This document shows positions 1 through 64,000 of a DNA stretch of 64,000 nt, piece after piece. Below the pieces are notes generated by a model. That model worked only from the letters and a program-made list of their open reading frames with translations, did not search any database and was not told where the DNA came from. The position numbers and the translations under genes are program-made. Numbering within the stretch: the first letter of the stretch is position 1; each line of letters begins with the position of its first letter. Source of the stretch: Sinomonas cyclohexanicum (GTDB lineage Bacteria > Actinomycetota > Actinomycetes > Actinomycetales > Micrococcaceae); contig NZ_AP024525.1 in NCBI RefSeq assembly GCF_020886775.1, positions 3,658,001 to 3,722,000 of the forward strand, in the 5' to 3' direction.

Positions 1-2
1 CG

Positions 3-35
3 CTGCGGCACCGCCGCGAGCTGCTCGCGGGCTGA
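3..35 (+). CDS. C-terminal end of an upstream gene (partial)
   Basis: Frame 3 is open from the window edge to a TGA at 33-35 and reads LRHRRELLAG. The basic, alanine/leucine-rich tail looks like an ordinary protein C-terminus, but ten residues cannot identify a family. It is called only because it ends just before the next interpretable sequence on the same strand. Confidence 0.25.
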   Translation: MRHRRELLAG

Positions 36-94
36 CGAGCCGGTGAACCACGAAGCATCCCACGAACAGCGGTCTGGACTGTCCGTGGGATGCA

Positions 95-500
95 CGTGCG
101 TTGGCCCTCGCCCACGCCCTCCACGGCCATACCAGCCTCACGGTCACTGCCCCCGCGCTCAACACCGTCCAGGAACTCTCCGACTCCCCCGGTATCCAGG
201 TCGACTGTCTCGGAGGCCGGCTCCGGAGCGTGAGCCAGACCTTTGTCGGGCCGCTCGCCGAAGCCGCCCTCGAACGCATGACGTTCGACAGGGTGTTCCT
301 CGGCGCGGACGCGGTCACCGCCCGGCCAGCGTCCCTTCCACGCGTGGGTACGCCTGCCACTTCCCTGGACGCTGGTCACCGACGCCAGCGCGGACCCCGA
401 TCAGGTCGAGCTCTTCCGACGTGCGGGCACGCAGGTCCAAACCGTACCGGTCGAGCACGCGGCCCCTCGTGGCGATCTCCTCCGAGAAGAAGTGGGCTGA
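95..500 (+). pseudogene. Truncated, internally deleted DeoR-family transcriptional regulator
   Basis: Two pieces of one DeoR-type sugar-sensing domain lie in different frames. Frame 2 (about 98-323) reads ALAHALHGHTSLTVTAPALN and ends FDRVFLGADAVTA, typical of the first part of DeoRC. Frame 3 (about 324-500, stop TGA 498-500) reads RPFHAWVRLPLPWTLVTDAS and on to VQTVPV, typical of the end of the same domain. The DNA-binding helix-turn-helix is missing, and roughly 35 residues that normally join the two pieces are gone. No intact start or full frame exists, so this is a dead regulator. It lies directly upstream of the hydroxyquinol operon, so it may once have controlled that operon or a neighbouring sugar operon; that part is inference. 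Confidence 0.6.
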
Positions 501-639
501 CCAGCGGTCTGGTTCCGGTCCTGATGCGTTTTTGACGGAATCCGCCGTGATGCCGCGCACCCCGTCCTGTGGCCCCGATCACGGCGGACGATTGCTGACA
601 GGAACCGGCACCGGCGCCGGCTCGAACGCAAGGAGCATC

Positions 640-2475
640 ATGGTTGTCTTCAACGACGGCGTGGCGGAGACCGCGACGCCAGAGACCAATGTTGTCGAGA
701 CCGACGTACTGATCGTCGGCTCCGGCCCCGCGGGATCGTCCGCGGCCCTGTTCCTGTCCTCGCTCGGGATCGCGAACATCATGATCACCAAGTACCGCTG
801 GACGGCGAACACCCCGCGGGCCCACATCACCAACCAGCGGACCATGGAGATCTTCCGCGACCTCGGCATCGAGGAGCAGGTCCTCGCGGAGGCCACTCCG
901 CACCACATGATCGGCGACACGGTGTTCTGCACCTCGATCGCCGGGGACGAGATCGGCCGCATCCTCACGTGGGGCACGCACCCCGCCCGGCATGCCGACT
1001 ACGAGCTCGCCTCGCCGTCGCTCAACTGCGACATCCCGCAGACCTACCTCGAGCCGATCCTCGTCAAGAACGCGACGATGCGCGGCACTCAGACGCAGTT
1101 CTCCACCGAGTACATCTCCCACGAGCAGGACGCCGACGGCGTGAACGTGCGCGTGCTCAACCGGCTCACCGGGACCGAGTACACGATCCGCGCCAAGTAC
1201 CTCATCGGCGCGGACGGCGCCCGCTCGAAGGTCGCGGCCGACGTCGTGCTTCCGTACGAGGGGCAGATGGACATCGCCGGATCCATGAACATCACGTTCA
1301 AGGCGGACCTGGCCAAGCTCGTGGGGCACCGCCCCTCGGTCCTGTACTGGGTGGTGCAGCCGGGCTCGAACATCGGCGGAATCGGCGCCGGCCTCGTGCG
1401 CATGGTGCGGCCGTGGAACGAGTGGCTCATCGTCTGGGGCTTCGACATCACCCAGGGCACGCCCGAGGTGACCGAGGAGGACGCGCTGCAGGTGGTGCGG
1501 AACCTCATCGGCGTGCCGGATCTCGACGCCGAGATCACCGGCATCTCCCTGTGGGGCAACAACGAGCAGTTCGCCACGGCCCTGCAGAAGGGCCGCGTCT
1601 TCTGCGCCGGAGACGCCGTCCACAAGCATCCGCCGAGCAACGGGCTCGGCTCGAACACGTCCATCCAGGACTCGTACAACCTTGCGTGGAAGATCGCGGC
1701 CGTGCTCAAGGGCCAGGCCGATCCGAGCCTCCTGGACACGTACACCGCCGAGCGGGCGCCGGTGGCCCGGCAGATCGTGACCCGCGCGAACCAGTCGGGG
1801 CGCGAGTTCGTGAAGCTCTTCGAGGCGCTCGGCCTCACGGAGGCCGAGACGGAGGAGGAGATGCGCGCGGCGATCGAGTCCCGCAAGGACGCGACGCCGG
1901 AGGGTGCGGCCAAGCGCGCCGCCGTCCGGGAGGCGATGGAGCTGAAGAACTACGAGTTCAACGCGCACGGCGTGGAGCTCGGCCAGTACTACCGCTCCGC
2001 GGCCATCGCCGGCGACGGCACCGAGCGCCCCGCGCCGACCCGCGACCCGGAGCTGTACTACGAGCCCTCCACCGATCCCGGCGTCCGCCTCCCGCACGCG
2101 TGGGTCGGCGACTGGGTCAACAAGGTCTCCACGCACGATCTTGCCCCGTACGGCCAGTTCACGTTGTTCACCGGCGTCACGGGCGAGGACTGGACTACCG
2201 CTGCGCAGAAGGTCTCGGACCAGCTCGGGGTGAGGGTCGACGCCGTCGTGATCGGTCCCGGACGCGAGGTCACCGACCTGTACTTCGACTGGGAGCGGCT
2301 GCGCGGCGTCGCGGAGGACGGCGCCGTCCTGGTCCGCCCCGACAAGCACGTGGGCTGGCGCTCGCAGACACTGCCGACCGACCCGGAAGCGGCGCTGCGC
2401 GCCGCCATGGAACAGATCCTCGGACCCGCCGCACCGGCGGACGCCGCACCAGCAGAAAACGGAGCAATCGCATGA
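640..2475 (+). CDS. FAD-dependent aromatic-ring hydroxylase (TfdB/resorcinol hydroxylase type)
   Basis: The 611-aa class A flavoprotein monooxygenase is expected to insert one oxygen into a phenolic ring using NAD(P)H and FAD. Visible motifs are the ADP-binding GSGPAG at residues 27-32, the second FAD/NAD(P)H site IGADGARS around 189-196, and the FAD-ribityl motif AGDAVHKHPP around 323-332. The C-terminal thioredoxin-like domain of the phenol hydroxylase/2,4-dichlorophenol hydroxylase group follows. The start is the ATG at 640, preceded by AAGGAG at 630-635; the frame stays open further upstream but crosses the DeoR relic. The stop overlaps the maleylacetate reductase start (ATGA). Neighbours make a resorcinol-like substrate giving hydroxyquinol the best guess, but the exact phenol is not determined by sequence. 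Confidence 0.85.
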   Translation: MVVFNDGVAETATPETNVVETDVLIVGSGPAGSSAALFLSSLGIANIMITKYRWTANTPRAHITNQRTMEIFRDLGIEEQVLAEATPHHMIGDTVFCTSIAGDEIGRILTWGTHPARHADYELASPSLNCDIPQTYLEPILVKNATMRGTQTQFSTEYISHEQDADGVNVRVLNRLTGTEYTIRAKYLIGADGARSKVAADVVLPYEGQMDIAGSMNITFKADLAKLVGHRPSVLYWVVQPGSNIGGIGAGLVRMVRPWNEWLIVWGFDITQGTPEVTEEDALQVVRNLIGVPDLDAEITGISLWGNNEQFATALQKGRVFCAGDAVHKHPPSNGLGSNTSIQDSYNLAWKIAAVLKGQADPSLLDTYTAERAPVARQIVTRANQSGREFVKLFEALGLTEAETEEEMRAAIESRKDATPEGAAKRAAVREAMELKNYEFNAHGVELGQYYRSAAIAGDGTERPAPTRDPELYYEPSTDPGVRLPHAWVGDWVNKVSTHDLAPYGQFTLFTGVTGEDWTTAAQKVSDQLGVRVDAVVIGPGREVTDLYFDWERLRGVAEDGAVLVRPDKHVGWRSQTLPTDPEAALRAAMEQILGPAAPADAAPAENGAIA

Positions 2476-3563
2476 GCCTGACCTTTGACCACGTGACCCT
2501 CGGGCAGCGGGTGCTGTTCGGGTCGGGGAAGGCCGCCGTGAACCTGGCCGCGGAGGTGGCCCGTCTCGGCTCGGAGCGGGTGATGGTGATCGCCTCCGAG
2601 TCCGAGCTGCCGATGGCCAGGGACGTCGCGTCGGGGATCGAGGTGGCGCTGTGGCACGACGAGGTGGTCATGCATGTGCCGGTCGAGGTCGCCGAGCGTG
2701 CCCGGGCCGCCGCGGCAGAGGCGGGGATCGACCTCATCGTCTCCGTGGGCGGGGGCTCCACGACGGGCCTGGCCAAGGCCGTGGCCCTTACGTCCGGGAT
2801 CCCGATCGTGGCGGTCCCGACCACCTACGCGGGCTCGGAGGCGACCAACGTGTGGGGCCTGACCGAGGGCGCCCGCAAGACCACCGGAGTGGACGAGCGC
2901 GTCCTGCCCGCCACCGTGGTGTACGACGCCGCGCTGACCCTCACGCTGCCCGTCCCCCTCTCGGTGGCGTCAGGGCTGAACGGGATGGCGCACTGCGTGG
3001 ACTCGCTCTGGGGTCCCCGGGCGGACCCGATCAACGCCGCCATGGCCGCCGAGGGCATCCGCGCCCTCGCCAACGGGCTCCCGGCGATCGTAGCCGATCC
3101 GACCGGGGCCGAGGGCGCCCCGGGGCGGGAGCAAGCGCTCTACGGGGCGTACCTGGCCGCGGTCTCGTTCGCCTCGGCCGGATCCGGGATGCACCACAAG
3201 ATCTGCCATGTCCTGGGCGGGACGTTCAACCTCCCCCACGCCCAGACCCACGCGACCGTGCTGCCGTATGTGCTCGCGTTCAATGCCCCGTACGCGCCCG
3301 AAGCCGCCGGGCGGATCGCCGCCGCGTTCGGCACCGCCGATGCGCTTGAGGGCCTCCAGGCCCTGCGGGAGCGGCTCGACGCACCCCGCGCCCTGGCCGA
3401 CCTCGGCTTCAGCGAGGCCGGGATCGCCGAGGCCGTGGCCGTCGCCCTGCCCGCGATCCCCGCGAACAACCCCCGCCCCGTGACGGAGAAGAACCTCACC
3501 GCCCTGCTGCGCGCGGCCCTGACCGGCGAAGACCCCAAGACCCTCACCGACGAGCTCGACTGA
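2472..3563 (+). CDS. Maleylacetate reductase
   Basis: A 363-aa member of the iron-alcohol-dehydrogenase-like superfamily that reduces maleylacetate to 3-oxoadipate with NAD(P)H, the last step before entry into the 3-oxoadipate pathway. The nucleotide-binding stretch [13 protein letters not shown] and the following [11 protein letters not shown] match the maleylacetate reductase branch, as does [20 protein letters not shown] in the C-terminal helical domain. Length is normal for the family. The ATG overlaps the previous stop by four bases, indicating translational coupling, and the dioxygenase follows after 11 bases. No truncation or odd residue was noticed. Confidence 0.9.
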
Positions 3564-3574
3564 GAGGACCAGAC

Positions 3575-4531
3575 ATGACCACGAACCCCACCGCCGCCCC
3601 CGGCACCGAGCCCGGCCACGCGCCGTCGCCCGCCCCGCCGGTCTCCCCGGAGCAGGCCGCGATCGAGCAGGCCCTCACCGACCAGGTCGTCGCGTCCTTC
3701 GCCGGCGCCCCGGACCCCCGCCTGAGGTACCTCATGGAGGCGCTCACCCGCCACCTCCACGCGTTCATCCGCGAGGTACGCCTCACCGAGGACGAGTGGA
3801 ACACCGGCATCGAGTTCCTCACCGCCGCCGGCCACATCACCGACGACCGGCGTCAGGAGTTCATCCTGCTCTCCGACGTCCTCGGCGCCTCCATGCAGAC
3901 CATCGCGGTGAACAACGAGGCCGTGCCCGGCGCTGCCCACCCGGCCACCGAGGCGACCGTCTTCGGGCCGTTCTTCGTCAACGACGCCCCCGAGATCCCG
4001 AGCGGCGGGGACATCGCCGGCGGTGCGCACGGGCAGCCGTGCTGGGTCGAGGGCACCGTCACCGACACCGACGGCAACCCCGTCCCCGGCGCCAGGATCG
4101 AGGTCTGGGAGGCCGACGACGAGGGATTCTACGACGTCCAGTACACCGATGGACGCGTGGCAGGGCGGGCGCATCTCTTCTCGGACTCCGAGGGGAAGTA
4201 CGCCTTCTGGGGACTCACCCCCACCCCGTACCCCATTCCCCACGACGGCCCCGTGGGCAAGATGCTCGCCGCCACCGGGCGGTCCCCGGTGCGCGCGTCC
4301 CACCTGCACTTCATGGTGACCGCCCCGGGCCAGCGCACCCTCGTGACGCACATCTTCGTCAACGGCGATCCGCAGATCGAGATCGGTGATTCGGTGTTCG
4401 GCGTCAAGGACTCCCTCATCAAGGACTTCCACCACCAGCCCGCCGGAACCCCCACACCCGACGGCCGCACCCTCGACACGGGCTGGGCGCGCACCACCTT
4501 CAACATCGTCCTCGCCCCCGCCGACGCATAG
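3575..4531 (+). CDS. Hydroxyquinol 1,2-dioxygenase (intradiol)
   Basis: A 318-aa intradiol ring-cleaving dioxygenase that opens hydroxyquinol (1,2,4-trihydroxybenzene) to maleylacetate. The N-terminal dimerisation domain (about residues 30-110) is of the catechol/hydroxyquinol type. The non-haem Fe(III) ligands are visible as Tyr186 (GFYDVQ), Tyr219 ([11 protein letters not shown]), His243 and His245 (RASHLHFMV). GAGAGGA lies just upstream of the ATG. Its place after a flavin hydroxylase and a maleylacetate reductase favours hydroxyquinol over catechol as substrate. It is the last gene of the operon; the next gene is convergent. Confidence 0.9.
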
Positions 4532-4536
4532 CCCAC

Positions 4537-4660
4537 CCGTTGTGGGGTCTCTGGCGCACCGTTGTGGGGTCTATGGCTTGTCAAAGACCCCGAAGCCACC
4601 CGCCAGAGACCCCGCAACCACCCGCCAGAGACCCCTCAACGGTCGGAAGTGACCCCTCAC
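4537..4660. repeat. Intergenic cluster of ~18-20-bp direct and inverted repeats between convergent genes
   Basis: Two forward copies of CCGTTGTGGGGTCTCTGGC (4538-4554 and 4559-4577, the second with one change) are followed by three inverted copies of the type GCCAGAGACCCCGCAACC (4583-4600 degenerate, 4602-4618, 4624-4640). A short relative, TGACCCCTCA, lies at 4650-4659. The copies can pair in several ways into nested hairpins. The position between convergent 3' ends fits a bidirectional terminator, but the multi-copy build is unlike the single GC-rich hairpins elsewhere in the window. Confidence 0.75.
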
Positions 4661-4661
4661 G

Positions 4662-5444
4662 CTAGAGGGCGGCGCTGACCCGGCCCCCCTCGGCCTCGAG
4701 CCAGACGAGCCGGCGCTGGATCTTCTCCCCCACCCCGTCCTCCCACATCCGCGCCCAGCCGCCTCCCAGCGTCTGGGCGCGGTGGCGCATGAGGTGCCAG
4801 GACCGCTCCGTCCGCCGGACCGCCGTCGGGACGAAGAGGGTGCGGGAGGCAGCGTCGAGCCCGTAGGCGTCCGCGACCAGCCCGGTACGCACGACGGCGT
4901 CCACTCCCCTGAGCGCCTCGCTGCGGTCCTGCTCGGGAGACAGCGGGGCCCAGTGGAAGCACAGGTTGATGACCTCGTCGAGGCGCGTCGCGGGGCGGAC
5001 GAGGTCGAAGTCGATGAGGGCCACGGCCTGACCGTCGCGGAACACGACGTTCTCGGGCGTGATGTCCAGATGGCCGATGAACCGCTTGGCCCCTGGAGGC
5101 GCCTCGGGTTCGGACGGGATGCCCGGAAGCTCGGGCGGGGCGACCACCTCGAGGAGGTGGTCCGGCGGCGCGAAGCCGGCCACGGCGTCGTCGTACGCGC
5201 GGAGCAGGCGTGCCACCGAGGCGAGCCGAGCATCGGAGGCGAGCCACGGGGGGTGCGGACGGCCGGCAACCTCGCCTTGAATGAAGGTGAGGACCTCGCG
5301 GCCTCGCTCGTCGAGGCCGAGGAAACGCGGGGCGCCGTCGAACCCGACGGCCTCGAGGTGCGCCAGGACGGCGTGGACGAGGGGCGAGTGGGGGCCCACG
5401 GGCCGGCGGACGGTATCCCCGACGCGGACGATCCCCTCGGTCAC
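4662..5444 (-). CDS. APH-family phosphotransferase (aminoglycoside/choline kinase fold)
   Basis: About 260 aa. The catalytic-loop motif FIGHLDITPENVVF (Brenner-type HxDxxxxN) and the metal-binding segment ALIDFDLVRP are clear, placing it in the protein-kinase-like APH fold. Substrate is unknown; such orphan genes are common in actinobacteria and need not give antibiotic resistance. The likely start is the GTG at 5444, preceded by GGGGGGC. The frame stays open further upstream only as a low-complexity Thr-rich translation of the His-rich gene's DNA, so the longer form is rejected. It lies downstream of the His-rich gene on the same strand, 52 bases away, and may be co-transcribed. Confidence 0.75.
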   Translation of the reverse strand: MTEGIVRVGDTVRRPVGPHSPLVHAVLAHLEAVGFDGAPRFLGLDERGREVLTFIQGEVAGRPHPPWLASDARLASVARLLRAYDDAVAGFAPPDHLLEVVAPPELPGIPSEPEAPPGAKRFIGHLDITPENVVFRDGQAVALIDFDLVRPATRLDEVINLCFHWAPLSPEQDRSEALRGVDAVVRTGLVADAYGLDAASRTLFVPTAVRRTERSWHLMRHRAQTLGGGWARMWEDGVGEKIQRRLVWLEAEGGRVSAAL

Positions 5445-5453
5445 GTCGCCCCC

Positions 5454-5498
5454 CGGCAGCGGGACCTCCGGCAGCGGGACCTCGGGCAGGGGGACCTC
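5454..5498. repeat. Three tandem 15-bp repeats between the His-rich gene and the kinase
   Basis: CGGCAGCGGGACCTC occurs at 5454-5468 and 5469-5483 and, with two changes, at 5484-5498. The third unit overlaps the stop codon of the His-rich gene. Read in frame with the kinase the units would give VPLPE repeats, but they lie upstream of the chosen GTG start. Confidence 0.8.
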
Positions 5499-5793
5499 AG
5501 TGCTCGTCGTAGTGGTGCTCGTGCTCGGCGTGCTTGTGGCCGTCGTGGACGTAGTCCACGTGGTCGCCGTGCTGGACCTCCTCGTGGCCGCAGCCGGGCT
5601 CGTGCCTGTGGTCGTGGACGTTGTGCTCGGCCACGTGCTCGTGCTCGTCGTAGTGGTCGCCGTGGAGGAAGTGGTGGTGGTCGTCGTGCACGTAGTCGAC
5701 GTGGCTCCCATGCTGGACGGGCTCGTGGCCGCACCCGTCCCCGTGCTCGTGCTCGGCCACCGTGTGGCTCTCGTGAACGTGCGTCTTCGTCAT
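5497..5793 (-). CDS. Histidine-rich, probably metal-binding small protein
   Basis: A 98-aa protein with His, Asp and Glu throughout. It begins MTKTHVHESHTVAEHEHGDG and contains two copies of a block CGHE(P/E)VQHG(S/D)HVDYVHD, about 45 residues apart. There is no signal peptide or membrane segment. Such His-rich repeats bind Zn or Ni in storage proteins and metallochaperones; which metal is unknown. The start is set at the ATG (5791-5793) with AAGGGG upstream; a GTG six codons earlier is possible. A phosphotransferase gene follows. Confidence 0.7.
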   Translation of the reverse strand: MTKTHVHESHTVAEHEHGDGCGHEPVQHGSHVDYVHDDHHHFLHGDHYDEHEHVAEHNVHDHRHEPGCGHEEVQHGDHVDYVHDGHKHAEHEHHYDEH

Positions 5794-5907
5794 CGTGGCA
5801 GGCCCCTTCACCTCGTGTCCGTGGCGGCCCGGCAGCTCGCCGAGCGCTTGCCGCCTAGCCTACGGACGGCGTCGGCCGTCTGACCAGAGCCCGGCCGCCG
5901 CGGGACC

Positions 5908-7164
5908 TCAGCGGCTCGGCACCGGTGGGGCGTCGTCGGGTGCGGCCGCTGCCCCGATGAGGCGGAACAGGTCCTGGGCCCGGTTCGAGGTCTCGCCGTG
6001 GGCGTCGAACGCCTCGGCCTTGTACGTGGCCGCCACGGCGATGGCGATCTTCTTCGACGGCAGCGCGGCCTCCACAGCGGAGTAGCCGGCGAACATCGGA
6101 TTCTGCAGGAGCCAGTGGCCGCTGATGACCACGCCGAGCCCGTACGTGTACCCGTCGCCCTGCGGAAAGCACGTGGGGCACCCATCGACGGCGCTGGTCC
6201 TGCCGCGCAGCGCGGTCGAGACCTGGAGCGCGTGGGACTCCGGCGAGAGGAGCCTGCCCGAGCCGATCGCGTCCGCGGTCGTGGCCATGTCCGTGATGGT
6301 GGTGGTCTGGATGGCGCCCTTGGCGAGGGTCCACGAGGGATTCCAGAAGGTGGAGTCCTCGAGGAACTGCGTCGATGCCGGGATCCCGAGGTGGTCGCGG
6401 CGTTCCGCGGTGTACGCGTGGAGGACGGGCTCGGGGATGGCCGGGGTGCCCGGATCACGGGTGTCCTTGAGCCCGAGCGGACCGAGCACCTTCTCCTGCA
6501 GGAGCGCGTCGAGGGGCTTGCCCGTGATCTTCTCGAGGGCGAGGCCAAGCAGCACGTAGTTGGTGTGGGCGTAGTCCCAATTGGTCCCGGGAGCGTAGAA
6601 CAGCGGCTTGGATGCACCGATGGAGGCGAGTTCCTGAGGAGTGAACGTGCGGAACGGATTGTCGTAGAACGAGCCGATCAGGCCTTGGTCCTGCACGTAG
6701 TCCGCGTACCCGGAGGTCATCTGGGCGAGCTGCCCGAGGGTGACCTCGTTCGCGTGCGGCACGTCGGGGAGCCACGTCGCGAGCTTGTCGTCGAGGCTCG
6801 CCTTCTTCTCGTCGACGAGCTGCAGCAGCGCCGTGGACATGTAGGAGATCGCGACGGCGCCGTTGCGGAAGTGCATGTCCGTGGTCGCGGGAACGCCCGG
6901 CATGGACTCGCCGAACGCCTCGGTGATGACCGGCCGGCCATCGATCGTCACCCGGACGATCACGGCGTTGAGGTGGTCCGCGGCCATCGTGTCCGCGACG
7001 ATCGAGCGCACCTTCGCCGCGAGCTCGGAATCCGCGGACGACGCCGGGCCCGCGGCCGCCGTCGTGCTCTCGCCGCCGGCGGGGGCGGGGGTGCAGGCGC
7101 CGAGCGCGAGCATCACGGCGCTGAGCGCGGCGAGGATCAGGGGCGCGCGGTTCGGGCGGGTCAC
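5908..7164 (-). CDS. Serine beta-lactamase-like lipoprotein lacking the catalytic residues
   Basis: A 418-aa exported lipoprotein (hydrophobic leader and lipobox LGAC, Cys24) with the class C beta-lactamase/penicillin-binding-like fold. The region that normally reads FRIGSVTK is HFRNGAVAIS here, so the nucleophilic Ser is Ala103 and the general-base Lys is Ile106. The YxN motif is replaced by YAHTN, and the terminal HxG/KTG motif cannot be found. The fold is still recognisable from TLGQLAQMTSGYADY and NYVLLGLALEKITGKPL. It begins with a GTG that overlaps the stop of the upstream, catalytically intact paralogue (GTGA), so the two are translationally coupled. A ligand-binding or partner role is inferred. 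Confidence 0.8.
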   Translation of the reverse strand: MTRPNRAPLILAALSAVMLALGACTPAPAGGESTTAAAGPASSADSELAAKVRSIVADTMAADHLNAVIVRVTIDGRPVITEAFGESMPGVPATTDMHFRNGAVAISYMSTALLQLVDEKKASLDDKLATWLPDVPHANEVTLGQLAQMTSGYADYVQDQGLIGSFYDNPFRTFTPQELASIGASKPLFYAPGTNWDYAHTNYVLLGLALEKITGKPLDALLQEKVLGPLGLKDTRDPGTPAIPEPVLHAYTAERRDHLGIPASTQFLEDSTFWNPSWTLAKGAIQTTTITDMATTADAIGSGRLLSPESHALQVSTALRGRTSAVDGCPTCFPQGDGYTYGLGVVISGHWLLQNPMFAGYSAVEAALPSKKIAIAVAATYKAEAFDAHGETSNRAQDLFRLIGAAAAPDDAPPVPSR

Positions 7165-8807
7165 GGCTGCGCCTTCCGCGTGAACGTTCCGAGGCCGCGG
7201 GTGTCGTAGTAGTCGAGCCGGACGCTCGAGGCGGGCCCGGCGCCGTCGGCCGTGAAGATCGCACCGGCCAGGCCGTTGGCGTTCTCCCCAATGGAGGCGA
7301 AGGTGAAGGTGTCGCCGGTGTAGTGGGTGAGCTGGAACGTGGTGGGGCTGGCCTCGGGGCCCATGCGGAAGGCGAGGGAACCGCCGCTGTCCGCGACCGT
7401 GATCGGGCCGTAGTACGGGTTGGCGTAGGTGCCTGTGTAGGCGGACGCGGGCTTGGCCGGGGAGGTCTGGGCGGGCGGCTTGGTGTAGTCGACCGTGGGC
7501 TTGTCCGCGTCACGGATGCCCTGGAAGGCGCGCTGGGTGAACGGGAGCCAGTCGACGGTCGGGGCACCGTTCTGGGCCACGTCGAGGAAGCCGCTGCTGA
7601 TCGCCTCGGGGATGCCGTCCGGCTGCCCGTTCGTGAGGACCACGATGCCGAGCTGCTCGCCGGGGAGCATGGCGACCGAGGTCGCGGCGCCGAGGTTGAA
7701 GGCCCCGGAGTGGCCGAGCTGGAGCCGCGACTGGGCGTCGTAGCCGACGTTCCAGCCCATGCCGTAGAAATGGGTCCGGGCTGCCGGCCCCGAGGGCGGC
7801 CCCGAGACGATCTGCGGCACGTGGGTGGCCGCGAGCGCCGCGGAGTCCACGACGGGCTGGCCGCCGTACGTGCCGTTCCCCAGCTGGAGGCGGATCCACT
7901 CGACGAGGTCCCGCACGGAGGAGCTCGCGCCGCCGGCGGGGGCCTCGGCGTCGGGGTCGCGGCTGTACTTGGCCACCCAGTTCTGGCCGTCCCGGACGTG
8001 GAGGAGCGCCCGGTCCGGGGCCTTGAGGTAGTCGGCGTGGCGGTAGCTGGTCGAGGCCATCTTCAGCGGCGTGAACAGCACCTCGTCCGCGACGTCCTCC
8101 CAGGGCTTGCCCATCGCGGCCGCCGCGGCCACGCCAGCCTCGGTGTAGCCGAAGTTGCTGTAGTTGTAGCTCGCGCGGAAGGCGTCCAGAGGCTGTTGGC
8201 TGAGGTGGGCGAGGATGTAGGCCTGGTCGAAGCCGAGGTCCTCGAGCAGGTCTCCTGCCCCGGTCGCCAGGCCGCCGCGGTGGGAGAGCAGGTCCTCGAA
8301 CGTGGCGTGCTCGGTGACGTACGGGTCGCTGAGCGCGAACCGCGGATTGTGCTTGATGAGCGGGTCGGCGAACTGCATGGCCTTGCGCCCCACGAGGGCC
8401 GCGATCACGGTCGACGCGATGGGCTTGGACACCGAGGCGACCTGGAACACCGTATCGGGCCCCACCTTGTCCTGCTTTGCCGCCTCCCTCACCCCGAAGC
8501 CCTTCAGGTACACGACCTTGTCCCGGTAGACGACGCCGACGGCGACACCCGGCACCGCGGTGCTCGACATCGCCGCCTCGACCATCCCGTCAAGCTTCCC
8601 CACGGCATCGTTGACCTTCTGCTCGGCCAGGAGGGGCGACGGCTGGCCTTCGGGAGCCGGGAGGAGCGACGGCGAGGGGGAGGCCGTGCTCGCGGTCTGA
8701 GTGGGGGTGCAGGCCGAGATGAGGGGCGCCGCGGCGAGGCCCACGGCGCCGGCCCCGAGGGCCCTGAGCATGGCCCGGCGCCCGGGCGGGTTCTGGAGGG
8801 TGCGCAT
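7161..8807 (-). CDS. Serine hydrolase / beta-lactamase family lipoprotein (class C fold)
   Basis: About 548 aa. The leader has a twin-arginine-like GRRAMLRALG followed by a lipobox LISAC (Cys33), so Tat export and lipid anchoring are likely. Catalytic motifs are complete: S125-V-S-K128 (FQVASVSKPIAS), YSN in SYNYSNFGY, and HSG in LGHSGAFN. A C-terminal beta-rich domain after about residue 435 (YTGTYANPYYGPITV) matches the DUF3471-like extension of such esterases. The ATG at 8807 or a GTG at 8816 could start it; neither has a strong ribosome site. Real substrates (D-amino peptides, esters) are unknown. It shares an operon with the inactive paralogue downstream. Confidence 0.85.
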   Translation of the reverse strand: MRTLQNPPGRRAMLRALGAGAVGLAAAPLISACTPTQTASTASPSPSLLPAPEGQPSPLLAEQKVNDAVGKLDGMVEAAMSSTAVPGVAVGVVYRDKVVYLKGFGVREAAKQDKVGPDTVFQVASVSKPIASTVIAALVGRKAMQFADPLIKHNPRFALSDPYVTEHATFEDLLSHRGGLATGAGDLLEDLGFDQAYILAHLSQQPLDAFRASYNYSNFGYTEAGVAAAAAMGKPWEDVADEVLFTPLKMASTSYRHADYLKAPDRALLHVRDGQNWVAKYSRDPDAEAPAGGASSSVRDLVEWIRLQLGNGTYGGQPVVDSAALAATHVPQIVSGPPSGPAARTHFYGMGWNVGYDAQSRLQLGHSGAFNLGAATSVAMLPGEQLGIVVLTNGQPDGIPEAISSGFLDVAQNGAPTVDWLPFTQRAFQGIRDADKPTVDYTKPPAQTSPAKPASAYTGTYANPYYGPITVADSGGSLAFRMGPEASPTTFQLTHYTGDTFTFASIGENANGLAGAIFTADGAGPASSVRLDYYDTRGLGTFTRKAQP

Positions 8808-8860
8808 GGACCGCACGCTACGGCAGCCCGGGGGGCGCCCAGAATAGACCTAGGTCCCCT

Positions 8861-9754
8861 CTATCCCCGCAGGGCGGTGTCCACGCGCCCCACGAGCGTC
8901 TCGAACCGCCGCAGGAGGAGGTCCTGTTTGCTCGCCGGCAGCTGCGAGTAGGCGACGCAGACGCTGATGAGCGCGTGGTTGCGGACCTCGAAGTGGGCGT
9001 GGAGCTCGCCGTCGGGGGACGGGCCGAAGTCCACGTTCTCCCACCCGTCGAGGCCCTCGAGCACCTCGGGGGCGAAGAACACGGCGCCGATGAGCTGGTC
9101 AAGCCGGAAGCTCAGGGAGCCCTGCTCGAGCTCGCCTCGCGGGACCAGGCCGGCGGTCGCCCCGGAGAGCAGGCTGTCGGTGAGCACGAACACGAAGCCC
9201 CCCGGCGTGCTCACCAGTGCCCCGTTGAGCTCCACGGACTCGTCGCCCCTCGGGACGAGCAGGAATCCCGGGAGCACGACGGACTCGTCCATGTACAGCT
9301 CGCGGTTGAACTTCGGGTCCGTCGCGGCGGCGCGCTCGAGCGCCGCGCGCAGCATGAGCGGCTCGGCGCGGGCCTCCACGGACACCAGCGGGTCATCCGC
9401 CGCGGCGTCCTCGGACTCGCGGGACATCTCCTCGATCGCCTCCGCCGCAGCGGGCACGTGCTTGAGGACGAGGCGGCCGGACTCCTCCGCGCCGAACAGC
9501 ACCGCGCCGGCACCGAGCATCGCGACCACGGCGTCCCGGGTGGAGGTGTGCTGGCCCAGCTGCGCCTCGAGCCACTCGACGACCTGCAGCGCGCCGGCCT
9601 GGTCCAGCACGCACGCCGCGGCCTCCCCGGTGCGCTTCTCCGGCGGCACGGCGCATGCCTCGGCAAGGACGGCGGCGAGTCCGTCGGGGACGCCCGCGGC
9701 GACAAGTCGCATCGCCAGGGCCAGGCCCGGTGGAGTGATAGGCATGCTCTTCAT
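8861..9754 (-). CDS. Hypothetical protein, 297 aa
   Basis: Not recognised. The sequence is acidic and soluble-looking, with no signal peptide or membrane segment. It has an alpha-helical N-terminal half (residues 1-140) and a C-terminal half rich in beta-prone segments such as SVVLPGFLLVPRGDES and GGFVFVLTDSLLSG. Codon usage is that of the chromosome. It starts with an ATG at 9754 (another ATG three codons in) and is divergent from the ketopantoate-reductase-like gene, with a long hairpin between them. Confidence 0.65.
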   Translation of the reverse strand: MKSMPITPPGLALAMRLVAAGVPDGLAAVLAEACAVPPEKRTGEAAACVLDQAGALQVVEWLEAQLGQHTSTRDAVVAMLGAGAVLFGAEESGRLVLKHVPAAAEAIEEMSRESEDAAADDPLVSVEARAEPLMLRAALERAAATDPKFNRELYMDESVVLPGFLLVPRGDESVELNGALVSTPGGFVFVLTDSLLSGATAGLVPRGELEQGSLSFRLDQLIGAVFFAPEVLEGLDGWENVDFGPSPDGELHAHFEVRNHALISVCVAYSQLPASKQDLLLRRFETLVGRVDTALRG

Positions 9755-9827
9755 TGTCCCGGGCGCTGGTAGCGAGGGTCAAAAGACGGCTTCCCAGATG
9801 ACGCGGGCTTCAAAGAGGTGGCGCCCA

Positions 9828-9872
9828 CGACGGCGGGTGCCCACCGATCGCCGCGGCGGGCACCCGGCGTCG
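9828..9872. repeat. GC-rich hairpin of the terminator-like family, in a divergent promoter region
   Basis: CGACGGCGGGTGCCC (9828-9842) pairs with GGGCACCCGGCGTCG (9858-9872), 14 of 15 positions. The flanking genes (8861-9754 minus, 9899-10810 plus) are divergent, so this copy is not at a gene end. It overlaps or abuts both promoter regions. Confidence 0.75.
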
Positions 9873-9898
9873 TGCGCGGCGATAGACTCCTGCACGCT

Positions 9899-10810
9899 AT
9901 GAGAATCCTGATCATCGGCGCCGGGGCGACCGGCGGAGCCTTCGGAACCCGGCTGATCGAGGCTGGCCGCGACGTCACCTTCCTGGTCCGTCCCGGGCGT
10001 GCCGAGGCCCTGGCCCGCGACGGCCTCACGCTCCAGGCTCCCGACGGGCGCCGCACCCATCGGGTCCGGGCGCTGACCGAGATTGAGCCCGGCAGCCGCT
10101 ACGATCTGGTCATCGTGGCCGTCAAGGCCCCGGCCCTCGCGGGCGTTCTGGCAACGGCCGAGCCGGCGATCGGCCCGGAGACCGTGATCGTGCCGTTCCT
10201 CAACGGCATGGACCACCTCGACGCGCTCGAGCGGGCCTACCCGGGCCGGGTGCTGGGCGGGCTGGTGAAGATCGTGGCGACCGTGGATGAGTCTGGCGCG
10301 GTCGTTCAGATGACGCCGCTGAGCACCATGACCATCGGCCCACTCCACGGCACCCCGGTGCCGGACGCGGTACGGGAGGCCCTCGATGTCCCCGGCGTCC
10401 GGCTTGACGTGGACGAGTCCGTGGAAACCCGTCTGTGGGAGAAGTGGGCGTTCATCGCGTCCGCGGGCGTGATCACGTGCCTGTTCCGCGGCACCATCGG
10501 TGACATCCTCGCGGCCGGCGGCGAGGGCCACATCCTGCGGGCCATCGCCGAGACCGAGGACGTGGCCCGCGCGGCCGGCCACCCGGTGGGCAAGAGGAGC
10601 CACGGCCAGAGCGTGGCCATGCTCACCGAGCCCCGCTCGTCCTTCACGTCGTCGCTGTACCGCGACCTCCAGCACGGCGACCCGGCCGAGGCCGAGCACA
10701 TCATCGGGGGCATGGCGGCCCGCGCCCGGGCGCTGGGCGTGGCCACTCCCCTCCTCGATGCGGCCCTCCTGCAGCTGCGCACACACCGCCAGGCGATGAC
10801 GCGGGGCTAG
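9899..10810 (+). CDS. Ketopantoate reductase family (PanE/ApbA-like) oxidoreductase
   Basis: A 303-aa NADP-binding protein: the N-terminal Rossmann motif MRILIIGAGATGGAFG, then DLVIVAVKAPAL and the PFLNGMDH loop, match ketopantoate reductases, followed by the all-helical C-terminal domain (WEKWAFIASAGVITCLFR). It may reduce 2-dehydropantoate to pantoate or act on another 2-oxoacid; several paralogues per genome are common, so panE is not assigned. The start is the ATG at 9899 where homology begins. A perfect 17-bp terminator hairpin follows the stop by 27 bases. Confidence 0.85.
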   Translation: MRILIIGAGATGGAFGTRLIEAGRDVTFLVRPGRAEALARDGLTLQAPDGRRTHRVRALTEIEPGSRYDLVIVAVKAPALAGVLATAEPAIGPETVIVPFLNGMDHLDALERAYPGRVLGGLVKIVATVDESGAVVQMTPLSTMTIGPLHGTPVPDAVREALDVPGVRLDVDESVETRLWEKWAFIASAGVITCLFRGTIGDILAAGGEGHILRAIAETEDVARAAGHPVGKRSHGQSVAMLTEPRSSFTSSLYRDLQHGDPAEAEHIIGGMAARARALGVATPLLDAALLQLRTHRQAMTRG

Positions 10811-10837
10811 CACGCTTCGGCCTGGGACCTGACGCAC

Positions 10838-10875
10838 GACGGCGGGCCCGCACCTTCTGGTGCGGGCCCGCCGTC
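10838..10875 (+). terminator. Strong intrinsic terminator-type hairpin
   Basis: GACGGCGGGCCCGCACC (10838-10854) and its exact complement (10859-10875) form a 17-bp stem with a TTCT loop. There is no U-tract, as is usual in high-GC actinobacteria. Confidence 0.85.
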
Positions 10876-11283
10876 TCGCCATCCAGCCACTTTCACTATG
10901 CGGAATTAAAATTCCCTCTTGTGAAACTCAAGACCTGCTCCTACTCTGGATCTACCAACACAGTGTGAGGTGCCCCACTCGGCAGCCTCACTGACCTAGA
11001 AATGGCACATCGATGAACCCCTCTGCTGGCGCCGCACTGAAGACGAGTTCGGTGCGCGCCGGGAAGCGACGGCAACGCTGCCTGCTTCCCCAGACTCTGA
11101 TCGTCCGTGGCCGGCTGATTCTGAATGGCCGTCCGCGGCTGCCATTCAGAATTACCTGATTCCACACTGACACGGAGCACTCCAGCACGGCTGTAGCATC
11201 GCGGCCCCCGTCGGGGCCTGCCACGTGCGGGGTCGGGAAGGCACCACCTCCCGGCGCGCGCATTGAGTCCAACTCCACTGCTC
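10876..11283. other. 408-base intergenic leader with two dyads, upstream of the MFS gene
   Basis: No gene is supported here. The stretch is locally AT-richer at 10891-10925, where GGAAT (10902-10906) and ATTCC (10911-10915) form a dyad that loosely resembles IclR-type sites. A second, perfect 12-bp inverted repeat lies at 11118-11152. The long leader suggests regulated expression of the carrier downstream. Confidence 0.5.
11118..11152. promoter_or_regulatory. Perfect 12-bp inverted repeat in the MFS leader
   Basis: ATTCTGAATGGC (11118-11129) is exactly complementary to GCCATTCAGAAT (11141-11152) with an 11-base spacer. It lies about 140 bases upstream of the TTG start of the MFS carrier and is AT-richer than its surroundings. 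It could be a regulator site or an mRNA hairpin. Confidence 0.5.
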
Positions 11284-11294
11284 AGGAGCATCCC

Positions 11295-12650
11295 TTGCTG
11301 TCTCAGGCATCCAAGAACGTCCATCGCGATCCCACTGTCAAGGCGGCCCGGCCGCGCGGAAAGACGCGCTGGAGCATCGCCCTCCTCATGGGCTTCGGAA
11401 TCCTCATCAACTACGTGGACCGCCTGTCCATCTCTGTCACGCAGAAGCCGCTCACGGACGAGTTCGGGCTCACGGCGACGGAGTTCGGCGTCCTCTCCTC
11501 GGCCTTCCTGTGGTCCTACGCCATCATGCAGATCCCCTCGGGCATGCTGCTCGACCGGTTCGGGGTCAAGAAGGTCTGGGGTGCCAGCGCGGTCCTCTGG
11601 ACCGTGGCCTCGGTCCTGACGGCGATCGCCTCGGGAGCCTGGGTCATCATCCTGGCGCGCGTATTCCTCGGCGTCGCCGAGGCCCCGGCCTTCCCGGGCG
11701 CGATGAAGGCCACCGGCCTGTGGTTCCCCCGGCACGAGCGCGGGCTCTGCACGGCGATCTTCGACAGCGGCACGCGCCTCGCGAACGTCCTGGGCCTTCC
11801 CCTCATCGCCTTCACGGTTGCGACGTGGGGCTGGCGCGAGGCGTTCTGGCTGCAGGCGGTCCTCTCCCTCGTGTTCCTCGGTGCCTTCCTCTGGCGGTAC
11901 CGGGGCCCCAAGCACCACCTGGCCAAGGGCAAGCTCTCGGCCGAGGAGTACGACTACATCATCAAGGGCGGCGCGACCAGCGAGGACGTCCGTCCGGCGA
12001 GCGACTGGAAGACCATCGGCTACCTCCTGCGCCAGCGCAAGGTGTGGGGCCTGTCGCTCGGCCTGGCCGGCGCGGGGTACGTCCTCTGGATGCTGCTGAC
12101 CTGGCTGCCCGGCTACATGCAGACCAGCATGAACCAGAGCATCCTGCAGAGCGGCATCTATGCCGCGGTCCCGGCGCTCGCGATGTTCGTCTCGGAGCTG
12201 ACGATCGGCGGCTGGTGGGTCGACCGGGTGATCGGCCGCGGCGCGAATCCGGACAGGGTCCGCAAGGGCGTGCTTGTCGCTGGCATGATCGTGGCGCTGT
12301 TCACGGTCGGCGCGGCGTTCAGCAACAACCCGGTGTCCGCGATCATCTGGATCGCCATCGGCAGCGCCGGGATCGCCCTCGTCTACGTGACGAGCAACTC
12401 GCTGCCCGCACTCATCGCCCCCGAGGGCAGCGCCGGATCGCTCGCGGCAATCGTGAACTGTGTGAACCTCCTCGCGGGCGTCGCAGCCCCGATCGTCACC
12501 GGCTTCATCGTGGACGCAACCGGGCACTTCCTGTACGCGTTCATCATCGGCGGCATCGCCCTCATCGGGGGCCTGGCCTCGTACCTGCTCCTCATGGGCA
12601 GGATCGAGCCGATTCCCGCCCAGGCGGTCACGGTCGCGGCCGAGGACTGA
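11295..12650 (+). CDS. MFS transporter, anion:cation symporter (ACS)-like
   Basis: A 451-aa, 12-helix major facilitator. NYVDRLSISVTQKPLTDEFGL after the first helix and LLDRFGVKKVWG in the first cytoplasmic loop are typical of the ACS group (glucarate, galactonate, phthalate and related organic acids). Substrate cannot be read from sequence. The start is TTG 11295, set by AGGAG at 11284-11288 with six bases spacing. The last residues RIEPIPAQAVTVAAED are repeated in the next open frame (see 12790-13323). Confidence 0.85.
   Translation: MLSQASKNVHRDPTVKAARPRGKTRWSIALLMGFGILINYVDRLSISVTQKPLTDEFGLTATEFGVLSSAFLWSYAIMQIPSGMLLDRFGVKKVWGASAVLWTVASVLTAIASGAWVIILARVFLGVAEAPAFPGAMKATGLWFPRHERGLCTAIFDSGTRLANVLGLPLIAFTVATWGWREAFWLQAVLSLVFLGAFLWRYRGPKHHLAKGKLSAEEYDYIIKGGATSEDVRPASDWKTIGYLLRQRKVWGLSLGLAGAGYVLWMLLTWLPGYMQTSMNQSILQSGIYAAVPALAMFVSELTIGGWWVDRVIGRGANPDRVRKGVLVAGMIVALFTVGAAFSNNPVSAIIWIAIGSAGIALVYVTSNSLPALIAPEGSAGSLAAIVNCVNLLAGVAAPIVTGFIVDATGHFLYAFIIGGIALIGGLASYLLLMGRIEPIPAQAVTVAAED
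12600..12647 (+). repeat. Copy 1 of a 48-bp duplicated segment (end of MFS gene)
   Basis: The segment starting AGGATCGAGCCGATTC is 46/48 identical to 13255-13302 (differences at 12616 and 12632). Similarity continues with small indels through the following terminator hairpins. Coding in both places. Confidence 0.9.
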
Positions 12651-12693
12651 CCCAGCCGGCAGCCTCATCCGGCTGCACGAGCCCCGACGCGCG

Positions 12694-12729
12694 ACGGCGG
12701 GCACGCACCTCCCGGTGCGGGCCCGCCGT
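12694..12729 (+). terminator. Terminator-type hairpin after the MFS gene
   Basis: ACGGCGGGCACGCACC (12694-12709) pairs with GGTGCGGGCCCGCCGT (12714-12729) with one mismatch. It belongs to the same family as 10838-10875. Confidence 0.8.
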
Positions 12730-12789
12730 TCGCTGTGTCCTCCCGCGAGGCAACGCCAGGAAGCGCCCCACGGCCGGTAGCATCACACG

Positions 12790-13323
12790 GTGGACCCGAC
12801 AGCCCCTCACCCCAGCACGCGCCGCCGAGGGGCCCCCAGGCTCCTCCGCCTGGGCCACCGCCTCCTCGTCCGGCCGGTGGCGGGCATCGCCGCGGATGTC
12901 ACGGCGGCCGTGGTCGGCGCGAACACCACCCCGGCGCAGGGGAACCCCCGGCGCACCGCGGACTGGTGGACGACGACGCTCATCGCCTCCGCTGTCAGCG
13001 TCTGCATCGGGTGCGTCTACGTCACGACGATCTGGCCGGCCGCTGTCCTGTGGTTCGCGATCGCCGTCGTCCTCCCGGGCCGCAGGTTCAGCGAGGGCCT
13101 CAGGATGGTCCCCTACTTCCTCCTGACCGCGGTGCTGCTCTCGACCGTGCCTGTACTGGGCTGGTGGCTGGCCGGAGCCGCAGTCCTCGCGGCCGGGTTG
13201 GCCGCCGCGTTCGCATGGGTGAGATGGTGGCGGCGCAGGCGTGCGGATGCCCGCAGGATCGAGCCGATTCGCGCCCAGGCGGTCACCGTCGCGGCCGAGG
13301 ACGGTCCGCCGGCAGCTGAATGA
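12790..13323 (+). CDS. Small membrane protein with a C-terminus copied from the MFS carrier
   Basis: A 177-aa frame from GTG 12790, without a convincing ribosome site. Two or three hydrophobic helices (TTTLIASAVSVCIGCVYVTT, FLLTAVLLSTVPVLGWWLAG and AVLAAGLAAAFAW) are followed by a basic stretch RWWRRRRADAR. The C-terminal RIEPIRAQAVTVAAED is nearly identical to the end of the upstream MFS protein because the DNA is duplicated. The body of the protein is not recognised. It is either a real membrane protein that acquired a new tail by recombination or a decaying frame. Confidence 0.5.
   Translation: MDPTAPHPSTRRRGAPRLLRLGHRLLVRPVAGIAADVTAAVVGANTTPAQGNPRRTADWWTTTLIASAVSVCIGCVYVTTIWPAAVLWFAIAVVLPGRRFSEGLRMVPYFLLTAVLLSTVPVLGWWLAGAAVLAAGLAAAFAWVRWWRRRRADARRIEPIRAQAVTVAAEDGPPAAE
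13255..13302 (+). repeat. Copy 2 of the 48-bp duplicated segment
   Basis: 46/48 identical to 12600-12647 and in the equivalent reading frame; followed, like copy 1, by CCGGCAGC, GAGCCC and the hairpin. Confidence 0.9.
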
Positions 13324-13337
13324 GCCCTCACGCACGA

Positions 13338-13372
13338 CGGCGGGCCCGCACCTTCCGGTGCGGGGCCCGCCG
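13338..13372 (+). terminator. Terminator-type hairpin
   Basis: CGGCGGGCCCGCACC (13338-13352) pairs with GGTGCGGGGCCCGCCG (13357-13372) with a one-base bulge. It lies between convergent genes and could serve both. Confidence 0.8.
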
Positions 13373-13393
13373 CAGTCTGCGCGTCGGAGGCGA

Positions 13394-13573
13394 TCAGCGC
13401 CCGAAGAGGCGGGAGAGGAGGCTGGGGCCCTTCGCGGCGTCGATCTCGGCCTGGGTGTGCTTGCCGTTGCACCAGTCGGCCTTGGCCACGCTGCGCTTGA
13501 CCTGGTCGATGTGCTGGCCGCAGCCGGACCAGGTCGTCTTCTTGCACGTCTTGCAGGTGGCGGGGTAGCACAT
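13394..13573 (-). CDS. Cys-rich small protein, 59 aa (zinc-ribbon-like)
   Basis: Begins MCYPATCKTCKKTTWSGCGQ, with Cys at positions 2, 7, 10 and 18 and another in DWCNGKH. Two CxxC-like pairs fit metal binding (Zn or Cu) or a reactive-thiol role. The ATG (13571-13573) has GAGGAG upstream. Two palindromes resembling CsoR/CstR operators lie 27-55 bases upstream of the start. Small proteins of this type are widespread in actinobacteria; no biochemical function is known to me. Confidence 0.75.
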   Translation of the reverse strand: MCYPATCKTCKKTTWSGCGQHIDQVKRSVAKADWCNGKHTQAEIDAAKGPSLLSRLFGR

Positions 13574-13599
13574 GGTCGATCTCCTCGATGCTCGGTTTG

Positions 13600-13628
13600 G
13601 ATACCCCCCGGGGTATCTGGGTATACCC
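13600..13628 (-). promoter_or_regulatory. Two adjacent CsoR/CstR-like palindromes
   Basis: GATACCCC-CC-GGGGTATC (13600-13617) is a perfect 8-bp dyad; GGGTATACCC (13619-13628) is a second palindrome. The ATACCCC/GGGGTAT form is that of operators of the CsoR/RcnR/CstR family, which sense Cu(I), Ni or persulfide. No such regulator gene is in the window. Confidence 0.6.
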
Positions 13629-13758
13629 CCGAGTGTATCAGGGAGCTCGCGCTGACGCACAACAGCCCCTCCTTCCCGAGTTGGGCTAGCGGCAGGCGCG
13701 GCGATTCTGCGAAGATACACAAGACACACAAGATACACAGGCGTACACAGGAGGCTTC

Positions 13759-14862
13759 GTGGCCAATCCCTTCCGTCCCACTGCTGGGGCGATGCCGCCC
13801 GTGCTCCTGAGCCGTGGGGACATCCTGGAAGAGTTCGCCTACGGCCTGAGGATCAGGTCGGGCGCGCCGGGTCTACTCACGATCATCACCGGTGCGCGGG
13901 GAATCGGGAAGACCGTGGTCCTCGGACTGGCAGAAGACACAGCGCTCGAGGCGGGATGGTACGCGATCTCCGAGACAGCCACCCGGGGGTTCGCCGCCCG
14001 CATTGGCGCGTCGATGACGCTCGCGGATGAGGAGCTCGGCTCCGGCCGAGCCGTCCGCAGGGTCACGGGTGTCACGATGGCAGGCTTTGGCGTCACAACG
14101 CAGCTCACCCCCGAACAGCAGGTGAGCTGGCGTCAGATCGGCGAGAAGCTCCTCCGCAGGCTAGATGCCAACGGCACCGGCCTCCTGATCACCGTGGACG
14201 AGATCCACGCCGCGGATCGTGATGAGCTGTCTCAGCTGGCGGCCGACGTCCAGCACTTCATCCGGGCGGGCCTTCCCATCGCCTTGATGTTCGCGGGGCT
14301 TCCAGCGGCCGTCTCGGACCTCCTGAACGAGGGCGTGGCCACGTTCCTGCGGCGGGCCGATCGCATTGACCTGCATGCCGTGAGCGTCACCGAGACCGCG
14401 AGATCGTACGCTGAACTGTTCGCCCAGGGCGGCTACCGCCTCGCCTCAGAACAAGCGGACGAGGCCGCAGAGGCAACCGGTGGGTACCCCTTCCTCATCC
14501 AGCTCGTCGGATACTTCCTGTGGCAGCAGGCCGAGGCCGGCGAGGTGCTGGACTCCGCGGCCGTTGAACGCGCCGTAGCTGCGGCCCGACGCCGCCACGA
14601 GCGCGTGGTCATAGAGGCAGCCTTGGCGCCTGTCTCCGCCAAGGACCTGGACTTCCTCCGTGCCATGGCCCAGGACAACGGCGTCTCTGACGTGAGCGAC
14701 ATCGGGCGCAGGCTCGGCTCGCGGCCCAACACCGTCAGCAACTACCGCACGCGCCTGATCGAGGCGGGACTCGTCGAGCAGGCCGGCTACGGACGGGTGG
14801 ACTTCGCGATTCCCGGCCTGCGAGAGTACCTCCGCGCACATGGGGCGGCCAGCGGCCGCTGA
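13759..14862 (+). CDS. AAA/STAND-type ATPase with C-terminal winged-helix
   Basis: 367 aa. Walker A is GARGIGKT (about residues 44-51) and Walker B is LLITVDEIHA; the N-terminus RPTAGAMPPVLLSRGDILEE is typical of Orc1/Cdc6-like orphan ATPases. The C-terminal part (SDIGRRLGSRPNTVSNYRTR, then LIEAGLVEQAGYGRVDFAIP) is a winged helix-turn-helix. These stand-alone ATPases are common in actinobacteria and lack an assigned role; DNA binding or stress signalling is possible. GTG start with AGGAGG at 13749-13754. Upstream at about 13714-13748 there is a run of short TACACA/GACACA repeats. Confidence 0.7.
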   Translation: MANPFRPTAGAMPPVLLSRGDILEEFAYGLRIRSGAPGLLTIITGARGIGKTVVLGLAEDTALEAGWYAISETATRGFAARIGASMTLADEELGSGRAVRRVTGVTMAGFGVTTQLTPEQQVSWRQIGEKLLRRLDANGTGLLITVDEIHAADRDELSQLAADVQHFIRAGLPIALMFAGLPAAVSDLLNEGVATFLRRADRIDLHAVSVTETARSYAELFAQGGYRLASEQADEAAEATGGYPFLIQLVGYFLWQQAEAGEVLDSAAVERAVAAARRRHERVVIEAALAPVSAKDLDFLRAMAQDNGVSDVSDIGRRLGSRPNTVSNYRTRLIEAGLVEQAGYGRVDFAIPGLREYLRAHGAASGR

Positions 14863-14871
14863 GCGCACGAC

Positions 14872-14905
14872 GCCGGGTCCGCACCTTCCGAGGCGCAGAC
14901 CCGGC
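14872..14905 (+). terminator. Hairpin between convergent ATPase and patatin genes
   Basis: GCCGGGTC (14872-14879) plus CGC pairs with GCG...GACCCGGC (14898-14905); a diverged member of the GC-rich hairpin family. Confidence 0.65.
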
Positions 14906-14946
14906 GCGCGCTGGGCGAGCGTCAGCCCGCCGCCCGCCAGCTGGCG

Positions 14947-15882
14947 TCAGCCCGCGGCCAGCCTGGCGGCCTCCCGCCAGCCCTGCGCGAACCCGGCCCG
15001 CGCCGAAGGGATGCGTGCCGCGAGGTCCATGAGGTTGGCACCCATGGCCTCGAGGGACTCGGCGTCCGGGAAGACCACGTCGACCCGGCTGCCTTCCGCC
15101 CGCAGCGCCTCCACGTGCGCGGCCAGATCAGTCTCCGGGAACCTGCGCAGGCCCTCGAACTGGCCCGGACGCTCCGGCCGGGGTCCGCCCAGCGGCGAGA
15201 GCACCACCACGCGGGCGTGGCCCGAGGCCAGGTCGGCGTTCTCGGCCGAGCGCACGCCGCCGTCGAGGTAGCGGCGGCCGTTGATGGGCACGGTCGGCCC
15301 GGGCATGGCGGTGCTCGCGGTGACCGCATCCACGAGATCCGCGCCGGACTCCCGGCCCAGGGCCACGAACTCACCGGTGGCAGCGTCCACGACCGTGATG
15401 AGAATCGGCTTCTGCGGCCACTCGGCCCGGGGAAGCCTGGCGGCGACCACGGCGCGACGCTGCTCGGCAGCGCCGGGCGGGAGCGCGGCGTCGTACTCGA
15501 GGCCGAACGCGCCCATGGCGCGCTGGACGTCCGCCGCGGAGGTGGCGGAGGAGTTGATGGCCCGCATCCGCTCGATCAGGGTGTTCATCGGCGCACCGGG
15601 CCGCTGCCCGGCGTGGCCGCCGCGCGGCGGGCCGGCCTGCCCGGGGGTACGCGCCGGTTCGGAGAGCACCGATTCGTAGAGCTCGGCCACGGGCACGCCG
15701 CTGCGCACCTGCGCCGCGGCGGTGGCGCCGGCCGAGGTGCCGATCACCAGGTCGGCGGTCTCGGCCAGATCGAGGCCGGCGTCCGCGAGGCCGGCGATCA
15801 TGCCGATCAGCCACGCGTTGCCGGCGGACCCGCCACCGCCGAGGACGAGGGCAAGAGAGGAGGAAGAGGAAAGGTTGGGCAT
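14947..15882 (-). CDS. Patatin-like phospholipase family protein
   Basis: A 311-aa serine lipid acyl hydrolase. The oxyanion loop LGGGGSAGNAW, the nucleophile elbow GTSAG (Ser50) and the catalytic Asp in YLDGGVRS form the patatin Ser-Asp dyad. There is no signal peptide, so it is probably cytosolic or peripheral on the membrane. ATG start; the sequence upstream (CTTTCCTCTTCC on the plus strand) supplies a purine-rich leader. Convergent with the ATPase; no metabolic partner is visible. Confidence 0.85.
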   Translation of the reverse strand: MPNLSSSSSLALVLGGGGSAGNAWLIGMIAGLADAGLDLAETADLVIGTSAGATAAAQVRSGVPVAELYESVLSEPARTPGQAGPPRGGHAGQRPGAPMNTLIERMRAINSSATSAADVQRAMGAFGLEYDAALPPGAAEQRRAVVAARLPRAEWPQKPILITVVDAATGEFVALGRESGADLVDAVTASTAMPGPTVPINGRRYLDGGVRSAENADLASGHARVVVLSPLGGPRPERPGQFEGLRRFPETDLAAHVEALRAEGSRVDVVFPDAESLEAMGANLMDLAARIPSARAGFAQGWREAARLAAG

Positions 15883-16088
15883 GTCTGGTCCTTCAGGGTA
15901 TCCGCGTTGCGGGTGCCCGAGGCCAGCGGCAGGGAGGTCCTAGAGGCTCCTGCGCGAAGGGGTGAGCACCCGACTGTGAATGAAAATCGGACTCACCTCC
16001 TCAGGCCGAGCGCGCGTTCGCGCTCATGGACAGACTCAGAGTGAAGGATACACCGTGGTCCTCTCCCTCCGCGGCATCCCCGTTCCGT

Positions 16089-17549
16089 CTACTCGATCAG
16101 CGTGTGCTTGTGCGCTGCGGCGTCAAGGCCCGCGTACTCCGCCTCGGCGAGCCTGGCCTCTTCCGCCACATCGACCTTGCGGGTGAGGAGCCAGTACAGG
16201 ACGGCTGAGACGGGCAACCCGATGAACAGGGAGAGGTCCGCCCCGTCGATGGCCTTGGCGATCGGACCCACAAAGAGGGTGCCGGCCGAGAAGAACGGGA
16301 TCATCACCACGAAGCCGACCAGGTAGGCGATGATGCCCGGCCAGCCCCATCGGCCGTAGATCCCGTTGGGCTTGAAGATCTCCGCGACCGCGTAGTGGCC
16401 CTTGCGCACGATGAAGTAGTCGGTGAGGTTGATCGCGGTCCAGGGGATGAAGAAGTAGAGGACCAGCAGCAGGAAGTCGTTGAAGTTGGCCAGGAAGTCG
16501 GCGGAGGCGATGTTGGCCAGGACCACGGAGATCGCGGCGGTCACGCCGATGGTCACGATGCGCAGGGTCAGGGTGGGCTCGATCTTGCGGATACTGTCGA
16601 TCGAGGAGATGAGTGTCAGCGATCCGCCATACATGTTCAGTGCGGTCACGGACACCAGGCCGAGGGCGGCGATGATCAGGGCGATCGAGCCGAAACCCGG
16701 GAAGAGCCTGTCTGCGGTGGCCGCGATCGACGGGATCGTGTCGAAATCCTTGCCTGCGGCAGCGCCAATGAAGGCACCCAGGAACATGAGCCAGATCCCG
16801 CCGAGAGAGCTGCCCCAGAACGTGTACCGGAAGGTGTGTCCAGCCGTGGTGGGCGGCAGGTAGCGGGAGTAGTCCGAAACGTAGACCGCCCAGGAGATCT
16901 GGTAGCCCGCGGCGACGCCAAGCTGGGCGAGGAATGGCACGGACTGGAAGTCCCCGAGGTTGAACGTCGACGCGGGCACGTCGAGATGCGTGAGCGCGGC
17001 AACCGTCAGCAGCACCAGCATCGCGACGGTGAGGTAGGTCAGGTACCGCTCGGCCCGATGGATGAGGTCGTACCCGAAGAGCGCGACGACCACCGCCACG
17101 ATGGTCACGGCCCAGAACCACAGGTCATCGGAGCCGACGTGCACAGAGGCCCCGATCGCCTGCCCGGCGAGGACGGTGTTGAAGATGTTGAAGCCCGCGT
17201 ACTGCAGGTAGGCGAACAGCCAGACCATGAGGGCGCCGACGTAGCCGAACTGCGGGCGGGACTGGATCATCTGGGGAAGCCCAAGGTGCGGACCTTGCGA
17301 TGAGTGCGCGGCCATGAACAGGGTCCCCCCGAGGACTCCAACCGCGATGGCGATCATCGACCAGATGAGGTTCCCGCCAGTGGTGATGCTGATGAGTCCC
17401 ACAGCCAGCGTGCCGATCTGGGCGTTGCTCATGAACCAGAGCGGGCCGATGCTGGAGACCTTCCCATGACGCTCATCGAGGGGCACATAGTCAATCGAGC
17501 GGACTTCGAGTCCTCGGCTTCCCTGGGGCTGACCCGTGGAGCTGGACAT
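16089..17549 (-). CDS. NCS1-family nucleobase:cation symporter
   Basis: 486 aa, about 12 membrane helices. The N-terminus DYVPLDERHGKVSSIGPLWF is typical of NCS1 permeases that import cytosine, purines, allantoin or related bases. The start is ATG 17549 with AGGAG and six bases spacing; earlier in-frame ATG codons lack a ribosome site. Gene order (a MFS carrier upstream on the same strand) suggests a nutrient-uptake locus, but no catabolic enzyme is adjacent, so substrate is open. Confidence 0.85.
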   Translation of the reverse strand: MSSSTGQPQGSRGLEVRSIDYVPLDERHGKVSSIGPLWFMSNAQIGTLAVGLISITTGGNLIWSMIAIAVGVLGGTLFMAAHSSQGPHLGLPQMIQSRPQFGYVGALMVWLFAYLQYAGFNIFNTVLAGQAIGASVHVGSDDLWFWAVTIVAVVVALFGYDLIHRAERYLTYLTVAMLVLLTVAALTHLDVPASTFNLGDFQSVPFLAQLGVAAGYQISWAVYVSDYSRYLPPTTAGHTFRYTFWGSSLGGIWLMFLGAFIGAAAGKDFDTIPSIAATADRLFPGFGSIALIIAALGLVSVTALNMYGGSLTLISSIDSIRKIEPTLTLRIVTIGVTAAISVVLANIASADFLANFNDFLLLVLYFFIPWTAINLTDYFIVRKGHYAVAEIFKPNGIYGRWGWPGIIAYLVGFVVMIPFFSAGTLFVGPIAKAIDGADLSLFIGLPVSAVLYWLLTRKVDVAEEARLAEAEYAGLDAAAHKHTLIE

Positions 17550-17711
17550 GCGGTTCTCCTCATGAGTGTCCTGCGGTGCACCTCCCGAGCGAGACACTCT
17601 GACGTGCGCAACGCATCGCTCCAAAGTATGCGCGCAAAACTGCACACGCCCAGATGCCAGAGCACCAGAAATCGAGTCGGCAGTACGTAGTCACGCGCAC
17701 AGCCGCAGACG

Positions 17712-17750
17712 ACGGCGGGCCCCGCACCTTCCCGGTGCGGGGCCCGCCGT
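17712..17750 (-). terminator. Perfect 17-bp terminator hairpin after the MFS gene
   Basis: ACGGCGGGCCCCGCACC (17712-17728) and its exact complement (17734-17750) with a 5-base loop, just downstream of the MFS stop at 17765. Confidence 0.85.
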
Positions 17751-17764
17751 TCGCTGGGGGAACC

Positions 17765-19192
17765 TCAGTCGGCCAGAGTGGCCCCCACAGCGGGCGCCGG
17801 GGCGCCCGCGGAAGGCGAGGACGCGGCGTCGTCCGCGTCAATCCCGTCCGCGGCCTGGCCGCCAGCCTTGGCGAGCGACATGCCCTTGGTCTCCTCGGCG
17901 AGGAACAGCGAGAGGACGAACCCGCAGGCGGTGAGGACGGCGGCCACGATCATGGTCGGGCCGATCCCCCAGCCGGCGAGGGCGAACGGCAGGCCGAACG
18001 TGCCGATCGCTGCGCCGATGCGGCTCACGGCGGTGGTGATGCCGACCGCCGAGGCGCGGACGCTCGTGGGGAACAGCTCGGACGGGTAGGCCCACTCGAG
18101 GATGCTCGGGCCGCCGGAGAACAGGCCGTAGGCGAGGAAGCAGGCCACCACCACGCCGACCGGGGCGGACGGCGCGAAACCGAGGACGAACAGCGGGATC
18201 GCCATGAGGGCGAAGCACCAGATGATTAGCGGCCGGCGGCCCCACGTCTCGATGAGCTTCAGTGCGGGCAGGCAGCCGATGAGGAAGACGAGGTCGATCG
18301 CCATGGAGCCCAGGTTGGAGGCATTGCCCTCGCCGAGGCCGAACGCGGAGAGGATGGTGGGCCCGAACGTGAAGATCGCGAACAGCGGGCCGACCTGGAA
18401 GAAGTAGAACCCGGCGCAGAAGACGATGCGCTTGAGGTAGATCGGCTGCAGCAGGATCTTGAGGTCCACCTTGCCCTGCTCGGAATCGTCCTTGGCGGAC
18501 TCGAACACGACGTGCTCCACGCTGAGCTGGTCGGCCAGGGCGGCGCGGAGGGCGGACTTGGCGTCCTTGACGCGGCCGTGGTGCAGTAGCCAGCGGGGCG
18601 ACTCAGGGGTGCCGAGGCGCAGGAGGAGCACGATCACGCCGAGGAAGGCGGAGGAGACGAGCATCCAGCGCCACGACTCGCCGCCGAAGAGCTCGAACAT
18701 GACGTAGCCGACCACGGAGGCCAGCGCCGCGCCGATGAACCAGCCGACCTGCAGGACGCCGAGCATCTGGCCGCGGCGCTTGCGCGGGAGCCACTCGGCG
18801 AGGAGGGAGTTGGCGATCGGGTAGTCGGCGCCGATGGCCAGGCCCATGATGAATCGGGCGACCACGAGCTGGACGGAGTCCTGGACGAAGAACTGCAGCA
18901 CGGAGCCGACCACGAGGACCCAGAGGTCGATCGTGTACATGAGCTGGCGGCCGATCTTGTCCGTGAGCGGGCCGAGGAAGACCGCGCCGAGGAAGATGCC
19001 GACGAGCGCCGCGGCGCCGATGAGGCTCGTCTCAAGCGGGGTGGTGTGGAAGTCCGCGGTGATGCCGATCAGCGCGATGGCGATGATGCTGAGGATGTAG
19101 CCATCGAGGATCGGGCCGCCCATGCAGGCGGCGACGAGTTTCTTATGGAACCTGGTGAATCGCGCCTCGTCAATGGCGGCGTGAATGTCCAT
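17765..19192 (-). CDS. MFS transporter, sugar/metabolite:H+ symporter type
   Basis: 475 aa with 12 predicted helices. The loop motif GPLTDKIGRQLMY and the PESPRWLL sequence after helix 6 mark the sugar-porter/aromatic acid or phosphate symporter superfamily. The ATG at 19192 has AAGGAG upstream; the frame is open 20 codons further but without a ribosome site. The Ala/Pro-rich C-terminal tail is cytoplasmic. A TGATATATCA palindrome lies 62-71 bases upstream of the start and could be the site of the GntR regulator beyond the insertion sequence. Confidence 0.85.
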   Translation of the reverse strand: MDIHAAIDEARFTRFHKKLVAACMGGPILDGYILSIIAIALIGITADFHTTPLETSLIGAAALVGIFLGAVFLGPLTDKIGRQLMYTIDLWVLVVGSVLQFFVQDSVQLVVARFIMGLAIGADYPIANSLLAEWLPRKRRGQMLGVLQVGWFIGAALASVVGYVMFELFGGESWRWMLVSSAFLGVIVLLLRLGTPESPRWLLHHGRVKDAKSALRAALADQLSVEHVVFESAKDDSEQGKVDLKILLQPIYLKRIVFCAGFYFFQVGPLFAIFTFGPTILSAFGLGEGNASNLGSMAIDLVFLIGCLPALKLIETWGRRPLIIWCFALMAIPLFVLGFAPSAPVGVVVACFLAYGLFSGGPSILEWAYPSELFPTSVRASAVGITTAVSRIGAAIGTFGLPFALAGWGIGPTMIVAAVLTACGFVLSLFLAEETKGMSLAKAGGQAADGIDADDAASSPSAGAPAPAVGATLAD

Positions 19193-19253
19193 CGTGCTCC
19201 TTTGCAGCGACTGGCTGTTCGCGTCGGACGTCTGCTGACGACCTGACGACACT

Positions 19254-19263
19254 TGATATATCA
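19254..19263 (-). promoter_or_regulatory. TGATATATCA palindrome upstream of the MFS gene
   Basis: A 10-bp perfect palindrome in an AT-rich pocket (19250-19275) upstream of the MFS start. Size and symmetry fit a GntR/FadR-type operator; an alternative is simply the -10 region. Confidence 0.4.
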
Positions 19264-19339
19264 GAACATAGAGTGCGCTCTGTCACAGTGTCAATCGGTG
19301 ACGCGTGGAGGCCCCGCTCGGAGGCGGGGCGCCGCTCCC

Positions 19340-19750
19340 CTACCGCGTCCGGGACGGCACGCGGATGAAGTGCGGGGCGGGAAGCACGACGGCGCGGCTC
19401 ACCACGGTTGCCGGGGCCGGCGCCAGGATACCCGGCACAGCCGGGCCGGCCGTGGTCGCGGAGATGGGGCCGGCGGGGGCGGCGGCCTGCCACGGCAGCA
19501 CCGGCGAGGCGGAGGCGAGCGGACCGCCCGGGACCGCGCCGAGGAGGACCGTGGTCAGGAGGGTCAGCGCGCAGACCGCCGCGGCGAGCGCCGCCGGCAG
19601 GCCGCCGCGGACTGGGAGCCACTGCGCAGTGCGCCCCCGCGCGGCGCGCACGGATGCCGCACCCGCCCGGTGTGCGGGGTGCCCGTGGGGGACGAACATG
19701 GTGATCGTGGCGCGGTGCGCCGCCGGTCCTGCTGCCGCGTGGGCGCGCAT
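19340..19750 (-). CDS. Possible small membrane protein, 136 aa
   Basis: The minus-strand frame from ATG 19750 has GAGAGGCGG a few bases upstream. It has a basic N-terminal region and a single clear hydrophobic helix (LPAALAAAVCALTLLTTVLL) followed by an Ala/Pro-rich extracellular-looking tail ending HFIRVPSRTR. No family is recognised. In DNA this GC-rich long frames arise by chance, so the call is tentative; if it is not a gene, about 640 bases here are empty. Confidence 0.4.
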   Translation of the reverse strand: MRAHAAAGPAAHRATITMFVPHGHPAHRAGAASVRAARGRTAQWLPVRGGLPAALAAAVCALTLLTTVLLGAVPGGPLASASPVLPWQAAAPAGPISATTAGPAVPGILAPAPATVVSRAVVLPAPHFIRVPSRTR

Positions 19751-19834
19751 GGGAATCCGCCTCTCGCTCAGGGCCCCCAGCACGTCTAGCATCCAGCGTC
19801 CGCCCGTGCGGCTGGGGCGTCAAGGTCGGGGCGC

Positions 19835-19850
19835 GCCGGCCGGGTCAGAC
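19835..19850. repeat. Left target-site duplication of the insertion sequence
   Basis: GCCGGCCGGGTCAGAC, identical to 21578-21593, directly abuts the left inverted end. Confidence 0.85.
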
Positions 19851-21577
19851 CTGAGTCGTGCCACTTGCCTTAGTGACCTGCAATGAGTCCAAGCGTTGTC
19901 AGGATTTCCTGAGCTGTCGGGGGAATGTTGGGCTCGAGGGTGAGGCGTTGGCCGTTGACCTCGATTGTTGCCGAGCGGACGGGACGCAGCGTCTGGACGA
20001 GCTTCTTGATGCTCACGCCGGTGGCGTCCTGGAGGTGGCGGGCGATCGCGAGGGCCGCGAAGACCACGGTGAGGTGGGCCTCGATCGCCTCGCGCTGGTG
20101 GTGGAAGACGGGCCGGGCCTTCAGGTCGGACTTGGTCATGCGGAACGACGCCTCGACCGCCCAGAGGTCGTGATAGGCGCCGATCACCGCGCTGCCGCTC
20201 ATCGTTGCCTCGGGCAGGCTGGTCACGTAGCCCTTGAGCCCTGCGAGCTGGCGGGCCCGTTCGATGGTGGTCTGGTCCAGGGCCTTCTCGGCGCCGGTGA
20301 CCTTGAGGAACCTCGCCTTCTTCAAGGGAGTGGCGCCGGCGGCGATGCGTTCGGCCTTCTCGACCATGAGGTTGATGGTGCGCCGGTCGCGCTTGGCCCG
20401 CTTGAACGAGTACTGGTAGACGATCCGCCGCTCCCGCGCGTCCTTCCCGGTTCCCAGCGTCCTGACGGATTCGAGGATCTGCCCGTCCTCGAACCAGTCC
20501 CCGTGGGCTTCGAAGTGCTCGGCGAGGTCATACGGGGCCTTGGTCAGGCGGGAGCCGACGATGAAGGAGAACCCGGCGTCCTCGAGCGCGTTCAGGTTGC
20601 CGGCCGAGAGCATCCCGGCGTCGGCGACCACGACCATGTCCGTGACCCCATGCCTCTCCTGGAACGCCTTCAGCACCGGCACGAGGGTGGTGGTCTCGGC
20701 CTTGCGCCCGTCGAAGAGGTGCACCTCCAGCGGGAACCCGCCCGGGTCCACCAGCAGCCCGACCTGGACCTGCGGGTCCACGCGGTGCTCCTTGCTCATC
20801 CCGACCCGGCGCAGCTCGTCCTCGTCCTCGTTCGTGAAATGCAGGGTGGTCACGTCATACATGACCATCGCCGCAGGCCCTGTAGAGCGGACCGAGTGCG
20901 CGAGGCAGGCCTTGGCGATGATGTCGCGGTAGTCCTGCCTGCTGCACCGCTGCAGACAGCGGAACACTGTGCGCAGTGCGGGGGCCCTCACCCCGATCTC
21001 TTCGAGGACCCGGAGGGTGTCGGCCTTGGAGGTGGGCTCAACGAGCCTTGCGAGCACCAGGGATCTGAACGCCTCGTCGTCGAGGACATCGAATCCCAGA
21101 CGGGAGTACGCCTGGGCCAGGACGTCCCAGAGCACCAGCGATGCCGTTGCCACCACGCGCCCGCCGCCGGCTACGAGCCGTGGGCGCCCGCCGGGAGCGG
21201 CTACCGGCAACGAGGCAGCCGCTGTCCAGTCAGCGACGTCCTCGGTGCGCACCTCTACGCGGGGCAGCGGGCCGAGATCCAGCGTCCCCTGGCCGGGCCG
21301 GAGCCGATCGCGTGCCAGGTCCAGCAGCAGCGCCAGCTCGGCATCGGTATGGGCAGAACCCACATGATCGACCTCGACCACCTGGCCCCGGTCCTTGGCC
21401 ACGATCTGGACAGCGACCGCGCCCGAGGCCGTCCTGACCTTGCGCACGAACCTGGAAGCCACCCCCTGAGGCTACCTTTCGACAGGTTCTTAGTAACCAA
21501 ACCGTCCGACCGCAACAAAGAAACCGCAGGTCAGAGCACCATCAGCGAAAATCCGTCAACCGAGTGGCACGAGTCAG
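19851..21577 (-). mobile_element. IS1634-type insertion sequence (IS4-like group), 1727 bp
   Basis: Bounded by imperfect 17-bp inverted ends: CTGAGTCGTGCCACTTG at 19851-19867, and CTGACTCGTGCCACTCG read on the minus strand from 21577 to 21561 (15/17 match). It contains one transposase gene and is flanked by an identical 16-bp direct repeat. IS1634 of Mycoplasma is known for unusually long and variable target duplications, which agrees with the 16 bp here. The element lies exactly between the stop codon of the GntR gene and the MFS side, so it interrupts no frame. Confidence 0.9.
19870..21462 (-). CDS. IS1634-family DDE transposase
   Basis: A 530-aa DDE transposase. The first catalytic Asp is in AMVMYDVTTLHF, the second in MVVVADAGMLS, and the Glu lies in DLWAVEASFRMTKSDL (the YREK-like region of IS4/IS1634 elements). 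The C-terminal block HLTVVFAALAIARHLQ is also typical. GTG start at 21462. The frame is full length and undamaged, so the element may still be active. Confidence 0.9.
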   Translation of the reverse strand: MASRFVRKVRTASGAVAVQIVAKDRGQVVEVDHVGSAHTDAELALLLDLARDRLRPGQGTLDLGPLPRVEVRTEDVADWTAAASLPVAAPGGRPRLVAGGGRVVATASLVLWDVLAQAYSRLGFDVLDDEAFRSLVLARLVEPTSKADTLRVLEEIGVRAPALRTVFRCLQRCSRQDYRDIIAKACLAHSVRSTGPAAMVMYDVTTLHFTNEDEDELRRVGMSKEHRVDPQVQVGLLVDPGGFPLEVHLFDGRKAETTTLVPVLKAFQERHGVTDMVVVADAGMLSAGNLNALEDAGFSFIVGSRLTKAPYDLAEHFEAHGDWFEDGQILESVRTLGTGKDARERRIVYQYSFKRAKRDRRTINLMVEKAERIAAGATPLKKARFLKVTGAEKALDQTTIERARQLAGLKGYVTSLPEATMSGSAVIGAYHDLWAVEASFRMTKSDLKARPVFHHQREAIEAHLTVVFAALAIARHLQDATGVSIKKLVQTLRPVRSATIEVNGQRLTLEPNIPPTAQEILTTLGLIAGH

Positions 21578-21593
21578 GCCGGCCGGGTCAGAC
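21578..21593. repeat. Right target-site duplication of the insertion sequence
   Basis: GCCGGCCGGGTCAGAC, identical to 19835-19850. It contains the TCA that is the GntR stop codon on the minus strand. Confidence 0.85.
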
Positions 21594-22220
21594 GACACTG
21601 GCGATGTACCGGCCGAAGTTGCGCACGTGCGCATCCATGAGCGAGCCGGCGCGCTCGGGGTCCTTCGCGAGGATGGCCCTGAGGATCGGGGCCAGCTCCC
21701 GGATGTGGCCGACGACGAGCGGTCGCCTCTCGAGGACCAGGAGCCAGATCCGGGTGGAGAGGTGCCCGTACTGGCGCAGGGTGTCCTCGAGGTGGCCGTT
21801 GCCGGTGAGGGCGTAGATCACGTTGTGGATGGCGAGGTCTAGGCGCATGAGGTCGCCCTGGTCCACCTTCGCCTCGTCGATGGACTCCACGAGACCCAGG
21901 TACCGCTCGACCTCGGGCCTCTGGGCCTCCCGCAGGCTCTCCGCTGCCAGCCGCGCGCCGACGGGCTCGAGGATCTGCCGCACCTGGCCCACCTCAGAGA
22001 GGTCCGTGAGGTCGATCGGGGCGGCGAACGATCCCTTCCGCGGCTGCGTGACCACGAGCCGCTCGTGCTCGAGCCGGTGCAGGGCCTCGCGGATGGGCGT
22101 GCGGCCCATCTGCATCTCCTTGGACAGCTGCGACTCGTTGATCGACTCGTTGGGCCGGATGTCCAGCATGATGAGCCGGTCCGCGATCACCCGGTAGGCG
22201 AGGTCCGCAAGCGATTCCAC
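21588..22220 (-). CDS. GntR-family (FadR subgroup) transcriptional regulator
   Basis: A 210-aa regulator. The winged helix-turn-helix covers residues 1-70 (LSKEMQMGRTPIREALHRLE is the recognition helix region) and an all-helical FCD ligand domain follows, with metal-site type residues in LDLAIHNVIYALTGN. GTG start with GGAGG ten bases upstream. The insertion sequence abuts its stop codon. The FCD group usually senses small organic acids; the nearby MFS and NCS1 genes are the most plausible targets. Confidence 0.85.
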   Translation of the reverse strand: MESLADLAYRVIADRLIMLDIRPNESINESQLSKEMQMGRTPIREALHRLEHERLVVTQPRKGSFAAPIDLTDLSEVGQVRQILEPVGARLAAESLREAQRPEVERYLGLVESIDEAKVDQGDLMRLDLAIHNVIYALTGNGHLEDTLRQYGHLSTRIWLLVLERRPLVVGHIRELAPILRAILAKDPERAGSLMDAHVRNFGRYIASVV

Positions 22221-22344
22221 GGGCGGCTCACCTCCACTCGTCCTCGAGAGCCCAAGGACTCAATGTACCGGCACCGGCCGGGAACGGAAGCGATGCAGGA
22301 CGGCGGGTGGTCAGCTTATTGAAGCACGCGAACGTATCGCCGCG

Positions 22345-23811
22345 TCACGCGGACGTAGTCAAGAGCGCTTCTACACGATCACGCTGGGCCATGTCACCCG
22401 AAATAGCCAGTACCGCAGAACCGGCATGGGAGTAGCGATCGAGATGCTCTTTCAGTCGCTTTGCCACAGCAAACGATTGCCAAGGTGAAACTGCATTGCC
22501 GACCTGAGTGTACTGCGGGACTTCCACGCGCCGACGATGTGCGCCCGTGGTCTCCTTGCCCAAGAATTCGAAATTGTCGGGGAAGCCCTGAAAGCGAGCC
22601 ATCTCTCGGACAGTAAAGGTCCGAGACTCAGCCGGATGCACGTAATCATCTGGCAGCGAGACGACAGTCCGCGCGGGCCGCTCCGGGTCAAGCGCCTTCT
22701 GGCTGTGCTTCTTTGTACCCAGCTGCAGCATGATCTCGAGGAGCCGTTCCTCATCCGCGACCACCACCCCACGGTCGGTTGCGGACGATCTCAAGACTAC
22801 GGGATACCGCACGTCTTGAAGGAATGGTCGGGCGATATCTACCGCTCCTTCAGGGTTCGCAGCGATCCGACCTAGAATAGTTCGATCCACGCCAGCCTGC
22901 TGCATCCACCTATACAGCGAGAACCGGCGCGTGACCCGCTCACCGTGAGTGCGGCGTTGCTGGTTTGGCGCCAGATCCCCAAGCTTTCGATCAACGACCT
23001 CGCTAAACAGGCTAAGCCCCTTAAGGTACTGGAGATTTCGGTCGCTTCCGGGGATCAGGTCCCAGTTTGTGAGGTCGGCGATTGCGTCGCGGACCGTCCA
23101 GACGTCGGCTCGGTCCACAGTTGGCACCGGCGCCAAGTTTGGGATTGAAGCTACCTCGTCTCGAAACGCGGACTGCCACACCTCTTCCGAGACAGTGACT
23201 CGCAGGGAGTCCGCGATGTCTGAGCGTAGCGCGATAAGCATGAGCCGGGGACGATGCTGAGGCGCACCGTAGTGCATCGCGTTGACTTGCACGGGCTGGA
23301 CTCTGTAACCATAAGAGCCCCTCGTACTCAGGGCTTTGCGGAGCTGGGAGAAGGAAGACTCCTCGCCACGCTCAAAGCTGTTTCCCATTCCAAGCACATT
23401 CTCAATCACGACGGCCTTGGGCTGGGTGAACGCCACGAAATCGAGGTACTCCCAAGCGAGACGATTGCGGATGTCATCCTTGTTGCGCCGCCCAGCCATC
23501 GAGAACCCCTGGCATGGCGGCCCTCCCACGACAACATCGAGCTCTGCCGCCGCGAACACAGACATCACTTCGCGATCCTCGAGCACGTCAAGGAGTGGAC
23601 GAACGATGACCTTGCTCGAAGCCTGTTCAGAAAGCGGTGAGGAGACGTAGCGATCCCACACTCGGGGATCGGCGGCATCGCCGACGTAATTGTGGAAGAA
23701 CGTGCGTGCGGCCATGTCCGACTTCTCGACAGCAGCGACTAGCTCGCCTCCAGCGCGCTCCATGCCCAGGGAAAGGCCGCCGCAGCCCGCGAACAGATCC
23801 ACGAACTTCAT
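22345..23811 (-). CDS. C5-cytosine-specific DNA methyltransferase
   Basis: 488 aa with all main m5C methyltransferase motifs: I (VDLFAGCGGLSLGMERAG, residues 4-21), IV (GGPPCQGFS, catalytic Cys100), VI (ENV at 137-139), VIII (PQHRPRLM), IX and X (QVGNAVSP near 436). The region between VIII and IX, which normally contains the target-recognition domain, is long. It is last in a four-gene minus-strand block, 83 bases after the HerA-type gene. It would mark host DNA with 5-methylcytosine; the site is unknown. No separate restriction gene is adjacent, so the partners upstream are the candidate effectors. Weak ribosome site; lower GC than the flanks. Confidence 0.9.
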   Translation of the reverse strand: MKFVDLFAGCGGLSLGMERAGGELVAAVEKSDMAARTFFHNYVGDAADPRVWDRYVSSPLSEQASSKVIVRPLLDVLEDREVMSVFAAAELDVVVGGPPCQGFSMAGRRNKDDIRNRLAWEYLDFVAFTQPKAVVIENVLGMGNSFERGEESSFSQLRKALSTRGSYGYRVQPVQVNAMHYGAPQHRPRLMLIALRSDIADSLRVTVSEEVWQSAFRDEVASIPNLAPVPTVDRADVWTVRDAIADLTNWDLIPGSDRNLQYLKGLSLFSEVVDRKLGDLAPNQQRRTHGERVTRRFSLYRWMQQAGVDRTILGRIAANPEGAVDIARPFLQDVRYPVVLRSSATDRGVVVADEERLLEIMLQLGTKKHSQKALDPERPARTVVSLPDDYVHPAESRTFTVREMARFQGFPDNFEFLGKETTGAHRRRVEVPQYTQVGNAVSPWQSFAVAKRLKEHLDRYSHAGSAVLAISGDMAQRDRVEALLTTSA

Positions 23812-23894
23812 GACTCGAACATATCTACGAACACCATCTCTTGATTCTCACACAATCGCCCCGGACGCGTCCAGGCAACACGCGACGGCCCAGC

Positions 23895-26800
23895 TTACAG
23901 CCGATACAACTCGTAGTACGGAGTGACCCTCACCAACCTCGGCTCTGGACAACCGAAAGAGTGGTAGAGCACTTGATGCTTGTCCAGCGAAGGGATCCGA
24001 TCCGCCGTCTTCTCTGCCACCCCCTTCAGGCCCAGAGCTCCTAGCTGCTTTACGGTGACGTTTGGCACACGGTGGATCACCCACGTCCTGAGAGGTTCCC
24101 CATAGTTGTGCTTGCCTGTGTCGAAGTGGGACAGGTACTGGCTTGAGAGCACCACGCCGAATCCGAACTGGCGCCCCTGGAGCATGAGGTCCATCAGCAC
24201 CGAGAAGTTGTACCGCATGATATTGACCGCCTCGTCCACCACAAGAAAGGACTTGAGGTAGCGCAACTGGGGATCAGCGCCCTGAAATGGCGGCTTTGGC
24301 GAACGAATCATATAGTCGAAGTATAGATTGAGAAAGAGCGCAACAATCGCATTTTTAGCGTCCTGATCCTGGCCCAGCTCGTTCAGCGCGACGACAATGA
24401 CGCGACCCTCTAGGAGCTCGCCAAACGAACTTAGATTAGTTCGGTCATAGTCGAACAATTCACCGTAGACAAACGTCTCGAGGATCGCCGAGACGGAATC
24501 CGGCTTCCCCTGTTCGTCTAGGTACAATTCGAGGACCTCGGCGAGGGTGGGCTCCTTCTGGCCCGGCCGTTCGAAGAGCTCTCGGATGACCTTCTTCAGC
24601 ATACTGGATTGAACGGGTCCAATACCGCTATAGATCTTCGACAGAATGTCAACGAACGCGGCTGCCTGCTGATGCGGCTTTCGCGCATACTCGTCGGTCA
24701 CCGGCATGAAGACGTTCAGCGGCATCTTAAACGGACGGAGAACCTTTCCGTCGACGCGTTCCAAGAACTCGCCGCCTTGGAAGTCTCCCTTGTAATCAAA
24801 AATCAGCGATGAAGTTGGTTCGTTTGGCTGGGTCTTGAGAGCCTGAGAGCGAATCTGAGCGAGAAGGGCCTTCACGAACTCAGTCTTGCCCGTGCCCAGA
24901 TCGCCGACGATTCCAATGTTCATCTGAGTGAGCGCTGTGTTGCTGGGCCAGAAATCAACCGGCGCCTTGCCGATCGAATCCAAAGCGTAACCGATCCGGA
25001 CCTTCACACCGCCATCGCGAATCCCAGATGCCTGTGGATCGGGCACGACAGTGGACGATGAGCTTGTGGATGAATCAGATTTCAGGTGAACTCTGGATAC
25101 ATCATGGGGGCCTGTCACTCTGTCGGGCACTTCGTCGACATCGTCATGGTGAGCGCCAAACCGACCTTCACCGCCGGCGTCGTCGTCCATTGCTTCCGCA
25201 GTGCGTCGGCCTCTGTCGAGGAGCTTCGCCCATGATGCGACGAGCCCGGACTTCTCGTTATCAAGAGCCGAGAACACAGCACGTGTATCAGCAACAAGTC
25301 CGACAGCCTCTAGTTCGGAATTTCCGACGTCGCCCACATAGTATGCATCCTCACCAAACTCGGTGCCTGTGTAGTCGAAGTATGTGAGGATCGGCTGGCC
25401 GGCGCGTACGGTGATCTCTCCTCGGGCTACCCGGCCTAGTCTTGCAGAAAGTGCGGTTGAATACTCATCCGCGACTGGCTTCAGCTTAATGGCGGTTTCC
25501 ACCAAGGTGGCCAATGCATTGAACCACAGTGCGCGGTCAGCCCGCTGGTCGAGCGACCCTGCAGTTCGTCCTATGTCTTCGATCACGCGATAGCTTGAAG
25601 CGAGCTGTTCAAGAGCTTCGGCGAAGGCGGCTGAGTCCGGGCTGGGCAGCGGATGGCCGGGACCGGACGCCGTCTTCAAGCCATAACTCTTGATCTCAAC
25701 CGGGGATATGACCAATTCTTCATCGTCGAGCTCTAGTAGCAGTAGGTCCGCACGCCGGTTCGTTTGACCGTGTTCTGACTTCCCACCAGCCAAGATTCGC
25801 AAGAAATAGTCCGCCGCATCGACGGGGATGACCAGCCTGGTGGCCTTATGAGCGGGAGCTCGGTCGAAGAGCTCGAACGCTAGATAGAAGCCGAGAGCGC
25901 CCGCCACGTGCGTTCCCCCAAGAGATAGCAGTGATGCCAAGCCAACTCCCCGGCGTCCGAGGGTGCGCTGAACTCTGGCCTTGAGTCCTCCTTGGCAACC
26001 AGTCGTGCCTGCGGACTTGCCCGAAGCCCTGGTGAGCAAGTGTTCGAGGTCATGTCCGAAGGCATCAGGCACGCGTGCAATGGAAATGTGAGGCCGTCGC
26101 TCGACCAGGGCCGGGGCGTTCTTGGATTTCTCAAAGATCGGGGGGCGCCACTCCCACAACATGTTTTGGCCGGCGCTGTACTGGTCCATGAGCCCGGCCA
26201 TCACCGCCGGATTCACGTGGGTTTCGCCGAGTACGGTCCAATCCGCCGACTTGTCGGCCAGCAGCGTGGAAATCATCCCCGCTTGGATCGCAGGCGCAGT
26301 CCCTTCTACCTGCCTCAGAGCAGTCAGGAAGGCCGAATCGCCCTGTTCGTTAGGCACCCCGGGATACGAAGGGCTCTCGTAGGCCCCGAATGCTTGCCCG
26401 TGGGCTTCGAACCTTCTGAGAGGAACCGCAGCGATGGCGCCTTTGGCCACCTCCCCCGGACCTATGCGCGCCGTGATTCCAGCTCCTTCGAGGAACCGCA
26501 CGTTGCACGCAACCGGGCGACTCGGGTCGGGCCGATAACGAGACCAGGTGACGAGCAAGTCCCTGTTCTCCCGGACCAAGTCGGTCACGTCGTCGCGGGG
26601 TGGAGCACCCTCTCGAAGCACTGAGTCGTACACGCGAATGCCGCCTTGGAATGACTCGGCAGACGTCCACTCCTGAGCCATTGACAACACAGCACTGTCA
26701 ATCTCGGTAACACGGTTAGCGGGCTGCGACGCGGCGAGGTCAACAGTCAGAGTCGTGGCATGAGGATGCATGCGGCGAAACGACCGCAGGGCCGCGTCGA

Positions 26801-29363
26801 CACTCGCGCCATTCAGGCCCGTGGCCGCCGTCCCGGGAGCCAGATAGTCGCCGATCCGCCCGGGAGACTTCAGGGGAATGCCCTCATCCGACCCAGCGGG
26901 CACAAGTACGGACCACCCAAGAAAGATCTGGTCCTCGCCGGCATCGGATGGGACTGCGATCATGCGGCGGGTCTTGCGGGGCCCCGGACCAGCGATGGGA
27001 AAGTTCCAGCCCTCAAGTGATCCGAGCAGGTCCTTGGCGTTTTGTGCTTCATCCAACACCGACTCACTGCCCGCGAGCCATGCCAATCTCAGGGGATGCA
27101 GTGGGCTCAGAAGGACCGTGCTGCAGTGATAGCCAGTCGTAATGTCCCAGACGCTGATCGAGAACGGATAGGCTGCCCAGAAGTGGATCGCGTCATTGGG
27201 TATTTCGGCGGCTGCTTCTACGAGGTCGCCGTAGGCGTTAAGGTATTCGTCAAGACGCGAATTTCCCCATAGTGACCTGAATGAAGTACGAGAGGGCCAT
27301 TCAAATTCGACACTGGCATTCCCTGGTTGCCTGCCCAGAAGCTTCTCTAGCCCCAGATTGTCTAATGCCTCACGGAACCTGTTCGCTTCAGGGCCATTCA
27401 CAAACGGATCGTCGAAGGTCAGGTTCATCATATGTGGCCGGAGCAGGCTCTCAGGCAGATCAGCCATCAAGACAGAACCACCCCAGTGCGGCCTCAGTTC
27501 GCTAAGTGAGCACGGGCGGTCGGACGGCATCGCGGCATGGCCCAGAGCCTGCCGGAACTCAGCGTCTCCGGACGTCAGCGCTCGACCGAGCATCGATTCG
27601 AAGAGTCCGCGGATCGACAGCCCGATTTCTGGCTTAGGGCGCTCGGCGATCACCTGCTCCTTCAGGGCAGCGGCAATGAGCGCTGATTGCTGACCCTTGC
27701 TCGCCGCGACAGGGCGAATCCGGAAGGTGCGGTCTTCCACAGTGAAATCGCTCTCGGCGCTTGCCGCGAACTTGATCGTCCGCAGTTCACGGATCACCGG
27801 GTGGGCTGGTACTGGGTTCCCATTCAGGGCTACGTCCGCTTCGGAGTCCGAGCACCAAATGAGCGCCTGATATCCCCGCGTGTTGGGCACCACCTCTGCG
27901 GTTGCCTCCAGAGCGCCGTCATCCGACGGCTCAACAGCCGTCGCCCGGCCGAGAGCTCCGTCAGACCGAACGGGCGCCACGACCATCAACGCGTTGTCTG
28001 GCGAGAGGAAGTAAACCTTGTGCCCGAGCTTCGCAGGAAGGAACCCGGAAAGGGCGTGCGAACGGTCAACGTCCAGGGTTATGGAGGCCGGTCTGAATTG
28101 CGCCGCGTTGCGTCCGGTGCCCGCCGCGCGGTGAAACTGTCCTCGTAGCCGAAGCCGCCCTGTCTCTACAGAAACCCCGTGGGTCTCCCACGCACCAGCT
28201 CCTTTCGGGGTCACGGTGACGCTGCATAGGCTCTTTGGGATCTCCGCTTGCGCGGACCCCGTCCAGGGAACCGATATTTCGATCCCAGGCGACCTCGGCT
28301 GCCGGCCCTCAGCGGGTCTAGTTGTAAGCGGAACAACATAGGGCGCCGCTGGTGTGTCGAAGTCAAGAAGAAGGCTACCCCCATCGGCGAGTGCCAAGGT
28401 GAGACGGATGTCTGATGCGTTCCCGGACGGATCTATGAAGTCGGCAACTGTGATGCGTGCGAGCACGTCGAGGCGTTCTGGATTATTGTCCACCCACTCG
28501 ACGAGGCCAGACTTCGGATCCCCAGTTCGTAGGACCACGTCGTTGAACCCGTCCGTTGAGACCAACGAAAACGACGGGTCCTCCGTCCGTACTGCGATCT
28601 GCGCCAACGACTGCTTCAGGGAAGACTCGTCCGTCCAGTACTCGTGGAAAGCATCTGCGAGCTCGCGAATGGGGCCGGCCCCACTCGCGGTCGCCTTGGC
28701 GCTCCCGTCGGGGCGGGGCAAGCCGAATGCTGCATAGCACCATTGCTGAATGAATCCATCAAGGCTCAGGGCTGAGCCTTCGACGACAGAGGAGTGAAAC
28801 CGCTTGGCCAGATTCTGCAGTCCCGTCTCAACGTGCCGGAACCACCTCACGTTCCAGCTTCCGACGCCTTGCTGGTCTGCGACGTGAAGAGCCCGGAGTG
28901 TTTCGAGGCACCGCTCGAGGAAGGCCACAGCATCGCTGTTCGTATCAAGGTCCTGACCTGCAAGACCTGCTAGCGCTTGCAGCAGCACCCTAGACATCTC
29001 GTGAAGCCCAAGCCTGCTGTCGGCTGCGTCGGGGTAGCTCGGCCCCGCAACCTCGGTGAAGGTCTGAAGGAACGATGCAAGATCAGGCTGTCGGCCGAAG
29101 ATAACCGCCAGACGGTCACCCTGGCGGTAGCGTACTGATTCCTTTGCTGAGACCATCACCACGTCGTCAGCAACGGACTGCTCACTGCCGGCAGCATTGA
29201 CAAGGATGGCAAACGGGCTCGAAGAACTGGGTCGCCGCTTATTTGCCGCCCTTACAATCTGCACGGCCGACTCGAACTCGATTCCGTCGGGCAAGTGAAA
29301 GTAGCTGAGCCCGTTGATTCCCGCCAGCGCTCGTCCAAGTGCTCCGGCGAGACTTATCGTCAT
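23895..29363 (-). CDS. Giant DptH-like protein: PD-(D/E)xK-like segment plus C-terminal HerA/FtsK-type ATPase
   Basis: About 1822 aa. The N-terminal half (1-900) is not recognised. Around residues 1165-1230, RRADLLLLELDDEELVISPV followed by EIKSYG has the D...ExK arrangement of PD-(D/E)xK nucleases. After a Ser/acidic linker (about 1400-1450) comes a HerA/FtsK-type ATPase: Walker A GIVGDLGTGKTEF near 1485-1495, SSLIFDYKGDF after it, and Walker B LKSFLVVDEAVN. Size and C-terminal architecture resemble DptH of phosphorothioate restriction systems. The ATG at 29363 is preferred; a TTG ten codons earlier would overlap the upstream stop. Role in DNA cleavage or translocation is inferred. Confidence 0.7.
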   Translation of the reverse strand: MTISLAGALGRALAGINGLSYFHLPDGIEFESAVQIVRAANKRRPSSSSPFAILVNAAGSEQSVADDVVMVSAKESVRYRQGDRLAVIFGRQPDLASFLQTFTEVAGPSYPDAADSRLGLHEMSRVLLQALAGLAGQDLDTNSDAVAFLERCLETLRALHVADQQGVGSWNVRWFRHVETGLQNLAKRFHSSVVEGSALSLDGFIQQWCYAAFGLPRPDGSAKATASGAGPIRELADAFHEYWTDESSLKQSLAQIAVRTEDPSFSLVSTDGFNDVVLRTGDPKSGLVEWVDNNPERLDVLARITVADFIDPSGNASDIRLTLALADGGSLLLDFDTPAAPYVVPLTTRPAEGRQPRSPGIEISVPWTGSAQAEIPKSLCSVTVTPKGAGAWETHGVSVETGRLRLRGQFHRAAGTGRNAAQFRPASITLDVDRSHALSGFLPAKLGHKVYFLSPDNALMVVAPVRSDGALGRATAVEPSDDGALEATAEVVPNTRGYQALIWCSDSEADVALNGNPVPAHPVIRELRTIKFAASAESDFTVEDRTFRIRPVAASKGQQSALIAAALKEQVIAERPKPEIGLSIRGLFESMLGRALTSGDAEFRQALGHAAMPSDRPCSLSELRPHWGGSVLMADLPESLLRPHMMNLTFDDPFVNGPEANRFREALDNLGLEKLLGRQPGNASVEFEWPSRTSFRSLWGNSRLDEYLNAYGDLVEAAAEIPNDAIHFWAAYPFSISVWDITTGYHCSTVLLSPLHPLRLAWLAGSESVLDEAQNAKDLLGSLEGWNFPIAGPGPRKTRRMIAVPSDAGEDQIFLGWSVLVPAGSDEGIPLKSPGRIGDYLAPGTAATGLNGASVDAALRSFRRMHPHATTLTVDLAASQPANRVTEIDSAVLSMAQEWTSAESFQGGIRVYDSVLREGAPPRDDVTDLVRENRDLLVTWSRYRPDPSRPVACNVRFLEGAGITARIGPGEVAKGAIAAVPLRRFEAHGQAFGAYESPSYPGVPNEQGDSAFLTALRQVEGTAPAIQAGMISTLLADKSADWTVLGETHVNPAVMAGLMDQYSAGQNMLWEWRPPIFEKSKNAPALVERRPHISIARVPDAFGHDLEHLLTRASGKSAGTTGCQGGLKARVQRTLGRRGVGLASLLSLGGTHVAGALGFYLAFELFDRAPAHKATRLVIPVDAADYFLRILAGGKSEHGQTNRRADLLLLELDDEELVISPVEIKSYGLKTASGPGHPLPSPDSAAFAEALEQLASSYRVIEDIGRTAGSLDQRADRALWFNALATLVETAIKLKPVADEYSTALSARLGRVARGEITVRAGQPILTYFDYTGTEFGEDAYYVGDVGNSELEAVGLVADTRAVFSALDNEKSGLVASWAKLLDRGRRTAEAMDDDAGGEGRFGAHHDDVDEVPDRVTGPHDVSRVHLKSDSSTSSSSTVVPDPQASGIRDGGVKVRIGYALDSIGKAPVDFWPSNTALTQMNIGIVGDLGTGKTEFVKALLAQIRSQALKTQPNEPTSSLIFDYKGDFQGGEFLERVDGKVLRPFKMPLNVFMPVTDEYARKPHQQAAAFVDILSKIYSGIGPVQSSMLKKVIRELFERPGQKEPTLAEVLELYLDEQGKPDSVSAILETFVYGELFDYDRTNLSSFGELLEGRVIVVALNELGQDQDAKNAIVALFLNLYFDYMIRSPKPPFQGADPQLRYLKSFLVVDEAVNIMRYNFSVLMDLMLQGRQFGFGVVLSSQYLSHFDTGKHNYGEPLRTWVIHRVPNVTVKQLGALGLKGVAEKTADRIPSLDKHQVLYHSFGCPEPRLVRVTPYYELYRL

Positions 29364-29373
29364 GTCAGCCAAT

Positions 29374-30849
29374 TCAGAAGGCCCTTTCAACAATCACTGC
29401 ATTGTCTGCATCCGCGCTGCCGCGCGCCATACCCGCTCGCTCCAGAAGGGCGACGAGATCTCCAAGCTCGGGGCGCATTCCCAGACGGGATAGATCAGCC
29501 AGGACATCACCAACGGTGCAGTGGCGAGATCTCCCGCGGCATGCGAGGCTAGCTACCACCGTGACCCATTCTGTCCCCGGATCGACTAGAACGAAGCGCC
29601 GTCCGTGGGCCTTCAACACCCCAAAATAGTCAGTGTAGGGTCCGCTAGCTTCTCGAACCTGCAGCCCGTACTTAACGGTCTCATAAACTGTCTTGCTCTT
29701 GTCGGTCCCGTCAGCAAGGGATTTGACCAGCGCCTCGACGTGCCCCTTTTCGTCAGACAACTCTCGAAGAAAGTCAATGGCTGAGACGGCGGCGAGTGAA
29801 CGAGCTTTGGCATGCTCTTTCATCCGGGCGCCCAGATAGGTGCGCACCTTCTCTCCGCGACGCAGCCGATGCTTGATGAGCGAGGCAACATCGCGGGTCG
29901 TGACCGTCGCACGGCTCGACTGCCAGGGGAGCGGGGGACGTACGCTCGCGACCAACTCTGTGAAGGTTGCTGGCACTGATCTGCCTATAACCGCTGCTGC
30001 AATGCGTTCATACCAGGCCGCCTCCCACAGGAATCCAAGCCCCATGGTCAATCGGAGGACCGTAGTCGCCCAATCCACCCACACTCTCGCGGGAAGCGAA
30101 TCGACCCAGTCATCTGACGTCAAGGCAGACCAGACACGCGCGAACCACGAGTATGGAGTGTCGGGGAACAAACCTGCCCATTGCCTCCCCTCCAAGTGGC
30201 CGAGATCACCCGGCCGTCGCTCATAGCCGTCGGAGAGGATGCCCGTCATAAAAGCCCCGTCGATCGCCTGGAGAACGGGATCGTGGTCGAGGCGTCGGTC
30301 GACGGCCCGAAGCCAAAGCGCACTCGCCGACTGACCTTCTCGCTGCGACGAGTCGCTTCCCAACGCGAACATTGCTTCAAGGATCTCTGCGAAATCAGGT
30401 GGGTTTCTCTTGACCAGGACACCGCGAGCATCCTGAAGCAGCGCCAGTGAGGGGGACAGTGGGCTGGCGGGCTGATTCCCTGTTCGCTCGATACGAATGC
30501 CAAGAACGCTTCTCGCCACGGCGTCCCCGAGACTTTCCGGCGTTGACTCCGTGATCAGGGCCGTAGGCCGACCATGCTGAGCAAGCAACTCGCCAAGCTG
30601 GGCGAGCTTCTGGCCAGTGGGAAATGTAGATCTTACGTCGACGAACTTGCTCTGCTTTGCATCCGCCTGATACATGTACCCGGCCACTTTGCCGGTGCTC
30701 TTTTCGGCGCTTCCATCACCGATCGGAGGCGCATCCTGCCGGCGCTCGTAGGCCCGATGCGCAAGAGATGAAATCAAAAGCTCAGGCACTGAGAAATACT
30801 CCGGGCGGTTAAAGGGAAGCCTAAGGTATTCTGCCGATGGTACAGACAC
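29374..30849 (-). CDS. Unknown protein in the putative defence operon (DptG position), 491 aa
   Basis: Not recognised by motif. It starts MSVPSAEYLRLPFNRPEYFS, has no signal peptide or membrane helix, and looks alpha/beta with a helical C-terminal third; the C-terminal 70 residues (HCTVGDVLADLSRLGMRPEL and following) could be a winged helix. Its GTG start shares one base with the TAG stop of the upstream ATPase gene, and its own stop is ten bases from the ATG of the giant gene, so the three are translationally coupled. Size and central position match DptG, but I see no direct sequence proof. Confidence 0.6.
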   Translation of the reverse strand: MSVPSAEYLRLPFNRPEYFSVPELLISSLAHRAYERRQDAPPIGDGSAEKSTGKVAGYMYQADAKQSKFVDVRSTFPTGQKLAQLGELLAQHGRPTALITESTPESLGDAVARSVLGIRIERTGNQPASPLSPSLALLQDARGVLVKRNPPDFAEILEAMFALGSDSSQREGQSASALWLRAVDRRLDHDPVLQAIDGAFMTGILSDGYERRPGDLGHLEGRQWAGLFPDTPYSWFARVWSALTSDDWVDSLPARVWVDWATTVLRLTMGLGFLWEAAWYERIAAAVIGRSVPATFTELVASVRPPLPWQSSRATVTTRDVASLIKHRLRRGEKVRTYLGARMKEHAKARSLAAVSAIDFLRELSDEKGHVEALVKSLADGTDKSKTVYETVKYGLQVREASGPYTDYFGVLKAHGRRFVLVDPGTEWVTVVASLACRGRSRHCTVGDVLADLSRLGMRPELGDLVALLERAGMARGSADADNAVIVERAF

Positions 30850-33245
30850 TAGAATTCCCCCTGCGACTTCAGCGTCACGATTCTGCTTTCACGTCCGCTA
30901 ACGATTCGTATCTGAGTATCGGCCAGAACGTTGCTTCGAAGGTGCACCGCACGGATGCGTTCGAGTCGTGGCGACGTGGCGTCAACGAGATTAGTGACAC
31001 CCGCGTAATCATCAACGCACGCGAGAGCCTCCCTCACGAGTGCAAAATCGAGCGTCATTCGACCGAGCTCTTTCGCTTGACCTCGAAGTATCAAAACCGT
31101 CTGATCTGGTCCAACGGATTCGGTTTGCATCTCAAGACTCGGAAGCAACACAGCAAGCTTGGATGACTTCGCCCAGCCTAGAATCGGCTCCGCTCGACTG
31201 TCAAAGAGGGGCAACAGTGATTCGTCGGCGCCTTCGCCAGGACGTCGCTGTGGCCTAATCAGAGTGCGAAGCGCCTTCGCCAGACCATCGGGAATGTTTG
31301 GGCTGTGGAAGGCGGCGTCTAGAAGCACACCAACCTCGCGCCGGAACGCTGAAATGCCGTGGGCCATCGCGTACAGCCTCATGAGATACGAGCCGTACCA
31401 TGCGATGGCTTCCAGACGATCGCCCTCCTTGAGGGTGATGTCCTGCATCAGATCAACGTATGCGGAATCTAAGATCTCGTCGAAGTCATGTACGACGGAT
31501 CCCAGGATCCCCTCCTCGTCGCGGGTATGGAGATATGACAGAGGTGAGGTCTCGTCATAGTTGCCTGCAAACGCATCGTTAATAGGCGTTGCCCAACCCT
31601 GCGTGGGGTCAGTGGGAGCGTCACCAGGTATCGCATCCTTGACCGGATCCACCTGACTCATGAGACGCAAGACTGGGTCTCGGCGGGAGGCTTCGACCGA
31701 AGGGGTGCCGTATCCAGCACCAAAGATGCCCTGTATCCCGCGGAGACTTGCCAGTCGCCGCAACTTCTTGAACCGCTCCAGAGGGTCCCCTGTCGGCTGA
31801 TTGACGGCGATGAACTCGTCCAGTTCGTCTCGGCCCATCTGGCCGGGCGCGCTCCCAACGGCCACCCGACTCAACAGGCCCCAGAGCTCTCGATATGTGA
31901 ACCGCAAACCTGTGGCAATTTCGGCCGACCGCGCGAGACTCAATATGGCAGACCGTGCACTGGAGGACTGGAGCATGGCGATATTCCCCGCGATCGGGTT
32001 TGCTTCGTAGTGCCGTGCCCAATCGACTGTGGAGAGCATGTTGGAGACCTGCTCGATGAGGTCGTGTGCCGGAGTCGACCCGGGCGGCAGATTGGGCCGC
32101 TCGACAAGTCGGGTCACCTGAGCCCAGCCACTGGAAACTACTGTGTTGTCTTTGATTACGGTGCTCGGGGCACGCTCAAACAAGGAACATTCATCGACGC
32201 CCACGGCCAGTAGATGTGCCCGAGGGTGGCCAAGGTGCTCGAGGATGGCTGATCTGACCACTCTCGACCCCGACCGCGCTTCAACGCGCCACGCGGATTC
32301 CATCTCCGGGCTGTCTGCCAGCCAGCGGATGACGGCTGCGCCTGCTGTCCACTCTCCATGCGGCGTGTGCCGGCCGAGGGCCGACAACTCCTCGATAAGG
32401 ATTCCTCGGTTTATGCAAGCCAACAGGTGGATCGGCCGCGTTCCCGGCACCGTGGCTATTTGATCGACGTCTCCAGCCAACGGCGCGGGTGTCCCTGCGC
32501 GATTCCCGATCGTGGCATCGTTGATGATCAGGAGGTCCGCCGTGTCCCCGGCGTAACGGTACGACCGGTCCGCAAGTCCGTGCTCGTGCTGGCTCACGAG
32601 GCGCATACCTCGAACAGCGCGAGCGCTGGCGTGAGACTTCCCCGCGCCGGGCCCCCCGACAAGGAACAGGAGTCTGGGGAGACTGCCCGGTCGCGTGGGC
32701 CCGCGGAACCATTCGAGCGCTTCATCGACGCCGGCAGCGCTGGCTGCAACGGGCCACAAGTCATCGACTGAGTGATCAGGTCTTGCCGCCACATCCGTGC
32801 CACCAGTTGCACGATCCCAGAATCCAGAGAGGAGTGAGAGCGCCGAAGGTGGATTGTCGACGGACTCAGACAAGGTTCTTCCTCCTGAACGTGGTAGTGC
32901 GCCTATGTCTTCCGGCGTTTTGCCCTCCGACGGCGCGCGAAACCCCTCAAGTCTCGTCTCGGCCGCCCTTTGCACAGCGACGCGAAGCGATTCTTGGACA
33001 TGGCTTCGGGGCTTGTAACCGTCTACGTACGGATGGCCCAGTTCTGAAAGAACATGACTGACGTTGCAGAACTTGAACTCGATGGATCCCTTGCTTCGCC
33101 CGGTGCGCTCTTGAACGCCGCGATTGTGCTCAATCTTCGAATAAGACTCGCCGAGGAGCTCTCGCTGCAGCATCGAAAAATATGCGTCGACCAGAACCCG
33201 CGTTTCGTCGTCCGTCCACGGGCCACCAGAACCTTCAAACCCCAT
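30849..33245 (-). CDS. DptF-like P-loop ATPase with an extra N-terminal domain
   Basis: 798 aa. Residues about 8-95 (PWTDDETRVLVDAYFSMLQREL...SKGSIEFKFCNVSHVL...GYKPRSHVQESL) form a domain I know from the N-terminus of uncharacterised restriction-type (HNH or DUF3883-containing) proteins. A P-loop LVGGPGAGKSHAS lies near residues 193-205, then LLIINDATIG and HLLACINRGILIEEL, a pattern reminiscent of DptF NTPases. The C-terminal 400 residues are helical and unassigned. First gene of the operon; ATG start with a weak ribosome site. Mixed GC and codon use unlike the flanking chromosome suggest transfer. Confidence 0.65.
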   Translation of the reverse strand: MGFEGSGGPWTDDETRVLVDAYFSMLQRELLGESYSKIEHNRGVQERTGRSKGSIEFKFCNVSHVLSELGHPYVDGYKPRSHVQESLRVAVQRAAETRLEGFRAPSEGKTPEDIGALPRSGGRTLSESVDNPPSALSLLSGFWDRATGGTDVAARPDHSVDDLWPVAASAAGVDEALEWFRGPTRPGSLPRLLFLVGGPGAGKSHASARAVRGMRLVSQHEHGLADRSYRYAGDTADLLIINDATIGNRAGTPAPLAGDVDQIATVPGTRPIHLLACINRGILIEELSALGRHTPHGEWTAGAAVIRWLADSPEMESAWRVEARSGSRVVRSAILEHLGHPRAHLLAVGVDECSLFERAPSTVIKDNTVVSSGWAQVTRLVERPNLPPGSTPAHDLIEQVSNMLSTVDWARHYEANPIAGNIAMLQSSSARSAILSLARSAEIATGLRFTYRELWGLLSRVAVGSAPGQMGRDELDEFIAVNQPTGDPLERFKKLRRLASLRGIQGIFGAGYGTPSVEASRRDPVLRLMSQVDPVKDAIPGDAPTDPTQGWATPINDAFAGNYDETSPLSYLHTRDEEGILGSVVHDFDEILDSAYVDLMQDITLKEGDRLEAIAWYGSYLMRLYAMAHGISAFRREVGVLLDAAFHSPNIPDGLAKALRTLIRPQRRPGEGADESLLPLFDSRAEPILGWAKSSKLAVLLPSLEMQTESVGPDQTVLILRGQAKELGRMTLDFALVREALACVDDYAGVTNLVDATSPRLERIRAVHLRSNVLADTQIRIVSGRESRIVTLKSQGEF

Positions 33246-33288
33246 GCCAAGAACCTACAGGACCGTGAGGACTCTGTTGTGCGCGACC

Positions 33289-33302
33289 GTCAGCCAGCTG
33301 AC
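33289..33302 (-). promoter_or_regulatory. GTCAGC-CA-GCTGAC palindrome upstream of the defence-like operon
   Basis: A perfect 6-bp dyad with a two-base centre, 44-57 bases upstream of the first ATG, in the only gap large enough for the operon promoter. It may be an operator; no dedicated regulator gene is adjacent. Confidence 0.45.
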
Positions 33303-33374
33303 TACCCGAATTTACACACGTCGGGGTGAACACACCCGCTGACGCTCTTGGGGTGGGACCGGCAACCCTTCGGC

Positions 33375-33590
33375 TTAGCCCTTCCCCTGCTCCTTCTTCC
33401 GCCGCTCGCTCTCCTCGCGGTGGCGGCGGATCTGGGCCTGGATGAGCTGCTCCTCCTCGGTGAAGCGGAGGGCGTTGGCGTCATCGACGGAGTCGCGCGC
33501 GCCGTCGACCTCCTGCGCGGCGGGGTACTCGACCTCCTCCTCACGGGACTCGTCGGAAGGCTCGGGGGCGGTGGCACGCTGCTCAGTCAT
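33375..33590 (-). CDS. Small acidic/charged hypothetical protein, 71 aa
   Basis: Starts MTEQRATAPEPSDESREEEV and ends in a charged helix (TEEEQLIQAQIRRHREESER RKKEQGKG). It has chromosomal codon usage and no membrane segment. A GTG two codons earlier is also possible. Function is unknown; the C-terminal helix could form a coiled coil. Confidence 0.6.
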   Translation of the reverse strand: MTEQRATAPEPSDESREEEVEYPAAQEVDGARDSVDDANALRFTEEEQLIQAQIRRHREESERRKKEQGKG

Positions 33591-33639
33591 GGCCACACTG
33601 TAGACCCTGAAACCTCCGTTGTGTGGCTAGGCTCGCACC

Positions 33640-34491
33640 ATGAGCGACTCCCCCACCATCGGCATCACCGGCGTCACCGGGACGATCGGCGGGCACGTGG
33701 CCCGGCTTCTCTCCAACAGCGGGCTCCCCCTCGTGCTGCTCCCCCGGAACCCGGCGAAGGCACCCACGCTGCCGCGCGCCGTCGTGCGCCCGGCCGACTA
33801 CGGCGACCGCAACCTCTGCGAGCGCTCGCTCGAAGGCATCGAGACGCTCTTCATGGTCTCCGGCCGAGAGAGCGCGACCCGCATGGACGAGCACCGCAGC
33901 TTCGTCGATGCCGCCCAGGCGGCGGGCGTGCGGCACGTCGTCTACACGTCCTTCATGGGCGCCGCGCCGGACGCGACGTTCACCCTCGCCCGCGACCACT
34001 TCGCCACCGAGGAGTACATCAAGTCCGCCGGCCTCGCCTACACGTTCCTGCGCGACTGCCTCTACTCCGACTTCCTCGAGGCGATGGTGGGGGACGACGG
34101 CGTGATCCGCGGCCCCGCGGGCAGCGGCGCCGCCGCCGTGGTCGCCCAGGCGGACGTGGCCAGGTGCGCGGCCGCCGTCCTGCGCGACCCCGCCACCCAC
34201 GCCGGCGTCACCTACACCCTCACCGGCCCCGAGGCGCTGACCATGGTGCAGGTCGCCCACATCATCTCCGCGGTCCGCGGCCGCACGGTGACGTTCCACC
34301 ACGAGACCGTCGCCGAGGCGTACGAGTCGCGCAAGAAGTGGCCCGCGCCGGACTGGCAGTACGACGCCTGGGTCTCCACCTACACCGCCATCGCGGCCGG
34401 CGAGATGGAGCACGTCTCCGACGATGTCGAGACCATCACCGGCCAGCGCCCGATGAGCCTCAAGGAGGTGCTGCGGGCAAATCGAGGCTGA
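33640..34491 (+). CDS. NmrA-like NAD(P)-binding family protein
   Basis: A 283-aa atypical short-chain dehydrogenase. The GITGVTGTIGGHVARLL motif at residues 8-24 binds NAD(P), and VYTSFMGAAPDATF plus YTFLRDCLYSDFL match the NmrA/NAD(P)H:quinone-oxidoreductase-like (QOR2/YtfG) group. The active-site YxxxK of classical SDRs is absent. The 3' end overlaps the convergent gene by 32 bases. It has high GC and chromosomal codons, so it lies outside the transferred block. Confidence 0.8.
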   Translation: MSDSPTIGITGVTGTIGGHVARLLSNSGLPLVLLPRNPAKAPTLPRAVVRPADYGDRNLCERSLEGIETLFMVSGRESATRMDEHRSFVDAAQAAGVRHVVYTSFMGAAPDATFTLARDHFATEEYIKSAGLAYTFLRDCLYSDFLEAMVGDDGVIRGPAGSGAAAVVAQADVARCAAAVLRDPATHAGVTYTLTGPEALTMVQVAHIISAVRGRTVTFHHETVAEAYESRKKWPAPDWQYDAWVSTYTAIAAGEMEHVSDDVETITGQRPMSLKEVLRANRG

Positions 34492-36250
34492 CCGTACGTT
34501 CGAGGCTCTCGCGGATCGCCCACGAACCTTTCTCGTTCTGGGTCAATGGCCGCTGGCCGCCAGCTGAGATAGGGGCAGCCGCGTGCGTGATCCGGTCCCG
34601 CTTGTCCCGGATCGCACTCTGGAAGCGCCGCCGCGCCTGCGCGAGTTCGGCATCGCGGTGGAGCGGCGAATGCCCAACCCAGAGCAGCGCGAGTGCTGGG
34701 TCTTTCCTGACCCACTCCAGGAGCCACCGGCCGCCGAGGCCTTCTTCGCCGCAATCCACGGCCGACACGTGCTCGAGAGCGCCTTCTAGATCGTCAACAG
34801 CCTCCTCGTATCGCCCCAACTCCATGAGGACGCAGGACCGTTGATAGCGGGCCCTCAGGCCGACCAATTCGAGAGGATCGTCATCCCATTCGGCATTCTC
34901 AGAGTCCGCAACGGACCGGACCGGCCGGGCCAAAGTGTGGATGTTCAGCACGCTGAGCGCGGAGGGCAGCCTGCCGTCGGGGTTGTCGGGGAGGTCCGCG
35001 AGGAGTTCCCAGAGAACATCCAGACGGCTTGGTGTGAGCGCGGCCCACCCCTTCTCGGCCGGCCGCACCACGGGGCGCCCCCCATGACCAGTTGGCCGCA
35101 TCTCCCACGAGGCTAGCGGCCCCGCGACGAGCGTCGCGAGGTCGTCGTATTCGCGGTCGAGGGTCCCTCGGAGCGTTTCGCTGCTCCTGCGCCTGATGGC
35201 AAATCGGCGCCAAGGGCTCTTGAAGGTGAGTTGAGTCGCGCCGACTGCCTTGGAGAGCTTGAGCGAGAGGGCCAACGACTCGCGCAGGTCATGTTCGGCC
35301 ATGCCCTCCGGATCACTCGCCCGGGCTCGATGGACCAGATAGCGGTTGTAGTGTGCAACGGCCAGAGAATACGTGGTCTGGTACCAGAGAGGATCCACGC
35401 TGGCACCGCCCCGCTCCCAAGGGAGCGAAGAACGGAAGTGGTACCTGGGTTCGAGCAGACGCCGGGCGATCCTCAAATGCCGGATTCCCTCCGCCATCTC
35501 GTGATCGTCATCCACGTGGCGGGCCAGTTCGCGGCCCAACTCGACCAGCGCGCCGACATTCCGATGGTCCTTGGCCAACGCACTGTCGAGCCACTGCCTC
35601 TTCTCTTCACCGGAACATCGCTGCGCGCAACGAAAGTCGGCGTAGCTTTCCCACTTCTCCGTCCCCAGGAGACGCACCCGATGCCTCTGCTGCCGGCGAC
35701 CTGCAGAATGCTTCGTGACCATAAAGGCCAGCCAGGCGCCGGCCTTCGTGGCGAGGGAGGCATAGGACTCCACATCCGTGCCCGCAGGCTGGGCGAGGGA
35801 CACAGACTCCACTTCGCGGCCCTTCCGGTCGCTCAGCCTAACGTCGAGACCTATCCGGCCCTCGCTCTTGGCCACTGGAGTGAGGTCAATGTTCAGCCGA
35901 CGACTTCTCGAGGCCAGCAGTGGGCCAAGCCATGCCCACTGCTCCGGCAGGAACGCAGCAGCTGCGGGAATCGCGGCGTCCGGTCCGTCAACCATCTTGA
36001 GCGTATGAGGCCCTTTCCCGGCGCTCCGCAGTTCCTCGAGAACGAGCGACTGGACCACCGCGCCGGTTCCCTCAAGGCCTGCCGGCTCTGCTATATCCCC
36101 TAGGGAGAAGCTCCTCTTGCCGACCTTGCCACGGATCAAGATGAAGTACAGACAATAGGCCACGGCCACCATGCCGATGACTGCCAGGCCCGTCTCGCCG
36201 ATTTTTGCAGCCCAATCCGCAATCAGATTAAACCAATCAGTGAAGTCCAC
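34460..36250 (-). CDS. Membrane-anchored protein with TPR-like C-terminal part
   Basis: About 596 aa. One N-terminal membrane helix (GLAVIGMVAVAYCLYFILIR, about residues 18-40) is followed by a soluble region. The middle contains helical pairs such as VGALVELGRELARHVDDDHE and the later YQRSCVLMELGRYEEAVDDLEGAL segment, which is a good TPR unit. No enzyme motif is visible. GTG 36250 with GAGGTGG five bases upstream is preferred over GTG 36259. It stands alone on the minus strand a kilobase from the defence-like operon; a link to it is unproven. Its 3' end overlaps the NmrA-like gene. Confidence 0.65.
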   Translation of the reverse strand: MDFTDWFNLIADWAAKIGETGLAVIGMVAVAYCLYFILIRGKVGKRSFSLGDIAEPAGLEGTGAVVQSLVLEELRSAGKGPHTLKMVDGPDAAIPAAAAFLPEQWAWLGPLLASRSRRLNIDLTPVAKSEGRIGLDVRLSDRKGREVESVSLAQPAGTDVESYASLATKAGAWLAFMVTKHSAGRRQQRHRVRLLGTEKWESYADFRCAQRCSGEEKRQWLDSALAKDHRNVGALVELGRELARHVDDDHEMAEGIRHLRIARRLLEPRYHFRSSLPWERGGASVDPLWYQTTYSLAVAHYNRYLVHRARASDPEGMAEHDLRESLALSLKLSKAVGATQLTFKSPWRRFAIRRRSSETLRGTLDREYDDLATLVAGPLASWEMRPTGHGGRPVVRPAEKGWAALTPSRLDVLWELLADLPDNPDGRLPSALSVLNIHTLARPVRSVADSENAEWDDDPLELVGLRARYQRSCVLMELGRYEEAVDDLEGALEHVSAVDCGEEGLGGRWLLEWVRKDPALALLWVGHSPLHRDAELAQARRRFQSAIRDKRDRITHAAAPISAGGQRPLTQNEKGSWAIRESLERTVSLDLPAAPP

Positions 36251-36385
36251 TGTTTCCACCTCGTTTGCACATCACCAGGGCTCAACTCCGAGCATTCCGA
36301 AGAGCGTGGGCGACTGATAGAGGCTTCCTGCCCGCGTCGCGTGCAGTCCTTTGGCGAAACCGATGGATGCACCTCACGTAGCGGC

Positions 36386-36400
36386 GTACGGTGGCCGTAC
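36386..36400 (+). promoter_or_regulatory. GTACGG-TGG-CCGTAC dyad upstream of first YCII gene
   Basis: A perfect 6-bp inverted repeat with a 3-base centre that ends eight bases before the GGAAGGA ribosome site of the gene at 36421. Confidence 0.35.
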
Positions 36401-36420
36401 AACCGGCGGAAGGAATGGCC

Positions 36421-36726
36421 ATGACCCGCTTCCTCATCACCTATCACGGCTACCCCTACCCTGACATGGACGTCATCGCCAGCCAGCGGCGGGACTTCCG
36501 TGCCTGGGCCGAGAAGTCATTCGGACGGGCCATGGTGGACTTCGGCGCGCCGCTCTACGACGTCGGGCAGATATCGACCGCCGGCCCGCCGCACCCGCCG
36601 GTCGAGATCGACGGGTACACGATCATCGAAGCCCGTTCCGTGTCCGAGGTCCGGGCCCTCCTCGAGGGCCACCCCTTCCTCGCACTCGGCGGCACCATCC
36701 AGATCAACGAGTGCCTCGAGGTGTGA
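36421..36726 (+). CDS. YCII-related family protein, paralogue 1
   Basis: 101 aa beginning MTRFLITYHGYPYPDMDVIA; ferredoxin-like dimeric fold of the YCII/PhnB-like family. The core VDFGAPLYDVGQ and YTIIEARSVSEVRALLEGHP are shared with two further copies at 38783 and 40479. GGAAGGA (36408-36414) fixes the start at 36421. Family members are small enzymes or ligand-binding modules of largely unknown function, often found near sigma-factor systems in actinobacteria. Confidence 0.8.
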   Translation: MTRFLITYHGYPYPDMDVIASQRRDFRAWAEKSFGRAMVDFGAPLYDVGQISTAGPPHPPVEIDGYTIIEARSVSEVRALLEGHPFLALGGTIQINECLEV

Positions 36727-36740
36727 CCATCCGGGGGTGC

Positions 36741-37025
36741 CTAGGGCTTCAGCGACTGGGTCAGCACCTCGTACTCGTCCACCCCGAGGACCTCCATGTG
36801 CTGCGCCCCGGCGGTCTCGGCCCGGATGGCGTCGATGGCGTCGCGGCTGCCGTCGAGGGCGGCCTTGTCCTCCCAGAGCGAGAGGGACAGGGACGTGCCG
36901 CCCTCACCGTGGAGGTAGTACAGGCCCCTGCAGCCCGGGAGCTCCAGGACGCGCTGGACTGTCTCCTCCGTGGGCGCCCCCGTGCTGCCGGCGCTGGGCC
37001 TGTAGGTGCTGACTCTGATGTACAC
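36741..37025 (-). CDS. Small ABM/ferredoxin-fold protein
   Basis: 94 aa: MYIRVSTYRPSAGSTGAPTE, with LYYLHGEGGTSLSLSLWEDK and a C-terminal strand YEVLTQSLKP. The pattern is that of antibiotic-biosynthesis-monooxygenase-like dimeric alpha-beta barrel proteins. GTG start with GGGAGGAC upstream. Convergent with YCII paralogue 1, with 14 bases between stops. The substrate or role is unknown. Confidence 0.65.
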   Translation of the reverse strand: MYIRVSTYRPSAGSTGAPTEETVQRVLELPGCRGLYYLHGEGGTSLSLSLWEDKAALDGSRDAIDAIRAETAGAQHMEVLGVDEYEVLTQSLKP

Positions 37026-37165
37026 GGTGTCCTCCCGGGATCGCGAGGCGGTCGGGCCGAATTCCGTGCGAGCGCGACTCCCGCCTCATCCCATCAGTAG
37101 GGACCCGGAGGCCTCCCCGCGCAATGGCGCAGGCCCACATCAGGCGGTGAGAGGGACTCCTGGGG

Positions 37166-37798
37166 TCAGCTGGCCTCGACGCCGAGGAGCTCGAGCACCC
37201 GGGCCACCGTCGCGGCCGCGCCGTCGAGCGCGGCGCCCTCGCCCAGCCCGCCTGAGGGTCCCAGCCCGTCGGCATGGAGCAGGGCCGCAGCGATGACCTG
37301 CATGATGAGCTCGACGTCCCGGTCCTCGAGACGACGCCCGGTCATGCGCTCGAGGGCCATGTTCACGGCGCGCGCGAGCAACGGGCGGTGTTCCCTCATG
37401 GTCTTCTGCAGGCCGGCGTCACGCCCGGCGTCGAGCATCGGCAGGAGGCGGGTCACGACGACGTCGGCCGCGAGCCCGGGCGCGAAGAACACGTCCATCA
37501 GCTCGAGTGCAACTTCCTCGAGGGTCCGGGGGCGGGCGTCCAGGGCCTCGGCCCGCTCCAGGGCGACGCGCGACCTCAAGTCCTCCGCACCCTCGACTGC
37601 CGCGGCGTACAGGGCCTGCTTGCTGCGGAAGTAGTAGTTCCCTGAGCCCGGGGCGAGCCCCGCGGCCTCGGCGACGCGCCGGTGCGTGATGGCGGCGGGC
37701 CCGTCCGAGATGAGGAGCCGGGCCGCGGCCTCAGCCATCCGCCGCTTCCGCTCCCGGCTCCGTTCCTGCTTCGCCCCCTGCACGTCCATCCCGTCCAT
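37166..37798 (-). CDS. TetR-family transcriptional regulator
   Basis: About 210 aa. The N-terminal helix-turn-helix (AARLLISDGPAAITHRRVAE, then AAGLAPGSGNYYFRSKQALY) is typical TetR; the C-terminal helical domain binds an unknown ligand. The frame is open to 37852, but that start would overlap the CTATAC/GTATAG dyad, so ATG 37798 is preferred (ATG 37789 is possible). Divergent from the DUF981-like membrane protein, which is its likely target. Confidence 0.8.
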   Translation of the reverse strand: MDGMDVQGAKQERSRERKRRMAEAAARLLISDGPAAITHRRVAEAAGLAPGSGNYYFRSKQALYAAAVEGAEDLRSRVALERAEALDARPRTLEEVALELMDVFFAPGLAADVVVTRLLPMLDAGRDAGLQKTMREHRPLLARAVNMALERMTGRRLEDRDVELIMQVIAAALLHADGLGPSGGLGEGAALDGAAATVARVLELLGVEAS

Positions 37799-37842
37799 TC
37801 TGCCGGAATAATCCGGGGCCGTCGGTTGCTGAGAATCAATAG

Positions 37843-37858
37843 CTATACGCATGTATAG
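37843..37858. promoter_or_regulatory. Probable TetR operator in divergent promoter
   Basis: CTATAC-GCAT-GTATAG, a perfect 6-bp dyad with a 4-base centre, between the divergent TetR and membrane protein genes. The right arm overlaps a plausible -10 region of the latter. Confidence 0.5.
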
Positions 37859-37899
37859 GTTTCTGCGGGAGACCCCCGCACTGTCACTAGGAGTCAGAG

Positions 37900-38643
37900 A
37901 TGGCGGTTCCCATGGGACTGAAGATCGACTGGTCGACGATGCCGACCTACAACACCATCATGTCCGTGGCCGCAGGCGCGGCGCTGATCGCGCTTGTGAT
38001 CCTCGGCAAGGACATCATCAAGGCCCGCACGGCCGGCGCGTCCGGCTCCGAGCCCCTCCAGACCGACGGATGGGCGGTGGCGCTCGGGATCCTGGGCCTC
38101 GTCCTCTTCCCCACCGGTCTGCACATGACGCTCACGTGGCCTCTCGCCAAGGGCGGCTTCCCGTTCGACAACGTGATCTTCGGCGAAACGAGCCTCGGCC
38201 TGAGCGTCCTCCTGCTCGGCGCAGCGTTCTACCTGTGGAAGCGCGGCACGGTGCTCCGTGAGGCCACCGACCCCGTCGCCGAGGCTGCCCGCGTGGCCCG
38301 GCCGATCTCGTGGTTCGTGGGCGGGCTCGGCCTGAGCCTGTTCGGCATCGCCGCCGCCGGCATCACGTACCAGCTCTTCGCCGCCCCGCCCCAGGAGCCC
38401 ATCTCCGGAGCGTTCGCCCAGTGGCCATGGCTCGAGGCGACGTTCATGTCCCTCCTGTTCGCCCTCGTGGGCCTCGGCGCCGTGCTGTTCCCGTTCGCCG
38501 CTCGCCAGCTCCGCACCGGCTACAAGCACCAGGCGATCGTGCGCTGGATCGGCGTCGTGTGGATGATCGCGGGCATCGTCTTCCTGCTGTTCGGCGCGAT
38601 GAACTTCTTCACCCACATCGGGCTCATCGTCAACACGATGTGA
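37900..38643 (+). CDS. DUF981-like multi-pass membrane protein
   Basis: 247 aa with six to seven membrane helices, including MSVAAGAALIALVILG, WAVALGILGLVLFPTGLHMT and a terminal IAGIVFLLFGAMNFFTHIGL. The repeated pairs of helices and the motif FPFDNVIFGE fit DUF981 proteins as I remember them; function unknown. The ribosome site AGGAG precedes the ATG at 37900. Controlled, by position, by the divergent TetR regulator. A perfect 16-bp hairpin follows. Confidence 0.6.
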   Translation: MAVPMGLKIDWSTMPTYNTIMSVAAGAALIALVILGKDIIKARTAGASGSEPLQTDGWAVALGILGLVLFPTGLHMTLTWPLAKGGFPFDNVIFGETSLGLSVLLLGAAFYLWKRGTVLREATDPVAEAARVARPISWFVGGLGLSLFGIAAAGITYQLFAAPPQEPISGAFAQWPWLEATFMSLLFALVGLGAVLFPFAARQLRTGYKHQAIVRWIGVVWMIAGIVFLLFGAMNFFTHIGLIVNTM

Positions 38644-38667
38644 CCCCTGCGCCCCTGCAGTACCGCA

Positions 38668-38703
38668 GCGCACGACGGCGGGTGCCCACCCGCCGTCGTG
38701 CGC
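38668..38703 (+). terminator. Perfect 16-bp terminator hairpin
   Basis: GCGCACGACGGCGGGT (38668-38683) and its exact complement (38688-38703) with a GCCC loop, 25 bases after the stop of the membrane protein gene. Confidence 0.85.
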
Positions 38704-38782
38704 TTGCCATGTCTTCGGCTGAGGCCTACAGCGCGGCGAGGTTCGGCGGTAGGTTTACGGCACCGACGGCGGAAGGATGGCC

Positions 38783-39085
38783 ATGACCCGGTTCCTGATC
38801 ACCTACCACGGCATGCCGTATCCGGAGCGGGACGTCATAGAGCGCAGCCGCGGCGCCCTGCGCAAGTGGGCCGAGGAGAGGCTCGGCGGCGCCCTGGTGG
38901 ACTTCGGCGCCCCCGTGCTCCTGGGCGGGCAGATGTCCACCGGCCAGCCTGAGGACGCCGTGGAGATCGACGGGTACACGGTCATCCAGGCCCGTTCCCT
39001 CTCCGAGGCGCGTGACCTTCTCTCCGACCACCCGTACCTGGCCCTCGGCGGGACGCTGCAGATCAACGAGTGCCAGGAAGTCTGA
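38783..39085 (+). CDS. YCII-related family protein, paralogue 2
   Basis: 100 aa, MTRFLITYHGMPYPERDVIE, closely similar to the gene at 36421 along its whole length (both end with LALGGT(I/L)QINEC.EV). GGAAGG at 38771-38776 sets the start at 38783. The subtilisin gene begins 22 bases after its stop, so the two probably share a transcript. Confidence 0.8.
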   Translation: MTRFLITYHGMPYPERDVIERSRGALRKWAEERLGGALVDFGAPVLLGGQMSTGQPEDAVEIDGYTVIQARSLSEARDLLSDHPYLALGGTLQINECQEV

Positions 39086-39107
39086 CATCTAGCGAGGGAG
39101 TACGAGC

Positions 39108-40352
39108 ATGAAGAAGACCGTCCTTGCCGGCCTTGCCGCACTCGTCATCGCCGTCAGCCCGCTCGTGGCGGTGCCTGCGGCAAGCGCGGCCGGCGATCCG
39201 CCGCCGCACGTCACGGGACAGATCCTCGTCAAGTTCAGAGACGATCACGCGTCTGCCGGCGTGCTCCGCCAGCACGGGCTGGCCGATGGCCCGAGCGTGG
39301 GCAGCACCGGCGCCCACCTCATCACGGTCCCGGCCGGCGCAGAGCTCCGGCTCGTGGCCGCCCTCAGCGGCAACCCGGCCGTCGAGTACGCCGAACCGGA
39401 CGCCATTGCGACGGCCGTGACGAATGACCAGTACTTCCCCCGCCAGTACGCGCTGCAGAACACGGGCCAGTCCTTCACCAACACCGCCGGCACCATCACC
39501 GTGCCCGCAGGCAAGCCGGACGCCGACGTCGACGCGGTCGAGGCCTGGAGCGTCACGACGGGCGGCGGGACCAAGGTCGCCGTCCTCGACACAGGCGTGG
39601 CGAGCGACAACCCAGACATCGCGCCCAAGGTCGTGGCACAGGCCAACTTCAGCACGTCCTCCACGATCGAGGACCTCTACGGCCACGGCACGCACGTGGC
39701 CGGCATCGTCGCCGCCATCGCAGACAACACGATCGGGGTGGCCGGCGTGTGCCCGGGCTGCACGATCCTCGACGGCAAGGTCCTCGACGACAACGGCTAC
39801 GGCTCCTCCTCGGCCATTGCCAAGGGCATCGACTGGGCCGTGGCCAACGGCGCGAAGGTCATCAACATGAGCCTCGCGATGCGCGTCTCCTCCCGCACCC
39901 TCGAGACCGCCGTGAACAATGCGTGGAACCACGGGGCGGTCATCGTCGCCGCGGCGGGCAACTCCGGCAACCAGGCTAAGATGTACCCGGCCGCCTACAC
40001 CAACGTCATCTCCGTCGCGGCGACCGACAACAACGACGCCAAGGCATCCTTCTCGACCTACGGCAAGTGGGTGGACCTCGCGGCTCCCGGAGTCAGCGTC
40101 TACTCGACCTTCCCGAACCACCCGTTCGCTCTGCAGACGACCTACAACCGTTCGGAGAGCTACGACATCGGCAGCGGCACCTCGATGGCTTCTCCGATCG
40201 TCGCCGCCACCGCGGCGCTGGCGTGGAGCTCGCATCCCGGCGCCACGAACGCCTCCGTCCGCGCGAAGGTCGAATCCACCGCAGACAGGATCTCCGGCAC
40301 CGGGTCCTCCTGGGCGTACGGCCGGGTCAACGCGAACAGCGCCGTCCACTAG
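39108..40352 (+). CDS. Secreted S8 subtilisin-like serine protease
   Basis: A 414-aa preproenzyme. There is a Sec signal peptide (MKKTVLAGLAALVIAVSPLV, cleavage near ASAA), a propeptide up to about residue 105 ending AVEYAEPDAIA, then a thermitase/fervidolysin-like catalytic domain. The triad is Asp161 (VAVLDTGVA), His193 (GHGTHVAGI) and Ser359 (SGTSMASP); the oxyanion Asn is in AAAGNSGN. No C-terminal anchor or repeat is present, so it should be released. GAGGGAG upstream of the ATG. Grouping with a YCII gene is unusual and unexplained. Confidence 0.9.
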   Translation: MKKTVLAGLAALVIAVSPLVAVPAASAAGDPPPHVTGQILVKFRDDHASAGVLRQHGLADGPSVGSTGAHLITVPAGAELRLVAALSGNPAVEYAEPDAIATAVTNDQYFPRQYALQNTGQSFTNTAGTITVPAGKPDADVDAVEAWSVTTGGGTKVAVLDTGVASDNPDIAPKVVAQANFSTSSTIEDLYGHGTHVAGIVAAIADNTIGVAGVCPGCTILDGKVLDDNGYGSSSAIAKGIDWAVANGAKVINMSLAMRVSSRTLETAVNNAWNHGAVIVAAAGNSGNQAKMYPAAYTNVISVAATDNNDAKASFSTYGKWVDLAAPGVSVYSTFPNHPFALQTTYNRSESYDIGSGTSMASPIVAATAALAWSSHPGATNASVRAKVESTADRISGTGSSWAYGRVNANSAVH

Positions 40353-40478
40353 GCCGGCCGGAGTCCACGAGGGCGGCGCCTGCGCCCGCGCCCGCGCCGC
40401 CCAGCCCACGCACGCCGCCGCCCTGCGCGACGAGGCTGCGATAGTGTGACGGCACGCACACCGGAAGGACGTCTCCCC

Positions 40479-40781
40479 ATGGCCCGTTTCCTCGTCACCT
40501 ACCACGACATGCCCCACCCCTCCCCGGAGGTGGTCGCCGCCAACCGCGCCGCCTTCCATGCGTGGGCCGATACCGCCCTCGGGGACGCCCTCGTGGACCC
40601 GGGCGCCCCCGTCTACCTCGCGGGCCAGCTGGCCAAGGGCGCGCCCGCCCCGCATACCGAGATCTCGGGCTTCTCGATCATCGAGGCGAAGTCACTCGCG
40701 GACGCGCGAGCGCTCCTCGCGGACCACCCGTACCTCGACCGCGGCGCCACCATCCAGATCGACTGGTGCCTCGAGGTCTGA
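40479..40781 (+). CDS. YCII-related family protein, paralogue 3
   Basis: 100 aa, MARFLVTYHDMPHPSPEVVA; more diverged than copies 1 and 2 but with the same blocks (LVDPGAPVYLAGQLAKG, FSIIEAKSLADARALLADHP, QIDWCLEV). GGAAGGA at 40463-40469. Convergent with the DipZ-like gene. The third copy within 4.4 kb, which indicates local duplication followed by insertion of other genes, or selection for the cluster. Confidence 0.8.
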   Translation: MARFLVTYHDMPHPSPEVVAANRAAFHAWADTALGDALVDPGAPVYLAGQLAKGAPAPHTEISGFSIIEAKSLADARALLADHPYLDRGATIQIDWCLEV

Positions 40782-40807
40782 GCACCTCTCCACCGTGGGC
40801 CGGGCGC

Positions 40808-42502
40808 TCATCCGAACGTGAACGAATAGAGCACGACGCCGGGGCTCGCGGTGATCTCAAGGGTCCCCGACGGCTGCGTGGCACCCTCGAGGAGCACGTA
40901 GGAGCGTGGTGTCCCGCCGACATGCACCGTCTTCTCGCCGTCCGGCCCGCGCACCGTGAGGGTGCCGGTCCCCTCGGCCACGGCCTGGACCTGGGCCGCT
41001 CTGAAGTTCAGCCGGACTGAGGCTGCGGCCCCAGCGGTGATGCTCTGGGCGCCCAGGGTCCAGGGCCCGGAGAGCGCGAAGGAGTCCGCGGGCTGCTGCG
41101 CCGGATACGAGAAAGTGCCGGCTCCGGAGCGGTAGCTGCCCACGCCTGCGTAGTTGACCTGCTTGGCAACGCCGAGGAACGTCTCCGGGGTCGTGCCGGC
41201 GGCAGGGGCCGACCCGGCGGTCTCGACGGGCGCCGGGAGGGCCAGGCCAGGGTGCGCGTCGGCGAGGAGCTGCCTGACGAGGGCCTCGGTGGTCTGGTAG
41301 CCGCCCTCGCCCTGCTGGATGTGGCGCACGTTCCCGGCGGCATCGATGAGGTACTGGGCAGGCCAGAAGCGGTTCCGGTACGCGGACCAGGTCGAGTAGG
41401 CGTTGTCCATGACCACGGGGTAGTCGATCCCGTGGTCCTTGATCCCCGCCTCGACGTTGCGCTGCTCGCGCTCGAACGCGTACTCCGGCGTGTGGACGCC
41501 GATCACCGTGAGGCCATCGGCCTTGTACGCGTCGTTGAGCGCCACGATGTGCGGCAGGGACCGCTGGCAGTTGATGCATGAGTATGCCCAGAAGTCGATC
41601 AGCACCACGCGGCCGCGGAGATCCGCGAGCGTGAGCGGGTCCGAGCCGATCCAGGCCGTCGCGCCGCGCAGCGCGGGCGCGGGCCCGCAGTCCTGCAGCC
41701 CGGTGGCGCCCTGGGTGCAGTTCGCCAGTTGCCGGTTCTCGTCGGTGACGAGGCCCCCGAGGTCCAGCGGCGTGCCGGCATGAGGGCGCAGCCGGTCCTG
41801 GAGGGACGCCGTGTAGTCGGGGAGGAGCCGCTGGAGCGCGGCCGGGAGGTCCAGCGCGAGTCCCGCCGCGAGGGCGATCATGAGCACGCCCGCCGTGATC
41901 CGGATGCCGCGCTGGCGGTGCCGGAACGCCTTGAGCCGCTCCGCCAGGCCGCGGCCGGCGAGGGCGAAAACGAGCAGCGGCACGGCGACGCCTGCCGCGA
42001 ACGAGAGCGTGAGGGCCACCGATTCGGGCCCGATCCGGCCCGTGGCTCCGGAGACCACGATCGCCGCGAGGACCGGCCCCGCGCAGGGGACGAACACCGC
42101 GCCGAGCGCGATCCCCAGCCCGAAACCGCCGCGACGCGCGTCGACCCGACGCTGCGGGATCCACGAGAACGGCTTCTCGAGCCACTCCTCGACCTTCGGC
42201 ACCATGAGGCCGGTCCCCACCGCCGCGAGCACGGCGATGCCGGCCCAGCGCAGGACGTCCTGGGGAAGCCCCAGCGCGGAGAGGGCCAGCGAGCCCAGCA
42301 GCGTGACCGCGCTGAAGCTCAGGACGAGCCCGGCGATCACCTGGTACGGCCGCCAGCGCGAAGCCTCGCGGGACGACGGCGCCCCGCGCCGCGCGCTGTC
42401 CAGTCCGCCGGAGAAGAAGATCACGGGGAGGACCGGAAGGATGCACGGTGAGATGCCGGTGATGAGCCCGCCAAGGAAGCCGATGAGGATGTTTTCGCCC
42501 AT
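40808..42502 (-). CDS. dipZ: DipZ-type fusion: CcdA membrane domain, thioredoxin-like domain and C-terminal CBM-like domain
   Basis: 564 aa. Residues 1-240 are a CcdA/DsbD-type membrane domain with Cys in ISPCILPVLP and VFVPCAGPVL that carries electrons across the membrane. Residues about 280-420 form an extracellular TlpA-like thioredoxin domain with CxxC in WAYSCINCQRS near 306-309. The last 130 residues are beta-rich, like the carbohydrate-binding-module-like end of Mycobacterium tuberculosis DipZ. The protein should pass reducing equivalents to exported disulfide or cytochrome-assembly substrates. ATG start; stands alone on the minus strand. Confidence 0.85.
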   Translation of the reverse strand: MGENILIGFLGGLITGISPCILPVLPVIFFSGGLDSARRGAPSSREASRWRPYQVIAGLVLSFSAVTLLGSLALSALGLPQDVLRWAGIAVLAAVGTGLMVPKVEEWLEKPFSWIPQRRVDARRGGFGLGIALGAVFVPCAGPVLAAIVVSGATGRIGPESVALTLSFAAGVAVPLLVFALAGRGLAERLKAFRHRQRGIRITAGVLMIALAAGLALDLPAALQRLLPDYTASLQDRLRPHAGTPLDLGGLVTDENRQLANCTQGATGLQDCGPAPALRGATAWIGSDPLTLADLRGRVVLIDFWAYSCINCQRSLPHIVALNDAYKADGLTVIGVHTPEYAFEREQRNVEAGIKDHGIDYPVVMDNAYSTWSAYRNRFWPAQYLIDAAGNVRHIQQGEGGYQTTEALVRQLLADAHPGLALPAPVETAGSAPAAGTTPETFLGVAKQVNYAGVGSYRSGAGTFSYPAQQPADSFALSGPWTLGAQSITAGAAASVRLNFRAAQVQAVAEGTGTLTVRGPDGEKTVHVGGTPRSYVLLEGATQPSGTLEITASPGVVLYSFTFG

Positions 42503-42583
42503 GGTCCCTGTTCGGGGCGGTGCAGGACCGCGGATTGCCCCCAGGGGCTCACGTCGCGCTGTTCCCCCGCCGTGGCCCAGGTT

Positions 42584-43432
42584 TCAGCGCGGGGAGTCCG
42601 GCTCCACGACGGTGACGTCCATGGGCATGCGGCGCGACCTGCGGAGGCGCCCGGCGAGCACGTTGCGCACACCACGGGTCACGAGCGTCAGGCCCCCCAG
42701 GCCGCGGAACTCCGCCGCGTCGGCGGTGACGAGACCGATCAGGGGGCGGGCGGCGTCGTCCGGGGTCTGTCCCCACAGGCCGGCCACCACCTGGAGCCCG
42801 CCGAGTCGCTGCTCGTAGCCGCGCTGGGAGGTGACGCGACCGAGCAGGTCCGTGAGGACGAGGCCCGGGTTCATGCCGTGCACGCGGACCCCGGTGCCCT
42901 TGGTCTCGAGCCGCAGCGTCTCGGTGAACTGGCGCACCCATCGCTTGCTCGAGGCATAGGCGTTCTGGAGGGCGACCGGTCCCCGGTCGCCCTGTCCATA
43001 GACGTTGACGAGGTCGCCGTGGCCCTGCGCGAGGAATACGGGCAGGGCCGTGCGCGACCCGTGGAAGGTGCCGAGGATGTTGGTGCGGACCACGCGCGTG
43101 AAGTCCTCGACGGGGGTGGACGCGGTGGGGCCGTAGACGCCGGAGATCCCGGCGTTGTTGACCCAGATGTCGAGCGTGCCGCGCCGGAGCGCCTCGTCGC
43201 GCAGGGCCTCGACGTCGGCCATCTCGCCTGTGTCGCACGGGCGTCCGGAGGCCTCGATCCCCTCCGCGCGGAGCCGCCGGAGCGCGTCCTCGACATGCTC
43301 GGCCGACCTCGAGGCGATCACCACCGTGGCGCCGTGCCGTCCGAGCACGCCCGCCATGGCGAGGCCGAGTCCACGGGTCGATCCGGTCACGACCGCCACA
43401 CGTCCCGCGAGGCGATCCCGTTCGGTGTCCAT
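42584..43432 (-). CDS. Short-chain dehydrogenase/reductase
   Basis: A 282-aa classical SDR: VAVVTGSTRGLGLAMAG binds NAD(P), VNNAGIS follows, and the catalytic pair is in YASSKRW. The usual catalytic Ser region reads NVYGQGDRG, so the Ser is not obvious. C-terminal extension of about 40 residues is basic. Substrate unknown. Divergent from the fasciclin-sigK-rskA locus. Confidence 0.8.
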   Translation of the reverse strand: MDTERDRLAGRVAVVTGSTRGLGLAMAGVLGRHGATVVIASRSAEHVEDALRRLRAEGIEASGRPCDTGEMADVEALRDEALRRGTLDIWVNNAGISGVYGPTASTPVEDFTRVVRTNILGTFHGSRTALPVFLAQGHGDLVNVYGQGDRGPVALQNAYASSKRWVRQFTETLRLETKGTGVRVHGMNPGLVLTDLLGRVTSQRGYEQRLGGLQVVAGLWGQTPDDAARPLIGLVTADAAEFRGLGGLTLVTRGVRNVLAGRLRRSRRMPMDVTVVEPDSPR

Positions 43433-43496
43433 GCCTCCTTCATACCCGCGCGCGGGCGGGCAGGGAACGGCTCACGCGAGCATCCCGGCGTGGGGT

Positions 43497-43524
43497 CCAA
43501 TCCGATCCCGACGCGGCTCCGAAG
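43497..43524 (+). promoter_or_regulatory. Candidate SigK-type promoter of the fasciclin gene
   Basis: CCAATCC (43497-43503) and CCGAAG (43519-43524), 15 bases apart, loosely resemble the mycobacterial SigK promoter halves as I recall them (CCATCC and CCGAAT). The location, 60 bases before the ATG, is right, but spacing and match are imperfect. Confidence 0.3.
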
Positions 43525-43583
43525 AACCTGTGCAATGACCCGTCGGGCACTCGACGGACCGCCCTGAATCGAGGAGTGAAGCC

Positions 43584-44288
43584 ATGAAGACCATCCATCG
43601 CACCCCCGCCGTCGCTGGCCTCGCCGCGCTCGCGGCCGTCTCCGCGCTCGGCCTCACCGCCTGCGGCGGGTCGACGACGGCGGCAGGGGACTCGCCGTCG
43701 TCCGCAGCCCCGAGCGCCGCGGCAAGCATGGCGCCCAGCGCGAGCGGCTCCATGGGCGCAAGCTCCTCCGCGATGTCCTCGATGGACCCCGCCGCGAACC
43801 TCGTGGGGCCGGGCTGCGCGGACTACGCGAAGGCCAACCCGTCCGGGCCGGGGTCGGTGCAGGGCATGAGCGCGGACCCGGTCGCGGTCGCGGCGTCCAA
43901 CAATCCGCTCCTGACCACGCTCACGGCTGCGGTCTCGGGCAAGCTCAACCCCAAGGTCAACCTCGTCGACACGCTCGACTCGAGCCAGTTCACCGTCTTC
44001 GCCCCCGTGGACTCCGCGTTCGCGAAGATCGACCCGGCCACGATCGACTCGCTCAAGACCGACGACGCCACGCTGAGCAAGATCCTCACCTACCACGTGG
44101 TCCCCGGCCAGATCGAGCCCGCCTCGATCGCGGGCACGCACAAGACGGTCGAGGGCCAGGACGTGACGGTCACCGGTTCCGGCAACAGCCTGCAGGTCAA
44201 CGGCGCGAACGTGATCTGCGGCGGCGTCCGCACCGCCAACGCGACGGTCTACCTCGTGGACACGGTGCTCATGCCGCCCGCGAAGTAG
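43584..44288 (+). CDS. Fasciclin-domain lipoprotein (MPT83/MPT70-like)
   Basis: 234 aa. Lipobox LTAC within the leader (Cys about 27), then a Ser/Ala-rich linker (residues 30-75) and one fasciclin (FAS1) domain. The H1 motif [13 protein letters not shown] and the H2-side YHVV are clear. It matches MPT83/MPT70 of mycobacteria, surface proteins whose genes are transcribed by SigK. The next genes are sigK-like and rskA-like, giving the same neighbourhood. GAGGAG precedes the ATG. Confidence 0.85.
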
Positions 44289-44318
44289 GCGGGTCCGCGA
44301 GGACCAGTCGACGCACGA

Positions 44319-44352
44319 CGGCGGGCCGGCGCCCTGAGTGCCCGGCCCGCCG
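44319..44352 (+). terminator. Terminator-type hairpin after the fasciclin gene
   Basis: CGGCGGGCCGG (44319-44329) pairs exactly with CCGGCCCGCCG (44342-44352); separates the fasciclin gene from sigK. Confidence 0.75.
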
Positions 44353-44393
44353 CGGCCGTGCCCGGGACATGAGAGCAAACGGTCAGGAGGAGC

Positions 44394-44996
44394 ATGCGCG
44401 GACGTGAGACAGTGGTCTACATGCCCGACCAGAGCGGCGGCACACCCGCACCGGACCTCGACGAGCTCATGGCGCGCGTGGCCCGCGGCGACCAGGACGC
44501 TTTCGGGCACCTCTACGATGCCCTCGCCCCGCTGGTCCACGGCCTTGTACTGCGCGTGGTCCGCGATCCGGCCCAGTCCGAAGAGGTCACCCAGGAGGTG
44601 TTCCTCGACGTCTGGCAGCAGGCCAAGCGGTTCGACGCGGACCGGGGCCGCGCCCGCGCCTGGATCACGGTCATGGCGCACCGCCGGGCCGTGGACCGGG
44701 TCCGCGCCGCCCAGGCGGCCGCCGACCGGGATCTCCGCGAGGGCATCCGTGAGTATCAGGAGAGCTACGACGACGTGGAGCACACCGTCGAGGTGGCCCT
44801 CGAGAGCGAACGGGTCAACAGGGCGCTCGAGTCGCTGACCGAGGTGCAGCGGCAGGCCATCCGACTCGCCTACTACGGCGGCTACACCTACGGCGAGGTC
44901 GCCGAGACCCTGGGCCTGCCCCTGGGCACCGTGAAGACCAGAATCCGCGACGGGATGATCCGCCTGAGAGACGTGTTGGGAGTGAGCCATGGATGA
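44394..44996 (+). CDS. sigK: ECF sigma factor, SigK-like
   Basis: 200 aa. Sigma region 2 (FGHLYDALAPLVHGLVLRVV and DVWQQAKRFD) and region 4 (LTEVQRQAIRLAYYGGYTYGEVAETLGLPLGTVKTRIR) are intact; no extra C-terminal domain. It should direct RNA polymerase to genes for surface proteins, starting with the neighbouring fasciclin gene. ATG 44394 has AGGAGG close upstream; ATG 44421 is an alternative. Its 3' end overlaps the anti-sigma gene by eight bases. Confidence 0.85.
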   Translation: MRGRETVVYMPDQSGGTPAPDLDELMARVARGDQDAFGHLYDALAPLVHGLVLRVVRDPAQSEEVTQEVFLDVWQQAKRFDADRGRARAWITVMAHRRAVDRVRAAQAAADRDLREGIREYQESYDDVEHTVEVALESERVNRALESLTEVQRQAIRLAYYGGYTYGEVAETLGLPLGTVKTRIRDGMIRLRDVLGVSHG

Positions 44997-45831
44997 TCAG
45001 CTGCACCTGCTGACCGGTGCCTACGCCCTCAATGCGCTCGACGACGACGAGCGCCGGCTCTTCGAGCGCACCCTCGCCTTCGGCGACCCCACCGCGGAGG
45101 AGGCCCGCGAGCTGTCCGAGACCGCCGCGCTGCTCGCCGCCGGCACTACGCCGGTGGCACCCCCGCCGGACCTCAAGGCCCGCCTCATGGCCCAGATCGC
45201 GGTCACCCCGCAGCTCGACGCGGTCCCACCTCCCCACGCTGAGGGGTCACATCCCCACGCTGAGGGGTCACATCCCCACGCTGAGGGGTCACCGGCGCCC
45301 GAGGCGACGGTCACCGACCTGGGCGAGCGGCGCCGTCGTGCGCTCTGGACCGCCCCGACCAAGTGGCTCGCCGCCGCCGCCGCCGTCCTGCTCGTGGCCG
45401 CCGCCGCGACCGGCACGTGGGCCGTCAGCGCGCAGCGGCAGCGCGACGACGCCGTCCGCCAGCTCGCCCAGGCCTCCGACGCGCCCGGCGCCGTCATGGG
45501 CCGCATCCTCGCGGCACCGGACGCGAGGATCCAGGAGGTCTCCGTGCCCGGCGGCGGGACCCTGCTCATCGCGCACTCGCGGCAGGACGCGCTGGCCGGG
45601 GTCATGACCATCGGCCTCCCCCAGCCGCCCGCCGGGCACGTCTACGAGCTCTGGCTCGGGGACACGTCCGGGTCCATGACGCCCGCAGGACTCGTTGCGG
45701 GCACGGGAACCACGTGGAACGAGCTCGCGGGCGGGATCGGCGCGGCCGCGGCCCTCGGGGTGACCGTCGAGCCATCGGGTGGCTCGCCGCGGCCCACCAC
45801 CGATCCGCTCGTGGTCGAGTCCTTCTCCTGA
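44989..45831 (+). CDS. rskA: RskA-like membrane anti-sigma factor with in-frame DNA repeats
   Basis: 280 aa. The N-terminal cytoplasmic anti-sigma domain (HLLTGAYALNALDDDERRLFE) precedes one membrane helix (KWLAAAAAVLLVAAAATGTW, about residues 124-143) and an extracellular RskA domain (GGGTLLIAHSRQDALAGVMT to the end). In the linker before the helix, three copies of HAEGSHP-type heptads (residues 82-101) come from a 21-bp tandem repeat. It should hold SigK inactive until regulated proteolysis. Translationally coupled to sigK. Confidence 0.85.
   Translation: MDDQLHLLTGAYALNALDDDERRLFERTLAFGDPTAEEARELSETAALLAAGTTPVAPPPDLKARLMAQIAVTPQLDAVPPPHAEGSHPHAEGSHPHAEGSPAPEATVTDLGERRRRALWTAPTKWLAAAAAVLLVAAAATGTWAVSAQRQRDDAVRQLAQASDAPGAVMGRILAAPDARIQEVSVPGGGTLLIAHSRQDALAGVMTIGLPQPPAGHVYELWLGDTSGSMTPAGLVAGTGTTWNELAGGIGAAAALGVTVEPSGGSPRPTTDPLVVESFS
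45232..45291 (+). repeat. In-frame 21-bp tandem repeat (2.9 copies) inside the anti-sigma gene
   Basis: CCCCACGCTGAGGGGTCACAT at 45232-45252 and 45253-45273, with a partial third at 45274-45291. Each unit has its own small dyad (CCCC...GGGG). Length 21 keeps the frame. Confidence 0.9.
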
Positions 45832-45945
45832 GCTGCTGAGCCGGCCGCCCGCACACCCGGGCAATCCGGGCGGCGCGGCGCTCCGAAGTGTCAGTGCGGA
45901 AGGCCCGCACCGGCGCACCAAGGCGTCGGACCTGAAGGAGATCCC

Positions 45946-46407
45946 ATGTCCAGCTCAGTCCTCTCGCACCGCCGCACCGCCGTCCAGCTCACCGCGACCG
46001 TGGTGGGGGCGGTGTTCCTGCTCGTCGGGGTGCTCGGCTTCATCCCCGGCATCACGACCGGCTCGGGGATCGGATTCGCCGGCCACGGCTCCGACGCGTA
46101 CCTGCTCGGCCTGTTCCAGGTCTCGGTGCTGCACAACGTGGTCCACCTGCTGTTCGGGGTCGCGGGGCTCGCGCTCGGCGCCTCGGCGTCCGCCGCCAAG
46201 GGGTACCTGACCTGGGGCGGGGCGATCTACCTCGTGCTGTTCGTGTACGGGCTCGTGTTCGACGGTGCCTCGGGCGGGAACTTCGTCCCGCTCAACGACG
46301 CAGACAACGTTCTGCACCTTCTGCTGGGCGTCGGGATGCTGGCCCTGGGCCTCATCCTCGGACGCACGACGGCGCGCGCCCACCTCACGAGGCCGGCCCA
46401 CCACTGA
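45946..46407 (+). CDS. DUF4383 membrane protein
   Basis: 153 aa with four membrane helices. The conserved LHNVVHLLFGVAGLALG and NVLHLLLGVGMLALGL blocks are characteristic of DUF4383. Function unknown. AAGGAG is a few bases before the ATG. It follows the sigK-rskA pair by about 115 bases and could belong to the SigK regulon or have its own promoter. Confidence 0.8.
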   Translation: MSSSVLSHRRTAVQLTATVVGAVFLLVGVLGFIPGITTGSGIGFAGHGSDAYLLGLFQVSVLHNVVHLLFGVAGLALGASASAAKGYLTWGGAIYLVLFVYGLVFDGASGGNFVPLNDADNVLHLLLGVGMLALGLILGRTTARAHLTRPAHH

Positions 46408-46498
46408 GGCCAGCCCGCACAGCGCCGCGATTCCTGCTCACGGCCGCCGCCTGCAACGCGGCAGCCGTGAGCAGCGCCGCGACACCGCGGACACCTCT

Positions 46499-46515
46499 CG
46501 CTACTGACAGGTAAC
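46499..46515 (+). promoter_or_regulatory. Promoter-proximal motif shared with 50523-50539 (ALDH copy)
   Basis: CGCTACTGACAGGTAAC, 18 bases before the ATG of the aldehyde dehydrogenase. It matches 15/17 bases upstream of the SDR at 50549. A regulator site or a common promoter element is likely. Confidence 0.5.
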
Positions 46516-46533
46516 AATGGCACACTCGATGCC

Positions 46534-48108
46534 ATGACCATCCGCATCGCCGCGTCCGGAACCTCCGCGTCCGGAACCACCGCCCCCGGGGCCCCGCCGT
46601 TCGAGCGCCTCGCCACACTGGCCACCGGTACCGGTGCCGCGCTCGAGGTGACCTCCCCGTTTGACGGGCGGGCGCTCGGAGTCGTGCGCCAGGTGGCGGA
46701 GGGCGAGGTCGAGGCGGCGGTGCGTCGCGCCCGCGGGGCGCAGAAGCGCTGGGCGGGGACGCCCGCGAGGGCGAGGGCCGCCGTCGCCCGCCGGTTCGCG
46801 AAGCTCGTCCTGGACCGGCGCGACCAGATCCTCGACGTCATCCAGGCTGAGACAGGCAAGTCCCGCCTCGCCGCGCTCGAGGAGGTCATGGACGCCTCGA
46901 TGACGGCCTCGCACTACGCGCACACGGCGCCGGGGCTGCTGCGCCCGCGCCGTCACGTGGGCACGTTCCCGCTCCTGACCCAGACCACCGAGCTGCGGCA
47001 CGCCAAGGGCGTGGTCGGAGTCATCACGCCGTGGAACTACCCGTTCACGCTCGTGGCCAGCGACTCCCTCCCCGCACTGCTCGCGGGCAACGCGGTGGTC
47101 ATCAAGCCGGACCACCAGACCCCGTACTCGGGCCTCCTGGTCCTCGACCTGCTCCGCGAGGCAGGGCTGCCCGAAGGGCTCGCGCAAGTGGTGCTCGGGC
47201 CGGGCGCCGTGGTGGGGCCGCAGCTGGTCGACACGGTGGACTTCGTGATGTTCACGGGCTCGACGGCGACCGGACGGGCCGTCGCGCAGCGCGCCGCCGG
47301 GCGGCTCATCGGGTTCTCCGCCGAGCTCGGCGGGAAGAACCCGCTCATCGTCCTGCCCGATGCGGACATCCGCGCGGCCGCCGCCGGCGCCGCCCGGGCC
47401 TGCTTCGCCAACGCGGGGCAGCTGTGCGTGGGCCCCGAGCGGATCTATGTGCACGAGGCCGTCCGCTCGCGCTTCACCGAGGCGTTCCTAGCCGAGGTCT
47501 CTCGGATCCGCGTCGCGGCGGGGGCCTCGTGGGACGCCGACATGGGCTCGCTCATCTCGCCCGCGCAGCTGGCCAAGGTCCAGGCCCACCTCGACGACGC
47601 GGTCGGCAAGGGCGCCCGCGTCCTCGCGGGCGGCACCGCCCGGCCAGACCTCGGCCCGAGCTTCTTCGCGCCGACCGTCCTCACCGACGTCCCGGAGACG
47701 GCGGACCTCGTGCGGTCCGAGACGTTCGGCCCCGTGGTAGCCATCTATCCCGTCCGGACGGAGGAGGAGGCGATCGCCCGGGCCAACGACAGCACCCTCG
47801 GGCTCAACGCGAGCGTGTGGACCGCGGCGTCGCGCGGCCGGGCACTCGGCTCCCGCATCGAGGCCGGAACAGTGAACGTCAACGAGGGCTACGCCGCCGC
47901 ATGGGCCTCCCACTCGGCGCCGATGGGCGGCTGGAAGGAGTCCGGGCTGGGACGCCGGCACGGCTCCGAGGGCCTCCTGAAGTACACCGAGTCCCAGACC
48001 GTCTCAGTGCAGCACGCGCTGCCGATCGCACCCTGGACCGGGATGGGCAACGAGACATTCGCCAACCTGTTCACCCGGGCCACGCGCCTCCTCAATCGGT
48101 TCCGCTGA
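46534..48108 (+). CDS. Aldehyde dehydrogenase, succinate-semialdehyde dehydrogenase (GabD2)-like
   Basis: 524 aa of the NAD(P)-dependent ALDH superfamily. The catalytic Glu264 (SAELGGKNP) and nucleophile Cys298 (NAGQLCVGPERIYV) are present, and VITPWNYPFTL binds the cofactor. The closest group from motif memory is actinobacterial GabD2/succinate-semialdehyde dehydrogenase, but a wider aldehyde range is possible. No Shine-Dalgarno lies before the ATG, which fits a leaderless or short-leader mRNA. Its 3' end overlaps the convergent ABC permease gene by 17 bases. Confidence 0.85.
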   Translation: MTIRIAASGTSASGTTAPGAPPFERLATLATGTGAALEVTSPFDGRALGVVRQVAEGEVEAAVRRARGAQKRWAGTPARARAAVARRFAKLVLDRRDQILDVIQAETGKSRLAALEEVMDASMTASHYAHTAPGLLRPRRHVGTFPLLTQTTELRHAKGVVGVITPWNYPFTLVASDSLPALLAGNAVVIKPDHQTPYSGLLVLDLLREAGLPEGLAQVVLGPGAVVGPQLVDTVDFVMFTGSTATGRAVAQRAAGRLIGFSAELGGKNPLIVLPDADIRAAAAGAARACFANAGQLCVGPERIYVHEAVRSRFTEAFLAEVSRIRVAAGASWDADMGSLISPAQLAKVQAHLDDAVGKGARVLAGGTARPDLGPSFFAPTVLTDVPETADLVRSETFGPVVAIYPVRTEEEAIARANDSTLGLNASVWTAASRGRALGSRIEAGTVNVNEGYAAAWASHSAPMGGWKESGLGRRHGSEGLLKYTESQTVSVQHALPIAPWTGMGNETFANLFTRATRLLNRFR

Positions 48109-49342
48109 CGGCTCCGCTCGCGGGGGCGCGACGGCGGAGCGCATCCGTGATCGAGAGCCTCCTGCCGTACTGGATGGATCCGTAGCGGAAGAGGTGGACA
48201 GCCAAGCGCAGCACGAGGAATCCCACCACGAAGAGCTCGGCGATGACCGCCGTGGCCTCGAGCGGGCTGAGGGTTCCGAAGCCGTTGCGGAGCATCGCCG
48301 TGATGGGGGCGGAGAGCGGGAAGTACGTGAACACCTGCACGATCGGCGCATGCGGATCGGACACGATGAGGCTGACCGTGTAGAGGGGCACGAAGATGAG
48401 CGCCATGACGGTTCCGAAGAGCGCGCCGGCATCCTTCGCCGTGGGCATGACCGCACCGATCGCGACGAGCAGGCCCGTGAAGACCGTGAACCCGCCCAGG
48501 AGCAGTAGCGCGCCGACCACCATGGCCCCCGGCTCGAAGACCATGTGCGTGAGGTCGAGGTCGGGGAGGGCCAGCCTGTCGTGGAAGAAGACATAGGCCA
48601 CGACGATCGGGCTGATGAAGACGGCCATCTGCAGGAGCCCGACCATGAAGAGGGCGATGACCTTGCCCACGATGAGCGTGGTGGGGTTGAGGGTGGTCAG
48701 GATCATCTCGGTGACGCGGTTCTCCTTCTCCTCGAGGGTGCTGTTGAGCATCTGGTTGGAGAGAAGGATGATCGAGACGTAGAAGATCACCAGGAAGAGC
48801 AGCGGCGGCACCACGGCCCCGATCCCGCCGGTCTCCTGCCCATCCTTGAAGGTGACGGAGTCGATCTTGATCGACCCGCTGGCCGCGGCGGTCAGCGGGG
48901 CCGAGCCGATCTTGGCCTGCGCCGCCGTCATGAGGACCTGCCGTGCGACGGCGTCGTACTTGCCGTTCTCGAAGATCCCCCGGTCCGCCCCGTAGACCCT
49001 GACCGGCTGGCTGGCCGGGTCGGCCGGGTAGGCGAAGTACGCGTCCGAGGCGCCCTCCTTCACGTCCTGCAGGGCCCGGTCCGGGCTGCTGGCCTTCCGG
49101 CCGCCCAGCGCGGCGGCAAGCGCGTCGGGGATGAGCCCTGACTCGTCGGTGTAGGTGAAGGAGATGGTGGCCGTCTTCTGGGCGTCCGCGCTCGCGCTCG
49201 TCGTGGAGTTGCTGACGTAGATGAGGAGGAAGACCACGGCCGTGATCACCGGGATGGACAGGGTCGCGATCCAGAACCTGCCCTTCTTGATCGTGCGGGT
49301 GAATTCGAAGCCGACCACCGTGCCGAGGTTGTGGTGCGCCAT
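48092..49342 (-). CDS. ABC-2 type exporter permease (NatB-like)
   Basis: 416 aa. A first helix (RFWIATLSIPVITAVVFLLI), a large extracytoplasmic domain (about residues 45-175), then five helices. LEEKENRVTEMILTTL after the second helix is the NatB/ABC-2 signature. Starts four bases after the stop of the ATPase gene. Together they should export Na+, a drug or a peptide; direction is judged from the family. Confidence 0.85.
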   Translation of the reverse strand: MAHHNLGTVVGFEFTRTIKKGRFWIATLSIPVITAVVFLLIYVSNSTTSASADAQKTATISFTYTDESGLIPDALAAALGGRKASSPDRALQDVKEGASDAYFAYPADPASQPVRVYGADRGIFENGKYDAVARQVLMTAAQAKIGSAPLTAAASGSIKIDSVTFKDGQETGGIGAVVPPLLFLVIFYVSIILLSNQMLNSTLEEKENRVTEMILTTLNPTTLIVGKVIALFMVGLLQMAVFISPIVVAYVFFHDRLALPDLDLTHMVFEPGAMVVGALLLLGGFTVFTGLLVAIGAVMPTAKDAGALFGTVMALIFVPLYTVSLIVSDPHAPIVQVFTYFPLSAPITAMLRNGFGTLSPLEATAVIAELFVVGFLVLRLAVHLFRYGSIQYGRRLSITDALRRRAPASGAVSGTD

Positions 49343-49346
49343 GGTC

Positions 49347-50276
49347 CTATCCGTTCGCCGTTCCGTGGGGCTCGCCGTAGATCTTGATGAAGATCTCGTC
49401 CAGGGACGTCCTCGCCGCCGTGAAGGAACGGACGCCGACCCCTGCCTTGACCAGCTCGCGGAGGACCATCGCCTCGTCGCCGCCGGAGCGCGGCGAGAGC
49501 TCCGCGTAGGAGCCGGTCGCGGTCACCACCTCGTACAGGGCGGACGGGGGCAGCTCGCCCTCGTAGCTGACCCGGTAGACAGTGCCGCCGAACTGCTCCT
49601 GGACCTCGTGGACCGTCCCGTAGGCCCGGGCCGTGCCGTCCTTGAGGAGGACCACCCGGTCGCAGAGCCGCTCGACCTCCTCCATCTGGTGGGTCACCAT
49701 GACGACCGTGGCCCCGGAGCGCTTGTGCTCCTCGATGATGTCCATGAGGAGCCGCCGGTTCACGGGGTCGAAGCCCTTGGTCGGCTCGTCCAGGATCAGC
49801 AGCTCGGGTTCGTTCATGATGGTCACGCCCAGCTGGACCTTCTGCTGCTGTCCGCTCGAGAGCTTGTCCAGCCTGACGCCTGCCCTGGCAGCCAGATCGA
49901 CCCGGTCCAGGTAGTCCAGCGACCAGGCCTTCGCCCTGGCCTTCGCGAGCCCCTTGAGCCGGCCGAAGTAGACCATGACGTCGAGGACTGACTCCTTCTT
50001 GTAGAGACCGCGTTCCTCCGGCAGGTATCCGAGCCTGGTCCCGTTCTGCGGGGCGAACACCCGTCCGCCGATATGGAGCGTGCCGGCCGTGGGCTGGTAG
50101 ATCCCGAGCAGCGCGCGCAAGGTGGTGGTCTTCCCGGAGCCGTTGCTACCCAGGAACCCGAAGGTCTCGCCGGCCCGGACGTCGAAGGACAGGTCCCGGA
50201 TCACGGTGGTGTCCCCGAACTCCATGCGGAAGTCCTGGATGTGCACGAGCGGCTCAGCCGCGTCCTCCACGCTCAT
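49347..50276 (-). CDS. ABC exporter ATPase (NatA-like)
   Basis: 309 aa. Walker A GSNGSGKTTT, signature LSSGQQQKVQ, Walker B LLILDEPTKGFD and the H-loop VTHQ are all present; a C-terminal DUF4162-type extension (residues 220-300) is typical for NatA-like subunits. ATG start. First gene of a two-gene operon. Confidence 0.9.
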   Translation of the reverse strand: MSVEDAAEPLVHIQDFRMEFGDTTVIRDLSFDVRAGETFGFLGSNGSGKTTTLRALLGIYQPTAGTLHIGGRVFAPQNGTRLGYLPEERGLYKKESVLDVMVYFGRLKGLAKARAKAWSLDYLDRVDLAARAGVRLDKLSSGQQQKVQLGVTIMNEPELLILDEPTKGFDPVNRRLLMDIIEEHKRSGATVVMVTHQMEEVERLCDRVVLLKDGTARAYGTVHEVQEQFGGTVYRVSYEGELPPSALYEVVTATGSYAELSPRSGGDEAMVLRELVKAGVGVRSFTAARTSLDEIFIKIYGEPHGTANG

Positions 50277-50334
50277 GCCGCCACTGTGCCGCGTTCCGGG
50301 GACGCTCCGCCAGAGTCCTCGGACTCGATTGCAG

Positions 50335-50481
50335 GTCCCAGACCGCCAGGCCCCGGCGCCTGGCCTCCGCGTCGTCGGTCACCGCGTGCAGGAGGCATGG
50401 GATGTGCGGGACCGTGGCGTTGACCTCGCGGCAGACCTCGATGCCGGTGCGCTCGGGCTGGCCGAGATCCAGCGCCGGCCA
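50335..50481 (-). pseudogene. Relic of a NarL/DosR-type response-regulator receiver domain
   Basis: The minus strand reads ALDLGQPERTGIEVCREVNA and on through TVPHIPCLLHAVTDDAEARR, aligning with the part of a receiver domain that follows the phospho-acceptor Asp (compare VLDVRLPDGNGIELCR in DosR-type regulators). Neither the start of the receiver nor the DNA-binding domain is present. It lies in the gap between the ABC ATPase start and the divergent SDR. Confidence 0.5.
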
Positions 50482-50522
50482 CAAAGCTCTCGGCCGGAGT
50501 GGCGGAACTTTCCGCACGTCAA

Positions 50523-50539
50523 CGCTACTCACTGGTAAC
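50523..50539 (+). promoter_or_regulatory. Promoter-proximal motif shared with 46499-46515 (SDR copy)
   Basis: CGCTACTCACTGGTAAC, nine bases before the ATG of the SDR gene; 15/17 identical to the copy before the aldehyde dehydrogenase. Confidence 0.5.
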
Positions 50540-50548
50540 CTGCATCAC

Positions 50549-51397
50549 ATGTACCGAGGAACCCGCCTGCATGGCGCCCGCATCCTGATCACCGGCGGCG
50601 CGTCCGGCATCGGCCGGCTCATGGCACTGGAGGCCGCCCGGCGCGGCGCCGAGGTGGTCATCTGGGACCTCTCGGACGACGGCGCCGCGGCGGCGGCCGC
50701 TGAGATCGTCGCCGCCGGGGGCCTCGCCAGCTCGTACGCCGTGGACGTGACGAACGCGGACCAGGTCCGCGAGACGGCACGGCAGACGGGGGACGTGGAC
50801 GTGATCGTGAACAACGCCGGCGTGGTGTCCGGGAAGCCGCTGCTCGAGGCGAGCGAGGAGGCGCTGCGCCGCACGCTCGAGGTCAACACCCTCGCGCTGT
50901 ACTGGGTCACCCGCGCGTTCCTGCCCGGCATGATCGCACGGCGGGGCGGCACCGTGGTGACCATCGCGAGCGCGGCGGCGCTGATCGGCGTCGCGCGTCA
51001 GACCGACTACTCCGCGAGCAAGTTCGGCGCGCTCGGCTTCACCGAGTCGCTGCGCGCGGAGCTGCGCGCGGACGGGCACGACGTGGGCACGCTCGTGGTG
51101 TGCCCGTACTACATCAACACGGGCATGTTCGAGGGGGTCGAGACGAGGTTCCCCGCACTCCTGCCGATCCTCGAGGAGCACGACGTGGCGCTCAAGGTCG
51201 TCGACGGGATCGAGTCCGGCCGTGAGCAGATCATCCTGCCGCCCTTCGCCCGGCTCGTGCCGCTCATGCGCTTCCTGCCGACCCGCGCGTTCGACCGCGT
51301 GGCCGACTTCTTCGGCATCAACAAGGGCATGGACCACTTCGTGGGGCGGTCCCGAGCGCGCCGCACAGCGGGCCGGGCGGGGACGGAGACCGGCTGA
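50549..51397 (+). CDS. Short-chain dehydrogenase/reductase, retinol-dehydrogenase-like group
   Basis: A 282-aa SDR. ILITGGASGIGRLMALEAAR binds the cofactor, VNNAGVV follows, Ser is in VTIASAAALIG and the catalytic pair in YSASKFGAL. The C-terminal 80 residues (LPPFARLVPLMRFLPTRAFD) contain an amphipathic/hydrophobic part like that of DHRS3/RDH10-type enzymes acting on lipophilic alcohols. The ATG at 50549 has no clear ribosome site. It shares a promoter motif with the aldehyde dehydrogenase at 46534, suggesting alcohol-to-aldehyde-to-acid oxidation under one regulator. Confidence 0.8.
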   Translation: MYRGTRLHGARILITGGASGIGRLMALEAARRGAEVVIWDLSDDGAAAAAAEIVAAGGLASSYAVDVTNADQVRETARQTGDVDVIVNNAGVVSGKPLLEASEEALRRTLEVNTLALYWVTRAFLPGMIARRGGTVVTIASAAALIGVARQTDYSASKFGALGFTESLRAELRADGHDVGTLVVCPYYINTGMFEGVETRFPALLPILEEHDVALKVVDGIESGREQIILPPFARLVPLMRFLPTRAFDRVADFFGINKGMDHFVGRSRARRTAGRAGTETG

Positions 51398-51457
51398 CCT
51401 CCCGAAGGGCCCCTCGGGCCCTACCCGCAACGGGCCGGTGGCCCTAGTCTGTGCCCC

Positions 51458-51544
51458 ATGACCACGGGCCTGCCGTTTGCGTTGGGCGTGTGGCTCGTGA
51501 TCGCCGGCGTCCTGTGGGTGAGCGGCGCCGTTTCCCTCGGCTGA
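51458..51544 (+). CDS. Possible 28-aa single-helix membrane peptide
   Basis: ATG 51458 reads MTTGLPFALGVWLVIAGVLW VSGAVSLG and stops at 51544: one continuous hydrophobic helix with short ends. A terminator-type hairpin starts at the stop codon, which supports a real transcript end. There is no good ribosome site, so confidence is low. Confidence 0.35.
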   Translation: MTTGLPFALGVWLVIAGVLWVSGAVSLG

Positions 51545-51575
51545 GCGCACGAGGCGAGTCGCCGCCGTCGTGCGC
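51545..51575 (+). terminator. Hairpin after the 28-aa frame / SDR
   Basis: GCGCACGA-GGCG (51545-51556) pairs with CGCC-G-TCGTGCGC (51563-51575); a member of the GC-rich hairpin family located between convergent genes. Confidence 0.7.
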
Positions 51576-51600
51576 GTCCGCCGCCGCCCGTCACACGGTG

Positions 51601-52308
51601 TCACACCGTCAGCGAGGCCTCCGCGAGCCGCCCGTCCGTCATCTCGAGGACGCGGTCGCAGTGCTCCAGGACGTCGTGGTCGTGGGTGACCATGACCACC
51701 GCGACGCCCGCTGCGTGCGCCTGCTCCGCGAGGAGGGCGACGACCTCGTGGCTCCGCCGGCGGTCGAGAGCCGCCGTGGGCTCGTCCACGAGGAGGAGCG
51801 AGGGGGCGTTCACGAGGGCCCGCGCGATGCCGACGCGCTGCCGCTCGCCGCCGGAGAGCTGACCCGGGCGGTGCCCTGCGCGCTGGCCCATTCCGACCGC
51901 CTCGAGCAGCGGCCGCGGGTCGAGGCCCCGCCGTCCGGCGAGCCTCGCCGCGAGCCGCAGCTGGTCCGCGGCGGTGAGCGCGGGGATGAGGTTGCCCGAC
52001 TGGAACACGAAGCCGATGTTCTCGCGCCGGAACTTCGCGGCCGCGCTCTTCCCGAGGGCAGTCACGTCGGTGCCGTGGACGCGCACGACGCCGCTCGTCG
52101 GCTTCCCGAGCAGGCCCGCCACCGCGAGCAGCGAGGACTTTCCGGAGCCCGAGGGTCCCACGATGGCGGTGAACTCGCCGGGCTGGACGGTGAGGGAGAC
52201 GGCGTCGAGCGCGCGGACCGTGGCGTCGCCGTCGCCGAGCTCGAGCACGGCATCCACGATCTCGAGGGCCGGCACGGCGGCTGGGGCTGAGGGGGTCATC
52301 GGGTTCAT
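51601..52308 (-). CDS. ABC transporter ATPase (MacB/LolD type)
   Basis: 235 aa. Walker A VGPSGSGKSS, signature LSGGERQRVG, Walker B LLLVDEPTAALD and the switch His in VTHDHD are intact. FVFQSGNLIPALTAADQ after the Q-loop is typical for MacB/LolD ATPases that work with FtsX-like permeases. Its ATG overlaps the 3' end of the permease gene upstream. Confidence 0.9.
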   Translation of the reverse strand: MNPMTPSAPAAVPALEIVDAVLELGDGDATVRALDAVSLTVQPGEFTAIVGPSGSGKSSLLAVAGLLGKPTSGVVRVHGTDVTALGKSAAAKFRRENIGFVFQSGNLIPALTAADQLRLAARLAGRRGLDPRPLLEAVGMGQRAGHRPGQLSGGERQRVGIARALVNAPSLLLVDEPTAALDRRRSHEVVALLAEQAHAAGVAVVMVTHDHDVLEHCDRVLEMTDGRLAEASLTV

Positions 52309-53437
52309 CCGAGGGCGTTGATCGGGTCGATTCGGGCGATGCGCAGGATGGCCACGCCTGCGCCGAGGAGCCCGAGGACGAGGGTGAGGGCCGCGGCGAG
52401 CGCGATCGGCTCGGCCTCGAGGGAGAACGGGACGGCATCCGGGATCATGGCCCCGAAGCCGACGCCCACCCCGACACCGACGGCGGTGAAGCCGACGAGC
52501 AGGATCGCAGCCTGGGCGAGGCCGTCCCGCAGGAGGTAGCGTGCGGACGCGCCCATGGCGCGGAGGACGGCGAGCTCATGGGTGCGCTGGATGGTCCAGA
52601 CCGTGAAGAACGCGCCGACCACGAGGGCGCAGATCGCGTAGAGGAACACCTGGATCATGCTCAGCGTCATGGTCTCGGCCTCGTAGCCGGGAGAGGCATT
52701 GAAGGCCTTTGCCTTCGTCATGGTCATGGTCCCCGCGGTGGCGTCGAAGCCCGCGTAGTCGGGGGACGCGCCGTCGGCCGCGCGGAGGGCCACGACGCTC
52801 GAGTAGGCGTAGTTCGCGCCGTCGATCTGCGCCTGCGTCGGTGTGCCGGGCTTCGCCGTGTTGGAGGCGAGGAGTCGCCACGTTCCGATCGGAAGGCAGG
52901 CGACGTCGACGTGGCCGAACGTGGCCTGCCCGTCCGTGAACCCGACGACCGTCAGGGTGGTGCCGATCCGGTCGAGGGCGACCTTGGTGCCGAGTTCTAC
53001 GCCGGCGGTCTTGGCCGTCTCCGAGACGACAATGCCGTCCGGGGAGCCCAGCCCCGAGCCGCTGGCCACGGCGGGCGCGAGGAACCCGCCGGCTCGATGC
53101 CGAAGAGGGTCAGGTCGACCTGCTTGCCGGAGTCGGTGGTCCCGTTGACGATGCTGACGCCCATCGGCTCGGCGCTGGCCACACCGGGGGCCGCCTTCCA
53201 CGTGTCGAGCTGCTTGGCGTCGACGAGGGAGCGGCTGAAGGCGTTGTCGGTGATGGTGCCCTTGTCGAAGGCGAAGGCATTTGCAGGCATGGCCTTGAGG
53301 CCCGAGACGCCGTCGTTGACGAGGCCGGAGGACAGACCGGAGAGCAGCACGACGAGCACGGCGATCAGCGCGATCACGGCACCCATGAGCGTGAACCGGC
53401 CGCGGGCGAATCTGAGTTCGCGCAGCGCGAGGAACAT
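52305..53437 (-). pseudogene. FtsX/MacB-like permease with a frameshift
   Basis: The N-terminal part (from ATG 53437, MFLALRELRFARGRFTLMG, with AAGGA upstream) has the first helix and the extracytoplasmic domain up to LTLFGIEPAG. The rest (GFLAPAVASGSGLGSPDGIV to the last helices, ending IDPINALG) continues in the -1 frame. The junction is near 53081-53096 in GAGCCGGCGGGTTCC on the minus strand; one extra base would restore a full-length permease of about 377 aa. This is either a true inactivating deletion, a sequencing error in a G/C run, or less likely programmed slippage. All else is well conserved. Confidence 0.75.
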
Positions 53438-53461
53438 GGCGAGTCCTTGGGGATGAGGTTG

Positions 53462-53497
53462 CCGACACACTGTCGGAATGATTACGACACTATGTCG
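53462..53497. promoter_or_regulatory. Two adjacent dyads, probable TetR operators of the exporter operon
   Basis: CCGAC-ACACT-GTCGG (53462-53476) and CGACA-CTA-TGTCG (53485-53497) share the CGACA/TGTCG half-site. They lie between the TetR gene stop and the permease start. Confidence 0.55.
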
Positions 53498-53550
53498 ACA
53501 TCATGGGAAATGCCAAATCGGGAGCTACTTCTCCTGATGCGTCCGCGACG

Positions 53551-54126
53551 TCAGCGCGGCAGCCCCTCGAGGACCAACCGCTGCACCCGCGCGGCGACCT
53601 CGACATGGCCGAGTCCGTGCTCGATGAGCTTGACCGCACCGTTGAGGACGCCCTCGATGAGCGCCGCCCATGCATGGGTGTCGGAGAGGCCCATCTCGGC
53701 AAGCGTCGTGGTCAGCGGCCTGAACAGCGCGTCGTGGAGGGCGCGGATGTCCTCGTGACGGCTGGGGGTGAGCTCGGCCTGCTGGAGTGCGGCGGCGAGG
53801 TCATGCTTGCCGTCCGCGGTCATCCGCAGTGTCGTGGCGATGTAGGCCCTGAGCCGCTCGGTCCCCGGCGCCCAGCGCGCCAGCTCGGCCTCGATCTCCT
53901 CGCGCCACAGCTCGAACGCCTTGGTCGCGACGGCCACGAGCAGCTCGCTCTTGGAGGGGAAGTAGTCGTAGAAGCTCGATCTGGCCAGCCCGGCCCGCTC
54001 CGTCACGCTCCGCGCGTTCACCCCTCCGACTCCGTCCTGCAGGAGGATCGCCTCGGCCGCCGCGAGGAGCGCGGCGCGCTGGGCCTCGCGGTGCTCAGGC
54101 ACGGAGGGGGCGGAGATCTTCGGCAT
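53551..54126 (-). CDS. TetR-family transcriptional regulator
   Basis: 191 aa. The helix-turn-helix is NARSVTERAGLARSSFYDYF at residues 35-55; the C-terminal domain is of the common TetR_C type. ATG 54126. Located immediately upstream of the MacB-type exporter genes on the same strand, with two dyads in between; repression of the exporter is the natural reading. Confidence 0.85.
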   Translation of the reverse strand: MPKISAPSVPEHREAQRAALLAAAEAILLQDGVGGVNARSVTERAGLARSSFYDYFPSKSELLVAVATKAFELWREEIEAELARWAPGTERLRAYIATTLRMTADGKHDLAAALQQAELTPSRHEDIRALHDALFRPLTTTLAEMGLSDTHAWAALIEGVLNGAVKLIEHGLGHVEVAARVQRLVLEGLPR

Positions 54127-54218
54127 CCGCCCATTATCCCGCCCCACGTCACAACCGCAGGCACCAGCCGGGGCCCATCGCTGGCGCCGCGCGCCGGAGC
54201 ACAGTGCAGCGTGCGGGG

Positions 54219-54896
54219 CTAGACGCCGCTCCGCTCCGGGGGCGTGTTGAGGGCGCGCGCCCGTAGATAGGCGAGGACGGCGAGCACGCGGCGGTGCTCG
54301 TCTTCTCCCCCGCCGGAGAGCCCCAGCTTGGCCAGGATGTTGGCCACGTGGGTCTCGACCGTGCGGGCGGTGAGCCAGAGCCTTCGGGCAATGGCCCCGT
54401 TGGTGAGGCCCTCGGCCATCAGGGAGAGCACCTCGAGCTCGCGGGGGGTCAGCCGTGCGAGAGGGTCCGTCGCGTGGCGCCCGGCGATGAGCCGGGAGAC
54501 CACCTCCGCGTCCAGGGCGGTTCCTCCTCGGGCCACCCTGTGCAGGGCGTCGAGGAACTCCTCGACGTCCAGCACGCGGTCCTTGAGCAGGTAGCCGAAG
54601 CGGCCTCCGGCCACGAGGTCCACCGAATGCAGCGTCTCGATGTGCTGGGAGAGCAGCAGGATGCCGAGCTGGGGATGACGCGAGCGGATGCGCTTTGCCG
54701 CCCGCGCGCCGTCGTCCGTCCCGTTGGGCGGCATGCGGACGTCCACGATCACGACGTCGCATGGCGTGGCCTCGACGGCGGCCTCGAGCGACGGCGCGTC
54801 GACGGCCTTCGCCGCGACGTCGAGGCCGCGGTCCGCGAGCAGGCTCGCGAGGCCCTCCCTGAAGAGGGCCGAGTCCTCACCGATCACGACGCGCAA
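54219..54896 (-). CDS. NarL/LuxR-type response regulator
   Basis: 225 aa. Receiver domain: acidic pair ED (residues 7-8), phospho-acceptor Asp in [10 protein letters not shown] (about 52), Lys in GYLLKDR. The LuxR-type helix-turn-helix is [20 protein letters not shown] to [13 protein letters not shown]. The TTG start at 54896 overlaps the histidine-kinase stop by 13 bases, so the two are coupled. Target genes are unknown. Confidence 0.9.
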
Positions 54897-56866
54897 GGCA
54901 GCACCGCCTCGACGAGGGTCCCGGCGAGGGCCGGGCTGTGGATGCGCAGGGTCCCCCCGGCCGCGGCAACGCGGTCGGCGACCCCGGAGAGCCCGGCACC
55001 GTCCGCCTTGGCGCCCCCGCGCCCGTCATCGGAGACCCGGACGGTGAGGACAGCGGCATCCCGTGCCACTTCGACCCCGATCCGTTCGGGGCTCGCGTGC
55101 TTGACGGCGTTCGCGACGGCTTCGGCGATCACGAAGTAGGCGGTGGTGGTGACGTCGTCGGGAAGGTCGCCGGCACGGACGTCGATGGCGATCGGGATCG
55201 GCGACGAGCGGGTGAGGCTGGCCAGTGCTGGGCCGAGGCCGTCGTCGAGGCAACTGGGCCTGAGTCCGTGGGCGAGGGCGCGCAGCTCGGCGACGGCAGT
55301 ACCGAGCTCCGCGACCGTCTGGTCCAGGAGGCCGTCAACGTCGACGCGGCCCCCTTTCAAGCGGCCCTGGGCGACCCGCAGGGCCATGCCGAGGCTGACG
55401 AGGCGCTGCTGTGCGCCATCGTGGAGGTCCCGCTCGAGGCGCTCCCGTTCAGCGTATCCGGCCTGCTGGAGGCGCCGGCGGCTCGCCTCAGCCTCACGGA
55501 GGGCCAGCCGGACCTCGATCCGGAGTCGGGTGACCTCGACGAGCAGGGCCGACGCGGCCGCGACCTCGCGCAGGAGCGCGGGGCTCGTGCGCACGGTGCC
55601 CCGGATCGATCCGATAGTCTCGCGGTCCAAGACCACCGGGACTGCCGTCACCTCGGGGGCGGCGGGGGCGAGCGGCGCGCCGCCGACGCCCATGAGGCCC
55701 TCCTGTCCGGGCACGACGAAGCCGAGGCGCAGCCCCGGCTCGCCGAGACCGCGCTGCAGTGCCGCCTCAAGGCCTTCCGGGCTGCCCGTGCCCGAGTGCG
55801 TCTGCGAGGTCAGCTGCGCGATGGCCTCGAGCGTCCTCGTCCGGGCCGGGTACACCCAGCGGTCGACGGCGGCCCGCAGCCGGCCGCGCAGGGGCGCGAG
55901 CACGACCGCGGCCACCGCCGTGGAGACGGCAGCCACCAGCGGAGACGCGCCCCCCACCGCGACGCCGGCCGCGGCGGCCGCCACGGTGTAGACGACCAGA
56001 AGCCCGGCCGTCATCGCCCCGTAGGTCAGCGCAGCGCTCGTGAGCTGCTCGACGTCATAGAGCCGGTACCGCAGCACTGCGATAGCCGTGGCAGCCGGGA
56101 CAGCGATCCACATGGCGGCAAGGCCGATACCGACGAGGCCGGGGCCGCCTAGGACGAGATAGCTCAGCCAGCACAGCAGGAGAGTCGTGGGGAGCATTCC
56201 CGCGGCCAGCGCAAACCACTTCAGCTGGGCGCGCTCGACCGTGCTGCGCGAGCGGCGGTATCTCAGGACCAGCGCCGAGGCGGTAGATCCCAGCACCCCG
56301 AGCCACGCGAACAGCAGCCCGAAGGCAAGGATCGCGTAGGGCACCGTCCAGATGCCCGACGCCGTGCCGAAGACGTGCGAGCTGTTCGTGAACGGGGCAG
56401 GGAACGGGTCCGGGCTCAGGCCCGCGGTGACCTCGAAGAGCACCGGAAGCGCCAGTACGGCCCACACGACCCGCTTCCACGCCGGGGACAGCAGCCTCCC
56501 CGTCGGGAAGGTCAGCATGAGCAGGGCCGGTGGAACATAGATCCACATCCAGATGCCCGGCATCAGCGTCACGGCGAGGTCCGAGACGGGCAGCAGGCCA
56601 GGGCGGTGGGCAACGGCGTCGGAGTAGATGCCGGTGAGGGCGATGAGCCCGGGCGGCACACCGAAGAGGCACAGAAGGGGGCCGACGGCGTTTGCCTGCG
56701 CCCGGCGGATCACGAACCATCCGAGCACCAGCGGCGGCACTGCCAGCGCGACCGCGGCCGCCGTGATGAGGGCATCCTGGAGGGTGCCCGTCATGAGCGT
56801 GAGCACGACGCTGCCCGCGAGGAGGGCCACGGCCGCGGCCGTGGCACCCCAGCCCAGGCTGCGCAC
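54884..56866 (-). CDS. Membrane sensor histidine kinase, NarL-partner type (HisKA_3)
   Basis: About 660 aa. Eight or more membrane helices fill residues 1-300; a GAF-like linker region follows, then HisKA_3 with the phospho-accepting His in [16 protein letters not shown], and a HATPase_c domain ([13 protein letters not shown], then [20 protein letters not shown]). The frame is open far upstream; GTG 56866 with GGAGG ten bases upstream is preferred, ATG 56911 is possible. Many such kinases sense membrane or cell-wall state. Confidence 0.8.
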
Positions 56867-57023
56867 CTGCCACACGCCTCCAGCGTAGGCTCGGCGGCGT
56901 CGGTGGGCCATCCGTGCAGGCACGGAGGGCCGGACCAGTGTGGACTCCGATGCGGGATCATCCGGCGCGCCGGACGCTGGACGCAGGCGCTCCCGTCCCG
57001 GGAGCCCTCTGGAAGGCGGCATC

Positions 57024-58481
57024 ATGACATCGAGGGAAGACTCCGCGGCCGTTTCCCCGGCCCGGACCATGTCCGGCCCGGGCTGGGATCTCCGGACCTT
57101 CTGGCGGCGCGCGCTGGCCGTCATCGCTCCACTCCCGGGCCTGGCCCTCGCGCTGGAGATCGGAGCCTCCCCCGGCTCGACCAGGGACACCCCGGACCAG
57201 CAGCTGACGTCCGTCGCCGCCCATCTCGGGATGGCGAACCTCTCGATCTGGATGGGCGTCCTCGCGGTCGTGACGGCGGTTCCCGCGGTCATCGCGGTGT
57301 GCTGGGCGACCCGCAGGGCCGCACCACGGCTGACCCTGGCTGGCGGGCTGCTGACATTCGTCGGGTTCTCGCTCGCCCTGGGACTCGCGGACACGCGCCC
57401 GGTCCTCTATGTCGCCGCCCGCGACGGGCTCGACCGGCAGTCCACCGTTCAGCTGGCCCAGCTCGTCGGCGACCACCCGGCAGGCATGGTCGCCCTGCTG
57501 GGATTCCTGCTGGGGCAGGCAGCGGGGCTGCTCGTGCTCGGGATCGCGCTGTGGCGCAGCCGCCTCGCGCCGCGGTGGATGGGCGCCCTCCTGGCCGTCT
57601 CCGGCGTCGCGCACGCCCTGGTTCCCGGCAGCATCGGCGCGGGCCTGACGTGGGCCGCGACCGGCTTGGGCTTCGCGGGGGCGTCAGTGGCCCTGTGGCG
57701 CATGCGGGACGAGGACTCCGACCTTCCCCCGATCGGCACCGGGCAGCGCGGACAGACGACCGCCGCGGGCGTTCCAGGACTCGATGCGCGCAGGGTGTGG
57801 CGGGTGCTCCTCGCGGTGACGGCCCCCGTCATGGCCGTCCTGATCGCAGTGCTCCGGTTCGCGCTGCCGTACAACACGCTCGACGACGCCCGGACGGTGT
57901 TCGAGCACTCCCTCGCACACCAGACGTTCGACGCCGTGGCCCTGTGGACCGGAGTGCTCCTCGCACCGACAGCCGTCTCTGGCGTCATCGCCGCCGTCTG
58001 GGTGAGCCGCAGGCGCGCACCCGTCCTGGCAACCATCGGCGCGTTCCTCGCCGTTCCCGGGTTCACCGCCCTCGCGGGACAGGGGTCGGCCCAGAACATC
58101 ATCACTATCCTCGCCGCGCAGGGGAAAGTGGACCCGGGGTTCGCCTACACCGCATCCTCGGCAGTGCAGGAGCTTCCGCAGTCTGGTGCGCTCGTGGGCA
58201 TCTTCGTCTTCGGCCACCTCATCGGCACGATCATCCTCGGCATGGCGCTGTGGCGCTCTCACGCGGTGCCGGCGTGGATTGCCTGGGCTCTCGCCGTATC
58301 CCAGCCGATCCATCTGATCAGCGCGATGACGGGCAACCATCCCCTCGACCTGCTCGGCTGGGGCCTGACCGCCTTCGGCTTCGCGGCCGCCGGGTGGGTC
58401 CTCCTGAGGATGAGCGACGACGAGTTCGACCTTCCCCCGGCAGCACGCCTCAGCCTGCCGCGGGCTCCCGGGACTCGCTGA
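57024..58481 (+). CDS. Membrane protein of unknown function with internal duplication
   Basis: 485 aa, about eight helices in two similar halves. Each half ends in the same pattern: ALWRSRLAPRWMGALLAVSG...GLGFAGASVALWRMRDEDSDLPP in the first, ALWRSHAVPAWIAWALAVSQ...AFGFAAAGWVLLRMSDDEFDLPP in the second. The ATG 57024 has GGAAGG upstream. Divergent from the sensor kinase, so it could be a target of the two-component system. Its 3' end overlaps the GntR gene by 32 bases. Confidence 0.7.
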   Translation: MTSREDSAAVSPARTMSGPGWDLRTFWRRALAVIAPLPGLALALEIGASPGSTRDTPDQQLTSVAAHLGMANLSIWMGVLAVVTAVPAVIAVCWATRRAAPRLTLAGGLLTFVGFSLALGLADTRPVLYVAARDGLDRQSTVQLAQLVGDHPAGMVALLGFLLGQAAGLLVLGIALWRSRLAPRWMGALLAVSGVAHALVPGSIGAGLTWAATGLGFAGASVALWRMRDEDSDLPPIGTGQRGQTTAAGVPGLDARRVWRVLLAVTAPVMAVLIAVLRFALPYNTLDDARTVFEHSLAHQTFDAVALWTGVLLAPTAVSGVIAAVWVSRRRAPVLATIGAFLAVPGFTALAGQGSAQNIITILAAQGKVDPGFAYTASSAVQELPQSGALVGIFVFGHLIGTIILGMALWRSHAVPAWIAWALAVSQPIHLISAMTGNHPLDLLGWGLTAFGFAAAGWVLLRMSDDEFDLPPAARLSLPRAPGTR

Positions 58482-59124
58482 CCAAGTTGTCCGAGGCGGC
58501 GTCCATGTGGGTCAGGATGGTCTCGCGCGCGGTCGAGGAGTCGCCGGACTCGATCGCGTCGACGATCTCCCGGTGGCGGGCCACGCTCATGTTGCTCGTG
58601 GCCCGCTCGAGGCCCGCGAACATGATGGACATGCGGATCGAGCCCTCGAGCGACTGCCACTGGTGCAGGAGCGTCTCGTTGCCCGAGAGCCGGCACAGGA
58701 GCCGGTGGAAGTCCAGGTCGGCCTCGATGCGGTCCTCGAGGGACCGTCCTGCGGCCTCGTCCATGTGCTCGAGCGCGTCGCGCAGCTCGCCGACCGCCTT
58801 GGCGCGGCGGGGCTGCTCGATGAGGGTGCGTGCCGCGAGGGACTCGAGCGCACCGCGCACCGAGAAGATGTCCCGGATCTCCTTGGCATCGAGGTGCCGC
58901 ACGCTCAGCCGGCCGCGCGGCCCGGCCGCGGCGAGGCCCTCCTGCTCGAGCTGGCGCAACGCCTCCCGCAGGGTCCCGCGTGAGATGCCGAGCATCTCGG
59001 ACAGCTCGGTCTCGACGAGGTGCTGGCCCGGGGCGAGCTCGCCGGACGTGATGGCGCGGCGGAGGGCGGACAGCGCCTGCTCGCGCAGGCTCTTCTTCTC
59101 GAGCCCCAGCAGTGACGCTGTCAT
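58450..59124 (-). CDS. GntR-family (FadR subgroup) regulator of the transketolase locus
   Basis: 224 aa. The winged helix ELSEMLGISRGTLREALRQL is followed by an FCD domain with metal-ligand type residues in DLDFHRLLCRLSGN. It lies downstream of the transketolase genes on the same strand, with its own upstream copy of TGTCGACTGTCA (59137-59148), which recurs in the divergent promoter at 62578-62661. Autoregulation and control of the catabolic genes are inferred. Confidence 0.85.
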   Translation of the reverse strand: MTASLLGLEKKSLREQALSALRRAITSGELAPGQHLVETELSEMLGISRGTLREALRQLEQEGLAAAGPRGRLSVRHLDAKEIRDIFSVRGALESLAARTLIEQPRRAKAVGELRDALEHMDEAAGRSLEDRIEADLDFHRLLCRLSGNETLLHQWQSLEGSIRMSIMFAGLERATSNMSVARHREIVDAIESGDSSTARETILTHMDAASDNLVSESREPAAG

Positions 59125-59136
59125 GGTTCCTCCCGA

Positions 59137-59148
59137 TGTCGACTGTCA
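59137..59148 (-). promoter_or_regulatory. Probable GntR operator (autoregulatory copy)
   Basis: TGTCGACTGTCA, 13 bases upstream of the GntR ATG; the same 12-mer occurs (complementary strand) at 62582-62593. Confidence 0.6.
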
Positions 59149-59226
59149 TCCGGCAGCCGTTGACATTGATGATACGGGGCGGGTGCGGGATCGGACCCCG
59201 CACCCGCCCAGATGGCCGGGCAGGCC

Positions 59227-60234
59227 TCAGCCGAGCTCGGCCAGGACCTTCGCGACGATGCGGTCCACGCTGAGTCCGTACTTCGTGTGCAGCGTGGGCA
59301 GCGCGCCCGCGTCGAGGAACTCGTCCGGCAGGCCGATCGGCACCACGCGCCGGGACTGGCCAGCCCGGACCAGCGTGGACGCGACCGTCTCGAACAGCCC
59401 GCCCACCACCGTGTGGTTCTCGAGCGTCACCGCGAGCCGGTCCCCCGCGAGCTCGGCGAGCACGGTCGCCTCGTCGAACGGCTTGATCGTCGGGGCATGC
59501 ACGACGGCGACCCCCACCTTGTGCTTCTCGAGCTCGGCCGCCGCCTGGAGCGCCCTCATGGTCATGAGGCCCGAGGAGACGAACACGACGTCGTTCCCGC
59601 CGCGCAGCACCTTGGCCTTTCCGAGCTCGAACTCGTAGTCGTACTCGTCCAGGACGGTCGGGACCTTGCCGCGCAGGAGGCGCAGGTAGGTGGGCCCGTC
59701 CGAGGCTGCCAGCTGCGGGACGGCCTGGGCGATGTCCACGGAGTCGCACGGGTCCACGATCGTCAGGTTGGGCATCCCGCGGAAGATCGCCATGTCCTCA
59801 GTGGCCTGGTGCGAGGGCCCGTACCCCGTGGTAAGGCCCGGGAGGCCGCCCACGATGTTGACGTTGAGGTTCGGCTCGGCGATGTCGAGGCAGATGAAGT
59901 CGTACGCCCGCCGGGCCGCAAAGACCGAGTAGGTCGAGGCGAACGGCACGAGCCCCGCCTCCGCCATGCCCGCGGCCGCGCCGAACAGCAGCTGCTCGGC
60001 CATGCCCATCTGGAAGAACCGGTCCGGGTGGGCCTCGGCGAAGATGTGCATGTCCGTGTACTTGCCCAGGTCCGCCGTCAGTCCCACGATCCGCGGGTCC
60101 GCCTCGGCGGCCGCGACCAGGGCGTGACCGAACGGGGCCGGGGCCGTCTGCTGGCCGGGATCTGCGAACGAGGCGATCATGGCCGAGGTCTTGAGCCTCG
60201 GCGCCGTGCCCGTTGCCACTGCTGCGGCGCTCAT
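59227..60234 (-). CDS. Transketolase, C-terminal subunit
   Basis: 335 aa: pyrimidine-binding domain (GLTADLGKYTDMHIFAEAHP, catalytic Glu in MGMAEQLLFG) plus the C-terminal transketolase domain. This is the second half of a split transketolase; the other half overlaps by ATGA. Split transketolases in sugar catabolic loci often act on unusual pentulose phosphates (for example apulose 4-phosphate in D-apiose use) rather than in the pentose phosphate pathway. GGAGAAGG lies before the ATG. Confidence 0.85.
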   Translation of the reverse strand: MSAAAVATGTAPRLKTSAMIASFADPGQQTAPAPFGHALVAAAEADPRIVGLTADLGKYTDMHIFAEAHPDRFFQMGMAEQLLFGAAAGMAEAGLVPFASTYSVFAARRAYDFICLDIAEPNLNVNIVGGLPGLTTGYGPSHQATEDMAIFRGMPNLTIVDPCDSVDIAQAVPQLAASDGPTYLRLLRGKVPTVLDEYDYEFELGKAKVLRGGNDVVFVSSGLMTMRALQAAAELEKHKVGVAVVHAPTIKPFDEATVLAELAGDRLAVTLENHTVVGGLFETVASTLVRAGQSRRVVPIGLPDEFLDAGALPTLHTKYGLSVDRIVAKVLAELG

Positions 60235-61160
60235 GCCTTCTCCTCCTGACGGTTGGGCTCGCAGGCGGCCTGGCGCTCGGCCCAGCCGGCGTCGAGCTGC
60301 TCGTTGCAGATCGCCCACTCGTGCTCCTCGATGCGCATGAAGTGCGCCTTCTCACGCTGCTCGAGCAGCGGCACGCCGCGGCCCACCTTGGTGTCGCAGA
60401 GCACGACGGCGGGTGCGCCGGCCCCCTCCCCCGACCCGGCGGCGTCGAACGCCCCGAGCAGGGCGCCGACGTCGTTCCCGTCCACGCGGAAGACGCGCCA
60501 GCCGCACGCGGCCCACTTCTCCGCGACCGGCTCGGTGCGCAGCACGCCAGCCGTGGCGCCGTCGGCCTGAAGCGCGTTGATATCCACGACGGCGGTGAGC
60601 CGGCCGAGCCGGTGGTGCGCGGCGCCCATGACGGCCTCCCACGTGGAGCCCTCGTCGAGCTCGCCGTCGGAGAGGAAGTTGATGACGCGCGCGGGGTTGC
60701 CGCGGTGCCGCAGCCCGAGGGCGAGACCGACGGCGATCGTGAGGCCGTGCCCGAGCGAGCCGCCCGAGATCTCCATGCCCGGGGTGTAGGTGGACATGCC
60801 GGACATCGGCAGGCGCGAGCCGTCGGAGCCGTAGGTCTCGAGCTCCTCGACCGGGACGGTCCCGGCCTCGGCGAGGGCCGCGTAGAGGCCGATCGCGTAG
60901 TGCCCGGTGGAGAGCAGGAAGCGGTCCCGGCCGTCCCATTCGGGGTCCTCTGGGCGGAAGCGGAGCTGGTCCGCGTACACCGCGGCGAGGATGTCCGCGG
61001 CGCCGAGGGCCTGGCCCACATAGCCCTGGCCCTGGACCTCGCCCATGAACAGGGCGTGGCGGCGGATGCGGTGCGCGGCGGCCTCGACGGCGCGGCGGCG
61101 CACGACGGCGTCGCCCGGCCGGGTTCCTCGGCTCGCCTCGACGGCGGTGCTCGGGCTCAT
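60231..61160 (-). CDS. Transketolase, N-terminal (thiamine diphosphate) subunit
   Basis: 309 aa: LSTGHYAIGLYAALAEAG, SGGSLGHGLTIAVGLALG and the ThDP-Mg motif, here NFLSDGELDEGSTWEAVMGA...VVDINALQADG (usual GDGE is SDGE). ATG 61160 with GGAAGGA; the frame is open farther upstream without a ribosome site. Works with the next gene as one enzyme. Confidence 0.85.
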   Translation of the reverse strand: MSPSTAVEASRGTRPGDAVVRRRAVEAAAHRIRRHALFMGEVQGQGYVGQALGAADILAAVYADQLRFRPEDPEWDGRDRFLLSTGHYAIGLYAALAEAGTVPVEELETYGSDGSRLPMSGMSTYTPGMEISGGSLGHGLTIAVGLALGLRHRGNPARVINFLSDGELDEGSTWEAVMGAAHHRLGRLTAVVDINALQADGATAGVLRTEPVAEKWAACGWRVFRVDGNDVGALLGAFDAAGSGEGAGAPAVVLCDTKVGRGVPLLEQREKAHFMRIEEHEWAICNEQLDAGWAERQAACEPNRQEEKA

Positions 61161-61194
61161 GGGGTGTCCTTCCGGATCGTGGTCGCGGCGGCGC

Positions 61195-62538
61195 TCATGC
61201 GTGGGTGCGCTCGGGCAGTGGCGTCTCTGAGGAGATGCGCTCGGCGGCCTCGCGCTCGCGGCGGCCCCACGTCTCACGGGTCACGAGGGCGGCCCACAGG
61301 CCGATCGCGCCGTAGACGCTGAACAGGAGCGCCGGTCCGAGCCAACCGAAGCTCACGAAGAGGAGCGTGGTGATGAACGGGGTGAAGCCGGAGACCATCG
61401 CGGAGATCTGGTACGCGAGGGAGGCTCCGGAGGAGCGGGTCTTGGCCTGGAACAGCTCGGGGAACCACGCGCCCTGGGCGCCGGCGAGGGAGTTCTGGCA
61501 CACCGCGTAGGCGATGACGATCGTGGCGACGATGAACAGGAACAGTCCGGTGTTGACGAGCAGGAACATCGGCACGCCGAACAGGACGGCGAACGCGCAG
61601 GAGGCGATGTAGACGGGCCGGCGGCCCACCTTGTCCGTGAGCGCGCCCCACTTCCATGTGGCGATGATTCCGATCGCGGAGGCGATGCACAGGGCGATGA
61701 GCGTCTGGTTCTTGTCCGCGAGCTTGGTCGAGTTGATGTAGGAGATCATGTACGTGATCGAGACGGCGTAGCCGGCCGTCTCGGCGATCCGCAGGCCGAT
61801 GCCGCGCAGGATGTTGCGCCAGTCCTCGCGGACCACCTGGACGATGGGCGACTTCGCGATGTCGCCGCGCTCCTTGACGTCCTCGAAGACCGGGGACTCC
61901 GGCACCTTCGAGCGGATGATGAGGCCGACGATCACGAGGGCGAGGCTCGCGAGGAACGGGATGCGCCATGCCCACTCGTCGCCGAGGTGGACGCTGAACA
62001 GGAAGACGAGGTTGGCCAGCAGCAGGCCCACGGGGAAGCCGGCCTGGACGATGCCGGTCACGGCGCCCTTGCGCCGCCACGGGGCGTGCTCGTAGCTCAT
62101 GAGGATCGCGCCGCCCCACTCCGCCCCGAACGCGAGGCCCTGGATGATGCGCACGGCGACGAGCAGCACCGGGGCGAGGACGCCCACGGCCGCGTAGGTC
62201 GGGAGGAGGCCGATCGCGAACGTCGCGAGGCCCATGATGATGAGCGAGGCGACGAGCACGGGCTTGCGGCCGAGCCGGTCGCCCAGGTGGCCGCCCACGA
62301 TCCCGCCGAGGGGGCGGGCCGCGAAGCCGACGCCCAGCGTGGCGAACGAGGCGAGCGTGCCGGTGACCGGGTCCGCGCCGGGGAAGAAGGCGTGGTTGAA
62401 GTAGAGGGCGGCGGCGGTGCCGAAGCCGATGAAGTCGTAGGTCTCGATGACGGCGCCCACGGCGGAGCCGACGGCGACGCGCTTGGCGTCCTTCGTGCCG
62501 TGGACTGGGCCGCGCATGGCCAGAGCCTCGTTGCTCAT
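61195..62538 (-). CDS. MFS transporter, metabolite:H+ symporter (MHS) family
   Basis: 447 aa, 12 helices. GAVIETYDFIGFGTAAALYF at the start, HLGDRLGRKPVLVASL in the first loop and RIIQGLAFGAEWGGAILMSYE in helix 5 are typical MHS (KgtP/ShiA/ProP-like). ATG 62538 with GGAAGGAA. It is first in the minus-strand operon with the transketolase genes, so it probably imports the sugar, polyol or sugar acid used there. Confidence 0.85.
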   Translation of the reverse strand: MSNEALAMRGPVHGTKDAKRVAVGSAVGAVIETYDFIGFGTAAALYFNHAFFPGADPVTGTLASFATLGVGFAARPLGGIVGGHLGDRLGRKPVLVASLIIMGLATFAIGLLPTYAAVGVLAPVLLVAVRIIQGLAFGAEWGGAILMSYEHAPWRRKGAVTGIVQAGFPVGLLLANLVFLFSVHLGDEWAWRIPFLASLALVIVGLIIRSKVPESPVFEDVKERGDIAKSPIVQVVREDWRNILRGIGLRIAETAGYAVSITYMISYINSTKLADKNQTLIALCIASAIGIIATWKWGALTDKVGRRPVYIASCAFAVLFGVPMFLLVNTGLFLFIVATIVIAYAVCQNSLAGAQGAWFPELFQAKTRSSGASLAYQISAMVSGFTPFITTLLFVSFGWLGPALLFSVYGAIGLWAALVTRETWGRREREAAERISSETPLPERTHA

Positions 62539-62577
62539 TGCGTTCCTTCCGAGTGTGAACTGCACTGTGCCGCCGTC

Positions 62578-62661
62578 TGTTGACAGTCGACATGATATGC
62601 CAGTGTGCGCCACGTCACCATTCAGTGTCAACAGTCGACTTTGTAGGTTGACTGTCGACAG
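62578..62661. promoter_or_regulatory. Three GntR-type operator copies in the divergent promoter
   Basis: Site A: TTGACAGTCGACATGA around 62580-62595 (contains the complement of TGTCGACTGTCA). Site B: TGTCAACAGTCGAC (62626-62639). Site C: GTTGACTGTCGACA (62647-62660). B and C are near-perfect inverted copies of each other. They occupy the gap between the divergent transporter and isomerase genes. Confidence 0.65.
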
Positions 62662-62720
62662 TTATCGGACGTACCGTGGTTGACATCACACCGCCAGACC
62701 CCCTCCCGTAAGGACCACCG

Positions 62721-63578
62721 ATGTTCCACGACCGACTCGGCTGCTCGTCGATCAGCTTCCGGCACCTGCCCCTGGCCGACGCCCTGGCCACGATGGCCGG
62801 ACTCGGCTTCGAGGAGATCGACCTGGGCGCCCTGCCCGGCGTGTGCGACCACGTGCCATTCGCGCTCACCGACGCGGACATCCGGGACGTAGAGGGCCGC
62901 GTGGTGGGATCGGGCCTGCGCGTCCGCTCGGTCAACGGGGACATCGGGGACCTCAACGCCCCTCTCGGCGGGGCGCACGACGGCGCCCGCGCGGCGGAGC
63001 GGGCGGCCCACCTCGACCGCCTGCTCACCCTCACGCAGAGGGTCGGCGCGGAGGCCCTCGTGCTCCCGTGCGGGGCGCTGAGCCGGGAGCCGATCCGGTC
63101 CCTGGACGAGGACCTCGACATCGTCGCCGCCCAGCTCGCCGCCGCCGGCGAGCGCGCGGCCGCGTTCGGCGTCGAACTCTGGACCGAGTCCCTGCACTAC
63201 TACCGCCTGTGCGGGACCCTCGACCGTGCCCTCGCCCTCGCCGACCGGCTCCGCGCCGCCCGGGTGCGGCACGTCGTGGACCTCTCCCACGTCGTCGCCT
63301 CGGGCAGCCAGCCGCAGGCGGCGATCGAAGCGCTCTCCGCGCTCCCCGGCCCCCAGGGGAACGCCATCGCCCACGTCCACCTGCGCGACGCCGCGCCCGG
63401 GAACATCAACCTGAGCATCGGCAACGGGTCCGTGGACTTCGCCGGGGCCCTCGCCGCCCTGCGCGGGGCCGGCTTCGACGGGCACTTCTCGCTCGAGCTC
63501 GAAGCCCACGACCTCACCCACGACGAGCGACCCGCGGCAGCCGCCAAGGCCGCGAGCTTCATCACCGACCTCATCTGA
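62721..63578 (+). CDS. Sugar phosphate isomerase/epimerase family protein (AP-endonuclease-2 fold)
   Basis: A 285-aa TIM barrel. Metal-binding residues of the family appear as Glu in LWTESLHYY, Asp-His in HVVDLSHVV, His-x-Arg-Asp in HVHLRDAAPG and Glu in FSLELEAHD. Such proteins isomerise or epimerise sugars, inositols or sugar acids. ATG after AAGGACCACCG. Divergent from the transporter, controlled by the shared operator region. A role as ketose-forming isomerase before the transketolase is inferred. Confidence 0.85.
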   Translation: MFHDRLGCSSISFRHLPLADALATMAGLGFEEIDLGALPGVCDHVPFALTDADIRDVEGRVVGSGLRVRSVNGDIGDLNAPLGGAHDGARAAERAAHLDRLLTLTQRVGAEALVLPCGALSREPIRSLDEDLDIVAAQLAAAGERAAAFGVELWTESLHYYRLCGTLDRALALADRLRAARVRHVVDLSHVVASGSQPQAAIEALSALPGPQGNAIAHVHLRDAAPGNINLSIGNGSVDFAGALAALRGAGFDGHFSLELEAHDLTHDERPAAAAKAASFITDLI

Positions 63579-63644
63579 CCCCCAGGACCTGACTTTCAGG
63601 ACCTGGCACCCAAACCCACGTCCACCCAACCCTTAGGAATCACC

Positions 63645-64000
63645 ATGACCAGCATCCAGCGCACCGCCGTCCTCACCGGGGCAACGTCCGAGAAGGGCAT
63701 CGGCCTCGCCACCGCCCGCCGCTACGCCCGCGAGGGCTGGGGCGTCGTCATCCTGGACCTCGACGGCGAGAAGTCCGCCAAGACCGCGCAGGACATCGCG
63801 AACGAGTTCAACGTCCCGGCGTTCGGCTACCAGGTGGACGTGGCCGACGAGGCCTCGGTCGCCGCGGCCCAGGCCGCCGTCGCCGCCGAGGTCGCCGCGG
63901 GCCGCCTCCCCGTGGTGGGCGCCCTCGCGAACATCGCCGGCATCACCTCCCCCGTGCCGTTCCTCGAAACGGACCTCGCCCTCTGGAACAAGGTCATGGC
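63645..64000 (+). CDS. Short-chain dehydrogenase/reductase (partial, runs off the window)
   Basis: At least 118 residues: MTSIQRTAVLTGATSEKGIG, the NAD(P)-binding motif with TGATSEKGIG, D in VVILDLDGEK (suggesting NAD preference), and LANIAGITSP in place of NNAG. TAGGA precedes the ATG by a few bases. The catalytic part lies beyond position 64000. Sixty-six bases after the isomerase gene, so probably the same operon; a polyol or sugar dehydrogenase is likely. Confidence 0.8.
   Translation, partial: MTSIQRTAVLTGATSEKGIGLATARRYAREGWGVVILDLDGEKSAKTAQDIANEFNVPAFGYQVDVADEASVAAAQAAVAAEVAAGRLPVVGALANIAGITSPVPFLETDLALWNKVM

What the first reader, a model, noticed from the sequence alone, without database searches (positions are those of the whole stretch)
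22345..33245. Candidate defence system: DptFGH-like module combined with a C5-cytosine methyltransferase
Seen: four same-strand genes (798-aa P-loop ATPase, 491-aa unknown, 1822-aa protein with PD-(D/E)xK-like motif and C-terminal HerA/FtsK-type ATPase, 488-aa m5C methyltransferase). The first two overlap by one base, the third starts 10 bases later and the methyltransferase 83 bases after that. GC is lower than around it (row 30841-30900 has 31 G+C of 60; a chromosomal row at 47161-47220 has 48 of 60). Known: Dpt systems use DptF, DptG and DptH in this order and size to cut DNA lacking phosphorothioate made by DndA-E. Inference: here the self mark would be 5-methylcytosine, since no dnd gene is visible in the window. 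I know no described system with this exact set.
Basis: partly seen in the sequence, partly recalled or inferred. Interest (0 to 1): 0.88.

Follow-up and report, generated by a model that had tools for sequence, protein, structure and literature searches.

The report
Restriction complex paired with cytosine methylation
A four-gene bacterial defence block joins a large DNA-travelling nuclease complex, related to one that normally spares sulphur-marked DNA, with an ordinary cytosine methylase, which suggests that such complexes can change the chemical mark they read as self.

Summary
In detail: four same-strand genes (F-G-H-MTase, 22345-33245) in a low-GC block. H is DptH/DndH-like (PD-(D/E)xK motif, HerA/FtsK ATPase); F is a remote DptF relative; G could not be linked to DptG. 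DndF/G and SspF/G models miss F and G in the three members scanned. I read 11 loci of this branch, found by homology to G or H, never to the methylase: all 11 carry an adjacent C5-cytosine MTase, in varied positions, and 7 carry Vsr. A twelfth, SspFGH-like locus has both. Of 7 comparator FGH loci none shows one, though two were read only upstream. DndC is absent from 8 of 8 host genomes tested. In two lineages the MTase appears exchanged for another m5C subfamily while FGH stayed. Genus relatives carry other cargo at the site. Best reading: a restriction-modification system whose FGH nuclease spares m5C-marked DNA. My paper searches found no such pairing. Function is untested.

The parts
30849..33245 (-). 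F subunit (798 aa): N-terminal domain matching PADLOC PDC-S36 (res 7-100), then a P-loop kinase/ATPase (GGPGAGKS at 197, INDATIG around 242, CINRG around 277) with a lid region; remote DptF relative
   Evidence: PDC-S36 E 1.9e-32; no DndF/SspF hit; hhalign to DptF 88.9%, E 2.4e-6
29374..30849 (-). G subunit (491 aa), no known family; candidate DNA-binding subunit by position only
   Evidence: no convincing hit; one NCBIfam chance-level hit, E 0.037; no PDB hit; 75% to proteobacterial G over 363-482; none to DptG; model of low confidence, mean pLDDT 47.9
23895..29393 (-). H subunit (1832 aa from TTG; 1822 aa from ATG at 29363): mid part with LSPLHPLRLAW motif, PD-(D/E)xK-type motif (RADLL...PVEIK 1214-1235), C-terminal HerA/FtsK-type ATPase (Walker A GDLGTGKT 1497)
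   Evidence: DndH E 1.2e-62 over 1450-1810; PDB 7es4 DptH, E 1.9e-46
22345..23811 (-). C5-cytosine DNA methyltransferase (488 aa), the only PF00145 gene found in the genome
   Evidence: (PF00145 E 6e-51)
21588..22269 (-). conserved flank A of the insertion site (GntR-type regulator by eye), shared with relative L052 and over 134 bases with L014; not part of the system
33376..34478 (+). conserved flank B of the insertion site (NmrA-like gene by eye), shared with 6 of 6 fetched genus relatives and L014; not part of the system

Best explanation
This is a restriction-modification system. The MTase puts 5-methylcytosine on host DNA at some sequence motif. F, G and H form a complex like DndFGH: H carries the HerA/FtsK translocase and a PD-(D/E)xK nuclease that nicks or cuts, G contacts DNA, and F is a nucleotide-binding regulatory subunit. 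The complex loads on DNA, travels on it with ATP and damages it unless m5C in its recognition context stops loading or ATP hydrolysis, as phosphorothioate is reported to do for DndFGH. Vsr, present in many relatives, would repair the T:G mismatches that heavy m5C marking creates. Shown here: gene content, homology of F and H, catalytic motifs, constant linkage, absence of DndC. Inferred: the complex, its activities, and that m5C is protective.
For: The m5C MTase is adjacent in 12 of 12 loci collected by homology to G, H or a DndH model, never by the MTase. None shows in 7 comparator FGH loci, 5 of them read on both sides. Its position varies: downstream in the window, L014, L017, L027 and G815; upstream in L015, L025, L026, L032, G048 and G066; convergent in L016. 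In L016 (ArMYb) and G048 it appears exchanged for another m5C subfamily (30-37% to every other partner) while FGH stays in the family; L016 FGH groups with L017 at support 1.000, but its MTase lies outside that clade. Vsr lies at 8 of 12 loci. DndC is missing from 8 of 8 host genomes and found in the E. coli H240 control. F and H are related to DptF and DptH. The nuclease motif is kept in 12 of 12 H proteins. PT is reported to repress DndFGH ATPase and translocation (PMC11662687, passages). Relatives carry restriction-like cargo at the same site.
Against: No experiment and no methylome. G is not recognisable as DptG by sequence. FGH genes without an adjacent m5C gene exist, and Rakesh et al. 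argue that DndFGH is standalone (PMC10853773, sections read). Two of the comparators, L057 and L058, were read for only 0.8 and 0.5 kb beyond H, so a downstream MTase there is not excluded. L014, L016 and L027 have no Vsr hit, and none was seen by eye in the window's ORF lists. The link of the window's nuclease region to DptH was lost on realignment. The AlphaFold models are of low overall confidence.
Confidence: 0.73

Rival explanations
1. FGH is a standalone counter-invader complex, as proposed for DndFGH; the MTase is an accessory that counteracts phage modification or serves another function of the island.
For: Rakesh et al. describe DndFGH as standalone and usually decoupled from modification (PMC10853773). 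Comparator loci such as L028 (Massilia) have FGH with neither m5C MTase nor annotated dnd genes in the 25 kb read.
Against: 12 of 12 linkage with varied position and apparent MTase exchange is hard to explain without selection for an m5C partner.
Confidence: 0.11
2. m5C licenses or activates the complex instead of protecting DNA, as phosphorothioate does for SspE; FGH attacks incoming DNA by another cue.
For: SspE depends on PT marks for its activity (PMC8092258, passages), so a marking gene beside a nuclease need not mean protection.
Against: DndFGH and SspFGH, the nearest relatives, are reported to be harmful to unmarked cells (PMC11662687, PMC8092258, passages).
Confidence: 0.08
3. Hitch-hiking: an orphan or type II m5C MTase that happens to sit in a defence hotspot.
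For: The locus is a cargo-exchange site. Plasmid relatives of this MTase at about 32-35% sit in other contexts: beside a MvaI/BcnI-type endonuclease in Vibrio, and without FGH in Euzebya.
Against: Only 80 of 149 genomes of the order have any PF00145 match, yet it is adjacent at every locus of the family read, in three bacterial classes. The window genome has no other PF00145 gene.
Confidence: 0.06
4. A phosphorothioate-dependent FGH whose dnd or ssp genes lie elsewhere in the genome.
For: F and H are related to DptF and DptH.
Against: No DndC match in 8 of 8 host genomes, with a positive control. DndB, D, E and Ssp genes were not searched.
Confidence: 0.02

Closest known systems
DndFGH / DptFGH restriction module of phosphorothioate systems
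   Same: F-G-H order and similar sizes; F P-loop core with aligned DAT and Asn-containing Walker B-like motifs; H with SP-x-HP motif and HerA/FtsK ATPase and a like nuclease motif (by eye)
   Different: Not detected by DndF or DndG models; DndH models reach only the ATPase of the window H; m5C MTase, often Vsr, in place of dnd genes
SspFGH (partner of SspABCD)
   Same: Three-gene module with Walker A F and FtsK-like H (PMC8092258, passages). One locus, G066, matches SspF, SspG and SspH models and has m5C MTase plus Vsr
   Different: The window family hits no SspF/G/H model (L025 and L027); reported SspFGH reads single-strand PT
Type II R-M systems with C5-cytosine MTase and Vsr (recalled)
   Same: Same class of MTase; Vsr often linked
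   Different: The restriction partner is a three-gene set of about 3,100 residues with a translocase-type ATPase, not a simple endonuclease
CxC/DndE-centred systems with cytosine methylases (PMC10853773)
   Same: A Dnd-related module paired with a cytosine methylase instead of PT
   Different: That module is CxC ATPase plus DndE with HKD-helicase, not FGH
MADS (mad8 HerA) and HerA/FtsK capture systems
   Same: HerA-type ATPase; mad8 model hits the H ATPase (E 4e-16)
   Different: No other MADS component hit among the four window proteins (for the MTase only the best 25 of 62 families shown)

Membership tests
DndFGH / DptFGH | F, G, H genes adjacent in this order | tested here: met
DndFGH / DptFGH | F related to DptF | tested here: met
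   hhalign 88.9%, E 2.4e-6 over 189-521; but no PADLOC DndF or NCBIfam hit
DndFGH / DptFGH | G related to DptG (triple winged helix) | tested here: inconclusive
   no significant profile match; model mean pLDDT 47.9
DndFGH / DptFGH | H ends in a HerA/FtsK ATPase of the DptH kind | tested here: met
DndFGH / DptFGH | H has the DndH nuclease and mid domains | tested here: inconclusive
   nuclease motif in 12 of 12 H, SP-x-HP motif in 10 of 11 H of the branch by pattern and 3 of 4 DptH; DndH models reach the nuclease region in L025 but not in the window; alignment to DptH there lost on realignment
DndFGH / DptFGH | works with PT modification (dnd genes) | tested here: not met
   DndC absent in 8 of 8 host genomes; DndB, DndD and DndE not searched
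SspFGH | matches SspF/SspG/SspH models | tested here: not met
   no hit for the window proteins; met only by G066
m5C restriction-modification system | complete C5 MTase adjacent to restriction genes | tested here: met
m5C restriction-modification system | methylation protects DNA from the restriction component | not testable with these tools
   needs experiment

The most novel reading that the evidence does not exclude
FGH translocating nucleases are mark-agnostic effectors: separate branches have settled on phosphorothioate or on 5-methylcytosine, and within the m5C branch the methylase, and so probably the target motif, can be exchanged while FGH stays. The complex would sense the mark through a swappable interface, or read m5C itself in a loose context.
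Probability: 0.35. Interest if true: 0.9.

Novelty: new variant of a known kind. Interest (0 to 1): 0.76.

Why it matters
How DndFGH tells self from foreign DNA is debated: only 10-15% of motifs carry phosphorothioate in the strains cited in PMC8092258 (passage), and DndFGH has been argued to be standalone (PMC10853773). A natural FGH branch tied to a plain m5C methylase offers a simple, easily manipulated mark with which to test mark reading by this class of complex, and it adds a system whose F and G the PADLOC, Pfam and NCBIfam models searched do not name.

Tried and rejected
Dnd dependence: made unlikely by the DndC search. Chance neighbour: made unlikely by the survey and base rate. Phage- or plasmid-borne close relatives of G: none found in viral contigs or plasmids. 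G066 as an ordinary member: its proteins match SspF/G/H models, so it is counted apart. The Vibrio HerA hits L030 and L035 lie with tra/mob genes; L036 and L037 show only a shorter ATPase ORF; none of the four has an F or G hit, and they were left out of all FGH counts. One of the 14 plasmid records (H3) was not fetched, as it is the same strain as H4. In L033 dptG is annotated in two pieces and H falls in two ORFs; it was left out of the protein profiles. A search for MADS papers gave two listings, not read. A search of plasmids with the H of G066 found no full-length relative. Structure: two AlphaFold jobs gave low confidence (mean pLDDT 47.9 and 49.0), so no fold is claimed. On re-checking the calls I weakened the comparator statement and the nuclease alignment, so confidence in the best explanation went from 0.75 to 0.73 and two rivals rose by 0.01.
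Full report
Observation. The four genes are present as described, on the - strand, tightly packed, in a block of lower GC.

Domains. The MTase is a C5-cytosine enzyme (PF00145) with its catalytic motifs. H ends in a HerA/FtsK-type ATPase that matches DndH models (E 1e-62, residues 1450-1810) and the solved DptH ATPase 7es4. Before it lies RADLL(x12)PVEIK, a PD-(D/E)xK-type motif; such a motif is found in 12 of 12 H proteins collected, and DptH of Massilia, Aliivibrio and E. coli H240 shows a like one by eye in the printed stretch (DDVL...LLPLEVK). The motif SPLHPxRLAW in mid-H is found by pattern in 10 of 11 H proteins of the branch (not in L014) and has a counterpart (SP/TP-x-HPL) in 3 of 4 DptH proteins; it may be the eroded methylase motif that Rakesh et al. 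describe for DndH (my inference). Profile comparison of H with DptH gave 100%, E 4e-47, over 1217-1851 without realignment, but only the ATPase remained in the realigned output; in the Rhizobium H, DndH models do reach the nuclease region (1210-1813), and the Micrococcales and proteobacterial H align from 761 on (E 8e-113). F matches PDC-S36 in its first 100 residues and no DndF or SspF model, but profile-profile comparison links its P-loop core and lid to DptF (88.9%, E 2.4e-6), with DAT and an Asn-containing motif aligned. It also gives 64% to the F of G066. G has no usable library match and no significant link to DptG; to the proteobacterial G it gives 75% over the C-terminus. The hhalign E-values are for single comparisons of small alignments (7, 4 and 4 sequences).

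Survey. Members were collected by homology to G, H or a DndH model, never by the MTase. G hit 2 of 394 genomes of the class and 3 of 396 of the order, the window included in each. In 84,980 species genomes a two-pattern scan gave 4 loci, one Sinomonas and three Arthrobacter; it is narrow and will have missed relatives. Viral contigs gave none. H hit 2 of 296 genomes of the phylum, and 14 plasmid records, of which 13 were fetched: 4 m5C-type FGH, 5 dptFGH-type, 4 other ATPases. A DndH model hit 3 of 396 genomes of the phylum, the third being G066.

Result. 12 of 12 loci (7 Micrococcales including the window, Rhizobium, Sinorhizobium, Shinella, Pseudoalteromonas, and G066) have F, G, H and an adjacent PF00145-type MTase. 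Vsr is at 8 of 12: L015, L017, G048, G815, L025, L026, L032, G066. L014, L016 and L027 gave no Vsr hit; the window was not searched with a Vsr query, and none was seen by eye in its ORF lists around the block. Comparators: five dptFGH-type plasmid loci (L028, L029, L031, L033, L034), read on both sides, and two actinobacterial loci found with an SspF model (L057, L058), whose G and H are judged by order and size and which were read for only 0.8 and 0.5 kb beyond H. None of the 7 shows an MTase by an HMM of the partner MTases. That HMM was built from the 12 partners, so its hits on them are by construction; the zero in the comparators is the informative part. L031 has an AlwI-type R-M pair with an adenine MTase beside it. 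The comparator set is small, and a downstream MTase in L057 or L058 is not excluded.

Partner exchange. Among Micrococcales, MTases of the window, L014, L015, L017 and G815 form one subfamily (53-72% between them), more alike than F and H in all ten pairs and than G in nine. Those of L016 and G048 are 30-37% to every other partner, although their F, G and H are ordinary members of the Micrococcales set (35-52%). In the FGH tree L016 groups with L017 (support 1.000); in the MTase tree it lies outside the clade that holds L017 (1.000). In both cases the MTase also sits in another place (convergent; upstream). I read this as exchange of the MTase with the demand for an m5C enzyme kept.

Modification genes. 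DndC (TIGR03183) is absent from 8 of 8 host genomes tested (the window, G048, G815, G066 and the four behind L014-L017) and found in E. coli H240 as control. DndB, D, E and Ssp genes were not searched; the genomes that go with the four plasmids were not tested.

Site. Sinomonas sp. R1AF57 (L014) holds the system beside the same flank gene. The window's flank gene at 33376-34478 is shared by six relatives fetched out of the 14 other genomes of the genus that were searched. They carry other cargo there: a helicase-like protein of about 1,050 aa in L049, L052 and L053 (with an HNH-type gene in L052), a broken version plus HNH in L050, an HNH-type gene in L051, and a DUF262/HNH-like gene in L048 (names by eye). 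In L052 both flanks match and 7.7 kb stand in place of the window's 11.1 kb. This is a cargo-exchange site with restriction-like genes.

Structure. Models of G and of H residues 560-1440, built on five sequences each, have mean pLDDT 47.9 and 49.0; only the part of H around the nuclease motif reaches about 57-87 in most blocks. They were not used for a fold claim.

Literature. PMC10853773 (sections 11, 18-22, 25 and passages read; supplement not) gives the DndFGH architecture and calls it standalone, lacking an inbuilt modification module; it reports cytosine methylases with CxC-DndE systems. PMC11662687 (passages) reports that DndFGH is a 2:2:1 complex with translocation-coupled nicking, that PT represses its ATPase, and that it harms unmarked cells. 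PMC8092258 (passages) describes SspFGH. PMC12707154, PMC12839542, PMC5608340 and PMC12429752 were seen in passages only. Searches for the combination showed no paper describing FGH with an m5C MTase; I saw their listings and opened the papers named here. The library holds open-licence papers only, and the 1,798 DndFGH taxa of PMC10853773 may include some of these loci.

Verdict. A real, recurrent gene set: an FGH-type nuclease-translocase with an m5C methylase, a new variant of a known kind. The mechanism (m5C as protective self mark) is the best inference, at about 0.73.

Noticed in passing
L024:5415-15599: Actinobacterial genome G066 has an MTase-F-G-H-Vsr run whose F, G and H match SspF, SspG and SspH models, so m5C pairing also occurs in the Ssp-type branch.
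   Followed up: partly
window 30849-33245 (F residues 7-100): N-terminal domain of F matches PADLOC candidate PDC-S36 (E 1.9e-32); the F of G048 (641 aa) starts without this region.
   Followed up: partly
window 22269-33376; L048-L053: Cargo-exchange site in this genus beside an NmrA-like gene, with different restriction-like genes in different species.
   Followed up: partly
window 19870-21462: A transposase-like gene (IS1634 type by eye) lies just beyond the flank of the block.
   Followed up: no
window 36391-36726, 38777-39085, 40446-40781: Three small paralogous genes with TRFLITYHG-like or ARFLVTYHD-like starts (YCII-like by eye) lie close together.
   Followed up: no
window 38667-38700: A repeat of about 34 bases, matching on both strands at several places (so palindromic), recurs many times in this genome and its genus.
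   Followed up: no
L027:7746-8240: In Pseudoalteromonas HL-AS1 a small extra gene sits between G and H, and H is shorter (1623 aa).
   Followed up: no
L057, L058: Two actinobacterial FGH-like loci have a very long F (1411 and 1439 aa; NERD-like start by eye) and no m5C MTase in the 19.9 kb read, which ends just after H.
   Followed up: partly
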